Shown piece by piece: positions 1 to 64,000 of a DNA stretch of 64,000 bases; positions within the stretch are counted from its first letter, which is position 1, and each line of letters begins with the position of its first letter. The notes under the pieces are model-generated. The model was not told where the DNA came from and ran no database searches. It saw only the letters and a list, made by a program, of their open reading frames with translations. The stretch spans positions 4,069,501 to 4,133,500 of the forward strand of contig NZ_CP045201.1 of assembly GCF_014899185.1 (NCBI RefSeq), written 5' to 3'. A program made the position numbers and the translations under genes. The stretch is from Pseudooceanicola spongiae (GTDB lineage Bacteria > Pseudomonadota > Alphaproteobacteria > Rhodobacterales > Rhodobacteraceae).

Positions 1-15
1 GAACACGTTATGTTC
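1..15. promoter_or_regulatory. Possible operator palindrome at the left edge
   Basis: GAACA and TGTTC flank a 5-base spacer, followed by AT-rich sequence (about 27-60). This looks like a regulator site serving a gene beyond the left edge or the 147-1037 regulator. The first 146 bases otherwise hold no gene. Purely pattern-based. Confidence 0.25.
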
Positions 16-146
16 ACGAATCCGATTAAGTATTACTTTATTATTTTTGTAAACAGATTTGTGATCAGCTTGTGAGGTGGGAGAGCCTTTTCATTGAACT
101 TTCAACCATAGAAAGCGCCGCTGCTGCGCCGGTAATGCCTTTGCAA

Positions 147-1037
147 TCAATCGGTTGTCGCATTTTCTGTTCGGCGCAACCTGGCGTTGATTTCCTCGGT
201 GCGGCGCAGGTGCTCGGGCCGTTCCGCAATGGCCTTGCGGCTCGTCATGCTGGCGATCTGGTGGCAGATCGCGCTGATCGCGGCATAGTTGGACGGCGGT
301 GTTGGAGTCTCGATCCGGCCGCGGAAATGCCAGGCGAATCGCGGGTCATCCGGCATGCTCTCGTCCGAGATCACGGCGCAGGAGGCCCCCGTCATCAGCA
401 CCTCCTGCAAGGCGGCCTCGATCACGCTGGGCCGGGGCGACAGCGCGAGGCACAGCACCAGATCGTCAGCATGCAGCAGCGCCAGATGGTCGCCCAATTG
501 CTCTCCCGCCTGGGGGATGACGCGCATGTCCGGCACCACCCGAGACAGCTGCCAATACAGCATGCTGGCATAGCTGTGGCTGATTTGGTGGCCGATCAGC
601 CAGACCCGCCGCGCCTTCAGAAGCGCCGTCGCCAGCGAGTCGAGCGAGTCCGGATCTATCCGCTCAAACGTCCAGGCGATGTTTTCCCATTCCTCGCCGA
701 GGTTCAGCGCGGTCAGTGTCTGCATTGGCGGCTCAGTCGCGCCGATGGCGCTGCCCAGCGGTGTGAAATGCCGTGTCCCGGCCTGTCTTTCGCTGCGCGC
801 CGCGCGCCGTGCCGCCTCAAAGCTCTCGAACCCGATGCGGCGGACAAAGCGAGACACGGTGGCCTTGGAAACCCCGCTCAGCTGCGCCAGTTCCTGCGCG
901 TCGTAGGAGGCCACATCGCCCGCGAAATCCAGCAGAAACGTCGCCAGTTTGTGCTCGGCACGCTGCAGTTCCGGAAGGTGGACCCGGATGCGTGACAGAA
1001 AGGGCTGATGCGCGGGCGTGGGAAACTGTGATTTCAT
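147..1037 (-). CDS. MurR/RpiR-family transcriptional regulator
   Basis: A 296-residue regulator. An N-terminal helix-turn-helix of the RpiR type lies at about residues 49-70 (ELAQLSGVSKATVSRFVRR). A SIS-type phosphosugar-binding domain follows at about 115-250, containing VWLIGHQISHSYA. Members of this family sense sugar phosphates and repress or activate sugar catabolic genes. The ATG at 1037 was chosen; an in-frame GTG at 1070 would add 11 residues, and neither has a convincing ribosome binding site. It is divergent from the aldo/keto reductase at 1385 and may control it. Its effector is unknown. Confidence 0.88.
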   Translation of the reverse strand: MKSQFPTPAHQPFLSRIRVHLPELQRAEHKLATFLLDFAGDVASYDAQELAQLSGVSKATVSRFVRRIGFESFEAARRAARSERQAGTRHFTPLGSAIGATEPPMQTLTALNLGEEWENIAWTFERIDPDSLDSLATALLKARRVWLIGHQISHSYASMLYWQLSRVVPDMRVIPQAGEQLGDHLALLHADDLVLCLALSPRPSVIEAALQEVLMTGASCAVISDESMPDDPRFAWHFRGRIETPTPPSNYAAISAICHQIASMTSRKAIAERPEHLRRTEEINARLRRTENATTD

Positions 1038-1384
1038 GCCAAAACTATGCGACAGCGCGTCAGACGGCACAAGACGGTCTGACCCTGATTAGCGTCAGGT
1101 GTCACAGAAACTGGTTATAATTTTAGTGTCCTCCGCCGAAATGAGGGCTCTTGGACGGTCTTCCCAGCGCGCACACATGCCCGATTGAAATCACAGTTTC
1201 AAAACAGCGCAAATCCGCAACACAGGTTTCCTGCCGACTCGGAATTCTCCTCAAGGTTGTACCGCGTTCCACGCCAGATCCCTGTGTTCCTCGGCCAGTG
1301 GCGGCGCTATGGTCCTCCGATATCAGCCACGCGGTCCCACCGGATCCCCAGCCACCCTGATCCACGTCTTTCGGGAGCCCTGAC
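1038..1384. promoter_or_regulatory. Divergent intergenic region, rpiR-type gene / aldo-keto reductase
   Basis: About 350 bases without a gene between two divergent genes, so promoters for both should lie here. A TTATAAT-like stretch near 1114-1120 is the only AT-rich -10-like sequence noticed. No clear operator or terminator was seen. Confidence 0.4.
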
Positions 1385-2413
1385 ATGACCCTCACCGCGC
1401 AAACCCTTCGCCCGCTCGGCACCACCGGCCTGACGGTCACGGCCCTCGGCGTCGGATCGGCGCCGCTTGGCGGCCTCTATGGCGATGTGACCCAGGCCGA
1501 GGCGCTGGAGATGCTGGACACCGCATGGTCGCTCGGCATCCGCTATTTCGACACCGCACCGATGTACGGGCGGGGCAGGGCCGAGCACCTCGTCGGCCAT
1601 ATGCTGCGCGATCGGGGCGCGGGCTATACCCTCTCCTCCAAGGTCGGGCGGCTGATGCAGCGGGCTCGTCCGGGGCTGACGCTGCCGCCCGCGCAGGAAC
1701 GTCAGCGGCCCGGTCCGACCTGGCACAACAGCCTGAGCTTTCGCGACGTCTATGATTATTCCTATGACGGCATCCTGCGCAGCTACGACGACAGCCTGCA
1801 GCGGCTGGGGGTCGCGCGGATCGATATGCTCTATGTCCATGACATCGGCCACGCCACCCACGGCCCCTATCAGGATGGGCACTGGCACGCGCTGACCTCG
1901 GGCGGCGGCTTTCGCGCGCTGGAGCAGCTGAAGGCCGCGGGCCAGATCAGCGGCTATGGCATCGGCGCGAACGAGTGGCAGGTGATGCGCGACGCGCTTG
2001 AGGAGACCGACCTCGATTGCTGCCTGCTGGCGGGACGCTATTCGCTGATCGACCGCGACGCTGAGGCGGAGTTCCTGCCGCTGGCGCAGCGTCGAGGTGT
2101 GGCGCTGGTGCTCGGCGGGGTTTTCAACTCCGGCATCCTCGCCGCCGATGCCGAGGCGCCGCAGATGTTCAACTATGTCGCCGCCGCACCCGAGGTCGTC
2201 GCCCGCGCCAACGCCCTGCGCCGCGTCTGCGCCGACCACGGCGTCGCGATGGGGGCGGCCGCGATCCGCTTTCCGATGCGCCAACCGGCGGTGGCCTGCG
2301 TGGTGATCGGGGCGACCTCCGCCGCGCAAATCCGCCAGAATGTCACGTGGTTTTCCAGCGAGCTGCCAGAGGCGCTCTGGTCCGACCTCGACGCCGCGCT
2401 CGCCATGGTCTGA
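1385..2413 (+). CDS. Aldo/keto reductase, aldose 1-dehydrogenase (L-fucose/D-threo-aldose) type
   Basis: A 342-residue NAD(P)-dependent oxidoreductase with a TIM-barrel AKR fold. The AKR catalytic tetrad is visible: D56 and Y61 in FDTAPMYGRGRAE, K86 in SSKVGR, and H152 in YVHDIG. The sequence resembles D-threo-aldose 1-dehydrogenase/pyridoxal 4-dehydrogenase-type AKRs, which oxidise sugars such as L-fucose or L-galactose to lactones. Its position beside the rhamnose genes suggests a 6-deoxysugar or related substrate; that is inference. It converges on rhaI, with a shared hairpin between the two. Confidence 0.87.
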   Translation: MTLTAQTLRPLGTTGLTVTALGVGSAPLGGLYGDVTQAEALEMLDTAWSLGIRYFDTAPMYGRGRAEHLVGHMLRDRGAGYTLSSKVGRLMQRARPGLTLPPAQERQRPGPTWHNSLSFRDVYDYSYDGILRSYDDSLQRLGVARIDMLYVHDIGHATHGPYQDGHWHALTSGGGFRALEQLKAAGQISGYGIGANEWQVMRDALEETDLDCCLLAGRYSLIDRDAEAEFLPLAQRRGVALVLGGVFNSGILAADAEAPQMFNYVAAAPEVVARANALRRVCADHGVAMGAAAIRFPMRQPAVACVVIGATSAAQIRQNVTWFSSELPEALWSDLDAALAMV

Positions 2414-2430
2414 GCCACCACCAGAGCAGG

Positions 2431-2459
2431 CAAAGCCCCGGCATCGAGCCGGGGCTTTG
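2431..2459. terminator. Bidirectional hairpin between convergent genes
   Basis: CAAAGCCCCGGC and GCCGGGGCTTTG form a perfect 12-bp stem around a 5-base loop. It lies between the ends of the aldo/keto reductase and rhaI, where it can terminate both transcripts. The AAAG/CTTT ends supply a short U stretch on either strand. Confidence 0.75.
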
Positions 2460-2474
2460 CCTTGGGCGGCGGCT

Positions 2475-2531
2475 GAAATCGCACCGCCCGGATACCGTTC
2501 ACATACCGACGCGATACCGACGTCGCAATTT
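2475..2531. repeat. Dispersed GATACCG element, copy 1
   Basis: Begins GAAATCGCACCG and continues with three 11-base units each ending in ATACCG, then a GCAATTTC end that is roughly inverse to the start. It sits between convergent genes, just beyond the rhaI stop. Related copies are at 18779-18829, 22709-22756 and 30036-30083. Confidence 0.8.
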
Positions 2532-2549
2532 CACCATTTCCGAAGGGGG

Positions 2550-3821
<1,272 letters not shown>

Positions 3822-3877
3822 GGAAAATTCCTCCCCAGAATGTCGTGGGGCGCGGTGTGATCCCCGCCCAAAACCCC

Positions 3878-5983
3878 TCAGCGTGTGAAGGCTTCCTTGT
3901 TGCCCGCATCGACGTTGATGATATTGCCCGTCGACTTTGCCGACTTGTCGGAGGCAAAGAAATAGGCGGCCTCCGCAATATCTTCGGGCAGCACCGAGCG
4001 CTTCAGCATCGAGCGGTTGCGATACATCTCTTCCAGCCCGTCCTTGTCGGTCTTGTAGGTGCTGGCGCGCTGGTCCAGCCATTCGCCTTCCCAGATCTTG
4101 GAGCCGCGCAGAACGGCGTCGGGGTTGACCACGTTGACACGAATACCAGCCTCGGCCCCCTCCAGCGCCAGACAGCGCGCAAGATGAATTTCGCTTGCCT
4201 TTGCAGTGCAATAGGCCGCCGCGTTGGGGCTGGCGGCAAGGCCGTTCTTGGACGCCACGAAGACGACAGAGCCGCCAATCGCCTGCGCCCGCATCACCTT
4301 GAAAGCCTCGCGCGAGACAAGGAAGTAGCCGGTCGACAGGATCGACATGTTCTTGTTCCACAGCTCCAGCGAGGTTTCCTCGATCGGCGCAGACGAGGCG
4401 ATGCCGGCGTTCGACACCAGAATATCGATGCCGCCAAACTCCACCGAAACCTCGGCATAGGCGGCAGTCACCGCCGCCTCATCCGTCACGTTCATCGCCA
4501 CGGTGCGCACGACGTCCTTGGAGTAGCGCCCCGAGAGTGTATCCTTTGTCGAAGCCAAGGCAGCTTCGTCGATATCCGCCAGCATGACGCAGGCGCCTTC
4601 CGAGAGGTACCGTTCCGCCGTCGCCGCGCCGATGCCGCCCGCGCCGCCGGTGACCAGAGCCACCCGACCGGCCAGGCTTTTCGGCTTCGGCATGCGCTGC
4701 AGCTTTGCCTCTTCCAGCAGCCAGTATTCGATGTCGAAGGCTTCCTGCTCGGGCAGGCCGCAGTATTCCGACACGGCGGAGGAGCCGCGCATCACATTGA
4801 TCGCATTGACATAAAACTCGCCCGAGATGCGGGCCGTCGCCTTGTCCTTGGCGAAGGTGATCATGCCGACGCCGGGCACGAGGTAGACCACCGCGTTGGG
4901 GTCACGAATGGCCGGCGAATCGTCGTGCTTGCAGCGCGCGTAATAGGCCGCGTAATCCTCACGGTAGGCGGCGACCTGCGCCGACAGACCTTCCAGAACC
5001 TCGTCGATATTGCCCTTGGCCGGATCGAACGCGACGACCAAAGGCCGGATCTTGGTGCGCAGGAAGTGGTCGGGACAGGAGGTGCCGAGCGCCGCAAGCG
5101 CCTGCATATCCTTGGAATTCACGAACTCCAGCACCGCGTCGCTGTCCTCGAAATTGCCAGCCATGTGCTGGTTGCCCGAGACGAAGCCACGAATGGCGGG
5201 CATCAGTTTCGCCGCGACCGCACGCCGCTCAGCCGCCTCAAGGCTTTGATGAACGGCACCGCCGAAGGCATCCTTGCCGCTGGTCTCTTTCTCGAAATAG
5301 GCGATGGCGGTGTTGATGATCTCCAGCGTCAGCTCGTAGCAGGCCTTGGCGTCGTCATCCCAGGTGAACAGCCCATGGCTTTCCAACACGACACCCTTGG
5401 CGTCGGGGTTCTCAAGGCAGAATTTCTCCAACCACAGACCCAGCTCGTAGCCCGGCTTCTTCCACGGCAGCCAGCCGATGGTGTCGCCGAAGATCTGCTG
5501 CGTCAGGGCGCGCGAATTCTTCGACGCCGCGATCGCGATGATCGCATCGGGGTGCATGTGATCGACGTGTTTCTTGGGCACATAGGCGTGCAGCGGCGTG
5601 TCGATGGAGGCCGCCCGCGGGTTCAGCGCCCAGGTGCAATGGGGCAGATAGCCGACCATTTCATCCTCGAATTCGACGCCGCGATAGAGGTCCTTCAGCG
5701 CGTTCAGCTTGTCCATGTAGAGCGTGGCAAAGCCGTCCATCTTGATCGAGCCGACATCGCCGCCCGATCCCTTGACCCAGAGAACCTCAACCGCTTCGCC
5801 CGTCAGCGGGTCCTTCTCCATCACCTTGGCGGAGGTATTGCCGCCGCCGTAGTTGGTGATCCGCTTGTCCGAGCCAAGCAGATTCGAGCGGTACAGAAGC
5901 TTTTCAGATTCGCTCATTGAGCTGGCCTTGGCCTCGTCCCACTTGGACAAAAGGCGCGTGGTTGCGGGTGTCATGATGGTCAT
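3878..5983 (-). CDS. rhaD: Bifunctional rhamnulose-1-phosphate aldolase / lactaldehyde dehydrogenase
   Basis: A 701-residue fusion. Residues about 1-400 form a class II (zinc) aldolase-like domain containing the histidine-rich KKHVDHMHPD. It should split L-rhamnulose 1-phosphate into DHAP and L-lactaldehyde. Residues about 430-701 form a short-chain dehydrogenase with the dinucleotide loop VTGGAGGIGAA and the YxxxK pair (AAYCTAKASE), which should oxidise lactaldehyde to lactate. This fused form is standard in rhizobial and roseobacterial rhamnose operons. GGAGGAACC precedes the ATG. It is the first gene of the leftward rhaD-rhaI unit, divergent from rhaR. Confidence 0.94.
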   Translation of the reverse strand: MTIMTPATTRLLSKWDEAKASSMSESEKLLYRSNLLGSDKRITNYGGGNTSAKVMEKDPLTGEAVEVLWVKGSGGDVGSIKMDGFATLYMDKLNALKDLYRGVEFEDEMVGYLPHCTWALNPRAASIDTPLHAYVPKKHVDHMHPDAIIAIAASKNSRALTQQIFGDTIGWLPWKKPGYELGLWLEKFCLENPDAKGVVLESHGLFTWDDDAKACYELTLEIINTAIAYFEKETSGKDAFGGAVHQSLEAAERRAVAAKLMPAIRGFVSGNQHMAGNFEDSDAVLEFVNSKDMQALAALGTSCPDHFLRTKIRPLVVAFDPAKGNIDEVLEGLSAQVAAYREDYAAYYARCKHDDSPAIRDPNAVVYLVPGVGMITFAKDKATARISGEFYVNAINVMRGSSAVSEYCGLPEQEAFDIEYWLLEEAKLQRMPKPKSLAGRVALVTGGAGGIGAATAERYLSEGACVMLADIDEAALASTKDTLSGRYSKDVVRTVAMNVTDEAAVTAAYAEVSVEFGGIDILVSNAGIASSAPIEETSLELWNKNMSILSTGYFLVSREAFKVMRAQAIGGSVVFVASKNGLAASPNAAAYCTAKASEIHLARCLALEGAEAGIRVNVVNPDAVLRGSKIWEGEWLDQRASTYKTDKDGLEEMYRNRSMLKRSVLPEDIAEAAYFFASDKSAKSTGNIINVDAGNKEAFTR

Positions 5984-6050
5984 TGCTGGTTCCTCCGGGG
6001 CGTTCCTGCCAGAACGATGTTTTCAGGCGAAAGCTGTCAGGGGTGCGTCG

Positions 6051-6129
6051 CATTGTCAATCATAAACGATCATGAACAATCATGCTGCGATGCAGAATGA
6101 AAAGTTACGATCATTTATGATTGACAATG
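6051..6129. promoter_or_regulatory. Long inverted repeat, likely RhaR operator
   Basis: The left arm (6051-6071, CATTGTCAATCATAAA then CGATC) and right arm (6109-6129) are reverse complements with one mismatch in 21 bases, centred at 6090. An extra half-like TCATGAACAATCATG lies at 6070-6084. The element sits between the divergent rhaD and rhaR starts and upstream of both operons. That is where a DeoR-type repressor would bind. Confidence 0.7.
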
Positions 6130-6171
6130 ATTGAGCTTCTACGACAGGTTGAAGGTAAGGTGAGGAACCAC

Positions 6172-6975
6172 ATGCACGAGAAAGAACGCCACAGGATCAT
6201 ACTCTCCGCTGTCCAGGACCGCCCGGTCGTGACAGTGCCAGAGCTTTGCGCGTTGACTGGCGCGTCTGAGGCCACGATCCGGCGTGATATCGCGTCTCTG
6301 CACGTCGCCAAAAAGCTGCGCCGGGTGCGCGGCGGGGCCGAGGCGCTGCACGGCACGCAGTTTCCCGGGTTGGCGGGGCGTCCCTTCACGCTGAACGAAA
6401 CGGTCAGGATCGCTCAGAAACGCGCAATTGCGCGCGCGGCTGTCGAGCTGTGTGAGGATGGTGAGCCGATCATCATCAACGGCGGCACCACGACCTTTCA
6501 GATGGTGCATCCGCTTGCCTCGCGCCGGTTGCAGATCTTCACCAACTCGTTTCCCATCGCTGAGCATCTGCTGAAGAATTCGCGCAACACGATCCTGCTG
6601 TCGGGCGGCGTGGTCTACCGCGAACAGAACATCATCCTGTCGCCGTTCGAGAATGACGTGACACGCAATTTCTACGCCCGGCGCATGTTCATGGGCGCGC
6701 AGGGCATCGGCCCGCTCGGGCTGATGGAGGCCGATCCGCTGCTGATCCAAGCCGAACACAAGCTGATCGGGCAGGCGGACGAGCTGATCGTCCTCGCCGA
6801 CAGTACGAAATTCGACAACCGCTCGTCACTTGTGCTTTGCCCGCTGGACCGGATCCAGCGGCTGATCACAGATGACGGCATATCGGACCGCGCCGCCTCG
6901 ATGCTTGAGGCGGCTGGTGTGCAACTGATCGTGGCGACCCCGAGCACCACGATACAGGAGGCCTCTGGAGGGTAG
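6172..6975 (+). CDS. rhaR: DeoR-family repressor of rhamnose genes
   Basis: A 267-residue regulator. An N-terminal DeoR winged helix (VTVPELCALTGASEATIRRD) is followed by a DeoR C-terminal sensor domain with NGGTTTFQM and ADSTKFDNRSSL, which binds phosphorylated sugar. The start at 6172 (MHEKERHR) follows GAGG; starts further upstream at 6121 or 6127 would run into the operator arm. It is the first gene of the rightward operon and the expected regulator of both rha units, with a pathway phosphate intermediate as inducer (inference from the family). Confidence 0.88.
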   Translation: MHEKERHRIILSAVQDRPVVTVPELCALTGASEATIRRDIASLHVAKKLRRVRGGAEALHGTQFPGLAGRPFTLNETVRIAQKRAIARAAVELCEDGEPIIINGGTTTFQMVHPLASRRLQIFTNSFPIAEHLLKNSRNTILLSGGVVYREQNIILSPFENDVTRNFYARRMFMGAQGIGPLGLMEADPLLIQAEHKLIGQADELIVLADSTKFDNRSSLVLCPLDRIQRLITDDGISDRAASMLEAAGVQLIVATPSTTIQEASGG

Positions 6976-7035
6976 ACGCAAGCGTCTGCGAGGAGGCAGA
7001 AAAATCGGGATTTGTTCTTTAGGGAGGAGACAATC

Positions 7036-8025
7036 ATGAAACTCGCGAAACTGCTGATCACCGCCGCAACGGCTGTCGGTCTGACGGCATCCGCCGCCGC
7101 CGCCGACGAGATGCGCATCGCGCTTGTGGTCAAGGCGCTCGGCATCGGGTTCTTCGAGGCCGCAGCAAAAGGCGCCGAGGAAGCCGCAAACGAGATCGGT
7201 GACGTCAAGATCATCTACACCGGCCCGACCGAAACCACCGCCGAAGGCCAGATCGAGGTGATCAACGCCCTGATCGCCCAGAAGGTCGACGCCATCGCCG
7301 TCTCGGCCAACGACACCGACGCGCTGGTGCCGACGCTGAAAAAGGCCATGCAACGCGGCATCACCGTGATCTCGTGGGATAGTGGCGTCGCCCCTGAGGG
7401 TCGCTCGGTCCACCTGAACCCGTCGTCGAACCCGCTGATCGGCAACATGATCATCAAGCTGGCCGCCGATCACATGCCCGATGGCGGTGACGTTGCCGTG
7501 CTGTCGGCCACCACCACCTCGACCAACCAGAACATCTGGATCGACGAGATGAAGAAGGTGATGCCGAACTATCCGGGCATCAACCTGGTCACCACCGTCT
7601 ATGGCGATGATCTGGCGGACAAATCCTACCGCGAGGCGACCGGCCTGCTGCAAACCTACCCGGACCTGAAGGCGATCATCGCGCCGACCTCCGTCGGTAT
7701 CGTGGCCGCCGCGCAGGCCGTGGCGGATGCCGGCAAGATCGGTCAGGTCAACGTGACCGGCCTTGGTCTGCCGTCCGAGATGGCCGGCGCGGTCGAGAGC
7801 GGTGCGTCGGACAGCTTCGCGATCTGGAACCCGATCGATCTGGGCTATTCCGCCGCGATGATCGCCTACCACCTTGCCAAGGGCGATGCCGAGGCGAAAC
7901 CCGGTGCGGAAATTCCGATGGGCCGCATGGGCGCGCTGACACTGGACGACAATCTTGAAGGCGCGATGGCGGACCCCTTTGTCTACGACAAGTCCAACAT
8001 CGAAGAGTTCAAGAGCATTTTCTGA
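7036..8025 (+). CDS. rhaS: Rhamnose ABC transporter, periplasmic substrate-binding protein
   Basis: A 329-residue periplasmic-binding-protein type 1 domain of the ribose/rhamnose family. A signal peptide is visible (MKLAKLLITAATAVGLTASA, with cleavage expected just before DEMRIAL). A GGAGGAG ribosome binding site precedes the ATG. It delivers sugar to the RhaTPQ importer. Two stem-loops follow it before rhaT, which fits the higher expression usual for binding proteins. Confidence 0.93.
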   Translation: MKLAKLLITAATAVGLTASAAAADEMRIALVVKALGIGFFEAAAKGAEEAANEIGDVKIIYTGPTETTAEGQIEVINALIAQKVDAIAVSANDTDALVPTLKKAMQRGITVISWDSGVAPEGRSVHLNPSSNPLIGNMIIKLAADHMPDGGDVAVLSATTTSTNQNIWIDEMKKVMPNYPGINLVTTVYGDDLADKSYREATGLLQTYPDLKAIIAPTSVGIVAAAQAVADAGKIGQVNVTGLGLPSEMAGAVESGASDSFAIWNPIDLGYSAAMIAYHLAKGDAEAKPGAEIPMGRMGALTLDDNLEGAMADPFVYDKSNIEEFKSIF

Positions 8026-8037
8026 GGGTTCCTCCCT

Positions 8038-8097
8038 GCAGGGCGACCCAAAGCGCCCTGCTGCACGACCGGACCGGGGGCCTGTTTCCCCCGGTCC
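8038..8097 (+). terminator. Tandem stem-loops between rhaS and rhaT
   Basis: The first hairpin at 8038-8061 pairs GCAGGGCG with CGCCCTGC. The second at 8071-8097 pairs GGACCGGGGG with CCCCCGGTCC (10 bp). No U-tract follows, so they more likely protect the rhaS message or partly attenuate transcription than fully terminate it. Confidence 0.6.
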
Positions 8098-8123
8098 ACC
8101 TCTCTATCGTCAGGAAATCCGCC

Positions 8124-9668
8124 ATGCCCTATGATACAACATATTCCGGCGCCCAGCCGCCCGCAGGGGCTCCGATCCTTGCTCTGAACGGCATCGAAAA
8201 GGTCTTTCCCGGCGTCAAGGCGCTCGACGGTGTCAACCTGTCGCTCTACCCCGGGCAGGTCACGGCGCTGGTCGGCGAAAACGGCGCAGGCAAGTCCACC
8301 ATCGTCAAGATCCTGACCGGCATCTATCAACCCGACGGCGGGCAGATCCTGCTGAACGGCGCGCCCATTGCCTTTCCCACCGCCCAGCACGCCGCCGCCG
8401 CTGGCGTCACCGCGATCCATCAGGAAACCGTGCTGTTTGATGAGCTGACGGTCGCCGAAAACATCTTTCTCGGCCATGCCCCCCGCACCCGCCTCGGTCT
8501 GCTCGACTGGCGCGCGATGCGGCGCGACGCGCAGGCGATCCTGACCTCGATCGGCGCCGACATCGACCCCGGCGTGAAGCTGGCCGAACTTGGCATCGCC
8601 TCCAAGCACCTCGTCGCGATTTCCCGCGCGCTCTCCATCGACGCCCGTGTCGTGGTGATGGACGAACCCACCGCCGCCCTGTCGCACAAGGAAATCCATG
8701 AGCTCTATGAGCTGGTGGAAAAGCTCAAGGCACAGGGCAAGGCGATCCTCTTCATCTCGCACAAGTTCGACGAGATCTTCCGCATTGCCGATCGTTACAC
8801 CGTGTTCCGCGACGGCCAGTTCGTCGCCGAGGGCCGCATCGACGAGGTGAGCGAGGGCGATCTGGTGCAGATGATGGTCGGCCGCTCCGTCGATCAGGTG
8901 TTCCCGCAGCGCACGCCCACCTTGGGTGAAGAGATCCTCACCGTCGCGGGCTACGCCCATCCGACCGAGTTCGAGGACATCAACTTCACCCTGCGCCGGG
9001 GCGAGATCCTGGGGTTTTACGGCCTCGTCGGGGCGGGTCGGTCTGAATTCATGCAATCGCTGATCGGCATCACCCGCCCCTCCAAGGGCGCGGTCAAGAT
9101 CGAGGGCCACGTCCGCATCATCCGTTCGCCCGCCGAAGCGATCCGCGAAGGCATCGTCTATGTGCCTGAGGATCGCGGCAAGCAGGGCGCCATCACCGCC
9201 ATGCCGATCTTTCAGAACGTCACGCTGCCCTCGCTGGCGCACACCTCGCGCAACGGCTTTTTGCAGCTGGCCGAGGAATTTGATCTGGCCCGCGAATACA
9301 CTCAGCGGCTGGATCTGCGCGCGGCCTCGCTCGACACGCCCGTCGGCTCGCTCTCGGGTGGCAACCAGCAGAAGGTGGTCATCGCCAAGTGGCTGGCCAC
9401 CAAGCCCCGCGTCATCATTCTGGACGAGCCGACCAAGGGCATCGACATCGGATCGAAAGCCGCCGTGCATGAATTCATGGCCGAGCTTGCCGCCGAAGGC
9501 CTCGCCGTCATCATGGTCAGCTCGGAACTGCCCGAAATCCTCGGCATGTCCGACCGTGTCATCGTGATGCGCGAAGGCCGGATCGTCGCCGAGGTTTCGG
9601 GCGACGAGATGACCCCGCAAACCCTTGTCCGCCATGCGGCCGGCATCGGGCAGGAGGACGCCGCATGA
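8124..9668 (+). CDS. rhaT: Rhamnose ABC transporter, duplicated ATP-binding protein
   Basis: A 514-residue protein with two fused ABC domains, as in RbsA/XylG-type sugar importers. Domain 1 has an intact Walker A (GENGAGKST) and Walker B (VVVMDEPTAALS) with a degenerate signature. Domain 2 has a degenerate Walker A (GLVGAGRSE) and an intact signature LSGGNQQKVVIAKWL with ILDEPTKGID. It powers uptake through RhaP and RhaQ. Its stop overlaps the rhaP start by 4 bases (ATGA). Confidence 0.93.
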   Translation: MPYDTTYSGAQPPAGAPILALNGIEKVFPGVKALDGVNLSLYPGQVTALVGENGAGKSTIVKILTGIYQPDGGQILLNGAPIAFPTAQHAAAAGVTAIHQETVLFDELTVAENIFLGHAPRTRLGLLDWRAMRRDAQAILTSIGADIDPGVKLAELGIASKHLVAISRALSIDARVVVMDEPTAALSHKEIHELYELVEKLKAQGKAILFISHKFDEIFRIADRYTVFRDGQFVAEGRIDEVSEGDLVQMMVGRSVDQVFPQRTPTLGEEILTVAGYAHPTEFEDINFTLRRGEILGFYGLVGAGRSEFMQSLIGITRPSKGAVKIEGHVRIIRSPAEAIREGIVYVPEDRGKQGAITAMPIFQNVTLPSLAHTSRNGFLQLAEEFDLAREYTQRLDLRAASLDTPVGSLSGGNQQKVVIAKWLATKPRVIILDEPTKGIDIGSKAAVHEFMAELAAEGLAVIMVSSELPEILGMSDRVIVMREGRIVAEVSGDEMTPQTLVRHAAGIGQEDAA

Positions 9669-10654
9669 TCCCCTTTCGTCTGACCCGCGAAGTGCTTCTG
9701 GCCTTCGCGCTGCTGGTGCTGCTGGTGCTGGTGGCGACCCGGTTCCCCGGCTTTGTCGCGCCATCCAATCTGGCCGCCGTCTTCAACGACACCTCGGCGC
9801 TGATCATCCTGGCGCTCGGCCAGTTCATCGTCATTCTGACGCGCTGCATCGACCTGTCGGTCGCGGCCAACCTCGCCCTCACCGGCATGGTCTGCGCGCT
9901 GCTCAACACCGTGGCGCCGGACCTGCCCATCGTCTTCACGCTGGGGCTGGCCCTCGCCCTCGGTGCGACGCTCGGTGCGGTGAACGGGTTTTTCGTCTGG
10001 AAGCTCGACATCCCCCCGATCGTCGTCACCCTCGGCACGATGGTGATCTTTCGCGGCATCATCTTCCTGATCTCCGACGGCCAATGGGTCAACGCACATG
10101 AGATGAGCCCGCGCTTCACCGCCTTCCCGCGGTATGAGATCCTCGGCATTCCGATGCTGTCGTGGTGCGCTGTGCTGGTGATCGCGCTGGTCTATGTGCT
10201 GGTGACGCGCACATCGCTTGGCCGGTCGTTCTTTGCCGTCGGTGGCAACCCTCACGCGGCGGTCTACACCGGCATCGACGTCGGTCGCACCCAGTTCCTG
10301 GCCTTCGTCATCTCGGGCACGCTGGCGGGTCTTGCAGGCTACCTCTGGGTGTCGCGATACGCCGTCGCTTACGTCGATATTGCCGGCGGGTTTGAGCTTG
10401 ACGTCGTGGCCGCCTGCGTCATCGGCGGCGCAGCGATCAGCGGCGGGGCCGGGTCGGTCTTCGGCATCGTGCTGGGCGCGCTGTTCCTCGGCGTGATCAA
10501 GAACGCGCTGCCGGTCGTCGATATCTCTCCCTTCTGGCAACTTGCCATCTCCGGCTCGGCGATCATCATCGCCGTGGCGCTGAACGCCCGCTCGGGCCGC
10601 GCCAAGGGCCGTATCATCCTGCGCAAAGCGGAGCATGCACATGAGCCTGTCTGA
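9665..10654 (+). CDS. rhaP: Rhamnose ABC transporter permease 1
   Basis: A 329-residue polytopic inner-membrane permease of the RbsC/XylH family, with many hydrophobic segments and the family motif GGAAISGGAGSVFGIVLGA. It forms the transport channel with RhaQ. Translation is coupled to rhaT by an ATGA overlap, and the end overlaps the start of rhaQ by 14 bases. Confidence 0.92.
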   Translation: MIPFRLTREVLLAFALLVLLVLVATRFPGFVAPSNLAAVFNDTSALIILALGQFIVILTRCIDLSVAANLALTGMVCALLNTVAPDLPIVFTLGLALALGATLGAVNGFFVWKLDIPPIVVTLGTMVIFRGIIFLISDGQWVNAHEMSPRFTAFPRYEILGIPMLSWCAVLVIALVYVLVTRTSLGRSFFAVGGNPHAAVYTGIDVGRTQFLAFVISGTLAGLAGYLWVSRYAVAYVDIAGGFELDVVAACVIGGAAISGGAGSVFGIVLGALFLGVIKNALPVVDISPFWQLAISGSAIIIAVALNARSGRAKGRIILRKAEHAHEPV

Positions 10655-11663
10655 AACCGCCCTGTCCCCCGCCGCCACCCAGCGGCGCGACCCCCGCCAG
10701 ATCCCCGACCGCCTGACCACCCGAGGCCAGCGCGTGCTGAAGTCGTGGGAGGCGCTGTTGCTGCTGGTCGGCATCGCGATCTTCATCGCCAACTGCTTTG
10801 CCTCGCCCTATTTCCTGTCGCCGTGGAGCCTGTCGGACGCCACCTTCAACTTTACCGAAAAGGCGATGATCGCCTTCGCCATGGCACTGCTGATCATCTC
10901 GGGCGAGATTGACCTCTCGGTCGCGGCGATCATCGCACTGGCCTCTACCGCCATGGGCGCCGCGGCGACCGCAGGCTTCGGCACGCCGGTTCTGGTCGGC
11001 ATCGGCCTTGGCACGGGGCTGCTTTGCGGCGTGTTCAACGGCGTCCTCGTGACCCGCCTCGGTCTGCCCTCCATCGTTGTCACCATCGGCACGATGAGCC
11101 TGTTTCGCGGCCTCTCCTATATCGTGCTGGGCGACGGCGCCTATCGCGGCTACCCCGAGAGCTTCGCCTTCTTCGGGCAGGGCTACGTCTTCTGGGTGGT
11201 GTCGTTCGAGTTCGTGCTGTTCGCCGTCCTCGCCGTGATCTTCACCGTGCTGCTGCACAAGACCAACTTCGGGCGGGCGGTGTTTTCCATCGGCAACAAC
11301 GCCACCGCCTCGCTGTTTTCGGGCGTGCGGGTGCCGCGGGTCAAGATGATGCTGTTCCTGCTGACTGGCGTGATGAGCGGCGTTGCCGCGATCTGTCTGA
11401 CCTCGCGCCTCGGCTCGACCCGCCCCTCGATCGGGCTGGGGATGGAGCTGGAGGTCGTCACCATGGTCGTGCTCGGTGGTGTCAGCATCCTTGGCGGCTC
11501 AGGCTCGATCCCCGGCGTGGTCATCGCGGCCTTTGTGCTGGGTCTGCTGACCTTTGGCCTTGGGTTGCTGAACGTGCCCGGCATCGTCATCTCGATCTTC
11601 ACCGGCGCGCTGCTGATCGGCGTCATCGCCCTGCCGCGCCTTATTCAGAAATGGAGGGGCTGA
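10641..11663 (+). CDS. rhaQ: Rhamnose ABC transporter permease 2
   Basis: A 340-residue RbsC-family membrane permease and partner of RhaP, with the conserved [17 protein letters not shown] segment near the C-terminus. The ATG at 10641 is placed 8 bases after a GGAG and preferred to the ATG at 10635, which is too close to it. Its TGA shares a base with the rhaU ATG, so the operon is translationally coupled throughout. Confidence 0.91.
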
Positions 11664-11977
11664 TGCAAAAGCACGCCTTCAAGATGCGCCTCAACCCCGG
11701 GTGCCGCGCAGAATACGAACGGCGTCATGACGAGATCTGGCCAGACCTGTCGGCGCTGCTGAAAGAGGCGGGCGTCTCCGACTACTCGATCCACTTCGAC
11801 GCAGAGACGGACACGCTGTTTGCCGTCCTGTGGCGGCGCGACGATCACGGCATGGCGGCGTTGCCGGATCATCCGGTGATGCAGAAATGGTGGGCGCATA
11901 TGGCCGACATCATGGCGACCAACCCCGACAATTCGCCGGTCGCGACCGACCTGCCCATGCTCTTTCACATGGCCTGA
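11663..11977 (+). CDS. rhaU: L-rhamnose mutarotase
   Basis: A 104-residue ferredoxin-like alpha/beta-barrel protein that interconverts alpha and beta anomers of L-rhamnose to feed the isomerase. Y18, H22 and Y41 (in [12 protein letters not shown] and DYSIHFD) coincide with the catalytic and substrate residues of the E. coli enzyme. A WWAHM segment follows near residue 76. It lies between the importer and the kinase, as in rhizobial rha operons. Confidence 0.93.
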
Positions 11978-11982
11978 TCCGC

Positions 11983-13359
11983 ATGACCCGTCCCCGCCAT
12001 ATCGCCGTCATCGACGTCGGCAAGACCAACGCCAAGCTGGCGCTGGTCGAGGCGGGCTCCCTGCGCGAGCTCGACGTCGTCACCCGCCCCAACACCGTGC
12101 TGGCAGGGCCGCCCTACGCGCATTTCGATCTTGAGGGGCACTGGGCCTTCTTCCTCGTCCACCTCGCGCGGTTTCACACGGACCATGGGATCGATGCGAT
12201 TTCGATCACCACGCATGGCGCTTCGATCGTGCTGCTGGACGGGCAGGGCGGGCTCGCCACCCCGATGCTGGATTACGAGGATACCGGCCCCGACACCCAG
12301 TCCGCCGCCTACAACGCGCTCCGCCCCGGCTTTGCCGAAACCGGATCGCCGCGTCTGCCTGCCGGGCTGAACGTCGGGGCCCAGCTGCATTGGCTGTTCG
12401 CCCGCGATCCCGATCTGCTGGAGCGCACCGCTCATATCGTCACCTATCCGCAATACTGGGGCGCGCGGCTGACCGGCAATTACGCCACCGACGTCACATC
12501 CCTCGGCTGTCACACTGACCTGTGGACTCCTTGGGAGGGCGCGTTTTCCCCCCTCGTCGACCGCCTCGGCATCCGCGACAAGATCGCCCCCGCGCTGCAT
12601 TCCGGTGACACCCTCGGCACCCTGCGCCCCGATCTGGCGGCGCTGACCGGGCTGCCGGACAGCACGCCGGTAACCTGTGGCATCCACGATTCCAACGCCT
12701 CGCTCTATCCTCATGTCGCGGCGCGCAAGGGCGCTTTCTCGGTCGTCTCCACCGGCACATGGGTTATCGCGATGTCGATCGGCGGCGATCCCGTCAGCCT
12801 GGACGCCGCGCGCGACACGCTGGTCAACGTGAACGCCCTTGGCCAGCCGGTGCCCTCGTCCCGCTTCATGGGCGGGCGTGAATACGAACTGATCCGCCGC
12901 GACGCGCCCCCCGCCACCGCAGCCGACTACGCCACTGCCCTGCAAGGCGCGCTGCTGCTGCCCTCGGTCGAGCCGACCTCCGGTCCCTTCCAAGGTCGCC
13001 AGATGCGGTGGAGCGGCGACGAGCCGCAAGGCGCCCCGCGCATGCTGGCGCTGTCGTGGTACCTGGCGTTGATGACCGACACCTGCCTCGGCCTTGTCGG
13101 TGCGCGCGGCCCGGTGATCGTCGAGGGGCCGTTCGCGCGCAACCCTGACTACCTCGCCATGCTGGCCGCCCTGCGCACCGAGGGGGTCGAGACCGCCTCC
13201 TCGGCCACCGGCACCGCTGCCGGGGCCGCGCTATTGGCACAAAAGAACACCGCGCCGCCCGACACGGCAACGGTGCCGCGCCCGAAGGATCGCGCGGCGC
13301 TGATCGCCTATGCCAAGCGCTGGCAAGCGGCCGTGGAGCAGGTCGCTACGATGGCCTGA
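11983..13359 (+). CDS. rhaK: L-rhamnulose kinase, FGGY family
   Basis: A 458-residue sugar kinase with the N-terminal phosphate-binding loop VIDVGKTNAKLALV and a second actin-like half holding STGTWVIAMS and EGPFARN. It should phosphorylate L-rhamnulose at O-1 for RhaD. In rhizobia the equivalent RhaK is also needed for rhamnose transport (established for that genus, inferred here). Last gene of the operon; it converges on mntP with 4 bases between stops. Confidence 0.92.
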   Translation: MTRPRHIAVIDVGKTNAKLALVEAGSLRELDVVTRPNTVLAGPPYAHFDLEGHWAFFLVHLARFHTDHGIDAISITTHGASIVLLDGQGGLATPMLDYEDTGPDTQSAAYNALRPGFAETGSPRLPAGLNVGAQLHWLFARDPDLLERTAHIVTYPQYWGARLTGNYATDVTSLGCHTDLWTPWEGAFSPLVDRLGIRDKIAPALHSGDTLGTLRPDLAALTGLPDSTPVTCGIHDSNASLYPHVAARKGAFSVVSTGTWVIAMSIGGDPVSLDAARDTLVNVNALGQPVPSSRFMGGREYELIRRDAPPATAADYATALQGALLLPSVEPTSGPFQGRQMRWSGDEPQGAPRMLALSWYLALMTDTCLGLVGARGPVIVEGPFARNPDYLAMLAALRTEGVETASSATGTAAGAALLAQKNTAPPDTATVPRPKDRAALIAYAKRWQAAVEQVATMA

Positions 13360-13363
13360 AGTG

Positions 13364-13924
13364 TCACGCGCTCAGATGCGTCAGCAGCACGCCGCCGCCC
13401 ATGCAGATCAGCGCCACACCGCCCAAGGCCTCGGCCGCCCGGCCAAAGCGCACGCCCAGAAACCGCCCCGCCATCAGGCCCGCCGTCGCCATGCAGGTGG
13501 TCGCGACGCCAATCGCCACTGCCACCGTCAGGATATGCACATCGGCAAAGGCCAGCGACACGCCGACAGCCATCGCATCAACCGAGGTGCCAAAGGCCGT
13601 CGCCAGCAAAGCCCAGAAGCTGCCCCGCGCGGGCAATGCGGCGTCCTTAGGGCCCTGAAGCGCCGACAGGATCATCCGCAGGCCGACCCCGCCCAGCAGC
13701 GCGAAGGCGATCCAGTGATCGACGACTGCGACATAGCGGCTGGCGGCGATCCCCAAGGCCCAGCCGATCAGGGGCGTCACCGCCTCGGCCAGACCAAAGA
13801 TCAGCCCGGTGCGCAGCGCGCGCGCCAGCCCCGGTTGCTGTCGTGTCGCACCCCGTCCGAGCGCGGCTATGAAGGCGTCGACCGACAGGCTGAGGGCCAG
13901 AATGCCAATGCTGACGGGTGTCAT
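13364..13924 (-). CDS. mntP: Manganese efflux pump MntP
   Basis: A 186-residue inner-membrane protein with about six hydrophobic helices and the duplicated MntP motif carrying acidic residues (LSLSVDAFIAALGRG and FGTSVDAMAVGVSLAF). It exports Mn(II) and relieves manganese toxicity. The ATG at 13924 fits the family start; the frame stays open upstream but that part reads through the leader. It lies downstream of a structured leader. Confidence 0.9.
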   Translation of the reverse strand: MTPVSIGILALSLSVDAFIAALGRGATRQQPGLARALRTGLIFGLAEAVTPLIGWALGIAASRYVAVVDHWIAFALLGGVGLRMILSALQGPKDAALPARGSFWALLATAFGTSVDAMAVGVSLAFADVHILTVAVAIGVATTCMATAGLMAGRFLGVRFGRAAEALGGVALICMGGGVLLTHLSA

Positions 13925-14036
13925 GGGCCGTATCCTGTCTGCGAAGATGCAAAAGACGCCACCCGGTGGGGCAGCGTCGTCTGGGGCATCTGATTGCTTT
14001 GGTCGCATCTGTTAGGCGTGGTGCCAACAAGTGTCA
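13925..14036 (-). promoter_or_regulatory. mntP promoter and structured leader
   Basis: Reading on the minus strand, TTGACA (14036-14031), 17 bases and TAACAG give a sigma-70-like promoter. The leader then carries AGATGC twice (14010-14005 and 13991-13986), a hairpin (AGACG...CCACC GG GTGG CGTCT) ending in TTTT at 13954-13951, and GCATCT (13950-13945). GCATCT can pair with either AGATGC copy. It looks like an attenuator. The GGGGAGUA element of the yybP-ykoY manganese riboswitch was not found. Confidence 0.45.
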
Positions 14037-14116
14037 ATCAATTCAATGGTCTATAGAATGAGACGCATTCGCAACTGGTCTGCTTTGGCGCGTGTGGATC
14101 AGGCCTCGTTCGCGTC

Positions 14117-15076
14117 TTATCTCGCCAGCAGCTTCAGCACATGGGCCGGGCCGGTGGGCACGATCCCCGACGGGTTCAGCGCCTTGATCGAGTAATAGCC
14201 GCGCGTGATGTGGTCCATGTTCACCGTCTCGGCGACGCCGGGCAGGGCCAGCACGTTCTCCATCAGCGCCTGCAGCTTGGGGTAATCCGCGATGCGGGCG
14301 CGGTTGGTCTTGAAGATCCCGTGATAGGCCGCGTCAAAGCGGATCAGCGTCACGAACAGGCGCACATCGGCTTCAGTCACCGCATCGCCGAACAGGAAAT
14401 CGCCCGCCACCCGCGCCTCTAGCATGTCGAGCGTTTCGAACACGCCCTCGACCGCCTCGTCATAGGCCTGCTGCGAACTGGCAAAGCCCGACTTGTAGAC
14501 GCCATTGTTCAGCCTGTCATAGAGCACCGGATTCAGCGCGTCGATCTCAGGGCGTAGCGCTTCGGGATAGAGGTCAACCGTGCCCGGCACCAGCCCCTCA
14601 AACGCGGTGTTCAGCATCCGCAGGATATCGGCGCTCTCGTTGTTGACGATGACGCCCTGCTGTTCATCCCAGAGCACCGGCACCGTGGCGCGACCCGTAA
14701 AGACTGGGTCCACGCGGGTGTAGATCTGGTGCATGAACTGCGCGCCAAACAGCGGATCTTCGTCCGCGCCGGGATAGCCGCCAAACGACCAGCCCTGATC
14801 CCCCAGCACGGGCGACACCACCGTCACCGCGATCATGTCCTCCAACCCCTTGAGCTTGCGCGCAATCAGTGCCCGCGACGCCCAAGGGCAGATCAGCGCC
14901 ACATAGAGACGATAGCGCCCGGCCTCGGCCTTGAAGCCTGCCTCGCCCGTCGGACCGGCGGCGCCATCCGGCGTGATCCAGTTGCGGAAAGAGGAGGTCT
15001 GGCGGACAAAGCGCCCCTCGGCATCCTTGGCCTGCACAGGGGTCCAGTCGCTTGCCCATTTTCCGTTGACCAGCAT
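14117..15076 (-). CDS. Glutathionyl-hydroquinone reductase (Xi-class GST, YqjG/ECM4 type)
   Basis: A 319-residue glutathione S-transferase of the Xi class. The catalytic cysteine is C63 in LICPWASRAL, equivalent to the CPWA motif of YqjG/PcpF. These enzymes reduce glutathionyl-hydroquinones formed from quinones. The ATG at 15076 sits after GGAGAGGA. A GTG six codons earlier is possible. Confidence 0.92.
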   Translation of the reverse strand: MLVNGKWASDWTPVQAKDAEGRFVRQTSSFRNWITPDGAAGPTGEAGFKAEAGRYRLYVALICPWASRALIARKLKGLEDMIAVTVVSPVLGDQGWSFGGYPGADEDPLFGAQFMHQIYTRVDPVFTGRATVPVLWDEQQGVIVNNESADILRMLNTAFEGLVPGTVDLYPEALRPEIDALNPVLYDRLNNGVYKSGFASSQQAYDEAVEGVFETLDMLEARVAGDFLFGDAVTEADVRLFVTLIRFDAAYHGIFKTNRARIADYPKLQALMENVLALPGVAETVNMDHITRGYYSIKALNPSGIVPTGPAHVLKLLAR

Positions 15077-15110
15077 CGTCTCAATCCTCTCCACTTTACC
15101 GTTCAGACAT

Positions 15111-15145
15111 AAAAAACGCCCGCCCCGAGCATGTCGGGACGGGCG
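15111..15145 (-). terminator. Intrinsic terminator after doxX
   Basis: On the minus strand CGCCCGTCCCGA pairs, with one mismatch, with TCGGGGCGGGCG, followed by TTTTTT. It lies 12 bases past the doxX stop and before the glutathionyl-hydroquinone reductase start, separating the two units. Confidence 0.88.
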
Positions 15146-15156
15146 CTTTGGCAGGA

Positions 15157-15570
15157 TCAGATCTTGGTTTTACGACCCAGCGGGAACAGCGCATAGGCCC
15201 CATCCCCAAGACCGGCGATTGCGGCCATCACGAAGGCCCACAGCACCGGGTATTCCCAGCCACCACCGGCATTGGAGAAGGTGAAGCCGTTGCCGCCGTG
15301 ACCGAACAGCGCCGCGCCCAGCAGGACGGGAACCATGATCAGCGCGACCAGACGGGTGCCGAGGCCGAGGACGAGGGCGATACCGCCGACGATCTCGATC
15401 ACCATCGTCACAACGCCGAGCCAGCCCGGCAGGCCGATCGACTGAAAGTAACCAGCGGTGCCGGCGGGGGTGAAGACGAACAGTTTGATCAGGCCGTGGG
15501 TCAGCATGTAAACGCCGGTGATCACGCGCAGCAGCAGCACGGCATAGGGTGCGGTTCTTGTATCAATCAT
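15157..15570 (-). CDS. DoxX family membrane protein
   Basis: A 137-residue protein with four predicted membrane helices, matching DoxX/DUF417-like quinol-oxidase-subunit-related proteins. The family's precise biochemical role in bacteria is unsettled; many respond to thiol or electrophile stress. It is transcribed divergently from a LysR regulator across a short region with a LysR-type box, and the next gene downstream is a quinone-detoxifying GST. Confidence 0.85.
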   Translation of the reverse strand: MIDTRTAPYAVLLLRVITGVYMLTHGLIKLFVFTPAGTAGYFQSIGLPGWLGVVTMVIEIVGGIALVLGLGTRLVALIMVPVLLGAALFGHGGNGFTFSNAGGGWEYPVLWAFVMAAIAGLGDGAYALFPLGRKTKI

Positions 15571-15680
15571 AACATTTACTCCGGTGCGCCAGAATGGCGC
15601 GTGGTTTTCAGATGTGCGTCAGCAGGGCACTGCAGCCCCTGTCGCGATGACCTTCTTATCGCGCAATCCCGCCCTCCATG

Positions 15681-15693
15681 ATATGGCGCATAT
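15681..15693. promoter_or_regulatory. Candidate LysR box
   Basis: ATATG-GCG-CATAT is a perfect interrupted palindrome of the T-N11-A type. It lies between the divergent doxX and lysR starts, 42 bases before the lysR ATG, which is typical of LysR self-regulation and control of the facing gene. Confidence 0.55.
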
Positions 15694-15734
15694 GTGGATT
15701 AACTTTCGCCAGTATGTTCCGAATAGGAGGGCCC

Positions 15735-16646
15735 ATGGATTTTCTCGACGGTATCCGCGTCTTTGTCGCTGCGGTCGACACCGGCTCTTTCGCGCAGGCC
15801 GGGGCGCGGTTGGGGATCTCGGGCAAGCTGGCGTCGAAATACATGGGCGCGCTTGAGGATCGCCTTGGCACCCGGCTGTTGCAGCGCACCACCCGCAAGC
15901 TCGGCATGACAGCGGCGGGAGAGAGCCTCTATGCCCGCGCCCCCGCATGGCTGGACGAGCTTGAGGAGATGACCTCTGCCATCAACGAACCGGGGCGAGG
16001 GGTGACGGGCACGCTGCGCGTCTCGGCCCCGGTGATCTTTGGCGAGCATCATGTGCAACAGCTGCTGCGCCGGTTTCGCGCCCAGCACCCCGATCTGGTG
16101 GTCGACCTGCGCCTCACCGACGCCTACAGCGACCTCGCGAGCGAAGGCATCGACGCCGCGATCCGCATCGGCACCCTCTCCGACAGTGCGCTGATGTCGC
16201 GGCATCTGGGCAGCACCGGGCTGATGATCGGCGCGTCGCCCGCCTATCTCGCGGCGCATGGCACGCCACAGTGCCTCGACGATCTGGGCCGGCACGCCTG
16301 CATCCGCGACACCAACATCCGCAGCCGCGGCGGGTGGGAGCTGTCGGAGGGCGGCATCCTGCGCAAGATCGTGGTGCGCGGCCCCTATCTGGTCAATTCC
16401 GCCCGCGCCGCGCTGGAGCTGGCCGTGGCGGGCGAGGGCATCGTCATGTCGCCCGATTACGTCCTGGCCCCCGCCCTGCGCGAAGGCCGGCTGGTGCGCG
16501 TGCTGGCTGATGTCGAAGCCGCGCCGCTGGATATCCAGATCGTCTATCTGGCCGGGCGCAGCATGCCGCGCCGCCTGCGGGCCTTCCTCGATTTCCTCTC
16601 CGTGCAGAAACGGGACCTCTTCGATCCGGGAATTGCGACCCTGTGA
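15735..16646 (+). CDS. LysR-family transcriptional regulator
   Basis: A 303-residue regulator with an N-terminal winged helix (SFAQAGARLGISGKLASKYM, about residues 19-38) and a LysR substrate-binding domain from about residue 90. It belongs to the CrgA/DsdC-like group that often controls a divergent oxidoreductase or DoxX gene. The ATG follows AGGAGG at 6 bases. The likely target is doxX. Confidence 0.9.
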   Translation: MDFLDGIRVFVAAVDTGSFAQAGARLGISGKLASKYMGALEDRLGTRLLQRTTRKLGMTAAGESLYARAPAWLDELEEMTSAINEPGRGVTGTLRVSAPVIFGEHHVQQLLRRFRAQHPDLVVDLRLTDAYSDLASEGIDAAIRIGTLSDSALMSRHLGSTGLMIGASPAYLAAHGTPQCLDDLGRHACIRDTNIRSRGGWELSEGGILRKIVVRGPYLVNSARAALELAVAGEGIVMSPDYVLAPALREGRLVRVLADVEAAPLDIQIVYLAGRSMPRRLRAFLDFLSVQKRDLFDPGIATL

Positions 16647-16737
16647 GCACAACTTATAGGCGTACCTTCGCAAAACATTGCAGAAACGCCGCTATCAATG
16701 GTACGAGACCCGACCAAACCGAACGGGGCCAGAGCTG

Positions 16738-17205
16738 ATGCTGCGAACTTTCTGGGAAAATGTCATATCGCCGCTGATTTCGCGGCCCAGCCGCTTTCAG
16801 GTCGCGGCGCTTTGCTACCGCAGGCTCGGGGGCGAGGTGCAGGTGCTTGTGATCACCTCCCGCGACACCGGCCGCTGGATCCTGCCCAAGGGCTGGCCGA
16901 AACGCGGCTATGATGCCGGTGGCACCGCGCTTGAGGAAGCCTGGGAAGAGGCCGGCGTCAAATCCGATGGCGCGCCGCCACGCCTGATCGGCACCTACCG
17001 CTATGACAAACGCCTCAAGGGCGGCGTCCCCGTCACCACGGATGTCGAGGTCTTCGCGATCCGTGTCATCAAGCTGCTTGACGACTTCCCCGAGGTCGGC
17101 GAACGCACCCGCGAATGGATGACCCCTGAAGACGCCGCCGAGGTCGTCGATGAAACCGGCCTGAAGGCGCTGTTGCGCGACCTGCCGGTGACACTCTCGG
17201 ACTGA
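16738..17205 (+). CDS. NUDIX hydrolase, diphosphoinositol-polyphosphate-phosphatase-like
   Basis: A 155-residue Nudix protein. The Nudix box spans about residues 52-74 (GWPKRGYDAGGTALEEAWEE then AGV). E67, E70 and E71 are kept, but the first consensus Glu is Tyr and the consensus Arg is Glu. The KGWPK...EEAWEEAG pattern resembles the DIPP/Aps group that cleaves diadenosine or inositol pyrophosphates; the substrate is unknown. A TTG start at 16678 is possible. It precedes a phosphate transporter by 91 bases. Confidence 0.82.
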   Translation: MLRTFWENVISPLISRPSRFQVAALCYRRLGGEVQVLVITSRDTGRWILPKGWPKRGYDAGGTALEEAWEEAGVKSDGAPPRLIGTYRYDKRLKGGVPVTTDVEVFAIRVIKLLDDFPEVGERTREWMTPEDAAEVVDETGLKALLRDLPVTLSD

Positions 17206-17296
17206 CGGCGTAAAGGCTGGCCAATCTGCGCGGCACGAAGGCGTGCCCCGCCGCCCCCCTGCGCCCTCAAACGATAGCACAAACGGAACAAGAACC

Positions 17297-18778
17297 TTGC
17301 CAGAGCCGACCAACAATTATCAGTGGCAGACGCTAGACCGCGATCTGAACCGTTTCTCGCGGGTTGAATATGCCACCAACTACGTCTCTCGCCCACTGGT
17401 CGGGGTGGGGGTCTCGCTTGTGTTCATCGTGCTGGCCACGCTGGCGGCGGCCCTGATCATCGGACGCGAGCCGGGCTCGCTCATCGTGATCGCGGCAGCA
17501 GCCTTCGGCGCCTATATGGCGCTCAACATCGGCGCCAATGACGTGGCCAACAACATGGGGCCCGCGGTCGGGGCCAATGCGCTGTCGATGTTCGGCGCCA
17601 TCGCCATCGCGGCGATCTTTGAAAGCGCCGGGGCGCTGCTGGCCGGCGGCGATGTCGTCTCGACCATCTCCAAGGGCATCATCGACCCCTCCAGCGTCGC
17701 CACCACCCGCGTCTTTGTCTGGGCGATGATGTCGGCGCTGCTTTCGGCGGCGATCTGGGTCAACCTCGCCACTTGGATCGGCGCACCGGTCTCTACCACC
17801 CACTCCGTCGTCGGCGGCGTCATGGGGGCAGGGGTCGCGGCGGCAGGCTTTGGCGCGGTGCAATGGGGCACGATGGGGGCCATTGCCGCCAGCTGGGTGA
17901 TCTCGCCCCTGCTCGGTGGCATCATCGCCGCCGCCATGCTCGCCTTCATCAAATCCCGCATCATCTATGCTGAGGACAAGATCGCTGCGGCCCGCAAATG
18001 GGTGCCGGTTCTGATCGGCCTGATGACCGCAGCCTTTGCCACCTACCTTGCCCTAAAAGGCCTCAAGCACCTGTTCGAAGTCACCATGGGCCAGGCCCTG
18101 CTGATCGGCGCAGGCCTCGGTCTGGGCAGCTGGCTCGTCGCGATCCCGCTGATCCGGCGCCAGTCACGCGGCCTTGAAAACCGCAACCGCTCGCTCAAGG
18201 TGCTGTTCGCCTTCCCGCTGGTCGCCTCGGCGGCTCTGCTGTCCTTTGCCCATGGCGCGAACGACGTGGCCAACGCTGTCGGCCCTCTGGCGGCGATCGT
18301 GCACGCCCAGCACTTCGGGGCAGCAGCAGGCGAAGTGGTGATCCCGATGTGGGTCATGGTGATCGGCGCCTTCGGCATCTCCTTCGGTCTGATCCTGTTC
18401 GGCCCGAAACTGATCCGCATGGTCGGCAACCAGATCACCAAGCTGAACCCGATGCGCGCCTATTGCGTCTCGCTCTCGGCGGCCCTGACGGTGATCCTCG
18501 CCTCCTGGCTCGGCCTGCCTGTCAGCTCGACCCATATCGCGGTGGGCGGCGTCTTCGGCGTCGGCTTTTACCGCGAATGGTACATGGAAAAGCGCGCCCG
18601 CTCCTCCGCTCAGGCCCGCCCCACTGTTCCGGGCCATGCCGCCGAGGAACGCCGCCGCCGCAAACTGGTGCGCCGCTCGCACTTCATGACGATCATCGCG
18701 GCTTGGGTGATCACTGTCCCCGCCGCCGCCCTGATGTCGGCACTCATGTTCCTGCTGCTCGGAGGCCTGCTCGGCTGA
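17297..18778 (+). CDS. PiT-family inorganic phosphate transporter
   Basis: A 493-residue polytopic permease with the duplicated PiT signature: GANDVANNMGPAVGANAL near residue 80 and HGANDVANAVGPLAAIV in the second half. It is an H+ or Na+-coupled phosphate symporter of low affinity. The N-terminal extension of about 40 residues before the first helix is longer than in E. coli PitA. The start is taken as TTG at 17297; a GTG at 17243 is the alternative. The preceding Nudix gene may be cotranscribed. Confidence 0.9.
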   Translation: MPEPTNNYQWQTLDRDLNRFSRVEYATNYVSRPLVGVGVSLVFIVLATLAAALIIGREPGSLIVIAAAAFGAYMALNIGANDVANNMGPAVGANALSMFGAIAIAAIFESAGALLAGGDVVSTISKGIIDPSSVATTRVFVWAMMSALLSAAIWVNLATWIGAPVSTTHSVVGGVMGAGVAAAGFGAVQWGTMGAIAASWVISPLLGGIIAAAMLAFIKSRIIYAEDKIAAARKWVPVLIGLMTAAFATYLALKGLKHLFEVTMGQALLIGAGLGLGSWLVAIPLIRRQSRGLENRNRSLKVLFAFPLVASAALLSFAHGANDVANAVGPLAAIVHAQHFGAAAGEVVIPMWVMVIGAFGISFGLILFGPKLIRMVGNQITKLNPMRAYCVSLSAALTVILASWLGLPVSSTHIAVGGVFGVGFYREWYMEKRARSSAQARPTVPGHAAEERRRRKLVRRSHFMTIIAAWVITVPAAALMSALMFLLLGGLLG

Positions 18779-18829
18779 CCGCCCGGATACCGTTCAGATA
18801 CCGACCGGATACCGACACTGCAATTTCGC
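18779..18829. repeat. Dispersed GATACCG element, copy 2
   Basis: Immediately after the phosphate transporter stop. CCCGGATACCG, TTCAGATACCG and ACCGGATACCG follow one another at 11-base steps and end near GCAATTTC. Same orientation as copy 1. Confidence 0.8.
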
Positions 18830-18876
18830 CCCTCAGAGGCCTAGCGCAGGCCGCATGAGACAAGCCCCCCCCTGTC

Positions 18877-18932
18877 ATCTTGCCCGAAATACTTCGGGGG
18901 AGGCCGCAGGCCGGGGGCAGCGCCCCCTGCGA
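18877..18932. repeat. Rhodobacterales-type GC-rich intergenic repeat
   Basis: Contains CGAAATACTTCGGGGGAGGC, then CGCAGGCCGGGGGCAGCGCC and CCCTGC. The core gggggaggccgcaggccgg recurs twice at 22806-22884. It forms internal stem-loops and lies between the phosphate transporter and the DUF983 gene. Confidence 0.75.
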
Positions 18933-19020
18933 CACTACATCCCCGCGTGTCCTGCCCTCTGCCCATTCAAACATGCCGCGAAAATGGATATATGGCGGGA
19001 TAACAACGACGGAGCATCCG

Positions 19021-19395
19021 ATGACAATGGTCACAGACATCCCCACCCGAGAGCTGAAGCCCGCCATGCTGCGCGGCGCCCGTGGTCGCTGCCCGCGTTG
19101 CGGCGAGGGGCATTTGTTCAGCAAATACCTCAAGATAGGCGATGCCTGTTCAGAGTGCGGCCTGGATCTGACACATCAGCGCACCGACGACGGTCCGGCC
19201 TATATCACCATCCTCATTGTCGGCCACGTCGGGGTCTTCATGCTGACGACGCTGTTTCACTACATGTCCGAGCACCCTCTGGCGCTGGCGCTGATCATGT
19301 CGACGGTGTGCTTTGGCCTGGCCCTGCTGATGCTGCCCCGGGTCAAAGGGGCCATGGTCGGTCTGCAGTGGGCCAAGCGGATGCACGGGTTTTAG
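19021..19395 (+). CDS. DUF983 family small membrane protein
   Basis: A 124-residue protein with an N-terminal zinc-ribbon-like pair of CxxC motifs (CPRCGEG and CSECGLD) followed by two hydrophobic helices, as in DUF983. Function unknown; members often occur near cytochrome oxidase genes. The ATG at 19021 has GGAG upstream. It converges on the 2-hydroxyacid dehydrogenase 17 bases away. Confidence 0.88.
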   Translation: MTMVTDIPTRELKPAMLRGARGRCPRCGEGHLFSKYLKIGDACSECGLDLTHQRTDDGPAYITILIVGHVGVFMLTTLFHYMSEHPLALALIMSTVCFGLALLMLPRVKGAMVGLQWAKRMHGF

Positions 19396-19412
19396 GTTTT
19401 TAAGTCAGGCCC

Positions 19413-20354
19413 TTAGCCCACCGGCGTCAGCAATGCCTCGCCTGCGAAATGCGCGGCGAGGTTGTCGACCACCAGTTGTGCCATCGCATCCCGCGTCTCG
19501 ACAGTGCCGCTGGCGTGGTGCGGGGACAGCGTGACAGTGTCGAGGTCGGTCAAGGCCTTGTCCGGACCAGGTTCGCTGGCAAAGACGTCCAGCCCCGCAG
19601 AGCCGAGCCTGCCGTCTTTCAGCGCGGCGATCAGCGCCGCCTCATCCACGACACTGCCGCGCGCGATATTGATCAGCGTGCCCTGAGGCCCGATGGCCTC
19701 GATCACGTCTTGCGACACCAGAGCCTGCGTCCCCGCGCCGCCCGGTGTTGCGACGACAAAAATATCAGACCACTGCGCAAGGGCTTGCGGAGTCTCGAAA
19801 AATTCAAAGTCCACCGGCTTTTCAGAGCGCGCACTATAGCCCACCTGCAGGCCGAAGGGCAGGCAGCGCTCGGCAATCGCCTGGCCGATCCGACCCAGGC
19901 CGAGGATGCCAACCCTCTTGCCTCTGAGCGCCGAGGTCAGTGCAAAAGGCCCCTTCTGTGCCCAGGTGCCGGAGCGGACATATTCATGCCCCTCCACCAG
20001 TCGCCGCCGCGTCATCAGGATCATTCCGAGTGCGATATCGGCCACGTCGTCGGTCAACACATCCGGCGTGTTCGTCACATGGATACCCCGCGCGGCGCAG
20101 GCCGTCAGATCAATCGCATCCGTCCCGACACTGGAGGTTGCGACGATCTCAAGCGCCGGGAGAGCCGCGATCTCAGCCGCAGTGATGCCCCGTCCCCCAG
20201 TCGTGACCGCCGCGCGGACACTGGGGGCCACCTCAGCGAGAAAACTCGCAGGATCTGCCGCAAGATCAAGGCGGTGCAGGGTGTAGGCCGCGTCGAGCTG
20301 GCGCATCTGATCGGGCCGGATTGCGGACAGGACAAGAAGGTCGGGCTGGGGCAT
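19413..20354 (-). CDS. D-isomer-specific 2-hydroxyacid dehydrogenase
   Basis: A 313-residue NAD(P)-dependent enzyme of the glyoxylate/hydroxypyruvate reductase group. The nucleotide loop GILGLGRIGQA is about halfway along. The catalytic Arg lies in NIARGSVVD and the catalytic His in SPHHASGT. In this gene cluster it could reduce glyoxylate/glycolaldehyde-derived or 2-keto acid products of sugar-acid breakdown; that is inference. It is the last gene of the leftward sugar-acid unit, after a strong hairpin. Confidence 0.87.
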   Translation of the reverse strand: MPQPDLLVLSAIRPDQMRQLDAAYTLHRLDLAADPASFLAEVAPSVRAAVTTGGRGITAAEIAALPALEIVATSSVGTDAIDLTACAARGIHVTNTPDVLTDDVADIALGMILMTRRRLVEGHEYVRSGTWAQKGPFALTSALRGKRVGILGLGRIGQAIAERCLPFGLQVGYSARSEKPVDFEFFETPQALAQWSDIFVVATPGGAGTQALVSQDVIEAIGPQGTLINIARGSVVDEAALIAALKDGRLGSAGLDVFASEPGPDKALTDLDTVTLSPHHASGTVETRDAMAQLVVDNLAAHFAGEALLTPVG

Positions 20355-20384
20355 CGGGTCTCTCCGAAGGGGGTGGAACAGGGG

Positions 20385-20419
20385 CCCGGCCGCCCCCTAT
20401 TGTGGGGGGGGCGGCCGGG
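20385..20419 (-). terminator. Strong hairpin between RraA-type gene and dehydrogenase
   Basis: CCCGGCCGCCCCC (20385-20397) pairs perfectly with GGGGGCGGCCGGG (20407-20419) over 13 bp. There is no U-tract on the minus strand, so it may attenuate rather than end transcription. Confidence 0.5.
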
Positions 20420-20437
20420 GGTTTCAGGGACGGGGAA

Positions 20438-21148
20438 TCACCGACCTTGCGTCTTGCGCCAGAGCGCGAACTTTTGCAGGTTCTCATCCTTGGTCCCGGG
20501 ATACAGCCCGATGATCGCCGCGCCGGCCTTCACCTCGTCCAGCACGAAATCCTCATACACCGTCATTTCGACAGCCTCGTCCGCGACCTCATCCGCGATC
20601 CCGGCGGGGATGACGATGACACAATCCGCATCTCCCACGATCACGTCGCCGGGAAAGACCGGTGCGTCTCCGCAGCCGATTGGGCCATTGATTTCAATGG
20701 CTTCGTTGCAGGTCAGGTTGGTCGGGCTGGAGGGGCGCATGTGGTAAGCCGGGATCTCGAGATCGGCGATGGTGGCCGCATCACGAAAGCCACCGTCGGT
20801 GACCACGCCCGCGCCGCCACGCATCATCAGCCGCGTGATCAGGATATCGCCAGCCGAGGCCGCCTCGGCGCTTTTGCGGCTGTCCATGACCATGACGTGC
20901 CCGGGTGGGCAGGTCTCGATCGCGACGCGCTGTGGATGCTCGGGATTGCGGAATTCGACGAGTTGGTTGCGGTCCTCACGTGCCGGCATGTAGCGCAGCG
21001 TGAAGGCGGGCCCGACCATGTTGGCACCCTTGAAGCCGATCGGGTGCACTCCCTGAATGACCTGATGCCGCAGGCCACGTTTGTAGAGCGCGGTGGCGAG
21101 TGTCGCGACCGACACCCCCATCAGTTTTTCGCGGGTTTCTTCTTTCAT
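20438..21148 (-). CDS. RraA-like protein, possible 2-keto acid aldolase/decarboxylase
   Basis: A 236-residue member of the RraA / 4-hydroxy-4-methyl-2-oxoglutarate aldolase family. A GGAGVVTDGGFRD segment carries the substrate-binding Arg and metal-binding Asp typical of the aldolase branch. True RraA inhibits RNase E, but in sugar-acid clusters this family often acts on 2-keto acids. Here it lies 15 bases after the semialdehyde dehydrogenase gene in a shared transcript, so a metabolic role is more likely (inference). Confidence 0.82.
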   Translation of the reverse strand: MKEETREKLMGVSVATLATALYKRGLRHQVIQGVHPIGFKGANMVGPAFTLRYMPAREDRNQLVEFRNPEHPQRVAIETCPPGHVMVMDSRKSAEAASAGDILITRLMMRGGAGVVTDGGFRDAATIADLEIPAYHMRPSSPTNLTCNEAIEINGPIGCGDAPVFPGDVIVGDADCVIVIPAGIADEVADEAVEMTVYEDFVLDEVKAGAAIIGLYPGTKDENLQKFALWRKTQGR

Positions 21149-21163
21149 TTCAATAACTCCTCC

Positions 21164-22690
21164 TCACTCGAGGTCATCGGGCAGGACGCCCTGAGGGATG
21201 TTCTGGAAACAGACGGGGCGCAGGAAGCGGCGGATCGACAGGGTGCCGACGGAGGTCGCGCCAAAGTTGGTCGAGGCGGGGTAGGGGCCGCCGTGCACCA
21301 TGGCGTCGGCGACCTCGACCCCGGTGGGGAAACCGTTGGCCAGAACCCGACCGGCCTTGCGCTCCAGGATCGGCAGCAGCTTGCGGGCGAGGTCCTTGTC
21401 GGCGTCGTCCATCTGGATCGTCGTGGTCAGCTGGCCCTCGAAACCGCGGGCAAGGCCGAGCATCTCTTCGGGGTCGCTGATGCGCACGATCAGGCCGAGC
21501 GGGCCAAAGACTTCCTCGCCCAAGGCGTGGTCCTGGAGGTAGGCGTCGGCGTCAGTCTCATAGAGGTTCGGCCTGGCGGTGCGTCCCTCGTTTTCGGTGG
21601 ACAGCAAAGGGGTTACGGCATTGCGCCCCTCAAAACGGGCCTGCCCGTCGCGGTAGGCCTTGGCGATGCCGGCGGTCAGCATGACCTGCGCGCCGGTGGC
21701 GGAAAGGGCCTCTTTCGCGGCGGCGACAAAGGCGTCGCCCTCAGGCCCCTTGGCGATGACGGCGATGCCGGGGTTGGTGCAGAACTGGCCCGCGCCCATG
21801 GTCAGCGACCCGGCCCAGCCGGTGCCGATTTCAGCGCCGCGCGCGGCGGCGGCGGCGGGCAGCACGAACATCGGGTTGACCGAGCCGAGCTCGCCGAAGA
21901 AGGGGATCGGCTCGGGGCGCTGTGCGCAGAGGTCGAACAGCGCGCGACCGCCGCCGAGCGAGCCGGTGAAGCCGACGGCCTTGATCAGCGGATGGGTCAC
22001 GAGGGCTGCGCCGACCGCGCGATTGCCGCCTTGGATCAGAGAGAAGACGCCGGGGTGGAGGCCGCATTTTTTACGCGCGGCATCAATGGCTTCGGCGATG
22101 ATTTCACCGGTGCCGGGATGCGCGGAGTGGCCCTTGACGACGACGGGACAGCCCGCAGCCAGCGCGGCGGCGGTGTCGCCCCCGGCGGTGGAAAAGGCGA
22201 GCGGAAAGTTCGAGGCCCCAAAGACCGCGACGGGGCCGATCGGACGCTGGATCATGCGCAGCTCGGGACGCGGCGGGGTGCGGTCGGGCACAGCGGCGTC
22301 GACGCGGATGTCGAGGTAGTCACCCTTGAGGATATGCTCGGCAAAGAGGCGCAGCTGGCCGGTGGTGCGGCCTCGCTCGGCATTCAGACGCGCCTCGGGA
22401 AGGCCGGTTTCGGAGGTGCCGATGGCGGTGACAGCCTCGGCGCGGGCTTCGATTTCATCCGCTATGGTGTTGAGAAACTGCGCTCTTTCGGCGCGCGAGG
22501 TATAGGCGTAGCTCCAGAACGCCTCCTCTGCGGCGGCGCAGGCCTGCGCCACGAGGGCTTCGGTGCCGACGGAGAAATCATGCGCGGAACCCGTGGCGGG
22601 ATCGGAGGCGAAGGTCTGCGCGGTGGCGACCCAGTCGCCGGCGATCAGGTGTTTGCCATGCGGGGTGAAGGCGGAGGCTGTGCCATCCAT
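21164..22690 (-). CDS. Alpha-ketoglutarate semialdehyde dehydrogenase
   Basis: A 508-residue aldehyde dehydrogenase of the 2,5-dioxovalerate dehydrogenase subgroup. The catalytic Cys lies in GAGQFCTNPG, the general-base Glu in FFGELGSVNP, and the cofactor segment is VFGASNFPLAFS. It should oxidise alpha-ketoglutarate semialdehyde to alpha-ketoglutarate, the last step of the non-phosphorylating pentonate/hexarate pathways. The ATG at 22690 follows AAAGGAG. Repeat copies lie directly upstream, between it and the keto-acid dehydratase gene. Confidence 0.92.
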   Translation of the reverse strand: MDGTASAFTPHGKHLIAGDWVATAQTFASDPATGSAHDFSVGTEALVAQACAAAEEAFWSYAYTSRAERAQFLNTIADEIEARAEAVTAIGTSETGLPEARLNAERGRTTGQLRLFAEHILKGDYLDIRVDAAVPDRTPPRPELRMIQRPIGPVAVFGASNFPLAFSTAGGDTAAALAAGCPVVVKGHSAHPGTGEIIAEAIDAARKKCGLHPGVFSLIQGGNRAVGAALVTHPLIKAVGFTGSLGGGRALFDLCAQRPEPIPFFGELGSVNPMFVLPAAAAARGAEIGTGWAGSLTMGAGQFCTNPGIAVIAKGPEGDAFVAAAKEALSATGAQVMLTAGIAKAYRDGQARFEGRNAVTPLLSTENEGRTARPNLYETDADAYLQDHALGEEVFGPLGLIVRISDPEEMLGLARGFEGQLTTTIQMDDADKDLARKLLPILERKAGRVLANGFPTGVEVADAMVHGGPYPASTNFGATSVGTLSIRRFLRPVCFQNIPQGVLPDDLE

Positions 22691-22708
22691 GAGAGGCTCC
22701 TTTCGAGG

Positions 22709-22756
22709 TGTCGGTATCGGGTCGGTAAGTGGTCGGTATCTGAACGGTGCGATTTC
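22709..22756. repeat. Dispersed GATACCG element, copy 3 (inverted)
   Basis: On the minus strand it reads GAAATCGCACCG, TTCAGATACCG, ACCACTTACCG, ACCCGATACCG, then ACA. It lies directly upstream of the dehydrogenase ribosome binding site, unlike the other copies, which lie past gene ends. Confidence 0.8.
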
Positions 22757-22805
22757 TGGCGGCTCCCACTGGCGCGCTTTTGTCGTTTCCCTGTTGTAAA
22801 TATCC

Positions 22806-22884
22806 CGGGGGAGGCCGCAGGCCGGGGGCAGAGCCCCCTGCGCACCAGACACAGGGGGCTCTGCCCCCGGCCTGCGGCCTCCCC
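22806..22884. repeat. Perfect 34-bp inverted repeat of the GC-rich intergenic element
   Basis: Two head-to-head copies of gggggaggccgcaggccggg plus 14 further identical bases (22806-22839 and 22851-22884) are separated by 11 bases, allowing a very stable hairpin. It lies inside the leftward sugar-acid operon between the keto-acid dehydratase and the semialdehyde dehydrogenase, so it could affect message stability. Confidence 0.85.
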
Positions 22885-22940
22885 CGAAGTATTTCTGGCA
22901 AGATGATGGAGCGGCCACAGCGCGGGGAGGCTGGGATGGG

Positions 22941-23836
22941 TCAGATCAGGGCGTTGCGGGTCAGGAAGTCTTGCAGGCGGGTTTGCTGGGCGGCGGTCAG
23001 GGGCCACGCTGAGGGCGGGCGGGTTGGGCCGCAGTCGTTGCTGAGCGCCATGAGGGCGGCTTTGACGCCGGTGACGTTGGTGCCGTTGAGTTCTTCTGCG
23101 CGGATGTCCTCGAAGGCGCGCATCTCGGCGATGAGGGCGTTGGCTTTTGGGTAGTCGCCGGCGTCGAGGGCGGCATGGATCGCGAGGGAGCGTTCGGGCC
23201 AGATGTTGATCAGGCCGGAGGTGAAGCCGCGCGCGCCGACGGCGTAGAAGGCGGGGGCCCAGACCTCGGCCAGGCCTCCGACCCAGGTGATCGAGGGGTC
23301 GCAGGCGGCGATGGCATCGGCCAGTTTCTGGACGTTCGGCGTGGCCCATTTGACGCCCTTGACGCCGTCGATATCGCAGAGCGCCTTGATGCCTGCGGTG
23401 CCGATGGCGTCGTTGCGCAGGTAGAGCATGATGGGCAGGCCACCGGAGGCCTCGGAGATCGCCCTGACGTAGTCGACCGTGCCGCGTGGGGCGACGAAGG
23501 GGTCGGGGGCTGGTGGATCATCAGGGCGGTGGCGCCGGCCTCGGCGGAGGCTTCGGCCAGTTTGCAGGCGTCGCGGATGCCGCGACCGATGCCGGCGAGG
23601 ACCGGGGCACGGCCATCGACCATGGCGCAGACCTCGGCCGCCATGGTGCAGGCCTCGTCCGTGGTCAGGGCGTAGAATTCGCCGGTGTTGCCGTTGACGA
23701 CGGGCATGTGCAGGCCCGCGTCGAGGGCGCGGTCGAGGATGGGGGTGAGTTTTTCCGGGGCGATGTTGCCTGCCGCGTCATAGGGGGTGACGAGGATGCC
23801 GGAGATGCCGGAGAGGGCGGTGTCGAGATCGAGCAT
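22941..23836 (-). pseudogene. Frameshifted DHDPS-family 2-keto-3-deoxy acid dehydratase
   Basis: The N-terminal part (start 23836) ends its homologous frame at MIHQPP. The C-terminal part (PDPFVAPRGTVDYVRAISEA onward, including YLRND and GVKGVKWATPN with the Schiff-base Lys) continues in another frame to 22941. One C missing from the run at 23505-23509 explains the switch; adding it restores a 298-residue protein of normal family length. The family removes water and sometimes CO2 from keto-deoxy sugar acids, giving alpha-ketoglutarate semialdehyde for the downstream dehydrogenase. It may be a true mutation, phase variation in a homopolymer, or a sequencing error. Confidence 0.85.
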
Positions 23837-23846
23837 GGGGGTGTCC

Positions 23847-25589
23847 TCAGAAAATGTCGGGTTCGGGGGCGGTCCTGCCGAAGTCGGCCTCGAGGTAGTC
23901 GAAGTCGCAGCCCTTGTCGGCCTGCGTCACGTGGCGCGAGAACATGTAGCCGTAGCCGCGTTCGTACCGGGGCTGGGGGGGCTGCCAGTCGGCGCGGCGG
24001 CGGGCGAGTTCTGCATCATCCACCAGCATGTTCAGGCTGCGGTTTGGCAGGTCGAGGCGGATGATGTCGCCGGTTTTCAGCAGGGCGAGCGGGCCGCCGA
24101 TGAAGCTTTCGGGGGCGACGTGCAGCACGCAGGCGCCGTAGGAGGTGCCGGACATCCGCGAATCCGAGATCCGCAGCATGTCGCGGTGGCCCTGCTTGAT
24201 CAGCGCCTTGGGGATCGGCAACATGCCCCATTCCGGCATGCCGGGGCCGCCCTGGGGACCTGCGTTGCGCAGCACCAGCACCGTGTCCGGCGTGACGTCG
24301 AGGTCTTCGTCGTCGATGGCTTTCTTCATCTCGGGGTAGCTGTCGAAGACCAGGGCCGGGCCTTCGTGGACGTGGTATTTCGGGTCGCAAGCGGCGGGTT
24401 TGATCACCGCGCCGTCGGGGCAGAGGTTGCCGCGCAGCAGGGCCAGCGAGCCTTCCTTGTAGACCGGGTTCGACAGCGGGCGGATGACGTCATCGTTGTA
24501 GACCACCGCGCCTTCGAGGTTTTCGCCCAGCGTCTTGCCGGTGACGGTGAGGCAGGTGGTGTCGAGGCGTTGCTCCATCTGTTTCATCAGGGCGCGCAGG
24601 CCACCGGCGAAGAAGAAATCCTCCATCAGGTAGTCCTTGCCCGAGGGGCGGACGTTGGCGATCAGCGGCGTGGTGCGGCCCAATGCGTCTAGGTCATCGA
24701 GGGTCAGGTCGACACCGGCGCGGCGCGCCATGGCGATCAGGTGGATGACGGCGTTGGTGGAGCAGCCGGTGGCCATGGCGACGATGGCGGCGTTCTGCAC
24801 CGCAGCCGGGGTGATGATCCTGGAGGGCGTGAGGTCTTCCCACACCATCTCGACAATGCGGCGACCACATTCGGAGGACATGCGCATGTGGCCCGAGTCG
24901 ACCGCCGGGATCGACGACGCGCCGGGCAGGGTGAGGCCCATGGCATCGGTGATCGCCGTCATGGTCGAGGCGGTGCCCATGGTCATGCAGGTGCCCGCCG
25001 AGCGCGCGATGCCGCCCTGGACGCCGAGCCATTCCTCGTCCGAGATATTGCCCGCGCGGCGTTCGTCCCAGTATTTCCACGCATCCGAGCCGGAGCCGAG
25101 GATCTTGCCTGCGTAGTTGCCGCGCAGCATCGGCCCGGCGGGCAGGTAGATCATCGGCACGCCTGCGGTGATGGCGCCCATGACGAGGCCGGGGGTGGTC
25201 TTGTCGCAGCCGCCCATCAGCACCACGCCGTCGAGGGGGTGGGCGCGGATCTGTTCTTCGGTCTCCATCGCCAGCATGTTGCGGTAGAGCATCGAGGTCG
25301 GCTTGTTGAAGCTTTCATCAACGGAGAGGGCGGGCATTTCCACCGGCAGGCCACCGGCCATGGTGACACCGCGTTTCACGTCACGCACCCGCTCGGGGAA
25401 GTGGCTGTGGCAGGAGTTCAGCTCGGACCAGGTGTTGAGGATGCCGATGATCGGTTTGTCGCGGTACTCGGCGTCCGTGTAGCCGAGCTGCATCATCCGG
25501 GAACGGTGGCCGAAACTGCGCAGATCGTCGGGCGCAAACCAGCGGGCTGAACGGAGCTGGTCGGGGGGCTTGCGGGGGCCTGTCGACAT
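23847..25589 (-). CDS. IlvD/Edd-family sugar-acid dehydratase (L-arabinonate type)
   Basis: A 580-residue Fe-S dehydratase. Cluster-ligand cysteines are seen in LMGGCDKTTPG and SAGTCMTMGTAS. It resembles the L-arabonate/D-xylonate subgroup rather than IlvD proper, and would convert an aldonate to a 2-keto-3-deoxyaldonate. The ATG at 25589 follows GAGGAGG; the open frame upstream runs through the operator. It is the first gene of the leftward unit, 10 bases ahead of the keto-acid dehydratase pseudogene. Confidence 0.9.
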   Translation of the reverse strand: MSTGPRKPPDQLRSARWFAPDDLRSFGHRSRMMQLGYTDAEYRDKPIIGILNTWSELNSCHSHFPERVRDVKRGVTMAGGLPVEMPALSVDESFNKPTSMLYRNMLAMETEEQIRAHPLDGVVLMGGCDKTTPGLVMGAITAGVPMIYLPAGPMLRGNYAGKILGSGSDAWKYWDERRAGNISDEEWLGVQGGIARSAGTCMTMGTASTMTAITDAMGLTLPGASSIPAVDSGHMRMSSECGRRIVEMVWEDLTPSRIITPAAVQNAAIVAMATGCSTNAVIHLIAMARRAGVDLTLDDLDALGRTTPLIANVRPSGKDYLMEDFFFAGGLRALMKQMEQRLDTTCLTVTGKTLGENLEGAVVYNDDVIRPLSNPVYKEGSLALLRGNLCPDGAVIKPAACDPKYHVHEGPALVFDSYPEMKKAIDDEDLDVTPDTVLVLRNAGPQGGPGMPEWGMLPIPKALIKQGHRDMLRISDSRMSGTSYGACVLHVAPESFIGGPLALLKTGDIIRLDLPNRSLNMLVDDAELARRRADWQPPQPRYERGYGYMFSRHVTQADKGCDFDYLEADFGRTAPEPDIF

Positions 25590-25626
25590 GGGTTTCCTCC
25601 TCTGGAAAGGCTGTCGTTTGTATTTT

Positions 25627-25640
25627 TGTATGCGCATACA
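25627..25640. promoter_or_regulatory. LacI-type operator 1
   Basis: TGTATGCGCATACA is a perfect 14-base palindrome, upstream of the dehydratase start. It matches the second site at 25724-25739; the centres are 98 bases apart. Confidence 0.7.
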
Positions 25641-25690
25641 TAAGTGCGCGTCAACTGCAATGAATGCGGATTCTGCAGAAATGAAACGGC

Positions 25691-25739
25691 TTGACAGAAG
25701 GTGGCGCGGCATGTTTTTAGATTATGTATGCGCTTACAT
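25691..25739 (+). promoter_or_regulatory. tctC promoter region with LacI-type operator 2
   Basis: TTGACA at 25691-25696 is a good -35. An AT-rich stretch (TTTTTAGATT) follows, then the operator ATGTATGCGCTTACAT at 25724-25739. Binding there would block the promoter. The central CG step within an ATGTA...TACAT palindrome is typical of LacI-family sites, and a LacI gene lies at the end of this operon. Confidence 0.6.
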
Positions 25740-25814
25740 TGGTGCGTTCCAGCGTCAGGAGAGCGCTTGGAATAGGAACTGGATGGGCCGCTGCGGCGGT
25801 TCAGGGAGGATCAG

Positions 25815-26864
25815 ATGAAGATCAATCGCAGAACACTTCTTGCCGCGGCGTCGGCTGTCGCGCTGCTGGCGCAACCGATGATCGCGCAGGCGCAAAACCT
25901 GCCGCGCAACATGCGCATGGTGATCGGGTCGAAATCGACCGGCGGCGATACCTATCAGGCCTCGGCGATGGTGGCGGATGCGCTGTCGGAAAAGCTCGGG
26001 ATCAACATCAAGGTGGATGCCGTCGGCTCCTCCGAAGCGTTCAAGGTGCTGGAGCGCGACAAGCGCGGCACGACGATCATGATGTTCCACGATCAGGCCT
26101 ACCTCGGGCATCTGTACGGCGTGACCGGCTATGACGATATCTTTGCCAATTACAACATTGGCCCGACGGTCGCGATCAACCCTGGCAACGCCTATCTGGT
26201 CGCCGCCGATTCGCCCTATCAGAGCATGCAGGACATCCTGCAGGCTGCCGCCGATGGCACCCGCGTGCGTGTGGCGATCCAGCCCGGTGGCGTCTCCGAG
26301 ATCGGCTTTTCCGCTATGAAGAATGCCGCCAAGGTACTGAACCCCGGGTCGGAAGAGAACATCGTGCCGGTCAACACCGGGTCGCAGTCCGACAAGAACC
26401 AGGCGATGTGGGATGATCTGGCGGATGTGATCAACGGCTCGATCCAGGGCAACGAACAGTTCACCCAGCTGCCCGCCGACGACGTTAAGGCGATGCGCTT
26501 TGTCTGGATCACCGCGCGCCCCGAGACGCTGGAGCAGGCACCCGAGGCCGGCATGGGCGGCACCAGCCGCGACGAGATGCTGAAGCACGCCAGCCCCGCC
26601 ACCAGCGTGACGCTGGACGGGTCCAAGGATTTCACTTTCGATAAGGAATTCTTCCTGCTTTATAACAAGGACATGGACCCCGCCGTCTCCGAGGCGATCG
26701 ATGCCGCACTGACCGAGATCTATGCCGATGGCGAGATCCAGAAGCGTCAGAAAGAGGCCTTCTTCATGCCCAACTTCCTGCCCGCGGCCGAGGCCAAGGC
26801 GCATCTGGAAGACAAGAACGCCACCTACGCCAAGGTCATCGACCAGATCTCCGCGGGGAACTGA
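25815..26864 (+). CDS. Tripartite tricarboxylate-type transporter, substrate-binding protein (TctC)
   Basis: A 349-residue periplasmic protein with a signal peptide (basic MKINRR, hydrophobic core, AQA then QNLPR). The mature part looks like the TctC/Bug family, which captures carboxylates. The neighbouring aldonate pathway suggests a sugar acid as ligand (inference). GGAGG precedes the ATG. A stable hairpin follows before tctB. Confidence 0.85.
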   Translation: MKINRRTLLAAASAVALLAQPMIAQAQNLPRNMRMVIGSKSTGGDTYQASAMVADALSEKLGINIKVDAVGSSEAFKVLERDKRGTTIMMFHDQAYLGHLYGVTGYDDIFANYNIGPTVAINPGNAYLVAADSPYQSMQDILQAAADGTRVRVAIQPGGVSEIGFSAMKNAAKVLNPGSEENIVPVNTGSQSDKNQAMWDDLADVINGSIQGNEQFTQLPADDVKAMRFVWITARPETLEQAPEAGMGGTSRDEMLKHASPATSVTLDGSKDFTFDKEFFLLYNKDMDPAVSEAIDAALTEIYADGEIQKRQKEAFFMPNFLPAAEAKAHLEDKNATYAKVIDQISAGN

Positions 26865-26877
26865 GGCCTGAACCGGA

Positions 26878-26902
26878 CCCGGCCAGAGACGCTCTGGCCG
26901 GG
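26878..26902 (+). terminator. Intra-operon hairpin after tctC
   Basis: CCCGGCCAGAG and CTCTGGCCGGG form an 11-bp perfect stem with loop ACG, followed by GTTTCCC. It probably reduces read-through into the membrane-subunit genes, giving excess binding protein. Confidence 0.7.
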
Positions 26903-26976
26903 GTTTCCCGCGTGTGCGGTGCCCGGTGCCGGGATCACGACCGAATAACCAAGACTGAAAGGGAGGGGGAGGCAGC

Positions 26977-27396
26977 ATGGGCGACCTGACCCGCGTGACG
27001 ATCGACTTTCAAACCTCGCATCTGATTTTTCCGACGCTGATCGCCTGCGTGCTGGGCCTGCTCGGGCTGGCGGTGCTGATCCGCGACCGCAGCAAAATCG
27101 CCGCTGCCGTGCCTTACTGGCGCGGTGTGCTGGAGGGCATGGACAAGCTGCGCTTCTTCGGCGCGCTGGTGCTGACGCTGCTCTACTTCTCGCTGATGGT
27201 GCCGGTCGGAAACATCTGGCCGAACACCGGCCTGGGGTTCCTGCTGTGCTCGATCCCCTACCTGCTGGCGACGGGGCTGCTGTTCATGCACGAACGCCCC
27301 CTGCGTCAGGTGCTGCCGTTGCTGATCGTCGCCGTCGTCGGCCCGGTCTTCGTGTGGTGGCTGTTCACCTATCCCCTGTTCCTGTCCCTTCCCTGA
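26977..27396 (+). CDS. Tripartite tricarboxylate-type transporter, small membrane subunit (TctB)
   Basis: A 139-residue protein with four hydrophobic helices. Size, topology and position between TctC and TctA fit the TctB subunit. Sequence is poorly conserved in this family, so context carries much of the call. GGGAGGGGGAGG precedes the ATG; tctA starts 10 bases after its stop. Confidence 0.83.
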   Translation: MGDLTRVTIDFQTSHLIFPTLIACVLGLLGLAVLIRDRSKIAAAVPYWRGVLEGMDKLRFFGALVLTLLYFSLMVPVGNIWPNTGLGFLLCSIPYLLATGLLFMHERPLRQVLPLLIVAVVGPVFVWWLFTYPLFLSLP

Positions 27397-27406
27397 GGCC
27401 GCACAC

Positions 27407-28894
27407 ATGCTGGAAATTCTCACGCCGCTGTTCCTGTCGCTGATCGTCGGTGGCACGCTGGTCGGTATCATCTTTGGCGCCATTCCGGGCATGACGGCCA
27501 CCATGGCTGTCGCTGTCTGTCTGCCGCTGACCTATTCACTGGGGCTGGAAAACGGCCTCGCGCTGTTGCTGGGGCTCTATGTCGGGGGCATCTCGGGCGG
27601 GCTGGTGCCGGCGATTCTGCTCGGGATTCCGGGCACGCCAAGTTCGATCACCACGACGTTCGACGGCTATCCGATGGCGCAACGGGGCGAGGGCGAGAAG
27701 GCCCTGCGCATCGGCATCGTGTCGTCCTTCGTCGGCGGCATCATCAGCCTGATCGTGCTCTGGCTGTTCGCGCCGACACTGGCCGATTTCGCCATCAAGT
27801 TCAGCTACGTCGAAAAATTCCTCATTATTTTCTTCGCGATGACCGTCATGGCGGCACTATCGTCGGACATGCTGATGGGCGTCTTCTCGGGCGTACTCGG
27901 CGTCTTCATCAGCCTGATCGGCACCTACGACATCTCGAATGGTGGCAACGGTGAGCTGCGGCTGATCCCGCCGGGCACCGAGTACTGGCTCGAGTCCGGC
28001 TTTTCCCTGTTGCCGGTGCTGATCGGATTGTTCGGGCTGGCCGCCATTCTGGAGCAGGCCGAGATCGGCGTGCCCAAGGGGCATTCGGCGAAGGATCTGC
28101 AGGTCGGCAAGTCGTCGTCGTTCTCCTTCCGGATCTTCGCAACCAATGGTGTGAACCTTGTACGCTCGTCGCTGATCGGGACGTTTGTGGGGATCCTGCC
28201 AGGGGTGGGGGGCTCTGCGGCCTCGATCATCGCCTATACCAACGCCAAGACCTTCTCCAAGACGCCGGAGAAGTTCGGCAAGGGCGAGCCTGCGGGCATC
28301 ATCGCGTCGGAGTCAGGCAACAACGGGCTGACCGGGGGCGCGCTGGTGCCGCTGCTGAGCCTTGGTATTCCCGGCGATTCCACCACTGCTCTGCTGATCG
28401 GGGCGTTTACGCTTCAGGGCATTCAGGTGGGACCGCTGTTCATCGGCAACAACCCTGTGACCTGGGACGCGATGATCATCGCCATGCTGATCGCCAACGT
28501 CGCGATGTTCGTCATGATGTATTTCGCCATCCGCTACTTTGCTCTGGTGGTGACGATCCCCAAGCACATCCTGTTTCCGGTCATCCTGATGATGTGCGTG
28601 ATCGGCGCCTATACCATCAACTACGGCATCATGTTCGACGTCTGGACGCTGCTGATCTTCGGGGTTTTCGGCTGGCTTGCCAGTAAGATAGGCATCGAGG
28701 TCGCGCCCTTCATCATCGGTTTCATCCTGGGGCCGTCGGCCGAGGTCTACTTCGTCAAGAGCCTTGAGAGCTTCGGAGATCTGACGATCTTCTTCACCAA
28801 GAGCTGGATTGCGGTGCTGCTCTGGGTGCTGATCCTGGGGTCGATCGTGGGGTCCGTGCTGATGTCGCGCAAGCAACGCCGGATGAACCAATAG
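27407..28894 (+). CDS. Tripartite tricarboxylate-type transporter, large membrane subunit (TctA)
   Basis: A 495-residue permease with about 11-12 hydrophobic helices and TctA signature segments: FGAIPGMTATMAVAVCLPLT, LLGIPGTPSSITTTFDGYPM and LLSLGIPGDSTTALLIGA. It performs secondary transport of the ligand delivered by TctC. Followed after 48 bases by the lacI-type gene. Confidence 0.93.
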   Translation: MLEILTPLFLSLIVGGTLVGIIFGAIPGMTATMAVAVCLPLTYSLGLENGLALLLGLYVGGISGGLVPAILLGIPGTPSSITTTFDGYPMAQRGEGEKALRIGIVSSFVGGIISLIVLWLFAPTLADFAIKFSYVEKFLIIFFAMTVMAALSSDMLMGVFSGVLGVFISLIGTYDISNGGNGELRLIPPGTEYWLESGFSLLPVLIGLFGLAAILEQAEIGVPKGHSAKDLQVGKSSSFSFRIFATNGVNLVRSSLIGTFVGILPGVGGSAASIIAYTNAKTFSKTPEKFGKGEPAGIIASESGNNGLTGGALVPLLSLGIPGDSTTALLIGAFTLQGIQVGPLFIGNNPVTWDAMIIAMLIANVAMFVMMYFAIRYFALVVTIPKHILFPVILMMCVIGAYTINYGIMFDVWTLLIFGVFGWLASKIGIEVAPFIIGFILGPSAEVYFVKSLESFGDLTIFFTKSWIAVLLWVLILGSIVGSVLMSRKQRRMNQ

Positions 28895-28942
28895 GGCGCG
28901 CATGGCTCAGAGGCTTGCGCTGGCGCGCCGGGGGGCCGAAAG

Positions 28943-30010
28943 ATGTGTCCGATGGATGAGCATGAACATAACGCCGCCTCCCGCGATGCGGGGGGCAGGG
29001 CCGCAGGGCGCAAACCGGCGCGCGGCGTCACGATGGAGACGGTGGGCCGCCTTGCCGGGGTGTCGCAGGTTACTGTCAGCCGGGCGCTGAGTGATCCGTC
29101 GAAAGTGTCGCCCAAGACCCTCGCAAAGATCCACGAAGCCATTGAAATGACGGGCTTTGTGCCGAACGCTCTGGCGGGGGCGCTGGCGTCTAGCAAGTCA
29201 AAGCTGATCTCGGCTCTGGTGCCCTCGATCCGCAATTTCGTCTATGCGGGGATGGTGCAGGCGTTCAGCGCGGTGATGCGCGACAATGGCTATCAGATCA
29301 TGCTGTCCGAGACCGGATTCGAACCCGAGGAGGAGGAAAAGCTGATCGCCGCCCACCTGTCGCGCCGCCCCGATGCAATGATGCTGACCGGCATTCACCA
29401 TTCTGCGCAGGCGCGGCGGATGCTGCTGGGCGCCGATATTCCGGTGGTCGAGGTCTGGGATATCACCGACTCGCCCATTGATGTCTGCGTCGGGTTTTCC
29501 CATGCCGATACCGGGCGCGCGGTGGCCGAGTTTGCCCATGCCAACGGCTATCGTCAGGCCGGATGCGTGGCCGCCGGGGACGAACGCGCCCGCCGTCGCG
29601 CGCGCGCCTTTTCCGAACGTTTCAAGGCACTTGGCGGCGAAGGCGTGGCGATTGCACAGTTCGACGCTCCGGCCAGTCTGGAGCGGGGGCGGCAGGGGCT
29701 GGCGCAGCTGATGGACGCGCAGGGATTTAGCGGCGGCGTTGTCTTCTGCAGCTCGGATCTGCTGGCGCATGGGGTGCTTGTGGAGGCGCGCGAGCGTGGC
29801 TTGCAGGTGCCGGGACAGCTGGCTGTGATCGGCTTCGGCGATCAGGATTTCTCGGCCTTTGTCACGCCTGCGATCACCACGGTCCGCGTGAATATGGAGG
29901 CCTTTGGCCAATCCGCCGCGCGTGCCGTGCTGGAGCGGATCGAGGCGCAGCGCGGTGATCAATCGGTGATCGACCTCGGGTTCGAGATCGTGCGGCGCGA
30001 GTCGGCCTGA
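28943..30010 (+). CDS. LacI-family regulator of the sugar-acid genes
   Basis: A 355-residue regulator with a LacI helix-turn-helix (METVGRLAGVSQVTVSRALS) after a 30-residue polar lead, and a periplasmic-binding-like effector domain. It resembles GntR-type LacI regulators that respond to gluconate-like acids. The likely targets are the two ATGTATGCGCATACAT-like sites between the dehydratase and tctC. An alternative start at 28952 is possible. Confidence 0.88.
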   Translation: MCPMDEHEHNAASRDAGGRAAGRKPARGVTMETVGRLAGVSQVTVSRALSDPSKVSPKTLAKIHEAIEMTGFVPNALAGALASSKSKLISALVPSIRNFVYAGMVQAFSAVMRDNGYQIMLSETGFEPEEEEKLIAAHLSRRPDAMMLTGIHHSAQARRMLLGADIPVVEVWDITDSPIDVCVGFSHADTGRAVAEFAHANGYRQAGCVAAGDERARRRARAFSERFKALGGEGVAIAQFDAPASLERGRQGLAQLMDAQGFSGGVVFCSSDLLAHGVLVEARERGLQVPGQLAVIGFGDQDFSAFVTPAITTVRVNMEAFGQSAARAVLERIEAQRGDQSVIDLGFEIVRRESA

Positions 30011-30035
30011 GCGGCCCAAACCCCCGAAATTGGGA

Positions 30036-30083
30036 TGTCGGTATCTGGTCGGTATCCGGGCGGTATCTGAACGGTGCGATTTC
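30036..30083. repeat. Dispersed GATACCG element, copy 4 (inverted)
   Basis: On the minus strand it reads GAAATCGCACCG, TTCAGATACCG, CCCGGATACCG, ACCAGATACCG, ACATC. It lies between the convergent lacI-type and HAD genes and overlaps the end of the latter by 2 bases. Confidence 0.8.
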
Positions 30084-30723
30084 AGCCCAGTTCGGCGACC
30101 AGATCCGGCAGCTCGGCAAAGCGGGAGAACCGCCCGGCGCAGTCGATCGCCTCGGCCGGGCCCTTGGGATAGCCTTCGGTGAACAGCAGAAAGGGCACCG
30201 CAGCGGCATGGGCGGTTGCGGCGTCCGTCTCGCTGTCACCGACATAGAGCGCGTGGGTGTCGCCGAGGTTGGCCAGGATCGCCAGCAGCGGTGCCGGGTC
30301 GGGCTTGCGCTGGGGCAGGGAGTCGCCGCCCAGCATGACATCGAAATATTCCGCCAGCCCGAGGTGGGCGAGCACGGCGCGCGCCGGTCGCGCCGGTTTG
30401 TTGGTGCAGACCCCAAGGCGATGGCCCGCAGCGCGCAGCGACTCCAGCGTTTCAGCGACGCCGGGATAGGCGGTGGTCTGCCCGACAGCGGTGTCGTAAC
30501 GCGCAAGGAAGCCCTTGTGCAGGGTGTCATAGCCCTCCGGGTCCAGCCCGCGCGCGGCGATCATGCGCTGCAGGAAGGTCGGCACGCCCTCGCCCATAAA
30601 GGCGCGGGTCTCGGCCAGGGTCAGAGGCGGCTGATCGGGTGGCAGCAGGGCGTTGGCGATGCCCTGCACATCGGCTGCGCTGTCGATCAGGGTGCCGTCG
30701 AGGTCAAAGACGATCCGGGTCAT
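30082..30723 (-). CDS. gph: Phosphoglycolate phosphatase-like HAD hydrolase
   Basis: A 213-residue HAD-superfamily phosphatase. The nucleophile and acid are in FDLDGTLID (D7, D9), motif II is CTNKP, and motif IV is YVGDSETD. The cap and length match Gph, which dephosphorylates 2-phosphoglycolate. The ATG at 30723 starts right at the HAD motif, as usual. Substrate specificity is inferred from similarity only. Confidence 0.85.
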   Translation of the reverse strand: MTRIVFDLDGTLIDSAADVQGIANALLPPDQPPLTLAETRAFMGEGVPTFLQRMIAARGLDPEGYDTLHKGFLARYDTAVGQTTAYPGVAETLESLRAAGHRLGVCTNKPARPARAVLAHLGLAEYFDVMLGGDSLPQRKPDPAPLLAILANLGDTHALYVGDSETDAATAHAAAVPFLLFTEGYPKGPAEAIDCAGRFSRFAELPDLVAELG

Positions 30724-30924
30724 GCGAGGCGGCCTTTCATGCGGGTTCGTCGCGGGTCTGACTTCCTTATGGCGCAAGAGGCGGCATTGGTCGCGGGAAA
30801 TCGGGGGGGCGGGAAAAAAGACCGCAGCTGCTTGAAACCCGCCCAGCTGCCGTGTCAGGTGGCGGCGATCGCCAAGGCCCGCCCGCGCGGGCCGCTGCGC
30901 CCATAACATGAAGACATCAAGATC

Positions 30925-31671
30925 ATGCCTGAGCATCTGTTCCTTCTGGCCCTTGCGGCGTTTGTCGTCGGGCTGGCCAAGGGCGGGCTGTCGTCTGCCG
31001 GGGCGCTGTCGGTGCCGCTGCTGAGCCTGTTCATGGACCCTTTGCAGGCCGCCGGGGTGATCCTGCCGGTCTATATCGCCAGCGACATGATCGCGGTGTA
31101 TCTGTACCGGCGCAATTTCTCGGTGCAGAACCTGAAGGTGCTGGTTCCGGCGTCGCTGGTCGGCATCGTCATCGCCATGGTGATTGCGCCGCTGGTGCCG
31201 GTGGCCGGGGTCATTCTGGCGACGGGGCTGATCGGGTTGATCTATTGCCTGCAGGTGGCCTGGGTACGGCTGAAGGGCGGACAGGACGCGCGGCCGTTTT
31301 CAGCGCGGCGCGGTTGGGTGTTCGGCATACTCTGCGGCATCACCAGCTTTATCTCGCACAATGGCTCGCCGCCGTTTCAGGCCTTCATGCTGCCGCAGAA
31401 GCTGGAGAACCTGACCTTTGCGGGCACGGCGACGATCCTGTTCGCGATCATCAATATCTCGAAGATCCCCGCCTATACCGAGCTGGGGCTGTGGGATCAG
31501 ATCGAGCTTGTGCGGATGCTGTGGATGATCGGCGTCGCAATCTGTGGCGCGTTCATCGGGCGCTGGCTGGTGGCGCGGTTGCCCAAGTGGTTCTACATGG
31601 GGATGATCCAGATCATGCTGTTCTGCGTGTCGGTCTTCCTGATCTACGAGGCGCTGAGCGCGCTTCTGTGA
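30925..31671 (+). CDS. TSUP (TauE/SafE) family permease
   Basis: A 248-residue membrane protein with about eight hydrophobic helices. The duplicated TSUP motif is visible (LAKGGLSSAGALSVPLL and CGITSFISHNGSPPFQAF). Members export sulfite or sulfoacetate or transport other sulfur compounds; the substrate here is unknown. It converges on the LysR gene with 4 bases between stops. Confidence 0.9.
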   Translation: MPEHLFLLALAAFVVGLAKGGLSSAGALSVPLLSLFMDPLQAAGVILPVYIASDMIAVYLYRRNFSVQNLKVLVPASLVGIVIAMVIAPLVPVAGVILATGLIGLIYCLQVAWVRLKGGQDARPFSARRGWVFGILCGITSFISHNGSPPFQAFMLPQKLENLTFAGTATILFAIINISKIPAYTELGLWDQIELVRMLWMIGVAICGAFIGRWLVARLPKWFYMGMIQIMLFCVSVFLIYEALSALL

Positions 31672-31675
31672 TCGC

Positions 31676-32575
31676 TCACATCGGCCGGGTTTCGGTGACA
31701 TAGGTTTCAAAGAAGTCCGAGAAGGTGGCAAGGCGCGTCGGCAGCCGGTCGTAGGGCGGGTAGTAGAGCGTCAGCCAGAGCTCGGGCGGGGTCCAGTCGG
31801 GCAGGACCGGGCGTAGGGTACCGGCTTGCAGCGCATCGGCAGTGATGAAGCGCGGCAGCAGGGTGATGCCTTCGCCGTTGATCGCGAGGCGTGCGGTCAG
31901 GTCGCCGTTGTTGCTGGAGAGCACCGCCCCGGCGGTGATGCGACGGCGGCTGGCGCCATTGGCCAGATCCCAGACCTCAGGCCCCGCGTCGGAATCGTAG
32001 CCGATGCAGGTGTGGCGGGTCAGATCTTCGGGCGTCTCCGGGGTGCCATGGGCGTCGAGGTAGCGCGGGGAGGCGACCAGCAGGCGCGGCACCCGGCAGA
32101 TCTTGCGCCAGATGGTCAGCTTGTCCTTGGGGGGTTCCGAGATGCGGATGGCGAGGTCGGTGTTTTCCGAGACAATGTCGATCATGCGGTCAGTCAGGGT
32201 CAGGGCGACACTGACACGCGGATGCAGGGTGCGGAACTGAGCGATGACGTCGGGCAGCACCCGTTCGCCCATCGACATCGGCGCGTTGATGCGGATCAGC
32301 CCGGCGGTCTGGGACTGGCCATCGCGGATATCCTCGGTCGCGTCGTCAAAGCCCTGCACCAGCGGCGCCACCCGCGCGGCATAGGCGGCCCCCGCTGAGG
32401 TGAGCGAGACCTGCCGCGTGGTGCGCAACAACAGCTGCACGCCAAGCTTTTCCTCAAGCGCGTTGAGGCTGCGGGTGACGGAGGGCGGGGTCATACCAAG
32501 GGTGCGGGCGGCGGCGACAAAGCTGCGCTGCTCGGCCACGGCCAAAAACACCTTGATGGATTCGAGGTCGCCCAT
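31676..32575 (-). CDS. LysR-family transcriptional regulator
   Basis: A 299-residue LysR protein with an N-terminal winged helix (SFVAAARTLGMTPPSVTRSL) and a substrate-binding domain. It is divergent from the dioxygenase/esterase pair at 32757, its probable target. Start at 32575; upstream in-frame ATGs lie in the promoter of the facing genes. The 181-base gap contains an AT-rich stretch (32590-32640) suited to the promoters. Confidence 0.9.
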   Translation of the reverse strand: MGDLESIKVFLAVAEQRSFVAAARTLGMTPPSVTRSLNALEEKLGVQLLLRTTRQVSLTSAGAAYAARVAPLVQGFDDATEDIRDGQSQTAGLIRINAPMSMGERVLPDVIAQFRTLHPRVSVALTLTDRMIDIVSENTDLAIRISEPPKDKLTIWRKICRVPRLLVASPRYLDAHGTPETPEDLTRHTCIGYDSDAGPEVWDLANGASRRRITAGAVLSSNNGDLTARLAINGEGITLLPRFITADALQAGTLRPVLPDWTPPELWLTLYYPPYDRLPTRLATFSDFFETYVTETRPM

Positions 32576-32756
32576 GGGGGAAGGATGCCTGATTGTTGCG
32601 ATATGTGGAATAGTGAACCGAAGATTATTGTTATTCTCTATTGGCGGCACTGGGGCCATGTTGGGTGCAGGCAAAGACACCGGCCAGCACACAGGCTGGT
32701 CCCCAGACAGAGGGCTGACCCTACAAAAGGTCCGGCGCCCCTCAAGGAGCGAACAC

Positions 32757-33689
32757 ATGGCACTGAATATCAATGGTCTGCACCACGTCACCTCGATCGC
32801 GTCGGATGCTCAGGAAAACAGCGACTTCTTCACCAAATCCCTCGGGCTGCGGCGCGTCAAGAAAACCGTCAACTTCGACAGCCCCGATACCTATCACCTC
32901 TATTATGGGGATGAGGCGGGCAGCCCCGGGTCGGTGATGACCTACTTTCCGTTCCGCAATGCCGGGCGCGGTCGCCCCGGTGTCGGGGAAGTCAGCGAGA
33001 CGCAGTTCTCGATCCCGAAAGGGACGGTTGGTTACTGGAGCGAGCGCCTCGGCAATCGCGGCGTTTCGGGTCTGAAGGAAACCGAAGTGTTCGGTGAGAA
33101 GCACCTGCGCTTCAAGGGTCCGGATGGTGATGGCTTCTCGCTGGTGGAAGTGGCGGATGACACGCGTGCTGGCTGGACCGGCGCGGGTGTCAGCGACGCG
33201 GAAGCGGTGCGCGGGTTCCGTGGGGCCACGCTGCGGCTGCGCGACGGTGCGGCGACAGGCGAGCTGCTGACCTTCATGGGCTACCAGAAGGTCGACACGC
33301 AGGGCAATGTCACCCGCTATGGCGTGAACGACGGCAATGGCGCGGACTTCGTCGATGTCGAAACGCTGCATGGGGCGAGCTTTGCCCAGCAGGGCGCAGG
33401 CTCGGTGCACCATATCGCGTTTTCGGTGAAGGACCGTGCGGTTCAGCTGGAGGTGCGCAAGGCACTGATGGACACAGGCTATCAGGTGACACCGGTGATC
33501 GACCGTGACTATTTCTGGGCGATCTACTTCCGCACCCCCGGTGGTGTGCTGTTCGAGGTGGCCACGGACGAGCCCGGCTTTGACCGCGACGAATCCCCCG
33601 CCAAGCTGGGCACCGCGCTGAAACTGCCGAAACAGCATGAGCGGATGCGCAAACAGATCGAGGCCTATCTCGACCCGATCAAGGATTGA
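32757..33689 (+). CDS. VOC-family ring-cleaving dioxygenase, MhqO-like
   Basis: A 310-residue protein with two vicinal-oxygen-chelate modules. Candidate metal ligands are a His in NGLHHVTSI, a His in SVHHIAFSV and a Glu in GVLFEVATD. It resembles MhqO/LinE-type hydroquinone dioxygenases. Together with the MhqD-like esterase downstream and the divergent LysR gene it forms a quinone/aromatic detoxification module. The ATG follows AAGGAG. Confidence 0.85.
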   Translation: MALNINGLHHVTSIASDAQENSDFFTKSLGLRRVKKTVNFDSPDTYHLYYGDEAGSPGSVMTYFPFRNAGRGRPGVGEVSETQFSIPKGTVGYWSERLGNRGVSGLKETEVFGEKHLRFKGPDGDGFSLVEVADDTRAGWTGAGVSDAEAVRGFRGATLRLRDGAATGELLTFMGYQKVDTQGNVTRYGVNDGNGADFVDVETLHGASFAQQGAGSVHHIAFSVKDRAVQLEVRKALMDTGYQVTPVIDRDYFWAIYFRTPGGVLFEVATDEPGFDRDESPAKLGTALKLPKQHERMRKQIEAYLDPIKD

Positions 33690-33756
33690 TGCCGAGCGGC
33701 GCGGAGGGGCAGGCCCCCTCTGCGCCATCCGGTTCCCAGAATGACAGGAGGCAGAG

Positions 33757-34359
33757 ATGTCCCAACTCGACAAACACGTCTATCAGAGCGTGGCCGTACC
33801 CGGCGCGCCGATCGTTTTCGCCTTTCACGGCACCGGAGGGGATGAGACGCAATTTTCCGATCTCATCGCTGATGTGCTGCCCGAGGCGGGTATCATTGCG
33901 CCGCGCGGCGATGTCTCGGAACACGGGGCGAACCGGTTCTTTCGCCGCACTGGCGAGGGGGTCTATGACATGGCCGATCTGGCGAAACGGACAGAGGCGA
34001 TGATTGCCTTCGTGCGGGCCCGTCAGGCGGCCAATCCCGGCGTGCCCTTCTATGCGCTGGGCTATTCCAACGGCGCGAATATTCTGGCGGCGATGTCGTT
34101 TGTTGCGCCGGATCTGTTTGAGCGCACGGCGCTGCTGCACCCGCTGATCCCCTGGACGCCGGAGCCTGTCGCGGGCCTGAAAGGCGCGAAGGTGCTGATC
34201 ACCGGTGGGCGGCGCGACCAGATCTGCCCGCTGCCGCTGACCGAGGCGCTGGCGACCTATTATCGCGGGCAGGGGGCCGATCTGACGGTTAGTCTGCATG
34301 ACGGAGGCCATGAGTTGCGCCCCAATGAGGTGACGGCTCTGCGGGCCTTTTTCCGCTGA
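33757..34359 (+). CDS. Alpha/beta hydrolase, MhqD-like carboxylesterase
   Basis: A 200-residue esterase of the phospholipase/carboxylesterase family. The nucleophile Ser lies in GYSNGAN, the acid Asp in GGRRDQICPL, and the His in DGGHELRP. MhqD proteins accompany MhqO in electrophile and quinone resistance. AGGAGG precedes the ATG; it lies 67 bases after the dioxygenase, probably one transcript. Confidence 0.85.
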   Translation: MSQLDKHVYQSVAVPGAPIVFAFHGTGGDETQFSDLIADVLPEAGIIAPRGDVSEHGANRFFRRTGEGVYDMADLAKRTEAMIAFVRARQAANPGVPFYALGYSNGANILAAMSFVAPDLFERTALLHPLIPWTPEPVAGLKGAKVLITGGRRDQICPLPLTEALATYYRGQGADLTVSLHDGGHELRPNEVTALRAFFR

Positions 34360-34392
34360 CACAGCAGTTGTTAACGAGTGATCCTGTTTCTG

Positions 34393-34425
34393 CCGCCGTC
34401 CGTGGAGTGTCCCGGGCGGCGGTTT
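34393..34425 (+). terminator. Intrinsic terminator after the esterase gene
   Basis: CCGCCGTCC pairs with GGGCGGCGG (one G-U pair) around a 12-base loop and is followed by TTT. It lies 34 bases past the stop and before mprF. Confidence 0.7.
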
Positions 34426-34549
34426 GCGTGTGGCGCGCGCGCCTTCACCTGCCGTTGAGGGACCTTGCCTGAGGGTGCCAGAGGCCCAAAATAACGCTCT
34501 CAATCCCGTGCCGGTTGAGGCATAGGGGAAGGGCAGGCAGGAGATACAG

Positions 34550-37186
34550 ATGCAAGACGAGACCGGCAGTCCCCCCCAGACACCGCAGGCCCCGACACCC
34601 GACAGCCGCCACCCCTTGCGCCGGTTGTCGCTGCCCGAGGTGATGCGCCGACATGCGGCGCTGGTGCTGACGGCGGTGCTGTTTCTGGCCGGGATCTATG
34701 CGCTCTATCGCTTGCTGGCACCGCTGGACATGAAGGTCGTGCTGGGCCAGATCCGCGCGACCCCGCCGCATCTGGTGGCGGGCGCACTGGCGGCGACGGT
34801 GGTCGGCTATATCGCTTTGATCGGGTACGACTGGTCGGCGATGCGCTATATCGGCAAGAAAGTGCCCTTTGGCGCGACGGCGCTGGGCAGCTTTCTAGGC
34901 TATTCCATGGGCAATACCATCGGCCTGAGCGCGGTGTCCGGGGGCGCGGTGCGCTATCGGATCTATTCGGCGCTGGGCCTGGATGCCTATGATGTTGCGG
35001 CGATTTCTACCTTTGGTGCGGTGTCCTACGGGGTTGGCGCGACGCTGATCGGGCTGATCGCGCTGGCGCTGGATCCGGTGTCGCTGGAGGGGCTGGTGGC
35101 GCTGTCGACCGCCACCTTGCAGACGCTGGCCTGGTGCGGGGTGGCGGTGATCGTGGCTGTGCTGATCTGGGTGACGCAGCGCGGCGGGGCGCTGCAGATC
35201 GGGCGGTTCTCGATGCGCGCGCCGACATCGGTCGAGACGCTGCGCCAGCTTTGCATCACCTCCACCGATGTCGCCATGGCGGCGCTGGTGCTCTATCTGC
35301 TGCTGCCCACCGGCGCGGTGCCCTATGTCAACGTGCTGGCGGTGCTGGCGGTCGGCACGCTGATCGGCGTCGCGAGCCATGTGCCCGGCGGGATCGGCGT
35401 GTTCGAGAGCGTGGTTCTGGCGGCGCTGCCTGCCTCGGTGCCGGTCAACGATGCGGTGACGGCGCTGCTGCTGTTCCGGCTGATCTATTTCCTGCTGCCC
35501 TTCGTTCTGGCCCTCGCGCTGCTGTCGCTGACCGAGATCTGGGGCAGTGCCGCACAGCGCATCGCGGGCGTCGCGGGCCTTGCCCCCGTGGTGCGGGCCG
35601 GGCGGTCGCTGATCCCGACGGCGACGGGCGTGCTGGTGCTGCTCTCGGGTCTTTACATGATGTTCGCGGGAATCCTGCCGAACCCGCGCATTTCCCCCGA
35701 GGAGATCGAGACCTTCCTGCCGCTGGCGCTGGTCGCGGGCGGGCCGATGCTGTCCTCGGTGCTGGGGTCGTTCATGGTGGTGCTGTCGATCTCGCTGTTC
35801 CGCCGCTCGCGCATGGCGTTCTGGCTGGTGCTGGCGGTGCTGGTCTATGGCGCGGCGCTGGCGGCCTGGCGCAGCCATGACCTCGACCGGGTGGTGACGC
35901 TGGGGGGCATGGCGCTGATCCTGCTGCCCTGCCGGCATGAGTTCTACCGCAAGGCGCGGTTTTCGCAGGGGTTGCTGTCGGCGCAGTGGATCGTCTTCAC
36001 GCTGGCGATCATCGCGTCGCTGGCGCTGACATGGTCACTGGTGCACGAGGGGCGCGCGCCGCGGGACATGATGTGGTGGCAGGTGATGGGCGACGCCCCC
36101 GCTGTCGCTGCCTGGCGGGCGGTCTTCACCGGCGCGGTGCTGCTGAGCGCGGTTCTGCTCTATGCCGGGCTGCGCGCCGCGCGCACGCTGACCAGCCTGC
36201 CCGACACTGCCGAACTGGACGCCGCGCAGGCGCTGATCGCGGCGCATGGGCGCGGCGGCGACATGATCGCGGTGACGGGGGACAAGATGCTGATGTTCGG
36301 TCCGGCGGGCAAATCCGTGCTGTCCTATGCGGTCAAGGGCACCAGCTGGATCGCCATGGGTGCGCCGGTGGGCGAGGCCGAGGATGTCGAGGATCTGTCC
36401 TGGGCGTTTCACGACGCTGCCCGCGCCGCAGGGGCGCGCCCGGTGTTCTACGAGGCCGATCCGGGCTTTACCGAACAGGCGATCGATATGGGGCTGACCC
36501 TGCACAAGATGGGCGAAGAGGCGGTGGTGCCCCTGACCCGCTTTTCGCTGGAAGGACCTGCCCGCAAGAAGCTGCGCACGACGCACGCCCGCGCGGGCCG
36601 GGACGGGCTGGTGCTGGAGCTGGTCGCGCCGCCGCACGCGGAGGAGCTGATCACCGGGTTGCGCGGTATCTCAGACGACTGGCTGGGCCAGCACGCGGCG
36701 CGCGAAAAGCAGTTCTCGGTCGGGCGCTTTGATGCGACCTGGCTGGGGCGCACCCGTGTCGCGCTGCTGCGCCACAACGGCGTGCTCTGCGCCTTCGCCA
36801 ACCTGATGGAGAGCGAGCGCGGCTGCGCTGTCGACATGATGCGCTATCGGCAGGGCGCGCCGACGGGGACGATGGAGTTTCTGTTCACCGAGTTGATGTT
36901 GCAGCTGAAGGCCGAGGGCTGCACCGAGTTCAGCCTTGGCATGGTGCCCTTTGCCGGTCTGCCGGGGCGGCGGGGTGCGACGCTCTGGGCGCGGTTCGGC
37001 AATCTGGTCTATTCGCGCGGCGAAAAGCTTTATAATTTCGAGGGCTTGCATCGCTTCAAGTCAAAGTTCGATCCCGATTGGCAGCCGCGCTATTTCTGCT
37101 GCCGCTCGGCGCTGCCGCCTGTTGGCCCGCTGGCGGACGCCGCCCGGCTGATCGCAGGCTCGGCGCGCGGCATCGTCGGCAAGTAG
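34550..37186 (+). CDS. mprF: Phosphatidylglycerol lysyltransferase/flippase MprF
   Basis: An 878-residue inner-membrane protein. Residues about 40-550 hold some 13-14 hydrophobic helices with the flippase-type segments MGNTIGLSAVSGGAVRYR and SHVPGGIGVFESV. The C-terminal 320 residues form the cytosolic DUF2156 (GNAT-like) domain that transfers an aminoacyl group from tRNA to phosphatidylglycerol. This lowers membrane negative charge and gives resistance to cationic peptides. AGGAG precedes the ATG. Whether lysine or another residue is transferred cannot be told. Confidence 0.92.
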   Translation: MQDETGSPPQTPQAPTPDSRHPLRRLSLPEVMRRHAALVLTAVLFLAGIYALYRLLAPLDMKVVLGQIRATPPHLVAGALAATVVGYIALIGYDWSAMRYIGKKVPFGATALGSFLGYSMGNTIGLSAVSGGAVRYRIYSALGLDAYDVAAISTFGAVSYGVGATLIGLIALALDPVSLEGLVALSTATLQTLAWCGVAVIVAVLIWVTQRGGALQIGRFSMRAPTSVETLRQLCITSTDVAMAALVLYLLLPTGAVPYVNVLAVLAVGTLIGVASHVPGGIGVFESVVLAALPASVPVNDAVTALLLFRLIYFLLPFVLALALLSLTEIWGSAAQRIAGVAGLAPVVRAGRSLIPTATGVLVLLSGLYMMFAGILPNPRISPEEIETFLPLALVAGGPMLSSVLGSFMVVLSISLFRRSRMAFWLVLAVLVYGAALAAWRSHDLDRVVTLGGMALILLPCRHEFYRKARFSQGLLSAQWIVFTLAIIASLALTWSLVHEGRAPRDMMWWQVMGDAPAVAAWRAVFTGAVLLSAVLLYAGLRAARTLTSLPDTAELDAAQALIAAHGRGGDMIAVTGDKMLMFGPAGKSVLSYAVKGTSWIAMGAPVGEAEDVEDLSWAFHDAARAAGARPVFYEADPGFTEQAIDMGLTLHKMGEEAVVPLTRFSLEGPARKKLRTTHARAGRDGLVLELVAPPHAEELITGLRGISDDWLGQHAAREKQFSVGRFDATWLGRTRVALLRHNGVLCAFANLMESERGCAVDMMRYRQGAPTGTMEFLFTELMLQLKAEGCTEFSLGMVPFAGLPGRRGATLWARFGNLVYSRGEKLYNFEGLHRFKSKFDPDWQPRYFCCRSALPPVGPLADAARLIAGSARGIVGK

Positions 37187-37909
37187 CGCGGGGTGTTGTC
37201 GCTGATGAGGGCCTGCGCCGCCTGTGGCGCGGGCTGAGGGGGCAGGGTGGCGCATACGGCGCACACTGGTTCATGCCAGCTAGACCTAGGCTCTCAGCGA
37301 GCCTCTCAGGCGGCCTGCCTGGATGTCACGGAAGACGCCCGCAGACGGGCGCACCGCCGCGTTACACGGAAAGCGACCGCACCGCCGGAGCGGCGTCGAA
37401 TGCTTTGATTTATTTGAGTGAGTTGGCTGGGATGGTAGGAGCCGCAAAGGCCTGTCCAGCATTTAAGAAAATATTGATAATCAGATGTTTATCGGATCGT
37501 CGCAGCAGAGAAGAGACGCTTCTGTGTAAACTGTTGTGTAGATTCTCATGTAACCTCTACCTGCCTTCGATAGCCTCAAGATTTCGATGTGTATAGGTTC
37601 TTGATGGTGCGATACCTTCCTCGGGTACGGGCTCGCGGGCGCATCCCGAGCCACATCGGGGGGGCGTTGCCGCAAATATTTCGGAAGCTATGGTGCCGAG
37701 CCTGGGCGCCGTTGCCATGGTCGGCGCGTAACCCGAGGTGCGAGTGTGTCCGAGGTCGGCGATGCGCATAGAGCGGCCCCCTCAAACCCGGTTTTTCGAC
37801 AACGGGCGACATGTTTCGTGCCGAGATGTCGCCAGCAAAAGCGGCCAGTCGCGGCGGGCGCAGGGCCGACTGTCAGCACAGCCTAGTAGTCCACCGCTAA
37901 TCCACAACG
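37187..37909. other. Gene-poor boundary of the accessory island
   Basis: About 720 bases without a convincing gene; open frames here have atypical composition and no ribosome binding site. GC falls from about 37400 on. TGGCTGGGATGGTAGG at 37426-37441 is, on the minus strand, nearly identical to a tRNA-Gln 3' end, suggesting a former integration site. Confidence 0.45.
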
Positions 37910-38794
37910 CTATGAGGCAATAAATCGCATTTTGGGTGCGGTGTGAGCGTTGGCGCCCTCACCCAGAAAAACCTGTTCGAACTGGGCACTCATCAGATCG
38001 CCCTCCACCGCTGCATAGAACACGAGGCGAAGATGCCGATCTTGGTCAACGACAAATGTCGAGTGGCTGAACGTGACGCGACCTACCGCTTCAATGTTGA
38101 AGCTGCGCTGACCCTCGCAGGATCCGTTGACCCGATGATCTGCCCACAAATGCCGAAACTGGCTTGAGACCGATTGTAGCCGCTCGACCAGCTCCTGCAT
38201 GTCGGGCCTCTCAACGGCCTGCGCGAAGTCACGACGAAAACTTGCGACGATCTGGGGCGCCTGGTGAGGCCAGTTCTCGACGCGCCCGCTCAGCCGGTCG
38301 TCAGAGAAGTACATCCATAGCATGTTTCGATGTTCGGCGGGACGCGCGTCGAAGCCGAACACCCTGTCAGCAGCGGCATTCCATCCGATCACGTCCCACC
38401 TGAGATTCATGACGAAAGATGGTCGTACTGGCAGATCTTCAAGCAGCCTCCTGACCAGCGGGGGCAATACGCACCAAGTTTTTGCGGGAGCGGAGGGAGG
38501 CCGTTGCTGTGCAAGAAGGTAGAGGTGCTTGCGCTCATCCCCGTCCATCTTCAAAGCGCGGGCGACATTGTCCAGAAAGGCTGACGAGACGCTGATCTCG
38601 CGTCCCTGCTCGAGCCACGTGTACCAGCTCAACCCGACCCCTGCGAGTGTGGCGACCTCTTCTCGCCGCAACCCCGGTGTCCGACGCCGAGTTCCAATTG
38701 GCAGGCCGACCTCTTCCGGCCGGATGGCTGCTCTTTTCCGGCGAAGAAACTCCGAGAGTTCGGAACGGGTGCGTGAGAGGCGGGATGCTGTCAT
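37910..38794 (-). CDS. XRE-family regulator with MmyB-like ligand-binding domain
   Basis: A 294-residue regulator. The helix-turn-helix (LRREEVATLAGVGLSWYTWL, preceded by RRRTPG) is the hallmark of the MmyB-type group. A C-terminal PAS-like fold (MLTR_LBD) holds VMNLRWDVIGWNAAADRVFG. These regulators usually control a divergent oxidoreductase or transporter gene, here the efflux pump at 38879. The ATG at 38794 follows AGAGG; an ATG at 38809 is an alternative. Confidence 0.88.
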   Translation of the reverse strand: MTASRLSRTRSELSEFLRRKRAAIRPEEVGLPIGTRRRTPGLRREEVATLAGVGLSWYTWLEQGREISVSSAFLDNVARALKMDGDERKHLYLLAQQRPPSAPAKTWCVLPPLVRRLLEDLPVRPSFVMNLRWDVIGWNAAADRVFGFDARPAEHRNMLWMYFSDDRLSGRVENWPHQAPQIVASFRRDFAQAVERPDMQELVERLQSVSSQFRHLWADHRVNGSCEGQRSFNIEAVGRVTFSHSTFVVDQDRHLRLVFYAAVEGDLMSAQFEQVFLGEGANAHTAPKMRFIAS

Positions 38795-38878
38795 GAGACC
38801 TCTAGTCATAGGATAACTTCCCTCATTGTAACAGCATGAGTGTCGCGCGACATGCAATTTCCATCGAAAGGAAATTAA

Positions 38879-40294
38879 ATGTCCTCTGACCTATTGCTCA
38901 CCTCAGCCTCTCCGCCTCGGGCTCGCGCCCAGATCGCGCTGCTTTTGGGGGGCTTCATAACAATCTTCGATCTCTTCGTGGTCAATGTCGCGATACCTGC
39001 GATCCGTACCGACCTGAACGCCAGCCTTTCTGATATCGCGTTTGTCGTCGCTGGCTATGAGCTGTCCTTTGGTGTCTTGCTGATCGCCGGAAGCCGCCTC
39101 GGCGATCGCTACGGTCGGCGCAAGGTTTTCATGCTCGGCATGCTGGGCTTCACACTTGCGTCGATCCTGTGCGGTCTCGCGACCAGTGCATCCATGCTCA
39201 TTCTGGCGCGCCTCGTTCAGGGCGCGGCTGCAGGGATGCTCTTTCCGCAGGTCTACACAATGTTGCGCGTGCTCTACGACGAGAACGGGCGTAGACGCGC
39301 TTTTGGTTTTCTGGGCATGACACTTGGCTTTGCCGCTATTGCGGGTCAGGTGCTCGGTGGATGGATCGTAACAGCGGATTTCGCGGGCCTCGGATGGCGC
39401 TCGGTCTTCCTGATCAACCTCCCCGTCGGAGTGATCGGCCTGGCCTGCGCCGCCACAATTGTGGAAACGTTCAGCGAAGACGGCAGCCGCATCGACAAGC
39501 TTGGTACACTTCTGGCCTCTGGGACACTGTTGCTGGTTTTGTTTCCGCTACTGGAAGGCGCAAAATTTGGCTGGCCGCTGTGGATATGGGCATGTTTCAT
39601 GGCTGCCATCCTGCTTGCAGTACTCTTCGTAGCCTGGGAGCGAAAACTGCGGGAATCCGGCGGTGCTCCCGCGGTAGATCTGGAATTGTTCAGCAACCCT
39701 GCCTTCAGTGCTGGTTCCTTGGTGGTTCTCCTCGTTTACTCGACCTCCACCTCTTTCTTCCTGTGTTTCGCGTTGCTCGTGCAAACCGGGTTTGGTCTGT
39801 CGGCTTTCGACGCGGGCACATTATTTGCTCCCGCAAGCGTCGCCTTCGTGGCGGCTTCCCTCATAGCGCCCAGACTTGTCGCGAAATTCGGCGACCGCCT
39901 TTTAGCAGTCGGAGCCCTGATCTACGCCCTCGGAACAGGCTGGGTCATCGCGATTGCTGTCAGTTTGACGAGTGCTGACGAAGCACATCGCCTGTTGCCC
40001 GCGCTGATCCTATTCGGATTCGGGCAAGGGCTTTCGATGACACCATTGCTGAACTTTGTGAGTGGCCTCGTTCCAGCCCGCCAGGCTGGAATGGCGGGCG
40101 GCATCATCTCGACCATGCAACAGATCGGCGGTGCTTTTGGCGTCGCTCTCGTCAGCATCCTATTCGGAGAGCTGCTCGGCGGGGGAGAGGCGTTGGCCTA
40201 TACTGCAGCTTTTGCCGGGGCGCTTGCCTACAATATCGTTGCACTGGTGATAGTAGCTGGCGTTCTGATCAGTTTGGCACGGAGGGCGAACTAG
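38879..40294 (+). CDS. MFS drug-efflux transporter, DHA2 (EmrB/QacA) type
   Basis: A 471-residue major-facilitator protein with about 14 hydrophobic helices. The motif A segment SRLGDRYGRRKVFMLG and motif C-like GLGWRSVFLINLPVGV are conserved. It likely exports toxic hydrophobic compounds by proton antiport. AAAGGA precedes the ATG. It is divergent from the XRE regulator across 84 bases, an arrangement that implies regulation by that protein. Confidence 0.9.
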   Translation: MSSDLLLTSASPPRARAQIALLLGGFITIFDLFVVNVAIPAIRTDLNASLSDIAFVVAGYELSFGVLLIAGSRLGDRYGRRKVFMLGMLGFTLASILCGLATSASMLILARLVQGAAAGMLFPQVYTMLRVLYDENGRRRAFGFLGMTLGFAAIAGQVLGGWIVTADFAGLGWRSVFLINLPVGVIGLACAATIVETFSEDGSRIDKLGTLLASGTLLLVLFPLLEGAKFGWPLWIWACFMAAILLAVLFVAWERKLRESGGAPAVDLELFSNPAFSAGSLVVLLVYSTSTSFFLCFALLVQTGFGLSAFDAGTLFAPASVAFVAASLIAPRLVAKFGDRLLAVGALIYALGTGWVIAIAVSLTSADEAHRLLPALILFGFGQGLSMTPLLNFVSGLVPARQAGMAGGIISTMQQIGGAFGVALVSILFGELLGGGEALAYTAAFAGALAYNIVALVIVAGVLISLARRAN

Positions 40295-40760
40295 CAGGTC
40301 ATCTCGATGAATGGTGACGGCGAACCCTACTAGGACGAAAGTAATACGTCTCGGTAGGGTAGATGCCGTGACATGGGCTCGAAGCCGCCATGTGGCGGCG
40401 CGGCATGAAGACCGCGGTCCCACACCGCCTCGGCGATGACAACATCCGGCGGCAGCAAGCCCTTTCGCGACGCCCCTGCGAAGCGCAGCATGCCGCGTGG
40501 GGCCGACACTAAGAAAGCAACTAAGGGCTGCACAAGGCTAGGTTCATCCCTGCCCCAAGGAAGCGACTCCTCCTGTTCACTGGTGAATCTTAAGGAAAAG
40601 CACAGTTCTGCATACTATAAATATTGATGAACTGTCAGCGTTTCAGGCGGTTGTTCAGTTCGAGGAAGATCACTATCATCAGGTCAACTGCGAAATAATT
40701 TATATCTTCCAGTGGCGAGGCGATTTCGCGGGGCGATAGTATAGACGAGAGAGACAGATC
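40295..40760. other. Intergenic region before the methyltransferase cassette
   Basis: No gene seen. Composition becomes AT-rich after about 40560, where the promoter of the following three-gene cassette should lie (for example around GCATACTATAAATATTGATG at 40610-40629). No terminator with a clear stem and U-tract was noticed. Confidence 0.4.
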
Positions 40761-41909
40761 TTGACGAGGTTAGAGCAATTTGCTTCAAAAGAAGCACTAC
40801 CAAAAAAGCCAACATCTCGAGAGCCTAAAGTTGTAGACCTTTTTTCAGGGGCTGGAGGCTTTTCGCTAGGGGCACGTAATGCGGGTGCTCAAGTCGCATT
40901 TGCGGTAGAGTTTGACAAATTCGCAGCAGCTACCTACCGTAATAACCTATGTAGAGATGGCAAAACTACGCTCTACACCGAAGATATTGTTGAGCTGGAT
41001 GCGAATGCTCTGGCCGAGAAGCATTTTCCAAATGGTTCAGAGTGCGACATTCTTTTAGGCGGACCGCCCTGTCAGGGCTTTTCTACCCATCGAATAAATA
41101 ATGCGGGTGTGAACGACCCTCGAAACACCCTGATTTATCGATACTTCGACTTCGTAAGGGCCTTACGTCCAAGGGCTTTCTTGTTGGAAAATGTGCCCGG
41201 GCTACTCTGGCCCAGGCATAAAGAGTATCTGGAAAAATTCTATCAACTTGCAGCGGATGAGGGGTACACTGTTTTTGCGCCATCAACGCTCGATGCTAGA
41301 AATTTTGGTGTGCCGCAACGAAGAAAGAGAGTTTTTATTCTGGGCATCTGCAAGCGAAGACTGACACCATCTTTGAATTGGCCGCTGAAACCGTCCCATT
41401 CAGAAACAAGTCAAGATCCGGAAAAAAAGTGGATCTCATGCCAAGATGCTTTCTTGCCAGCAACTTTGGGTGACCCTAACGACCTGCACATGAACCACAA
41501 TGAAGAACTGATCGGAGCGTTCAAGAACACGCCTCCAAATGGCGGTTCAAGACGGGACTCTGGCCGCACTCTTCCCTGTCACAAGAACCATGACGGGCAC
41601 AAAGACGTCTATGGTCGGATAGACCCGCGGGTTCCAGCTCCCACAATGACAACTGCATGCATCAACCCTTCGAAAGGTCGCTTTGTTCATCCAACTGAGC
41701 ACCATGGGATCACTGTGCGCCAAGCGGCGCGCCTCCAAACATTTCCGGACGATTTTGTGTTCGAAGGGGGCTTGACCGCAGCAGGAAAGCAAATAGGCAA
41801 TGCGGTTCCAGTGAAAATGGCAGAAGCATTGATAAATCATCTAGTTTCGATGGTTTGCCCAGTAACTGAGCCAGCATGCCTACCGGTCCATAATGAGCAA
41901 AAATCATGA
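40761..41909 (+). CDS. DNA (cytosine-5-)-methyltransferase of the conflict cassette
   Basis: A 382-residue C5 methylase with motifs in order: VVDLFSGAGGFSLGA (SAM binding), LLGGPPCQGFST (catalytic Cys), FLLENVPGL, FGVPQRRKRVF and the C-terminal QIGNAVPVKMAEAL. The target-recognition region lies at about residues 200-290. The recognition sequence is unknown. The start is a TTG at 40761, with no ATG upstream of motif I. Its stop overlaps the next ATG (ATGA), so it is coupled to the GHKL protein. GC is clearly lower than the flanking genes, a sign of transfer. No restriction endonuclease is recognisable. Confidence 0.93.
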   Translation: MTRLEQFASKEALPKKPTSREPKVVDLFSGAGGFSLGARNAGAQVAFAVEFDKFAAATYRNNLCRDGKTTLYTEDIVELDANALAEKHFPNGSECDILLGGPPCQGFSTHRINNAGVNDPRNTLIYRYFDFVRALRPRAFLLENVPGLLWPRHKEYLEKFYQLAADEGYTVFAPSTLDARNFGVPQRRKRVFILGICKRRLTPSLNWPLKPSHSETSQDPEKKWISCQDAFLPATLGDPNDLHMNHNEELIGAFKNTPPNGGSRRDSGRTLPCHKNHDGHKDVYGRIDPRVPAPTMTTACINPSKGRFVHPTEHHGITVRQAARLQTFPDDFVFEGGLTAAGKQIGNAVPVKMAEALINHLVSMVCPVTEPACLPVHNEQKS

Positions 41910-44890
41910 AACGTTCCGGCTTCAAGACAAGAGCTAGGACCGTCGACCATTTGGGCAGAGAACAGGTCGCTGATTGCCCAACCGCAATTTCGGAACTTTG
42001 GAAAAATGCGTTTGATGCATATGCGACAGACGTTATCCTGGACATTTTCGACGAGAAATCTCCGATAGCCGTGGTTTCAGACAATGGCCACGGAATGAAT
42101 CTATCCGAATTTCAAGATCGATGGCTGGTCATTGGGACTGAATCCAAGGCGACGGGAGACAAAGTACCAAAGGCTGATCGAAAAGGTCTTCAGGAAAGGG
42201 TTAAGCAAGGTCAGAAAGGCATTGGCCGGCTGTCGTGTGCCAATCTGGGGCCTATACTGCTACTAGTCTCTAAACGCTCTGGTGAAAAATTCGTCGTTTC
42301 TTTGGTTGACTGGCGATTATTCGAAAACCCATTCCTAAACCTTTCTGACATTTTTTTTCCGACTGTCGAAGTCTCCGGTCTCGAACATGCCTTTGAACGC
42401 CTTCCAAGCATGATCGAGGAGCTTGTCCAAAATATTGAGCCGAACAGCAGGCCAGTCTTGGACGACTCTGACACAGAGTATGATGATGCGAACAGAATTG
42501 CAGAGGCTTGGAACGATTTCGACAATCTTCCAGAACGTTCCGGAGGTGTGACTTCGAAGTCGATAGTTAAGAGCATCCGAGAGCTGAGTTTCTCGTTTCA
42601 CCACCTGTCCGGATGGGCCGTCGCTCAAGGAACTGCAGATAGCGGTACCGCTCTCTTGGTTTCGGGTATCAACTACGACTTGCAATCTCAACTTCTATCA
42701 CCGCCCTTCAAGCAGTCGGTTGCCAGAACACGTAAGAATTTCAGAGAAACTTTGGCTAGTTTTCTTGACCCATTCGTTGATGCAGATGATCAGACACTTC
42801 CTGATTATTTTTCGGATTTTTCCTATCAGGTGCGCATCTGGAAAGATGATGTATCAAAGACGATTGTTGGCCGTGAAATCGGCATCTCTCGCCGTGACGT
42901 TTCACAGTTGGAGCACTGCATTATTGGTAGCGTGGACATCGAAGGTGTTTTCCGTGGGCGTATAAAAGCTTGGGGAAAATGGCTCCCCGACCAAGTCAAA
43001 ATACTTCCAGCGACTGATGTTCAGATCCCTACCAGAGCAGATACAAGACTTGGAAATTTCGAGCTTTTCATCGCGGCCATGGAATTTGACTACAAAAACT
43101 CGACCCACGAAAAGGCGGAACATGACAGATTCAGAGAGATAGCCGAACTGTACGCAGGCTTCATGATATTCAGGGATGGTTTGCGCGTACTGCCATATGG
43201 CCGCAGTGGCGATGATTTCTTTGAGATTGATGATCGTCGATCAAGGCATGCAGGTCGTGAATTCTGGAACCATCGCCGGATGTTCGGACGTATCGGAATT
43301 ACTCGTGCTGGCAACCCAAACCTGAAAGACAAAGCCGGTCGCGAAGGAGTCATAGACAACCGCGCAGCAAAAGCTCTAAAAGATGTCGTAGTCAATCTCC
43401 TCATGCAGTCGGCACGGAAGTATTTCGGTACTGATGCACCAATCAGAAAAGAGCTGCTACCGGATGTAGTGGCAAACAAAAAGCAAGCACGCGACGCAGA
43501 AGCTCGGCGCAAACTGAGCGATAAGAATAAGAAGACTTTTGCACGCAACCTCAAAGAGGGCCTTGAGGCTCTCCCTGATTTGCTGGGCCGGCTGGAGTGC
43601 GCAGCGAAGGACCTGACTATCAAAAACGACGCTGATGTAGCGGATAAACAAGAGCTCATTTCTGCATTTCGAGACCAACTTCCGCCAGCGACAATTCCAG
43701 GCGCGCCTCGTTCAATGTCACCACGTCAACAAGAGAATTATTCGGCCTATCGCTCTCAAGCTTCTCAAGCGCGAAATCTTTATGCCAGTGTCTCCAGAGC
43801 TGTCGATGACGAGGTTGAAAGGTTCAGACCTTCGGACCCACTTTCAGTTTTACAAAGCCAGGTAGAGAAGTCCCGGAACAGAATTTCAGCTCGAGTCAAT
43901 CACTGGCAAAAGCTTGTTCGGACACTTCAAACTGATGAATTCAAGAGAATCCTTGATCTGTCTGATCAAAGAAAAACACTGTTTAAAGCTGAGGCTGAAG
44001 CCGTGCTGCAACTATTCAAAGCCGAGCGAGAAACCTTCTCCTCGGCATCAGCAAAGCTGACAAAGATCGATCGCGACATTTCAGAACAGAATGAGGACAT
44101 TTTTGAACCGTATGTACGCGCTCTTGAAGGGCTGAAAGAGAGTATTGATCTTGAGCACCTTGCTACACACGGCATGGAGGAACTCGCGGAAGCAAGAGTT
44201 GAGCTCGAGAGGCTCAACAGCCTAGCGCAACTCGGCATAGCGGTGGAGATCACCGGACATGACTTGCAAGACTTTGATGATATCATTGCCTCTGGCCTTC
44301 GGGCGCTTCCTTCTGAACTTTCGCAAACAAAGGCAGTTCGAGATATAACACTTGGCTACGAAGGATTGACGGATCAACTTCGCTATCTTTCACCACTCAG
44401 ATTATCCGGAATCAAGATTGAGAGATGGATTACTGGCGCTGAGATTCAAGATTATATTCATGATTTTTTCGCCCCAAGCTTTAAGAAAAACCAGATCGAC
44501 TTTCGGGCCACTGAAATCTTTCGTGGCTTCAGAGTCTTTGATCAACCTTCGAGGTTATTCCCTGTGTTTATCAACTTGGTGAACAACAGCATCTACTGGG
44601 TTGGTACCAGCCGAAGTGCCGAGCGCACAATTTTATTTGACGTTAATTCTGAGAAAATCGTTGTCGCCGATAGCGGGCCGGGTGTAGCAACTGAAGATAT
44701 CGAAAACCTCTTCAAACTCTTTTTCACAAGAAAAATTCAAGGGGGAAGGGGTGTCGGACTTTACCTCGCTAAAGCTAATCTGGTCTCTGGCGGGCACTCT
44801 ATTTCGTATGCCCGAGACGATAGCAACCAGCTACTTGCGGGCGCAAACTTTGTTATAGACTTGAATGGGGCTGAATTTAAAAATGGCTGA
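41906..44890 (+). CDS. MORC/MutL-like GHKL ATPase fused to a histidine-kinase-like module
   Basis: A 994-residue protein. Residues 1-120 form an Hsp90/MutL/MORC-type GHKL ATPase: E30 and N34 in SELWKNAFDAY, SDNGHGM (58-64), WLVIGTESK (73-81) and GQKGIGRLSC (102-111). Residues about 410-500 (FRDGLRVLPYG, REFWNHRRMFG) resemble the S5-like domain of this class. A long helical/coiled region follows (about 510-740). The C-terminus has a dimerisation-like segment (EITGHDLQDFDDII), an N box (FINLVNNSIYW), ADSGPGV, the FKLFFTRK segment and GRGVGLYLAK, as in sensor kinases. It overlaps both neighbours, implying fixed stoichiometry. Confidence 0.85.
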   Translation: MKRSGFKTRARTVDHLGREQVADCPTAISELWKNAFDAYATDVILDIFDEKSPIAVVSDNGHGMNLSEFQDRWLVIGTESKATGDKVPKADRKGLQERVKQGQKGIGRLSCANLGPILLLVSKRSGEKFVVSLVDWRLFENPFLNLSDIFFPTVEVSGLEHAFERLPSMIEELVQNIEPNSRPVLDDSDTEYDDANRIAEAWNDFDNLPERSGGVTSKSIVKSIRELSFSFHHLSGWAVAQGTADSGTALLVSGINYDLQSQLLSPPFKQSVARTRKNFRETLASFLDPFVDADDQTLPDYFSDFSYQVRIWKDDVSKTIVGREIGISRRDVSQLEHCIIGSVDIEGVFRGRIKAWGKWLPDQVKILPATDVQIPTRADTRLGNFELFIAAMEFDYKNSTHEKAEHDRFREIAELYAGFMIFRDGLRVLPYGRSGDDFFEIDDRRSRHAGREFWNHRRMFGRIGITRAGNPNLKDKAGREGVIDNRAAKALKDVVVNLLMQSARKYFGTDAPIRKELLPDVVANKKQARDAEARRKLSDKNKKTFARNLKEGLEALPDLLGRLECAAKDLTIKNDADVADKQELISAFRDQLPPATIPGAPRSMSPRQQENYSAYRSQASQARNLYASVSRAVDDEVERFRPSDPLSVLQSQVEKSRNRISARVNHWQKLVRTLQTDEFKRILDLSDQRKTLFKAEAEAVLQLFKAERETFSSASAKLTKIDRDISEQNEDIFEPYVRALEGLKESIDLEHLATHGMEELAEARVELERLNSLAQLGIAVEITGHDLQDFDDIIASGLRALPSELSQTKAVRDITLGYEGLTDQLRYLSPLRLSGIKIERWITGAEIQDYIHDFFAPSFKKNQIDFRATEIFRGFRVFDQPSRLFPVFINLVNNSIYWVGTSRSAERTILFDVNSEKIVVADSGPGVATEDIENLFKLFFTRKIQGGRGVGLYLAKANLVSGGHSISYARDDSNQLLAGANFVIDLNGAEFKNG

Positions 44891-46649
44891 GGGATTCGAG
44901 AGCTTCATTGAAGATGCATTTATTGATCCAATCCGGTCGGTTGTAATTGTTGATGATGACTATCCCACGATCGAAGAGGTTTTGAATTCTAATGTCGAGG
45001 GTGAAGGTAAAGTTACAAAGACTGATAGCCAAAAAGGCTGGGTAAAAAACCCCCGACAGGTACTGGAGGTAGTCAGCGAATTTCGTTCCAAAGAGAAGAA
45101 GTACATACTCGACATTCACGACGCCCAGAACCTTACTGACGATCAAGAAGTTGAGGGTGCGGCCCACCTCCATCAGACTGATTTGTTAGTTTTGGACTAC
45201 CAACTTGATCCCGAGAATGTTGAAGACCATACACGCTCCCTTCGGATTGCGCGCAAACTCTTTGCTAGCGATCACTTCAATCTAATCATCGTCAATACCA
45301 ATAAAGATCTTAACGAGGTATTTGAAAATTTTTTAATTGGGCTGCTAGAGAGGGATTGTTTGCCAGCCCTTTCGGAAGAAGCCAGCGCTAGGGTCGAGGA
45401 AGCATACGAAAAAAATGACATCCCAGATAGTTTTTCGGATGGCTTGAGGAAGGCTGTGGGGTTTCGACAATTTATTTCGGTGGTACAAGATTGTAAAAAT
45501 ATTTCTCACGTGATGTCGGGAAAATCTGAGTTTGCGGCGCTGTCTAAACTCTTTGCAGATTCAGGGTTGCCAAAAAAATATTGGATCAGTATCGCAATGT
45601 CTGCAATCCTATCCTATCAGGAGAAAATAGCTGACCAGATGAGCGTTGGAAGCTGTGGAGTATCTAGTTTCCGCGATTCAGGCAATGTGAAGTGGATTCG
45701 ATCTGATCGTGGCTTCATCACATTTTCAGACAAGAAGGCAAAGAGGCCGCTGCTGGATGCTTTACGCGCAGCGCTAGCTGACTGGAAGCCGAGACCCTCG
45801 CGTCTTTTATTGGCTAAGATGTCAGCTGATATCGAAAATCAAGGTGTCGAAATGCAAGATCGTGCCCTTGCCGACAATCATTCATCCGCACTTTGGTTTA
45901 AAGATTTGCTGCTTTCCAATGAATTAGAGCGAAAATCGGCCATAGACGGTACAGTCAGACGGCACATTGAGGCCATGGTCGCTGAAGTGCTTCCAGGGGT
46001 TCGAGCTTTTGCTGAGAGGCTTGTTGCGTCTCAAAGACAAGATCTGGAAGCGGACAACATTTCTATTGTCAAGAGTCATTACCAAGTTGATCTCTCTAAA
46101 ATGGAACAACTTCAGAAGGCTCAATTGTTCCATAATGCCCTAACTTGTAGCGAGGACGTGTCTGGGTGGCATATCCAGACGGGTCATGTTTTCGAAGCCG
46201 CCGGGGAAACCTGGATTTGTGTCTCACCGTTGTGCGACACTGTCCCTGCTCAAATTTCCAATAATAATATCCAGCTGCACGGAGATAGACTTAGATTTAG
46301 CGCAATCAAGCTGCATTCGAAAAATTCGAACAAGATGCCCAAGAACGTTCAAAGCAATCAGTTCTTATTCTTTAATTCTGAACATGGCATATCAGTCTTC
46401 TCGATTGTTGTGAGTCCGGATGCCATGCCGGAGACGGAGGTTTTCTATGCCGAGAACAAAGGCATCTTTCACGACGGCTTTAAATTCACGATATGCCGTT
46501 CTGAAGTGAACCGAAACTCTAACGAGCTCGGCATGGTCAGCCACTCTACTGAGGTTAGTTACCAGCTTAGGTACGAGTATGCACAAAATCTTGTCCAACG
46601 TCTTGGAGGGGCGGTGACAAGGATCGGACTTAATTTCGCTGGCAACTAA
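44883..46649 (+). CDS. Receiver-like domain protein with unassigned C-terminal region
   Basis: A 588-residue protein. The N-terminal 150 residues look like a divergent response-regulator receiver: hydrophobic strand plus acidic cluster VVIVDDDYP (D24-D26), likely phosphoacceptor D105 in LLVLDYQLD, and LIIVNTNK (134-141). Insertions make it longer than a classical receiver. The remaining 430 residues match nothing I recognise; one conserved-looking stretch is GETWICVSPLCD. The ATG overlaps the upstream stop by 8 bases; an in-frame ATG at 44865 is possible. It is the natural partner of the kinase-like protein and could be the effector. Confidence 0.78.
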   Translation: MAEGFESFIEDAFIDPIRSVVIVDDDYPTIEEVLNSNVEGEGKVTKTDSQKGWVKNPRQVLEVVSEFRSKEKKYILDIHDAQNLTDDQEVEGAAHLHQTDLLVLDYQLDPENVEDHTRSLRIARKLFASDHFNLIIVNTNKDLNEVFENFLIGLLERDCLPALSEEASARVEEAYEKNDIPDSFSDGLRKAVGFRQFISVVQDCKNISHVMSGKSEFAALSKLFADSGLPKKYWISIAMSAILSYQEKIADQMSVGSCGVSSFRDSGNVKWIRSDRGFITFSDKKAKRPLLDALRAALADWKPRPSRLLLAKMSADIENQGVEMQDRALADNHSSALWFKDLLLSNELERKSAIDGTVRRHIEAMVAEVLPGVRAFAERLVASQRQDLEADNISIVKSHYQVDLSKMEQLQKAQLFHNALTCSEDVSGWHIQTGHVFEAAGETWICVSPLCDTVPAQISNNNIQLHGDRLRFSAIKLHSKNSNKMPKNVQSNQFLFFNSEHGISVFSIVVSPDAMPETEVFYAENKGIFHDGFKFTICRSEVNRNSNELGMVSHSTEVSYQLRYEYAQNLVQRLGGAVTRIGLNFAGN

Positions 46650-47212
46650 AGCGTCTAAATGAGCCCTTTGGAAGCTATTTTTTTGAATAGACTGGTATCA
46701 GTTTTTTTCGCAGGCAGCGAATGGCAGCTATGGCGCGCCGCATCGACGTATTTAGAGTATTTCATGAACGGCAGATCAGGGCCGTTCACTCCACTTACGC
46801 TCGGCCCGGCAACAAATTTGCGAGGTCCGCTTCCTGAGCATCTCTGCCGGTCAAGCAGCCTGCAGCATCACCTAGCGCCGCGTCAACGCGCCGAGCATCA
46901 GCTTTTGGGAAGTTGGTCTTGGGATCTCACGGCAGCAGCATAGCTATCGCTGCGCCAGGCAAGAAGGTCGCGAAAGGGCTGCAACCGGTCATGCGCGGCG
47001 TCTTGCACGAATGGCGGCTCTGCGCCGGAAGTGTCGAACATGCTGGTCGTAGCGCCCCCGGGCGGAACGGCAGCTACCTGAGCACCTCTGCCTTTCGCGC
47101 CAGGCGTTACTAAGGACAGCTATCTTAGCCACGTCGATGGATGTAAATGGTGATCTCCGACATTTAGTCACGCGTGAGGCCGAGATTTCGTGCTGGAGCG
47201 CACGGCTGAAAG
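46650..47212. other. Intergenic region between conflict cassette and prophage remnant
   Basis: No supported gene. It contains degenerate repeat sequence (46935-46981 and following) related to an inverted copy at 57922-57968. Composition shifts back to high GC across it. Confidence 0.45.
46935..46981 (+). repeat. 47-bp dispersed repeat, copy 1
   Basis: Matches the reverse complement of 57922-57968 at 44 of 47 positions (shared core CGAAGGTCGCGAAAGGGCTG, with one base differing here). Weaker similarity extends on both sides. The two copies bracket 10.9 kb that includes the prophage remnant. Confidence 0.75.
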
Positions 47213-49075
47213 CTAAGTGATCAAATTTGACCAGTGTCGATTCAGGCCTTCAACTACCGTCTTCTGCGTTGCTGGTACTTTTGCAGCTTCAGAGAGCTCG
47301 GCGCAGTTCGCCCTGACCAGTGCCTCGGCGAGGGGCGGGCACACGCTGTTCCCGCAGCAGCTGACCTGGACGTCTTTGGTGAAGGGCCGGAACTCCCAAG
47401 CCCCGTCGGTTTCCTGCCAGTGGCCGTCGATCACGTAGTCTGGCGGAAAGCCTTGGGCGTTGAACAGCTCGCGCGGGGTGAGCATGCGCAGGCCGATATC
47501 GGTGATGACGTAGGTGGCGCCATCGATCTCCATAGTGACGACATCGCCGCCGTCCCAGACGCCATGGGCCCGGAGGAACTCGGCCACGGCGTGGGCGCGG
47601 GGCGCGTGGGCTTCGGTGAACGGCGGCACCTGCAAAGCCGCCTGAACATGCGCCATGCGATCCTTGACGGTGATCGTGTGGCAGGGCGCGTTGGTCCGGG
47701 CGCCGTCTCCGGTGCCGTAGTATTTGGCGAAGAAGGATGCCACGGGCTGCTGAGCCAGCGTAGGGATGATGACGGCGTTCTGATCCTTGCGGCTCGCACA
47801 GATTGTGGAATGGGGCAGGGTCGCCGGGCGGCAGGCGCCGCCGTGCTGGGCATAGGTCAGCACCGGTGCGATCAGCGCGCTGTGACCGCCGCCGGCCAGA
47901 ACGGTCGGATGCGGGGCCGTGACCGCGCTGTCGCGCCGGGCTGTGCCCTTGAGCGACATGAGCGACGGCGCAAGCAGACCCAGCGGGGCCGCGCCGCCGG
48001 GGCGTTTGATCCAGCTGTTGGCGGTGATCGTCGGCGCCGGGGCGCGCAGGTCGGATCCTGTGGCGCCGCCGTTGAACCGGGTCAGACTGGGGACCACGAG
48101 GGCCTTTTCGCCCCGATGCGCTCCGGTAATGGTGCGCAGGGGCTCGGCGAGATCTTCGATCCGCCCGCCGTGGGTGAGGTTGACCAGGAAGGGGCGCTCG
48201 GCGTCCAGCACATAGCGTTTCATGCCGCGCGCGATGCGGGCCAGCGTGTTGGCAGCCAGAGGGCGCTTGGCCCGCAGGCCATGCTTCGCCATGACCTCGG
48301 CACTGCTGTCGAAGATCGAGGGACATGGCAGCGACCAGTCGATGCACTCAGCCGCCGCACGCCATGGTTGCAGCTGACCTGACATCACCTCGGCGCTGTC
48401 GGGCGCGCCGTGCGTCGGCGCGGGCCAGACGATGGGCTTGCCGTCAAAGCGGATGATGACAAACAGACGCTTGCGGATGGTCGGGGCGCCGTAGTCACAA
48501 CCACGCAGCTCGCGCGTCTGCATCTTGCCGCCGAGGCGTCGGATCTCCTTTTGCCACGCCCGAAAGGTCTCGCCACGCCGGTCAGGGCAGGGCATCAACC
48601 CGCACGGCGTTTCCACCAGCGGCCCCCAGTCCTTCCACTCCTCGACGTTTTCCATGATCACGACATCGACCCGGCCACCCTTGCGCTGCAGGCGGTCGAT
48701 CCACCCCGGAATGATCCAGGCGAGGTCGCGGATGTTGCGCTCGACCGGCTTGCCGCCCTTGGCCTTGGAGAAGTGCTTGCAGTCGGGGCTGAACCACATC
48801 AGCCCGATGTGACGGCCTTGCATGTGATCCAGAGGATCGACCCGGAAGACGTTCTCGGAGAGGTGCAGGGTGTCAGGGTGGTTCGCGGCATGCAGCGCCA
48901 GCGCGGCGGCGTTGTGGTTGATGGCGATGTCGGGACTGCGCCCAAGGGCAAGCTCTATGCCAGTGCTGGCCCCGCCGCCGCCCGCGAAGCTGTCGACGAT
49001 CAGCGGGCGGGGATCGGAGTACACCGGGACAGGTGAGGGGTCCGCCAGAATGCCGAAGAGGTCGGAGCCATCCAT
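47213..49075 (-). CDS. Prophage-type DNA (cytosine-5-)-methyltransferase
   Basis: A 620-residue C5 methylase. Motif I is IVDSFAGGGGASTGIELAL and the catalytic loop is WFSPDCKHFSKAKGG (PDC replaces the usual PPC, as often in phage enzymes). Then come IMENVEEW and RKRLFVIIRF, an unusually long target-recognition region (about 270-500), and CGNSVCPPLAEALV at the end. Phages use such enzymes to hide their DNA from host restriction. Its start overlaps the stop of the GapR-like gene. Confidence 0.9.
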   Translation of the reverse strand: MDGSDLFGILADPSPVPVYSDPRPLIVDSFAGGGGASTGIELALGRSPDIAINHNAAALALHAANHPDTLHLSENVFRVDPLDHMQGRHIGLMWFSPDCKHFSKAKGGKPVERNIRDLAWIIPGWIDRLQRKGGRVDVVIMENVEEWKDWGPLVETPCGLMPCPDRRGETFRAWQKEIRRLGGKMQTRELRGCDYGAPTIRKRLFVIIRFDGKPIVWPAPTHGAPDSAEVMSGQLQPWRAAAECIDWSLPCPSIFDSSAEVMAKHGLRAKRPLAANTLARIARGMKRYVLDAERPFLVNLTHGGRIEDLAEPLRTITGAHRGEKALVVPSLTRFNGGATGSDLRAPAPTITANSWIKRPGGAAPLGLLAPSLMSLKGTARRDSAVTAPHPTVLAGGGHSALIAPVLTYAQHGGACRPATLPHSTICASRKDQNAVIIPTLAQQPVASFFAKYYGTGDGARTNAPCHTITVKDRMAHVQAALQVPPFTEAHAPRAHAVAEFLRAHGVWDGGDVVTMEIDGATYVITDIGLRMLTPRELFNAQGFPPDYVIDGHWQETDGAWEFRPFTKDVQVSCCGNSVCPPLAEALVRANCAELSEAAKVPATQKTVVEGLNRHWSNLIT

Positions 49076-49380
49076 CAGGCCATCCCCAGGGCTTCTTTGT
49101 ACATCTCCAGCACCGCCTCTTCCTCGGCGATGTCGTCGGGCTCGCGCTTGCGCAGGGCGATGACGCGCCGGATGATCTTGGTGTCGTAGCCGCGGCCTTT
49201 GGCTTCGGCGAAGACCTCCTTTTGCTGGTCGGCGAGGTCTTTCTTCTCGGCCGCCAGCCGCTCTATGCGTTCGATGAAAGCGCGCAACTCGGCGCCAGTG
49301 ACGCGGAAGGCGCTATCGCGGACGGCCTTGTCGGCCTCGGTCTCTTTCATCGGCGTCTTGCCGGTGGGGTGGTCAGACAT
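49075..49380 (-). CDS. GapR-like DUF2312 nucleoid-associated protein
   Basis: A 101-residue protein matching the DUF2312/GapR family: a helical coiled-coil N-part (LRAFIERIERLAAEKKDLAD) and a basic C-part (KIIRRVIALRKREPDD). GapR clamps overtwisted DNA ahead of replication and transcription forks in Caulobacter. Phage copies are common. The ATG at 49380 has AAAGGGA upstream. The frame remains open upstream without a stop (see 49381-49560). Confidence 0.85.
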   Translation of the reverse strand: MSDHPTGKTPMKETEADKAVRDSAFRVTGAELRAFIERIERLAAEKKDLADQQKEVFAEAKGRGYDTKIIRRVIALRKREPDDIAEEEAVLEMYKEALGMA

Positions 49381-49560
49381 GGGGTGTCCCTTTGGTGCGG
49401 GGTAAATGGCGCAATCGAGCTTGGCGCAGGCATCGCGCTGGCCTGCGGCGTTGGCTGGGCCGTAGACGGTGGGCGCTTCAGCAGCGGCCCACGCTGCTAT
49501 GGCGACAACCGCGCCGATGGCAGCAACCTTGAGCCAGGTGGGGGCGGGTGCTTCGGACAT
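49381..49560 (-). other. In-frame upstream extension with a membrane helix
   Basis: An ATG at 49560 with a strong AGGAG site opens 60 codons that read straight into the GapR-like gene. The encoded segment has one hydrophobic helix (WLKVAAIGAVVAIAAWAAAE). Either a 161-residue membrane-anchored form is made, or this is a small membrane protein gene fused by loss of its stop. Confidence 0.45.
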
Positions 49561-49568
49561 GACGGCTC

Positions 49569-49847
49569 CTAGCGCGGGGCTGCGATCTTGCCGGTCCAGA
49601 CGTCGAACTCGGTGATCAGGATGTTGAACCTGACGAGGGCCTGCACGTCGCTGTGCAGGTCGGCCCGGCTGAGAATGTTGCACTGATCCCGCAACCAAGC
49701 AGAGGTGACGTCCTCGGTGAAAAAGCTGACGCTGTAGCCGCATTGCTGCGCGGCGAAACGCTGGAAGCGCGAATCCTTAAAGAGCAAGGCCGCCTGCGTC
49801 CCGGCGGGCAAATCCGCGAAGGCGGGGCGTCTGGCTGTGCGGGTCAT
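49569..49847 (-). CDS. Hypothetical prophage protein
   Basis: A 92-residue protein without a recognised domain, containing a Cys and several aromatic residues (QRFAAQQCGYSVSFF). The chosen ATG at 49847 overlaps the stop of the upstream small gene (ATGA), supporting translation. It lies within the leftward early operon. Confidence 0.6.
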   Translation of the reverse strand: MTRTARRPAFADLPAGTQAALLFKDSRFQRFAAQQCGYSVSFFTEDVTSAWLRDQCNILSRADLHSDVQALVRFNILITEFDVWTGKIAAPR

Positions 49848-50047
49848 GTCTGCGCCCCGACAATCGCGGACAGCAGCGGACTCACGATGAGCCGCCAAAC
49901 TGCGAAGCCAGTGCCGTAGAACAGCATCAGGCTGGCCAGCACGATGAGGATGCGCTGCGAGCGGACCGAGCGGCGGGCAAGGGCGTTCAGCGTCCGCTGC
50001 CATAGTGACGATGTTGTCGATGTCGTGCTGATCGGGTGGCCGGACAT
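49844..50047 (-). CDS. Small membrane protein of the prophage remnant
   Basis: A 67-residue protein with a basic N-part and one or two hydrophobic stretches (ILIVLASLMLFYGTGFAVW, then LIVSPLLSAIVG). Coupled by an ATGA overlap to the next gene. Function unknown; small early phage membrane proteins are common. Confidence 0.55.
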   Translation of the reverse strand: MSGHPISTTSTTSSLWQRTLNALARRSVRSQRILIVLASLMLFYGTGFAVWRLIVSPLLSAIVGAQT

Positions 50048-50133
50048 AGGGATCCCCATCGGCCAGCAGGACATGCGGCCGTCAGCGCTGAAGTGCGCTG
50101 GTTGAAAATGATGGATGGAAGAAGCGCCGGGGC

Positions 50134-50406
50134 TTACGCCTCGGCTGATGCGCCTTCGAAGGTGATCTTGTGCGCGGTCCGCTTCCAGGCGCGGAAGGCG
50201 TCGGCCTCGTCGCGCCCGGAGGCGCTGATGCCATGCAGGCTGATCTCGAACAGGTGGAGCGCGTGAGGCGTTTCGGGCGGCGCGTCATAGCGACCCCCGG
50301 TCTCCACGATCTCGCTGACCAACGCGTCGCGCTGACCGGCGGTATCGAGGCATTCGAGGTTGGTCAGGAATGCGGCCAAGCGGTTGTGCAGGGCATCAAG
50401 GGTCAT
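50134..50406 (-). CDS. Hypothetical prophage protein
   Basis: A 90-residue acidic protein, probably helical, without a recognised domain. Its start overlaps the upstream stop (ATGA at 50403-50406), supporting the call. Part of the leftward early operon. Confidence 0.6.
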   Translation of the reverse strand: MTLDALHNRLAAFLTNLECLDTAGQRDALVSEIVETGGRYDAPPETPHALHLFEISLHGISASGRDEADAFRAWKRTAHKITFEGASAEA

Positions 50407-50711
50407 GCTGGGCCTCCGCTCGTCCGCCGCGCGATGATCTCGGCGAGGCGCTGCTGGGTGCGCTGGCAATGCGGCTGGATCTGTTCTGCGACGGTGCCGA
50501 CGGCTGGCATGGCTTGGCCGAGGGTACGCCCACGGGCGGCGCTGGTTTGATCGTGCAGCGGCGTCAGGCGGGCGAGGCGCTCGGGGTCGATCTCTTGTCC
50601 ACGGGCGGCCTTGGCGGATGCCCAGTTTGCCGCTCTGGCGGCTGGGGAGCGCGCGATCAAGTTGGTGGTGCAGATGTGGGCGTAGTAGTCGGTGAGGGTA
50701 GGGGGATGCAT
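50403..50711 (-). CDS. Hypothetical prophage protein, first gene of leftward early operon
   Basis: A 102-residue protein rich in Ala and Arg with no recognised domain. The start at 50711 has GGAG six bases upstream; an ATG at 50723 is possible. It is immediately downstream of two repressor operators, so it should be shut off by the repressor at 50930. Confidence 0.58.
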   Translation of the reverse strand: MHPPTLTDYYAHICTTNLIARSPAARAANWASAKAARGQEIDPERLARLTPLHDQTSAARGRTLGQAMPAVGTVAEQIQPHCQRTQQRLAEIIARRTSGGPA

Positions 50712-50746
50712 GTGGATCTCCATCAGGTCGATGGGAACCTTTCGTA

Positions 50747-50793
50747 ATCCGAAAAAATCGGATAGGCAACAAGTAAATCCGATAATATCAGAT
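50747..50793. promoter_or_regulatory. Prophage operators O1 and O2
   Basis: O1 at 50747-50763 is ATCCGA-AAAAA-TCGGAT. O2 at 50777-50793 is ATCCGA-TAATA-TCAGAT. Both share the 6-5-6 layout of the sites at 51292-51339. They are 30 bases apart (about three helical turns), just upstream of the leftward early operon. Confidence 0.8.
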
Positions 50794-50929
50794 AGCCTAT
50801 TTGAAGCGAAGTCTTGTCACCAAACAGTCCTGCGGGGATCAAACCATGAACGAAGAGCAAGTAGGATGGTGCTAGCGATTCTCCACGCTTTGCGACGTCT
50901 GGGTCTTAATGTTAATTGGATAGGTGACT

Positions 50930-51289
50930 TCAGGACGGCTCTCGTTCACCAAGAGCAGCTAACAGCTCCATCTGAACATTCGAAGGAAGCTGAGGCAGAT
51001 CACCGTGCAGGATGAAATTGAAATCGATCCTAAAAGACCTGTAAAAATAGCGCATTAGCTTAACTGAAGGTCGACCGGAAAGCACCTGAGAGTTGAGTGT
51101 GGTCGGTGAGAGGCCCAAGTGTGCTGCTATTTCCTTCTGCGCCATACCACTGACCTTCTCGGCCGCCTTAAGGCGGCGAGAGATGGCTTCATCAGAGGTA
51201 TCGCCAGTACGAGCAAGACGTTCTCGCGCTTCCGGATCGTTGGAAATTGGGGCTCTTTTCATGAGGTAACTCATACCCCGGAAGTCCAT
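50930..51289 (-). CDS. XRE-type prophage repressor
   Basis: A 119-residue protein with an XRE helix-turn-helix (MAQKEIAAHLGLSPTTLNSQ, about residues 51-70). It is the likely lysogeny repressor. The start is uncertain: ATG at 51289 is used because upstream ATGs (51322, 51355) would place the operators inside the gene; 51274 and 51262 are also possible. It lies between two operator pairs, consistent with self-regulation and control of the early genes. Confidence 0.72.
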   Translation of the reverse strand: MDFRGMSYLMKRAPISNDPEARERLARTGDTSDEAISRRLKAAEKVSGMAQKEIAAHLGLSPTTLNSQVLSGRPSVKLMRYFYRSFRIDFNFILHGDLPQLPSNVQMELLAALGEREPS

Positions 51290-51291
51290 CA

Positions 51292-51339
51292 AACCGAAGA
51301 TCTCGGATCGAAAAGCTTGCATATCCGATATTATCGGAT
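51292..51339. promoter_or_regulatory. Prophage operators O3 and O4
   Basis: O3 at 51323-51339 is the perfect palindrome ATCCGA-TATTA-TCGGAT. O4 at 51292-51308 is AACCGA-AGATC-TCGGAT. They lie between the repressor gene and the rightward Cro-like gene, 31 bases apart, and would control both. Confidence 0.8.
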
Positions 51340-51353
51340 TATTGGCGTTATTC

Positions 51354-51599
51354 ATGACAGAAAATGTTCGTGAGATGCTGAGAACTATGGGCGGTTTTCG
51401 ACACATGGCCCTGAGAGTTGGATTGGCTGCGGCGACGTTGCACAGCGACATGATGGCAAACGTCCTGCGAGCGAAGTTTTACTTTGCCTTTCGGGATTTC
51501 GTTACCGAGCTGGGCTGCGTTTCTCCCTCGCCGGATTTGTTCGGCTTCGCTGCCCCTCTTCGTTCCGCGTGTGTAGGTGAGGAGTGTGACGTCGTATGA
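51354..51599 (+). CDS. Candidate Cro-like small regulator
   Basis: An 81-residue protein divergent from the repressor, starting 15 bases after operator O3. The segment MLRTMGGFRHMALRVGLAAA then TLHSDMMANVLRAKFY loosely fits the fold of small Cro/YdaS-like DNA-binding proteins. No ribosome binding site is evident. The position is the strongest argument. Confidence 0.42.
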   Translation: MTENVREMLRTMGGFRHMALRVGLAAATLHSDMMANVLRAKFYFAFRDFVTELGCVSPSPDLFGFAAPLRSACVGEECDVV

Positions 51600-51761
51600 C
51601 GCATTCATTCGGCCTTTTCTCCGCGCTGCCGTGCTGCCCGAGACACGATACAGAGTCGCGAGCATACCCACCTCTTTCTTACCCTTTCACCGTCCGCTTT
51701 GAGCTCCGTTCTGCCCGAATGGGCTTCATCTGTCCCGCGAAACCGTCAGGAGAGTTTCCCC

Positions 51762-52259
51762 ATGCGTAATGTGCGCCCTGCGTCGATCCAGTCGGCGGTC
51801 CAGTCCTCGATGCGAGCGGGCGGCGGCCTAGAGGCCGTCGCCAATGACCTCGGCGTCGGGGTGTCGACGTTGTCCCACGGCACCGAGTTGTCCGAACAGC
51901 GCCCCGGCGGGTTGGGTGTGAACTACCTTGACCGGCTCGGGCGGATCTCGCCAAAGGCTGCCGTGCCGATCGCTCAGCACTTTGCGGCGCTTGGCGGCGG
52001 GGTGTTCCATCCGCTGGAGGTCGAGGGGCGGCTGGCCTCGGACATCCACCAGATCACGCGCGATTTCTCGGACGTGTTGCAGCGCCATGGCGAAGCGCAT
52101 TCGCCGAGTTCGGAGAACCCGAACGATTACACCCCGAAAGAGGCGATGGCGCAGGTGGTCGAGCTGGACCAGATGGTTTGCGCCGCGATGAACTTCCGCG
52201 CGGCTCTGCTGCAGAAGGCGGGCGTCTCCGTGGTGCCAGCACAGACGCGCGCGCAATGA
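51762..52259 (+). CDS. CII-like prophage regulatory protein
   Basis: A 165-residue protein resembling the phage CII/CP76-type regulatory family. An N-terminal helix-turn-helix-like segment (GGLEAVANDLGVGVSTLSHG) is followed by a region with ISPKAAVPIAQHFAALGGGVF. CAGGAGAG precedes the ATG. First of a rightward run of early genes. Confidence 0.6.
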   Translation: MRNVRPASIQSAVQSSMRAGGGLEAVANDLGVGVSTLSHGTELSEQRPGGLGVNYLDRLGRISPKAAVPIAQHFAALGGGVFHPLEVEGRLASDIHQITRDFSDVLQRHGEAHSPSSENPNDYTPKEAMAQVVELDQMVCAAMNFRAALLQKAGVSVVPAQTRAQ

Positions 52260-52287
52260 CGCGGGGCCAGATTTTGGAGGTGCCGGC

Positions 52288-52827
52288 ATGGACATCCTGA
52301 CCGAAGAAGAGCGCCGTTTGATCGACGAGGCTCTGGCGCGGATTCCCGAGGAAGCGCGTCGCGTCCCAACGGGCGTCAGCGGGATGGATCCCGACTATGT
52401 CTGGGATCCGAAAACCCAGCGGATCATCACGCGCAACGAGGTCTTCGCTGGCGGCTATCGGACGATGACCCTGCGCAACGTCCGCAGCCCCGAGGATCGG
52501 ATGAAGGATCGCGAGATCTCTCTCGATATCCGCGACGGTTTGAGCATCGGAGAAATCTCCCTGCTGCGCCACACCAGCCGCGAGCGCATCCAGCGTGTGG
52601 CACGCGAGTACGGGATCGAGGTGGCGCGTGCCAAGCCAGCGCCGCGCCAAAAGACCGCCTCGGGCAATGACGACGATATCACGCGCAAGATCCTGACCTT
52701 CGTGGATGGGGAGCGCGGCCTGACCGAGATCGCCCGGTTGGCGGGGTGTCACAAGGACGCGGTGAGGCTGCGGCGTGACCGGCTGGGGCTCAATATCCCG
52801 GCAGCCATCCGGGGGCAGGCGGCATGA
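52288..52827 (+). CDS. Prophage DNA-binding-type protein
   Basis: A 179-residue protein with two helix-turn-helix-like segments: LSIGEISLLRHTSRERIQRV about mid-protein and LTEIARLAGCHKDAVRLRRD near the C-terminus. No named family recognised. It lies between the CII-like and replication-type genes; TTTTGGAGG precedes the ATG. Confidence 0.62.
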   Translation: MDILTEEERRLIDEALARIPEEARRVPTGVSGMDPDYVWDPKTQRIITRNEVFAGGYRTMTLRNVRSPEDRMKDREISLDIRDGLSIGEISLLRHTSRERIQRVAREYGIEVARAKPAPRQKTASGNDDDITRKILTFVDGERGLTEIARLAGCHKDAVRLRRDRLGLNIPAAIRGQAA

Positions 52828-52940
52828 GTGCAGAGATGGACCACGCCCCCGAAGCGGGCTCTTGCGCCGCCAGGTGCCGGGCGCCGCCCCCGCTAGGGGC
52901 TGAGCGCACAGAGCACTGTGGGGGCCGCTCAAGCGGCTGA
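52824..52940 (+). CDS. Possible small prophage protein
   Basis: A 38-residue frame whose ATG overlaps the preceding stop (ATGA). It carries three Cys (SCAARC and HCGG). No known family. Support comes only from the overlap and the short gap to the next gene. Confidence 0.3.
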   Translation: MSAEMDHAPEAGSCAARCRAPPPLGAERTEHCGGRSSG

Positions 52941-53027
52941 TCTCACACCATGAAACTCGCCGCGCGGAGTGCGCGGAGTTGATGCGGCCTTGGCCCGTCG
53001 ACGCAATTGGGCTGCCCGGAGGACACC

Positions 53028-53750
53028 ATGAACACTACAGCCATGACGAAAGACGCCGCGACAGAACCGGAGCCGGAAGACGGCTTCACGGTCCCCGAGG
53101 GCTACCTGCTGATCGCCCCCGCCGACTGGGAGCGCCAGCGCTGGCACTGGCTGAAGGGCGTGCGCCGCGATGGCGGTCCGGGCAGGCTCAGCCCGATGGC
53201 CCGGCTGGTGGCGCATGCCCTGGCGCTGGATTTCGCGCACCATCTTACGGCGCGCTGTGATCCGCTGTTCAGCCACCTCACCTCGGCCGTCGGGGCCTCA
53301 GCGGCGACCGTGAAGCGGGCTCTGGCAGAGCTTGAAGCGGCCTGCTGGATCGTGCGCGATTCCGGGCGCGGCAAGGGGCGGCAAAGTCGCTTCGGCTTCC
53401 TGACGCGGCCCCGGATTGCGCCGCTGAAAGGAGGTGGCTCGACCCCTCCGAAATCGCGCAGAAATGAGCCATCAAAGGCCCGCGAAAAGGCTCAGAATTG
53501 TAGCTCTTCTGGCTCAGATATGAGCCATCCCTATAATAAGGATAAACCATATAAGAACCATAAGGGGCGCGAGGGTGCGCGCGAGCTCTCTCAAAATCCG
53601 ATGGTTCGCAAGCGGGCCGAGGACGCTGTGCGCAGCTTTCGAGGGGGTCGCTCCGAAGCCTTCGCCGAGCTTCCCCGCTACGTCTTGAACCACATCATCG
53701 CCGCAGACCTGCTGACGCCGCTCGAGCTTCAGACGTCGGGTATTTTCTGA
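53028..53750 (+). CDS. Prophage winged-helix replication-type protein
   Basis: A 240-residue protein. Residues about 45-120 form a winged helix (LTSAVGASAATVKRALAELE) like that at the N-terminus of phage replication initiators. A polar, probably disordered linker follows, then a basic C-part. GGAGG precedes the ATG. It would be the origin-binding or initiator protein of the element (inference). Confidence 0.62.
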   Translation: MNTTAMTKDAATEPEPEDGFTVPEGYLLIAPADWERQRWHWLKGVRRDGGPGRLSPMARLVAHALALDFAHHLTARCDPLFSHLTSAVGASAATVKRALAELEAACWIVRDSGRGKGRQSRFGFLTRPRIAPLKGGGSTPPKSRRNEPSKAREKAQNCSSSGSDMSHPYNKDKPYKNHKGREGARELSQNPMVRKRAEDAVRSFRGGRSEAFAELPRYVLNHIIAADLLTPLELQTSGIF

Positions 53751-53767
53751 GAATGGAGGCGCTGGCC

Positions 53768-54358
53768 ATGACCGAGGATCTCAAGATCGAAACCAAGCGC
53801 GACCGGGTGCGTCGCCTGCTGCTGACACCGATGGCCGAGCTCGGCTTTCGCTTTCCCAAGGCGGTCAGCGCCGAGGACGGCCAGCGAAAGCTGGACCGCA
53901 TTGCGGATGACCTGGCCTACATGGCCGATGACCGCCTGCAGCTGCGGATGCTGCCTGTGCTGCGGACCAAGGGTCAGGGCAGTGCTCGGAACTTCTGGCC
54001 GGATCACGCGACCTTCATCGCCTATGCCCAGATCGCCCAGCCGCGCCCGCTTAGCGAGATGCCGGGCATTGCCAGCTGGTTCGGCAGCGTTGCGGGGCAG
54101 CAGGCTCTGGACGGCGGCCGCCTTGTCGCCGAGTTCCGGTTCTGGCTGGAGAAGAACAGACCCCCGCAGGGCGAGGCCGAGAAGCGCCGTGTCGCCTCCA
54201 AGGGCGCAGAAGATCAGAGCCGCGTGACGCGGATCCGCGAACGGCTGAGCCACAACCTCGCTGTCGATATCATTGATCGCGGCTGGCTCGCCGAGTTCGA
54301 ACAATCCGAAGCGCGGGCCATGGCCCTGGTCGACGCCAAGCGGGGAGAAGTGGCATGA
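53768..54358 (+). CDS. Hypothetical prophage early protein
   Basis: A 196-residue, charged, mostly helical protein without a recognised domain. The ATG at 53768 is preceded by GGAGG; an ATG at 53753 is possible. Overlaps the next gene by ATGA. By position a replication-associated role is plausible but unproven. Confidence 0.62.
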   Translation: MTEDLKIETKRDRVRRLLLTPMAELGFRFPKAVSAEDGQRKLDRIADDLAYMADDRLQLRMLPVLRTKGQGSARNFWPDHATFIAYAQIAQPRPLSEMPGIASWFGSVAGQQALDGGRLVAEFRFWLEKNRPPQGEAEKRRVASKGAEDQSRVTRIRERLSHNLAVDIIDRGWLAEFEQSEARAMALVDAKRGEVA

Positions 54359-55017
54359 CGATGCAGATGCCGATCCGGGCGACACGGCGCAGCCACGACA
54401 TGCGCGAGGTCTCGATCCTCCAGCTGATCGAATGGGCCTTCCAGCGCGAGAAGGTGCGCATCGACTTCGAGCAGGGCACCCAGCACCGCCCGCAAGGCGC
54501 GCTCAAGGGCTACGGCATGGAGCACATCCTGATGCGCCAGGCAGAGCTTGGCTGCCGTGTCGATGGCGGTGGCACATCTGAGCCGCACCCGGACGCCGAC
54601 GCTGTCGCTGACGCGCTGGCGGTCCTGCCCGAGGGCCACGGCGGCCAACGCATGGCGATGCGCATCGGAGAGCTTGCAAGGGCAGGGCAGGTGCCCAGCT
54701 GGCACATCCCCGAGAAGACCCGCGTCGTGCCCTGCGAGTGGCGCACCACCAAGCACGGCACCTTCGCGCAGACCGAAAGCGCCGGGATGCTCAGCTACAT
54801 GAGCCGGGGCAAACTCCGCGAGGTCGAGGTCAAATACTGCCCGATCACCATCCAGAACCATCCGGGCGATGCGGCTGCTCTGCGCAGGGAATATCTCGGC
54901 TGGTGGGGTGCTCTGCTGGAGCTGCGGGACACCTTCCGGATCTACGGTGGGCTGACGTCCTATGTGGTGACGGAGGCGATGCCACCTCGCACGCCATGGA
55001 AAGACGCGGCACGCTGA
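54355..55017 (+). CDS. Hypothetical prophage early protein
   Basis: A 220-residue protein with no recognised domain, containing the stretches LSYMSRGKLREVEVKYCPI and LGWWGALLELRD. Translationally coupled to the preceding gene (ATGA). Last clear gene of the remnant. Confidence 0.6.
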   Translation: MTMQMPIRATRRSHDMREVSILQLIEWAFQREKVRIDFEQGTQHRPQGALKGYGMEHILMRQAELGCRVDGGGTSEPHPDADAVADALAVLPEGHGGQRMAMRIGELARAGQVPSWHIPEKTRVVPCEWRTTKHGTFAQTESAGMLSYMSRGKLREVEVKYCPITIQNHPGDAAALRREYLGWWGALLELRDTFRIYGGLTSYVVTEAMPPRTPWKDAAR

Positions 55018-55136
55018 TCGCGAGCGGGTGGCCCCCAGTGGTGGGGGCTGCCGCCGTGGCGGAGGATCGGGCACTGCCCTGGGTGATCCGCCGCATAGGG
55101 GGGGGCTATCCGAAAATCTGGGCGAAGACACGTTGA
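54996..55136 (+). CDS. Possible small protein at the prophage end
   Basis: A 46-residue frame overlapping the previous gene by 22 bases. It has mixed hydrophobic and basic residues (WVIRRIGGGYPKIWAKTR). No family recognised; could be a truncated remnant. Confidence 0.3.
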   Translation: MERRGTLIASGWPPVVGAAAVAEDRALPWVIRRIGGGYPKIWAKTR

Positions 55137-55370
55137 CCGGTATGATAACAGTTGTTTTCGTGCGCGCTGAATTGGAGAAAAAAGCCCAATTTGGAACGGG
55201 TTAGCAGTGATAGGAAAGTGCGTTTGGCCAAGGTGCTGCAAGCTCCGCTGCGCTACCAGCTCCCACCATGCTTACCTTCGGATGCCGCGACCGAAAGTCG
55301 TAGCGTAATGTAATTGAAGCATCAAAATTAACCCGAGCGGCTGCTGCGCGGACTTTGCGGCCGGTTGATC

Positions 55371-56066
55371 TTATAGGCGATAGCCGCCGGAAACGGTGAG
55401 GACTTCACCTGTGATAAACGAGGCGTCATCCCCGGCCAAGAACCGGACTGCTCTTGCGATATTGTCGGGGGAGGCGATACGGCCCAAAGCTGTCTCATCG
55501 GCAAAAAGTTTCACGAGCTCATCCGGCCGCGGCGCTTCTGGAATATTCACCGCACCGGGTGCCACAGCATTCACCCGGATTTGGCTGGGCCCAAGTTCCT
55601 TCGCCATACCTTTTGTCCAAAGGTTGATCGCAGCCTTGCTGGCTCCATAGATCGCAGCACCTTTGGGCGGCAAAACCGCATTGACCGACGAAATGTTTAC
55701 GATGGATGCTCCTGCCTTAAGATGAGGCAAAGCGGCGACCAGAAGTGAATGGGCTGCTAAGACATTCACATTCAGCATCCGACCCAAACCATCCGCATCG
55801 AACACGTCATTTCGGGAAGGAGAGATCAATCCGGCATTATTGACAATCACGTCGAGACGCCCGAACCGATCTATGATTTCCGCCACGATCCTGGGGGCAG
55901 CGTCTTTGTCTGTCAGGTCCGCCCGAACCGCCAGCGCCCCATCAGGCAAAGCGGCCGGCGGTGTGTTCAACCACGTCACAGCAAGGTCATGGTCCCGCAC
56001 AAGGTTCAGTGCGATGGCTAAACCAATCCCTCTGGCGCCGCCCGTGACAAGCGCAACTTTCCGCAT
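55371..56066 (-). CDS. Short-chain dehydrogenase/reductase
   Basis: A 231-residue classical SDR. The cofactor loop VTGGARGIGLAIA lies at the N-terminus, NNAG follows, and the active site has Ser in NISSVNAVL and Tyr/Lys in AAIYGASKAAIN. It is similar to 3-oxoacyl-ACP reductase-like enzymes; the substrate is unknown. GGAG precedes the ATG at 56066. Confidence 0.88.
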   Translation of the reverse strand: MRKVALVTGGARGIGLAIALNLVRDHDLAVTWLNTPPAALPDGALAVRADLTDKDAAPRIVAEIIDRFGRLDVIVNNAGLISPSRNDVFDADGLGRMLNVNVLAAHSLLVAALPHLKAGASIVNISSVNAVLPPKGAAIYGASKAAINLWTKGMAKELGPSQIRVNAVAPGAVNIPEAPRPDELVKLFADETALGRIASPDNIARAVRFLAGDDASFITGEVLTVSGGYRL

Positions 56067-56257
56067 GGCAATCTCCGGACTGATAGGAATTCCAGACGAC
56101 CACGAGGCCCCGTCTTTGTCCAGAATGCTTTCGATGTCATCGAAGGGCAAAATTGGGCTCGGACCGGACCTGCGCGGCGCACTGCGTGAGGGTCCGGTGA
56201 GCGGACTTTCCTGTCGTTGACTGCGATCTGCGCGAAGGTCCGGTTTTCCAAATTGGG

Positions 56258-56926
56258 TCAGTTGGTAACGTGATAGTCAAAGTCATCCGACCTCTGACAC
56301 CCATGGGAAGATTGGCTTTTCATGAAAACATCGTATCTGGTGGTTTTTCCAACAATCCGGTGGGTACAGGGCCTCACCCCCTCTATGGCATGAGCTTTCA
56401 ATGGCCACTTCAGAACAACTCTTTTGGCGTCATGCTGAAGGGCAGTTCTGACGAGGTCCGCGGCATCGTCATCGTTTCCCACTATCTCGCGGACTTGCCG
56501 CAAATCGAGCTTCACTAGGGCAGATCCACTGCGAGCAGGATGCATCGGATCAATCAGGATCGCTTCTGCGGGGATTTGGGGTAGCAAATCCTTTGCGTCT
56601 CCCCTCAGTAGCGACATCCGGCCAATGATATCGCGCAGTTCCCCACCTTCCTTGGCCGCACGAGCCATGCCTTCAGCCAGCAAGAAGTGCATAGTTTCGG
56701 ACCGCTCGATCATTGTGACCCGAGCTCCGAGCGAGGCCAGCAGAAAGGAGTCTCGACCCAGACCGGCAGTAGCATCAATGATGACCGGGGTATTTCCCCC
56801 ACGCAGGCCCATGGCCTTCGCAAGCGGCTGGCCGCGACCCCCACCGAACCTGAGCCGATGTGCAACGGCCCCCTTAACGAAATCAACTCTTAGGTCACTT
56901 ACGGATTGCTTCACGGGGGTGCTCAT
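56258..56926 (-). CDS. rsmJ: 16S rRNA (guanine-1516-N2)-methyltransferase, RsmJ type
   Basis: A 222-residue Rossmann methyltransferase. The SAM site is IIDATAGLGRDSFLLASLGA, and the catalytic region ILIDPMHPARSGSALVKLD matches the DPMYP...K motif of RsmJ. RsmJ is typical of gammaproteobacteria, so its presence here suggests transfer. GTG at 56929 is an alternative start. The downstream sequence to 55371 has no terminator that I can see. Confidence 0.82.
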   Translation of the reverse strand: MSTPVKQSVSDLRVDFVKGAVAHRLRFGGGRGQPLAKAMGLRGGNTPVIIDATAGLGRDSFLLASLGARVTMIERSETMHFLLAEGMARAAKEGGELRDIIGRMSLLRGDAKDLLPQIPAEAILIDPMHPARSGSALVKLDLRQVREIVGNDDDAADLVRTALQHDAKRVVLKWPLKAHAIEGVRPCTHRIVGKTTRYDVFMKSQSSHGCQRSDDFDYHVTN

Positions 56927-57560
56927 CACTGTTGGAGACTAAAGGGAAGACTGCAGGGTAGGACTTGGACGATTTGTTTTCTGGTCCGCTAAAGACCAGA
57001 TCTGAGCCGCATTGATTTTACAGGATGCGACATTTCAATCGGGTTCCAACTTGAATGAAGTTGTCCTTGTAGTGCGGGTCGCGCTGCTGCGTATGACCCG
57101 CATCATCGTCAAGAGCAATACGCCGTCCCGCGAAGCAAGTCTGCTAAGAGATGTGGCCTCGCCACGATGTGCCTGAGCTACCTGCCTGCGGGCACCGGAG
57201 CGGATCAATCGGCATAGCGCCATACCGCGGTCGCCCGGCCTGAGGGGATCCAAAGCGCGATCAACCAAAGCTGCCGTTTATGTAGATTGCGGCATTAAGA
57301 AGAGAGGGCGAAGGCCGGACCTTCGCCGCACACGGCAGCGAGGTCAGGTGAGCGGACAATGGGGACTTTCGCTGCGATTTTGCCAATGTCGGCTTTCGTA
57401 AATAGAAAGGCGTCGATAAGTTTGGTTCTAGCGAAGCTATTTGGCGCATTGGTTGCTGCGCTTGCTCCACTATGGGACATCTCCCAACTAGACGGTTGTG
57501 GCTTTGCCGTGTGTTCCGGTATTCTGCGATAGAGTGTATCGACTTAAGAGGAACCATTTC
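56927..57560. other. Gene-free stretch
   Basis: About 630 bases without a supported gene. An antisense frame at 57035-57268 shows no recognisable domain. Partial similarity between 57314-57390 and 56190-56240 (CCGGACCTTCGC, GTGAGCGGAC) points to decayed intergenic repeats. Confidence 0.4.
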
Positions 57561-57767
57561 ATGGAAGACAAGGTTAAAGGCCCCGCGTCCTATTTCCCCT
57601 CTATCGAGAAGACTTACGGCAAGCCGGTTCAGCATTGGCTCGACCTGATCTCAGCCAGACCCGAAGAGAAGCACATGGAGACAGTTGCTTGGCTTAAGTC
57701 TGAACATGGGCTCGGTCACGGACATGCAAATGCGCTCGTGGCTCATTCGCGGGCCTCGAACAGTTAG
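57561..57767 (+). CDS. DUF4287 domain protein
   Basis: A 68-residue protein matching the DUF4287 pattern (YGKPVQHWLDLI and WLKSEHGLGHGHANALV). Function unknown. GAGG precedes the ATG at a suitable distance. Confidence 0.87.
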   Translation: MEDKVKGPASYFPSIEKTYGKPVQHWLDLISARPEEKHMETVAWLKSEHGLGHGHANALVAHSRASNS

Positions 57768-58120
57768 GTAGAAATTACGATTTCGCCACAGCAGACCCAA
57801 AAACCAGACATATCTTGATGGCGCAGCATCTTTTATTCTGGGCTCAGACCGGACTTGCGGCGGCGCAGCGCCAAGGCGAGCATCCAAAGCCGCTTCTGTG
57901 ACGAACACAGCAGGTCGCAGCCAGCCCTTTCGCGACCTTCGTGCCTGGTGCAGCGGTAGCTATGCTGCCTGTGAGAGAGGCCAAATTCAAGGAAGCGGAC
58001 GCTAGGCCACTTAGCGCAGAGCCCAATGATCCTGCGGACCGCCCGACTGACAGAGAAGCTTGCCGTTAGAGAGGATTCAAGGCAAAGTTCTCACTCAAAA
58101 CACGAAGAGGACGTAAACCG
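57768..58120. other. Gene-free stretch with repeat
   Basis: No gene apart from the repeat copy at 57922-57968. The open frame seen on the minus strand there owes its length to the repeat. Confidence 0.4.
57922..57968 (-). repeat. 47-bp dispersed repeat, copy 2 (inverted)
   Basis: Reverse-complement partner of 46935-46981 (44 of 47 bases). Confidence 0.75.
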
Positions 58121-58240
58121 ATGCTTCGACTTCTACGCCGTCTCTTCACCACCCCTCTAAGCTCACGCCCTCGAAAGCCGGGTAGCGCGTTTGCTCCTTC
58201 GGTAACTCAGCCTGATGTCTCTGTTGGCCACAACGCATAA
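58121..58240 (+). CDS. Possible small basic protein or leader peptide
   Basis: A 39-codon frame beginning MLRLLRRLFTT, with GAGG ten bases before the ATG. Its TAA abuts the ATG of the next gene, which lacks its own ribosome binding site, so translation of that gene may depend on it. No homology recognised. Confidence 0.4.
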   Translation: MLRLLRRLFTTPLSSRPRKPGSAFAPSVTQPDVSVGHNA

Positions 58241-58594
58241 ATGAGGCGCATCTCGGGGCGTTTCGTGCGGCATCTCCTTTTTGTCATCGCGCTGGTCGCG
58301 GCCACCTGGGTCTTTGCGCCCGGGTCGGCACAGGCGCATGAAACGGCGCAGAGCGTGCCTATGTCAGGCGACTGTCCGAACTGCATGGACATAGACGCCG
58401 AAGGATCGGTCGATCACAAGATGACCCACGATTGCCACCAGGGCGCAGTCTGCGGCCCGGCGCTTGCTGGCTTTTCCGACAGTGCTGGCCTGGTCATTTC
58501 GTTTCCAGCGGCAAAGCTGAATTTGCGCCCGAGGAGCCAAGCGGCGCCCGGGTCCGAGGTTGTCGCTAGGGACCTGCCTCCACCGCGAGCCTGA
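58241..58594 (+). CDS. Secreted Cys/His-rich protein of the copper locus
   Basis: A 117-residue protein with a signal peptide (LLFVIALVAATWVFA ... AQAHE). The mature part has CPNCMD, several His and Met residues, and the C-terminal LPPPRA seen in DUF2946/CopL-like small proteins near copper resistance genes. Metal binding is likely but not proven. Possibly coupled to the small frame just upstream. Confidence 0.6.
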   Translation: MRRISGRFVRHLLFVIALVAATWVFAPGSAQAHETAQSVPMSGDCPNCMDIDAEGSVDHKMTHDCHQGAVCGPALAGFSDSAGLVISFPAAKLNLRPRSQAAPGSEVVARDLPPPRA

Positions 58595-58677
58595 CTGCAT
58601 TCGAAACCGGGTCGCGGGCAACTCCGCGTCCACGATGCATTCACGGCCATGACGCCGAGTTTTTCAGGACAACCATT

Positions 58678-59106
58678 ATGAACAAGATCATTCCCGCCTT
58701 GGTAGCGGCTATTGCCGTTATGGGCGGTGCCTACTACGTCACAAAACCCTCCGAGCAGACTGTAGCGGACTCACCTGTTCAGGGGGAGCCGCTGGTGGCT
58801 ATCACCCTGCCCGCCGACCTCTCACCCGAGGCAAAGATGGGTCAGCGCGCCTTCGACGCCACCTGTGCCGAGTGCCATGGGCAGAACGCGACGGGCAAAA
58901 TGGGCTTTGGCCCGCCGCTGGTGCACAAGATCTACGAGCCAAACCACCACGCCGACATCGCTTTCCAGATGGCCGTACAGAACGGCGTCCGGGCACATCA
59001 CTGGCAGTTCGGAGACATGCCGGCCCAATCCGGGCTGACCCGTAGTGATGTCGGCAATATCATCGCCTATGTGCGCCAACTTCAGCGCGTCAACGGGATT
59101 AATTAG
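58678..59106 (+). CDS. Class I cytochrome c
   Basis: A 142-residue protein with an N-terminal membrane anchor or signal (IIPALVAAIAVMGGAYYV) and one haem site (CAECHG). A distal Met is probably in FGDMPAQSGL, as in small monohaem c-type cytochromes. It would carry electrons in the periplasm, perhaps from or to the multicopper oxidase. CAGGA precedes the ATG. Confidence 0.88.
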   Translation: MNKIIPALVAAIAVMGGAYYVTKPSEQTVADSPVQGEPLVAITLPADLSPEAKMGQRAFDATCAECHGQNATGKMGFGPPLVHKIYEPNHHADIAFQMAVQNGVRAHHWQFGDMPAQSGLTRSDVGNIIAYVRQLQRVNGIN

Positions 59107-59206
59107 AACGCCATGCCTCGTGTGGCACGAGGACCGGGGTCGCAGACCCTGCAAGACAATATGAACCAAAGTCGCCTTCGCGGCCGCACCCACTAAGGAT
59201 CTAAAA

Positions 59207-59638
59207 ATGAAGAAATATATCGCACTTGGTTTCATTGCGGCTGGAACCGCCGCCCTCGCACATGGTGGGGTCAAGGACCCGGACGTCATGAATCGCATGA
59301 TAGGGATGTCGGAACTTGCAAAGCAGATGAAAGTCGTCGGGAGCATGGCCAAGGGAGAGACCGCATTCGACTCTGCCGCCGCCAACGCAGCTCTGGCAAA
59401 AATGTCGGAAGAGGCGTCGTATATCCCCAGCCTTTTCGAAACTGAGGCGATAGACCCCAAGTCCGAAGCGCTGCCGATAATCTGGGATCAGTTCGAAACC
59501 TTCGCCGCACGCGCCAATGACTTGGAGCAGGTCACAGGAAGCCTCGCGGGCCAAGTGCTGACGGTCGGCGATCTCGGTCCGGCCATGCAGCAGATCGGCA
59601 AGGCCTGCAGCGCCTGTCACACGACGTTCCGCAAATGA
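59207..59638 (+). CDS. Cytochrome c' family protein
   Basis: A 143-residue four-helix-bundle cytochrome of class II. It has a signal peptide (YIALGFIAAGTAALA), internal helices, and the haem site CSACHTTFR at the extreme C-terminus, as expected for c'/c556. Roles include NO binding or electron transfer. AAGGA precedes the ATG. Confidence 0.9.
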   Translation: MKKYIALGFIAAGTAALAHGGVKDPDVMNRMIGMSELAKQMKVVGSMAKGETAFDSAAANAALAKMSEEASYIPSLFETEAIDPKSEALPIIWDQFETFAARANDLEQVTGSLAGQVLTVGDLGPAMQQIGKACSACHTTFRK

Positions 59639-59934
59639 AGCGTGCTGGCATATCGTAGGTTTGTGCCGCGCCCGGAGCCCAAACGGACCGCCGCTTCCGG
59701 GCGCGCGATCTGGAAGCAGCGGCACCCTCTATGAAAGCCATTCGCTGCGCATGTCGCGTAGTGGCTCTGGAAGAAGCAGCCCTCAGCGCAGTGTGCGACC
59801 TTCTGGCGTGTGTCTGGTCGACCTGGCCAGACCGCGCGCAAGAGGTTCAGCGTCAACGCACGCATGGCGTCGAGGAACCACGATAAAAACGCAGGCGCGA
59901 CGATCCTGAATATTTCCTCGTGCCTTCAAAACCT
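59639..59934. other. Intergenic between convergent genes
   Basis: About 300 bases with no supported gene; the open frames have no recognisable domain and no ribosome binding site. No clear terminator hairpin identified. Confidence 0.35.
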
Positions 59935-60237
59935 TCAGGTCGTCAGCAGCGCCTTGCGTGCGGCATAGTCCTCCGCTTCGATCTCGCCACGGGCGAAGCG
60001 GAGGTCGAGTTCCGAACGCGCGCTTGACGCTGCACCGTGCGCATGGTGGCCGTCCATCCGACGGACGAACCAGATCACCCCGGCAACGATTAGCCCAAGG
60101 ACAATCAGCCAGAGCACCGGACCAAACATCATGCCCATTCCGTATCCATATCCGCCGTCCATCATATGGCCGTAGCCATCCGTATCGGCCAGGGCAGGTT
60201 GGGCCATTATGGCCAACAGCAGTGCAATACGTTTCAT
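59935..60237 (-). CDS. SHOCT-domain small membrane protein
   Basis: A 100-residue protein: signal-like N-terminus, a Gly/Met/Tyr-rich stretch (GYGHMMDGGYGYGMGMM), one membrane helix (LWLIVLGLIVAGVIWFV), a His patch (DGHHAHG) and a C-terminal SHOCT motif (LDLRFARGEIEAEDYAARKA). Common in copper resistance clusters; the Met/His segments may bind copper. Confidence 0.85.
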   Translation of the reverse strand: MKRIALLLAIMAQPALADTDGYGHMMDGGYGYGMGMMFGPVLWLIVLGLIVAGVIWFVRRMDGHHAHGAASSARSELDLRFARGEIEAEDYAARKALLTT

Positions 60238-60405
60238 AATACTCTCCGGTGTTTGAGGTCTGTCCTGACGATACTGCCCCCGCTCAGAGGCTGGCGCGCT
60301 GATCTGCATCAAGTGCGTTGTGATCAGGCGAAAGCCAAAGGCGCGCCGAAAATATCGACGCGCCCCTTCGCAGAACAGGTAGCTCGCTAAGCCGCTACCT
60401 TGGCG

Positions 60406-60711
60406 TTACTCGGTCATTATCTCCGTCACGGTCAGCTTGCCCTTCACGCGGTCGGCAACAAAATCGACCTCCTGGCCTTCGGCGAGGCCTTCGATCATCA
60501 CGGGGTCAGTGACTTCGAAGACCATTGTCATAGCATCCATTCCGAGATTTTCGAGCGGGCCATGATCGATTGTCAGCTTGTTCCACTTGGTGTCGATCTT
60601 GGTGATTGTGCCATGGCTCATCTGCATGTCGCCATGGTCGGCGGAATGGGTGCCTTCGGCGTGAGCGGTGGCGGCAAAAAGGGCGAAAGCGAGGGCAATC
60701 AGGGTTTTCAT
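60406..60711 (-). CDS. CusF-like periplasmic copper-binding protein
   Basis: A 101-residue protein with a signal peptide (LIALAFALFAATAHA) and a CusF/CopK-type beta-barrel pattern. GTITKIDTKWNKLTIDHGPL is followed by a Met-rich MDAMTMVFEV, which holds the metal ligands. It would carry Cu(I) to an efflux system or to the oxidase. It sits 53 bases after the multicopper oxidase on the same strand. Confidence 0.88.
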   Translation of the reverse strand: MKTLIALAFALFAATAHAEGTHSADHGDMQMSHGTITKIDTKWNKLTIDHGPLENLGMDAMTMVFEVTDPVMIEGLAEGQEVDFVADRVKGKLTVTEIMTE

Positions 60712-60764
60712 TCAGGATGTCCTTTCAAGGTACTAGGGGGAGCGCCTAGGCGCTCCGGCGATAG

Positions 60765-62117
60765 TCAGCCTTTGTGAAGATGGCTGCGCGGGGTGAGGAT
60801 GGTGTCGGGGCTATCGTTGCGGGCGTGATCGGGAAGTTCGCCTGTCCACTCCCACGCCTGCGTTCCGGGCGGGTTTTCATACCAGCCGGGGTCGGAATAA
60901 TCGTTGTCGGCAATGCCGTCCCGGACCTTCACGACCGAGAACATGCCGCCCATTTCCAGCGGGCCATACGGACCCCAACCCGACATCATCGGCACAGTGT
61001 TGTCGGGCAGCTCCATCGACATTTCAGCCATGTCCGCCATGCCGGCGGTGCCCATGGGCATATAGCCGGGGGTCTGGCGGCGGATCATCTGGGCGAGCTT
61101 CTTCTTGTCCGCCCCGATGAACGTTGGCAGGTCGTGACCCATGGCGTTCATGGTGTGATGCGCCTTGTGGCAATGAATGGCCCAGTCGCCCTCATGATCG
61201 GCGGTGAACTCATAGGCGCGCATCGCCCCGACCGGGATGTCGATGCTGACCTCGGGCCAGCGGGCCTCGGGGCGCACCCAGCCGCCATCGGTGCAGGTGA
61301 CCTCGAAGTCGTAGCCGTGCATGTGGATCGGGTGGTTGGTCATCGTCAGATTGCCGCAACGCACCCGTACCCGGTCGCCCTTGGACACGACCAAAGGGTC
61401 GATGTCGGGAAACACACGGCTGTTCCATGTCCACATGTTGAACTCGGTCATGGTGGCTACGCGGGGGATATAGGTGCCCGGGTCGATGTCGTAGGCCGCC
61501 AGCAGAAAGGCAAAGTCCCGGTCCACCGGCATGAAGGCAGGGTCGCGCGGATGCACGATGAACAGGCCCATCATCCCCATGGCCATCTGCACCATCTCAT
61601 CCGCATGAGGGTGATACATGAAGGTGCCCGACTTGATCAGGTCGAACTCGTAGACATAGGTCTTGCCCGGTGGGATCGCGGGGTGGCTCAGCCCGCCGAC
61701 GCCGTCCATCCCTGATGGAAGGATCATGCCGTGCCAATGCACCGTGGTATGTTCTGGCAGGCGGTTGGTGACATAGATCCGAACTCGCTCTCCCTCCACC
61801 GCCTCGATCGTCGGGCCGGTGGACTGGCCGTTGTAGCCCCAGAGACGCGCCATCATGCCGTTCGCCATGATCCGTTCGACCGGCTCGGCCACAAGGTGGA
61901 ATTCCTTGACGTTGCCGTTCATGCGCCAAGGCAGGGACCAGCCGTTGAGGGTTACGACAGGGTTGTAATCCGGCCCTGATCCGGGTCGCGGGGGCACCAT
62001 GGTGTCCGGGCTGTCGTATGTCGCCGCATCGGGCAGATCGCGAAAACGGGTCTGTGCTGTCGCGGCGGAGGCCATCACCAGCCCGGCGCCTGCGGTCAGA
62101 AGCTGTCTGCGGTTCAT
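60765..62117 (-). CDS. Periplasmic multicopper oxidase, copper-resistance type
   Basis: A 450-residue oxidase with a twin-arginine-like signal (MNRRQLLTAGAGLVMASAAT). The four copper-ligand segments are HWHG, HPHAD, HPIHMHG and HCHKAHHTMNAMGH. It resembles the CopA/CueO-like branch that oxidises Cu(I) to less toxic Cu(II). Its start overlaps the stop of the TolC-like gene (ATGA at 62114-62117), so the two are coupled. Met-rich stretches (MPMGTAGMADMAEMSM) are typical of copper-handling oxidases. Confidence 0.92.
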   Translation of the reverse strand: MNRRQLLTAGAGLVMASAATAQTRFRDLPDAATYDSPDTMVPPRPGSGPDYNPVVTLNGWSLPWRMNGNVKEFHLVAEPVERIMANGMMARLWGYNGQSTGPTIEAVEGERVRIYVTNRLPEHTTVHWHGMILPSGMDGVGGLSHPAIPPGKTYVYEFDLIKSGTFMYHPHADEMVQMAMGMMGLFIVHPRDPAFMPVDRDFAFLLAAYDIDPGTYIPRVATMTEFNMWTWNSRVFPDIDPLVVSKGDRVRVRCGNLTMTNHPIHMHGYDFEVTCTDGGWVRPEARWPEVSIDIPVGAMRAYEFTADHEGDWAIHCHKAHHTMNAMGHDLPTFIGADKKKLAQMIRRQTPGYMPMGTAGMADMAEMSMELPDNTVPMMSGWGPYGPLEMGGMFSVVKVRDGIADNDYSDPGWYENPPGTQAWEWTGELPDHARNDSPDTILTPRSHLHKG

Positions 62118-63529
62118 TCGCGGGATCCTCCGTTGGAGCCGCCCCAGATGGCGGCAGTCATGTCGGCCTCGGCGCGCCAGTAGTCGGCCTTGGCCTCGGC
62201 TGTGCTGAGTTGGGCCTCAAGCCCTTCGCGGGCGTCGGTGATCAAATCAAAGGTCGAGATCAACATGCCGTTGTAGGACCTCAGCGCGTCTTCATCGATG
62301 ATACGGCGCAGCGGCAGGACAGCATCGCGCCAATGCTTTGCGACGTTGTACTTCCCAGTGACCGCAGCATGAGCAGACCGGGCCTCTGACCTTGCGTTTA
62401 CGGCCTTTTGAGCAAGGTCGTTCGCGGCGCGCATGTATTCAATTTCGCCCCTGCGCGCGATCAGAGAGCCGGTGTCGTAGATCGGGATTTCGAACGTGAC
62501 CTCCAGCACCGGCGACACCTCGGTTGTCCGGCTCGAGGGAGAGCCCGATCTTTCCGCCGTCGCGCCTGCGACGATAGACACGTCTGACAGCATGCGCGTT
62601 TGTCCGGAAAGGCGGTACTCCTGTGCGACGGCCTCAAGTTCAAGCCGACCGATGGCAAGGTCGGTGCGGTGCTCCAATGTCAGCCGTTCCACATCCGACC
62701 GCCCCGGCCTGCGCCCTGGCAGGCCCGGCAGTTGGTTTGGCACGTAATAGTCGATATCCGCGCCCCAAAGCCCCATCAGCCGGGTCAGCTTTTCTTTCGC
62801 CAGTTGCGCCTCAAGCTTCGCGTCAGCGCGCTCAGCAGCCAGTTCGGCCGTAAAGGCATGTTCGCGCGCCTGATCCGAACGGCTCATTGCCCCGGTGCGG
62901 CCCAGTTCCACGGCAAGTTCAGACGCCGCATCCGCGGTGTCCTGCGCCCGCCCGATCAACGCGGCCGCCTCGAAGGCAGCAACGGTGTCGACCCAGGCCT
63001 GCCGGGTCTCGGTAGCCAGTGCGATAGTGGAGCCAAGCGCTGCGAACTGGGCCTGCCGGAATCGCGTCTCGGCAATATTCCGGCGCGGCTTCGCCGTCGC
63101 CGCCTCCAGGATCGCCCCGGTCACTGATGCCTCCAGAGAGCGCGCCAGCCCGACCTCGCCGATACCCGAGATGGTGACGCCAAAGGTCGGCACGGGACCA
63201 CGCGCGACCTCCCATAGATCGGCCGCTGAAAGGCCAAGATCGCCGTAGGCAGCCTGAAGTCCCCGATTGTTCATCAGCGCCACCTGAACGGCAGTGTCCG
63301 GCCCGATGGTCTTGCCATGCACCAGAGCGCGCGCCTTGGTCTCGTTGGCTGCCACCTCTGCCGCCGATTGCGCCCAGACGCCGACAGCGCCGGTGGCCTG
63401 CTGCGTGCCACTGGATACCAGAGAGTACCCCGCACGTGGGGCCGAGGCCTTTTGCACCAGCCCCGTGTCAGCACAGGCCGCCAAAGCAAGGGGGAGTGCT
63501 GCTGCGGTCATCTTCAAACCCCAGATCAT
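62114..63529 (-). CDS. TolC-like outer-membrane efflux lipoprotein
   Basis: A 471-residue protein of the outer-membrane efflux (OEP/NodT-like) family. The N-terminal lipobox LALAACAD gives a lipidated Cys. The two helical repeat halves contain many Ala-rich coiled segments. In copper loci such proteins act as CusC- or CopB-like exit ducts; no RND pump or membrane-fusion gene is visible in this window, though they may lie beyond the right edge. It overlaps both neighbours by 4 bases. Confidence 0.87.
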   Translation of the reverse strand: MIWGLKMTAAALPLALAACADTGLVQKASAPRAGYSLVSSGTQQATGAVGVWAQSAAEVAANETKARALVHGKTIGPDTAVQVALMNNRGLQAAYGDLGLSAADLWEVARGPVPTFGVTISGIGEVGLARSLEASVTGAILEAATAKPRRNIAETRFRQAQFAALGSTIALATETRQAWVDTVAAFEAAALIGRAQDTADAASELAVELGRTGAMSRSDQAREHAFTAELAAERADAKLEAQLAKEKLTRLMGLWGADIDYYVPNQLPGLPGRRPGRSDVERLTLEHRTDLAIGRLELEAVAQEYRLSGQTRMLSDVSIVAGATAERSGSPSSRTTEVSPVLEVTFEIPIYDTGSLIARRGEIEYMRAANDLAQKAVNARSEARSAHAAVTGKYNVAKHWRDAVLPLRRIIDEDALRSYNGMLISTFDLITDAREGLEAQLSTAEAKADYWRAEADMTAAIWGGSNGGSRE

Positions 63530-63744
63530 GAGGAGCCTCCCGGCGCTTGTGCGTCGTTCAGCCGTCGCCAGTCTTCTGGCTCGGCAATGGTGCGCAGGGT
63601 GTTTGCGACGCCCGGACCGGGTCGTGCAGCGCGCGACGTGGAGGGATCGGCCGCGCGGGTGAGCGGTGTTGCAACAGGCGGCGCATAGGGCTGCGCACAG
63701 CCCGCAAGCGCCAGCGGCACGGCGGCCGCAAACAGGATTTTCAT
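63526..63744 (-). CDS. Small lipoprotein
   Basis: A 72-residue protein with a lipoprotein signal (FAAAVPLALAGCAQP). The remainder is Pro/Ala-rich with no recognised domain. GGAG precedes the ATG; the stop overlaps the TolC-like start (ATGA), so it belongs to the copper operon. Confidence 0.75.
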   Translation of the reverse strand: MKILFAAAVPLALAGCAQPYAPPVATPLTRAADPSTSRAARPGPGVANTLRTIAEPEDWRRLNDAQAPGGSS

Positions 63745-63804
63745 GGAATAACTCCGGAAGGGATCGGCAGTGCAGGCGCCTTACAGCGCCCTACGACATG
63801 TCGA

Positions 63805-64000
63805 TCAGGCCTTCGGAGGTCGGCGCAGTCCGTTCGGGTGGTTCAGCTCGGTCAGATCATCCGACGCCCAGGCATGAATTGCCCTGGAGCTGGACCCTGC
63901 GGTGACAAGGTCAAACGATGGCGTAGAGGCCTCGAAAAGGCACGCATGGTCGCAGCACACCAACGCCTGCGTGTCCGAAGTCCTGTCCTGTTTCGCATGC
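63805..64000 (-). CDS. Partial gene cut by the right edge (copper-locus protein)
   Basis: The C-terminal 65 codons of a minus-strand frame enter from the right edge and stop at 63805. The part contains ALVCCDHACLFEAS and ends LRRPPKA, similar in style to small Cys-containing DUF2946-like proteins and to the 58241 product. The start is outside the window. Confidence 0.5.
   Translation of the reverse strand, partial: HAKQDRTSDTQALVCCDHACLFEASTPSFDLVTAGSSSRAIHAWASDDLTELNHPNGLRRPPKA

Follow-up and report, generated by a model that had tools for sequence, protein, structure and literature searches.

The C5 methylase, the MORC-type ATPase-kinase and the receiver protein encoded by three overlapping genes of Pseudooceanicola spongiae travel as a unit. 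On sequence evidence this trio may represent a mobile defence cassette that is linked to methylation and in which a phosphorelay would run the restricting step, a reading to which a probability of about 0.45 is assigned. The identities of the proteins are near certain and a defence role, as judged from their sequences, is likely; the full phosphorelay-restriction scheme is held more tentatively, somewhere between doubtful and a little short of even odds. The trio lies within a window of 64,000 nucleotides, the whole stretch of DNA that was analysed, and its features are listed in Table 1. The methylase and kinase genes overlap by 4 bases, and the kinase and receiver genes by 8 bases if the third gene starts at its second ATG (44883, MAEGF...); the longest third ORF (44865-46649, + strand) runs from the first ATG, encodes 594 aa and extends this overlap to 26 bases. 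The ORFs thereby confirm the 4- and 8-base overlaps of the original prediction, and its statement that the trio is of lower GC than its surroundings is likewise correct, with 0.46-0.50 in the trio (1-kb windows) as opposed to 0.585-0.60 just to the left and 0.65-0.67 just to the right, the edges of the low-GC tract lying at about 40.6 and 46.8 kb. Pfam finds neither an endonuclease nor a helicase in the trio, as had been claimed. Imperfect inverted repeats flank the trio.

Table 1. Features of the trio, in positions of the window
Feature	Position	Strand	Basis
C5 cytosine DNA methyltransferase (protein 1, 382 aa, TTG start)	40761..41909	+	Pfam DNA_methylase PF00145, 4.5e-66; NCBIfam TIGR00675 dcm, 2.5e-52
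MORC-type GHKL ATPase and histidine kinase fusion (protein 2, 994 aa)	41906..44890	+	Pfam HATPase_c_3, HEF_HK, HATPase_c; structure matches
N-terminal GHKL ATPase domain (residues 26-129)	41981..42292	+	HATPase_c_3, conserved residues
S5-like transducer region (residues 383-510), K476-A-G-R-E-G	43052..43435	+	Conservation; inside structure match
Helical, coiled-coil-like long linker (residues 512-746)	43439..44143	+	Model secondary structure
HEF_HK dimerisation/phosphotransfer domain	44228..44401	+	PF19191; contains H785
C-terminal catalytic ATP-binding domain of histidine kinase (residues 881-984)	44546..44857	+	HATPase_c
Receiver protein (protein 3), second ATG, 588 aa	44883..46649	+	Response_reg_2 PF19192, 9.8e-17
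Receiver domain, first part (residues 22-160): D30, D31, D106, T145	44928..45344	+	
Receiver domain, last strand and helix (residues 268-307), K290	45666..45785	+	Structure range 22-307
Output region (residues 308-594): helices, then beta-rich domain containing G440, C452, C457-D458, R586, G588	45786..46646	+	Conservation

The fusion of a GHKL ATPase to a kinase, and the receiver next to it, are real and have kept their catalytic residues. Residues 10-514 of protein 2 match Morc3 and SMCHD1 in a structure search with an AlphaFold2 model (mean pLDDT 78.5, pTM 0.55), and a GHKL plus S5 ATPase module of MORC/paraMORC type is present. Across 22 protein 2 sequences the key residues of both ATP-binding sites, K476 and the putative phospho-acceptor His785 (codon 44258-44260; kept in 22/22) are invariant, and in the N-terminal GHKL domain the invariant positions are E30, N34, D59, G61, G63, K104, G105 and G107. 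The linker is the most variable of the six protein 2 segments compared (mean distance 0.93). HEF_HK is found at residues 775-832 with 24.0 bits against a PF19191 cut-off of 24.1, and with 26.1 bits in a second scan; this region is modelled with low confidence (pLDDT below 50 for residues 742-787). The PADLOC model 'REase_II' (PDLC03419) matches residues 11-128 with 1.4e-11, and the best NCBIfam match of protein 2 is BbrUII/HgiDII (NF050001) over the same residues with 2.3e-16. Enzymes of the BbrUII/HgiDII type are partnered by a C5 methylase. REase_II (1.4e-11, 8.1e-4) was rejected as evidence for a nuclease in the trio as its matches cover only the N-terminal ATPase domain, and identity with the BbrUII/HgiDII restriction enzyme was rejected on the same ground, its score of 59.5 bits lying far below the cut-off (550). 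The REase_II label reflects a match with the GHKL domain found in restriction enzymes of that kind. In common with type II restriction-modification systems the trio contains a DNA methyltransferase (Pfam); no nuclease recognisable by known profiles was found in it (Pfam, PADLOC, NCBIfam), and only Vsr recurs in more than three loci nearby. PHROGs families to which no function is assigned match proteins 2 and 3.

In protein 3, Response_reg_2 (PF19192) is found at residues 23-162 with 62.1 bits against a cut-off of 27, and no other Pfam family matches above its cut-off. An insertion of about 100 residues splits the receiver domain before K290, and residues 163-264 have a pLDDT below 50 in a structure model with a mean pLDDT of 66.5 and a pTM of 0.55. 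Invariant residues (22/22) are D30, D106, T145, G440, C457, D458 and G588, followed by D31 and R586 (21/22) and C452 (19/22); K290 is invariant in 14/14 close relatives and is not among the conserved columns of the wider set of 22. The trio thus has the residues expected of a two-component system, namely the phospho-acceptor His and the N and G boxes of the kinase, and the Asp pair, Asp, Thr and Lys of the receiver (Lys290 in the 14 close relatives). Response_reg_2 is the only Pfam family present in more than one of 17 receiver proteins, and neither a purine nucleoside phosphorylase (PNP) nor another known effector domain was found in protein 3 and its 16 relatives (Pfam); PADLOC has no model matching the protein at E up to 1. 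Solved relatives were found neither for protein 3 (best E 1.2 by sequence, 0.15 by profile) nor for its output half (best profile E 0.098), and Foldseek with the receiver model gave no match at 0.001 or better, the best (E 0.11) being a receiver domain; the structure alignment covered the receiver part only, residues 22-307. No nuclease, toxin or DNA-binding signature was found in the output domain, and a role of the receiver output as the restricting step thus gains no support.

All three genes are present in 34/34 loci that are fully covered by their contig, the window included, so the grouping is not due to chance; the trio is co-conserved as a unit, and the original prediction is not refuted on this point. 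The survey comprised 36 loci, the window and 35 that were fetched for a relative of protein 3 or protein 2 and in which this one gene is hence present by construction; 34 were scored as the contigs of L041 and L044 begin in the receiver gene. Left out of the count were repeat contigs (L039, L045, L048, L049, L050, L072-L074), L056 (receiver in two frames), L061, L066 and L071 (cut inside the kinase), L046, L047, the E. coli loci and a short branch described below (L062-L065, L067-L070); three further HEF_HK loci (L095, L096, L098) lie outside the survey. The kinase gene directly precedes the receiver gene on one strand in all 34 loci, and the methylase gene is first in 26, last in five and on the other strand in three. 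Clustering of 298 neighbouring ORFs that lie within 5 kb and encode 100 residues or more revealed a Vsr-like cluster in 12/36 loci as the sole partner in more than three loci, three other clusters reaching three loci each; all eight of the 12 members given to Pfam are Vsr. The sensitivity of this clustering is limited, as it missed an annotated vsr gene of L020 and left out ORFs below 100 residues, and additional C5 methylases (L001, L027, L038 and the window) were counted as core. Since, at this length and distance, no separate partner gene other than Vsr recurs in more than three of the 36 loci, the effector most likely resides within the trio.

Within the trio, the distances between kinases and receivers correlate at 0.94 over the 34 loci, and those of either protein with the methylase core at 0.71; the methylase of L036 is far from the methylases of its kinase relatives. 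This fits a tight kinase-receiver pair that would hold its methylase more loosely. A mirror-tree comparison of nine kinase and receiver segments with the target-recognition region of the methylase gave no clear co-variation, the largest partial r being 0.17 (kinase core; uncorrected permutation p 0.02), and shared sequence recognition thus gains no support. Scans of viral contigs with the kinase alignment yielded 25 loci, among which eight that are uncut or almost so (L062-L065, L067-L070) form a short branch with kinases of 695-796 residues that lack the long middle. A gene on the same strand follows the kinase in 7/8 of these, the exception being L064, on a contig that begins within the kinase. 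The gene upstream encodes an N6/N4 methylase in 5/7 loci (L062, L063, L065, L067, L069) and a C5 methylase in one (L068), and in L070 no methylase is adjacent. The checked ATP-site residues are kept in 7/7 short-branch kinases, and His785 and K476 each align in 6/7. The downstream proteins are receiver-like (hhalign 97.6% over 64 columns, a single comparison), and a group comparison of five of these seven shows that they share the G...P-CD motif of the output half (94% over 29 columns, again a single comparison). None of the seven receivers reaches the cut-off of Pfam's receiver model, and a scan of two of the kinases lists no HEF_HK. As a unit the short branch is new here, and its association with N6/N4 methylases is already partly known from a published neighbour network (PMC8011034). 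Should the phosphorelay-restriction reading hold, the signalling pair and not the methylase could be the core of the system, because the same device occurs next to methylases of two unrelated classes, C5 and N6/N4; this is a possibility at clearly less than even odds.

The distribution is patchy. PF19192 was found in 5/390 genomes of the order, 4/394 of the family and 11/398 of the phylum (own genome included), and HEF_HK in 4/385 genomes of the class. Protein 3 is matched by three of 72,556 plasmids, all of which carry the full trio, and by none of 50,697 phage records, four of which match parts of protein 2. No match came from a scan of viral contigs with one receiver, nor from two megablast runs against E. 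coli in which alleles of viral contigs served as queries. Among 5426 complete E. coli genomes one allele (at least 80% of the query) is present in 205 and a second in seven. The trio of E. coli DEC5E is located in a tRNA-Leu island together with genes for a phosphorothioated-DNA restriction enzyme, ArdC, MobH and an integrase, and the second allele sits among insertion sequences. The DEC5E trio thus lies in a genomic island, the setting in which the original prediction asked for a test, and such spread and context fit any mobile gene set.

The E. coli alleles also provide natural variants. All 205 genomes that match the methylase gene do so over at least 80% of its length with an identity of 99% or higher, and interruptions are seen in two or more of these copies (in HH97 and in a locus broken in both methylase and kinase). 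Ten loci with broken or partial-looking annotation, found among the matches listed (60 of 231, 60 of 205, 60 of 231 and 50 of 207) and not a full survey, were inspected. The kinase is in pieces next to an intact methylase in six, of which two pairs have proteins in common and could each stem from one event, and the receiver is in pieces in one. In HH97 the methylase is in two pieces while kinase and receiver are intact; methylase and kinase are both in pieces in another locus, and in the last one the methylase and most of the kinase are lost and the receiver is kept. An eleventh locus is a remnant in which nothing but the final 419 bases of the receiver gene is left. Genomes with 80% or more of the kinase gene number 206, as compared to 205 with any match to the methylase of this allele, and at least one kinase gene therefore occurs without this methylase. 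The proposal that methylation guards the host against the other two proteins gains no support from this genome and HH97. Breaks confined to a single gene hit the methylase once in eight cases, as against 1.6 predicted from its 20% of the coding length. A lethal guard-poison relation is thus not favoured by the E. coli breaks, some of which could be explained by sequencing or base-calling errors.

The trio had been put forward as a novel system; the association of kinase, receiver and C5 methylase was in fact published in 2021, when the kinase-receiver pair was predicted and found linked in 91.6% of cases in 644 regions (Bellieny-Rabelo et al. 2021, PMC8011034). That study noted C5 methylases upstream, Vsr genes and a paraMORC origin, listed N6/N4 methylases in the neighbour network and suggested a signalling role in controlling restriction-modification; the part of the paper available contains no functional test of the pair. 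An experimental test was not found either among the matches listed in the literature searched, which covered few subscription papers and no bioRxiv preprints. The window shows the same order of HATPase_c_3, HEF_HK and HATPase_c (group 1 of that study), the same adjacent receiver and a C5 methylase beside it, and differs from the published elements in no meaningful way; its neighbour cluster has no Vsr gene (ORFs of at least 100 residues).

Several other systems share parts with the trio. In BREX (PMC9122589), host and foreign DNA are also discriminated by methylation and PglZ is reported to be a nuclease, but PglZ, BrxC and BrxL were not found in the trio (Pfam). The paraMORC families described in restriction-modification have the N-terminal GHKL and S5 domains, the methylase and Vsr context and the patchy distribution in common with it (Iyer et al. 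2008, PMC2292703), whereas the trio lacks a recurrent helicase or nuclease partner and has its ATPase fused to a histidine kinase. VcSduA, a paraMORC3-type Shedu protein that defends against phage, likewise has an N-terminal GHKL ATPase, which is needed for its activity, but contains its own PD-(D/E)XK nuclease domain and, in the text available, is described with neither the receiver nor the kinase that the trio has (PMC12137116). In the three-gene defence family Detocs, a defensive two-component system, the effector described is a purine nucleoside phosphorylase (PMC11249213). The trio, unlike Detocs, has a methylase and a MORC module, and a PNP is what its receiver proteins lack. Kinase and receiver domains are found in Detocs as well.

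In the proposed mechanism the methylase would mark host DNA, and the MORC-type module would close on DNA without the mark and/or on a sign of infection. Closure would be relayed through the coiled coil to the kinase, leading to phosphorylation of His785 and then of receiver Asp106, and the phosphorylated receiver would free its output half (Cys457-Asp458, Arg586) to stop the phage or the cell. A second, infection-specific trigger would be more likely than missing methylation alone, since some E. coli seem to live with an unmodified chromosome. The specific form of this restriction by phosphorelay, in which the clamp reads the state of the DNA, the kinase converts it into a phosphate signal and the output half (Cys-Asp, Arg) restricts, is possible and rather doubtful. 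A modest chance is left to MORC-like silencing, whereby the clamp would trap and compact unmethylated foreign DNA, the phosphorelay would only time loading or release and the receiver would be an adaptor and not a toxin. The structural match to the ATPase modules of MORC and SMCHD1 speaks for it, as does the report that C. elegans MORC-1 entraps and condenses DNA (PMC8277788), but a common fold is no proof that the modelled module would act as a clamp. It is unlikely that the receiver is a regulator within a two-component system that tunes restriction-modification or other genes, along the lines suggested in 2021 (PMC8011034): the conserved active sites of kinase and receiver agree with that published proposal, but the 17 receivers have no known DNA-binding domain (Pfam), which also argues against the last gene being an ordinary regulator of unrelated genes, no endonuclease gene was seen to recur for it to regulate and the Pantoea trio stands between unrelated genes.

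Two further explanations are more improbable still. In a classical restriction-modification system with addiction, kinase and receiver would attack unmarked DNA and loss of the methylase would kill the host, and the joint presence of the three genes in all 34 covered loci, the near-complete methylase in the E. coli genomes that match it (at least two interrupted copies aside) and the six loci with a broken kinase beside an intact methylase would all follow; the split methylase of HH97, the surplus kinase genome, the share of breaks that fall in the methylase and the absence of a nuclease signature are difficult to reconcile with it. An epigenetic or housekeeping module carried on mobile elements and unrelated to defence has a similarly slim chance: no defence assay was found in the literature searched, and the genes were met by the 2021 authors in plant-infection transcriptomes (PMC8011034), but the patchy spread, the contexts in islands, plasmids and IMG/VR contigs and the different classes of methylase point away from housekeeping.

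Restriction by phosphorelay, if true, would amount to restriction-like immunity without an endonuclease gene, and to the first two-component system known to read DNA modification. The trio couples a clamp ATPase of chromatin type to bacterial phosphate signalling next to a DNA methylase, and is present in 205 plus seven of 5426 E. coli genomes and in scattered relatives across the phylum, yet its function is only predicted in the literature found. The parts list, the conserved residues and the natural variants of E. coli make it directly testable. If the phosphorelay does gate defence, the trio would show how a two-component system can read a mark on DNA, and the prokaryotic relatives of MORC would gain a defined output.

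The trio is flanked by imperfect inverted repeats, with a weaker pair close by, and to its right starts a GC-rich module, at whose edge it sits and which carries a second C5 methylase gene (Table). The module matches parts of four further sites in this genome, with identities of about 75-97%, and appears to be a repeated mobile element or the remnant of a prophage.

Features flanking the trio in the window
Feature	Position	Strand	Remark
Inverted repeats	40458-40489 / 46949-46980		32 nt, imperfect, 78% complementary
Second inverted-repeat pair	40376-40391 / 47011-47026		weaker
GC-rich module	47103-55205		
Second C5 methylase gene	47213-49075	-	inside module

Among the viral-contig loci of the short branch, in which the kinase lacks the long middle, L070 has a Peptidase_S24-like gene (7117-7794) upstream of the kinase-receiver pair in place of an adjacent methylase. 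In L064 (1-2920) the kinase gene lies at the start of the contig and has no adjacent downstream receiver gene because the next gene is on the opposite strand. In the phage PhiR44_1 (L046), whose gene names are P2-type, a gene annotated as ParaMORC3 faces one annotated as Dcm protein (7986-9944 and 9985-11136).

The receiver gene is itself broken into two frames in a further viral contig (L056:10885-12506), the kinase scores of which are identical to those of locus L055. In E. coli FORC_069 (L106:6039-6419) the receiver gene is reduced to its last 419 bases, with IS1 adjoining. Among the matches listed, the same stretch is present in at least seven E. coli genomes with such a remnant, two of which are named O104:H4.
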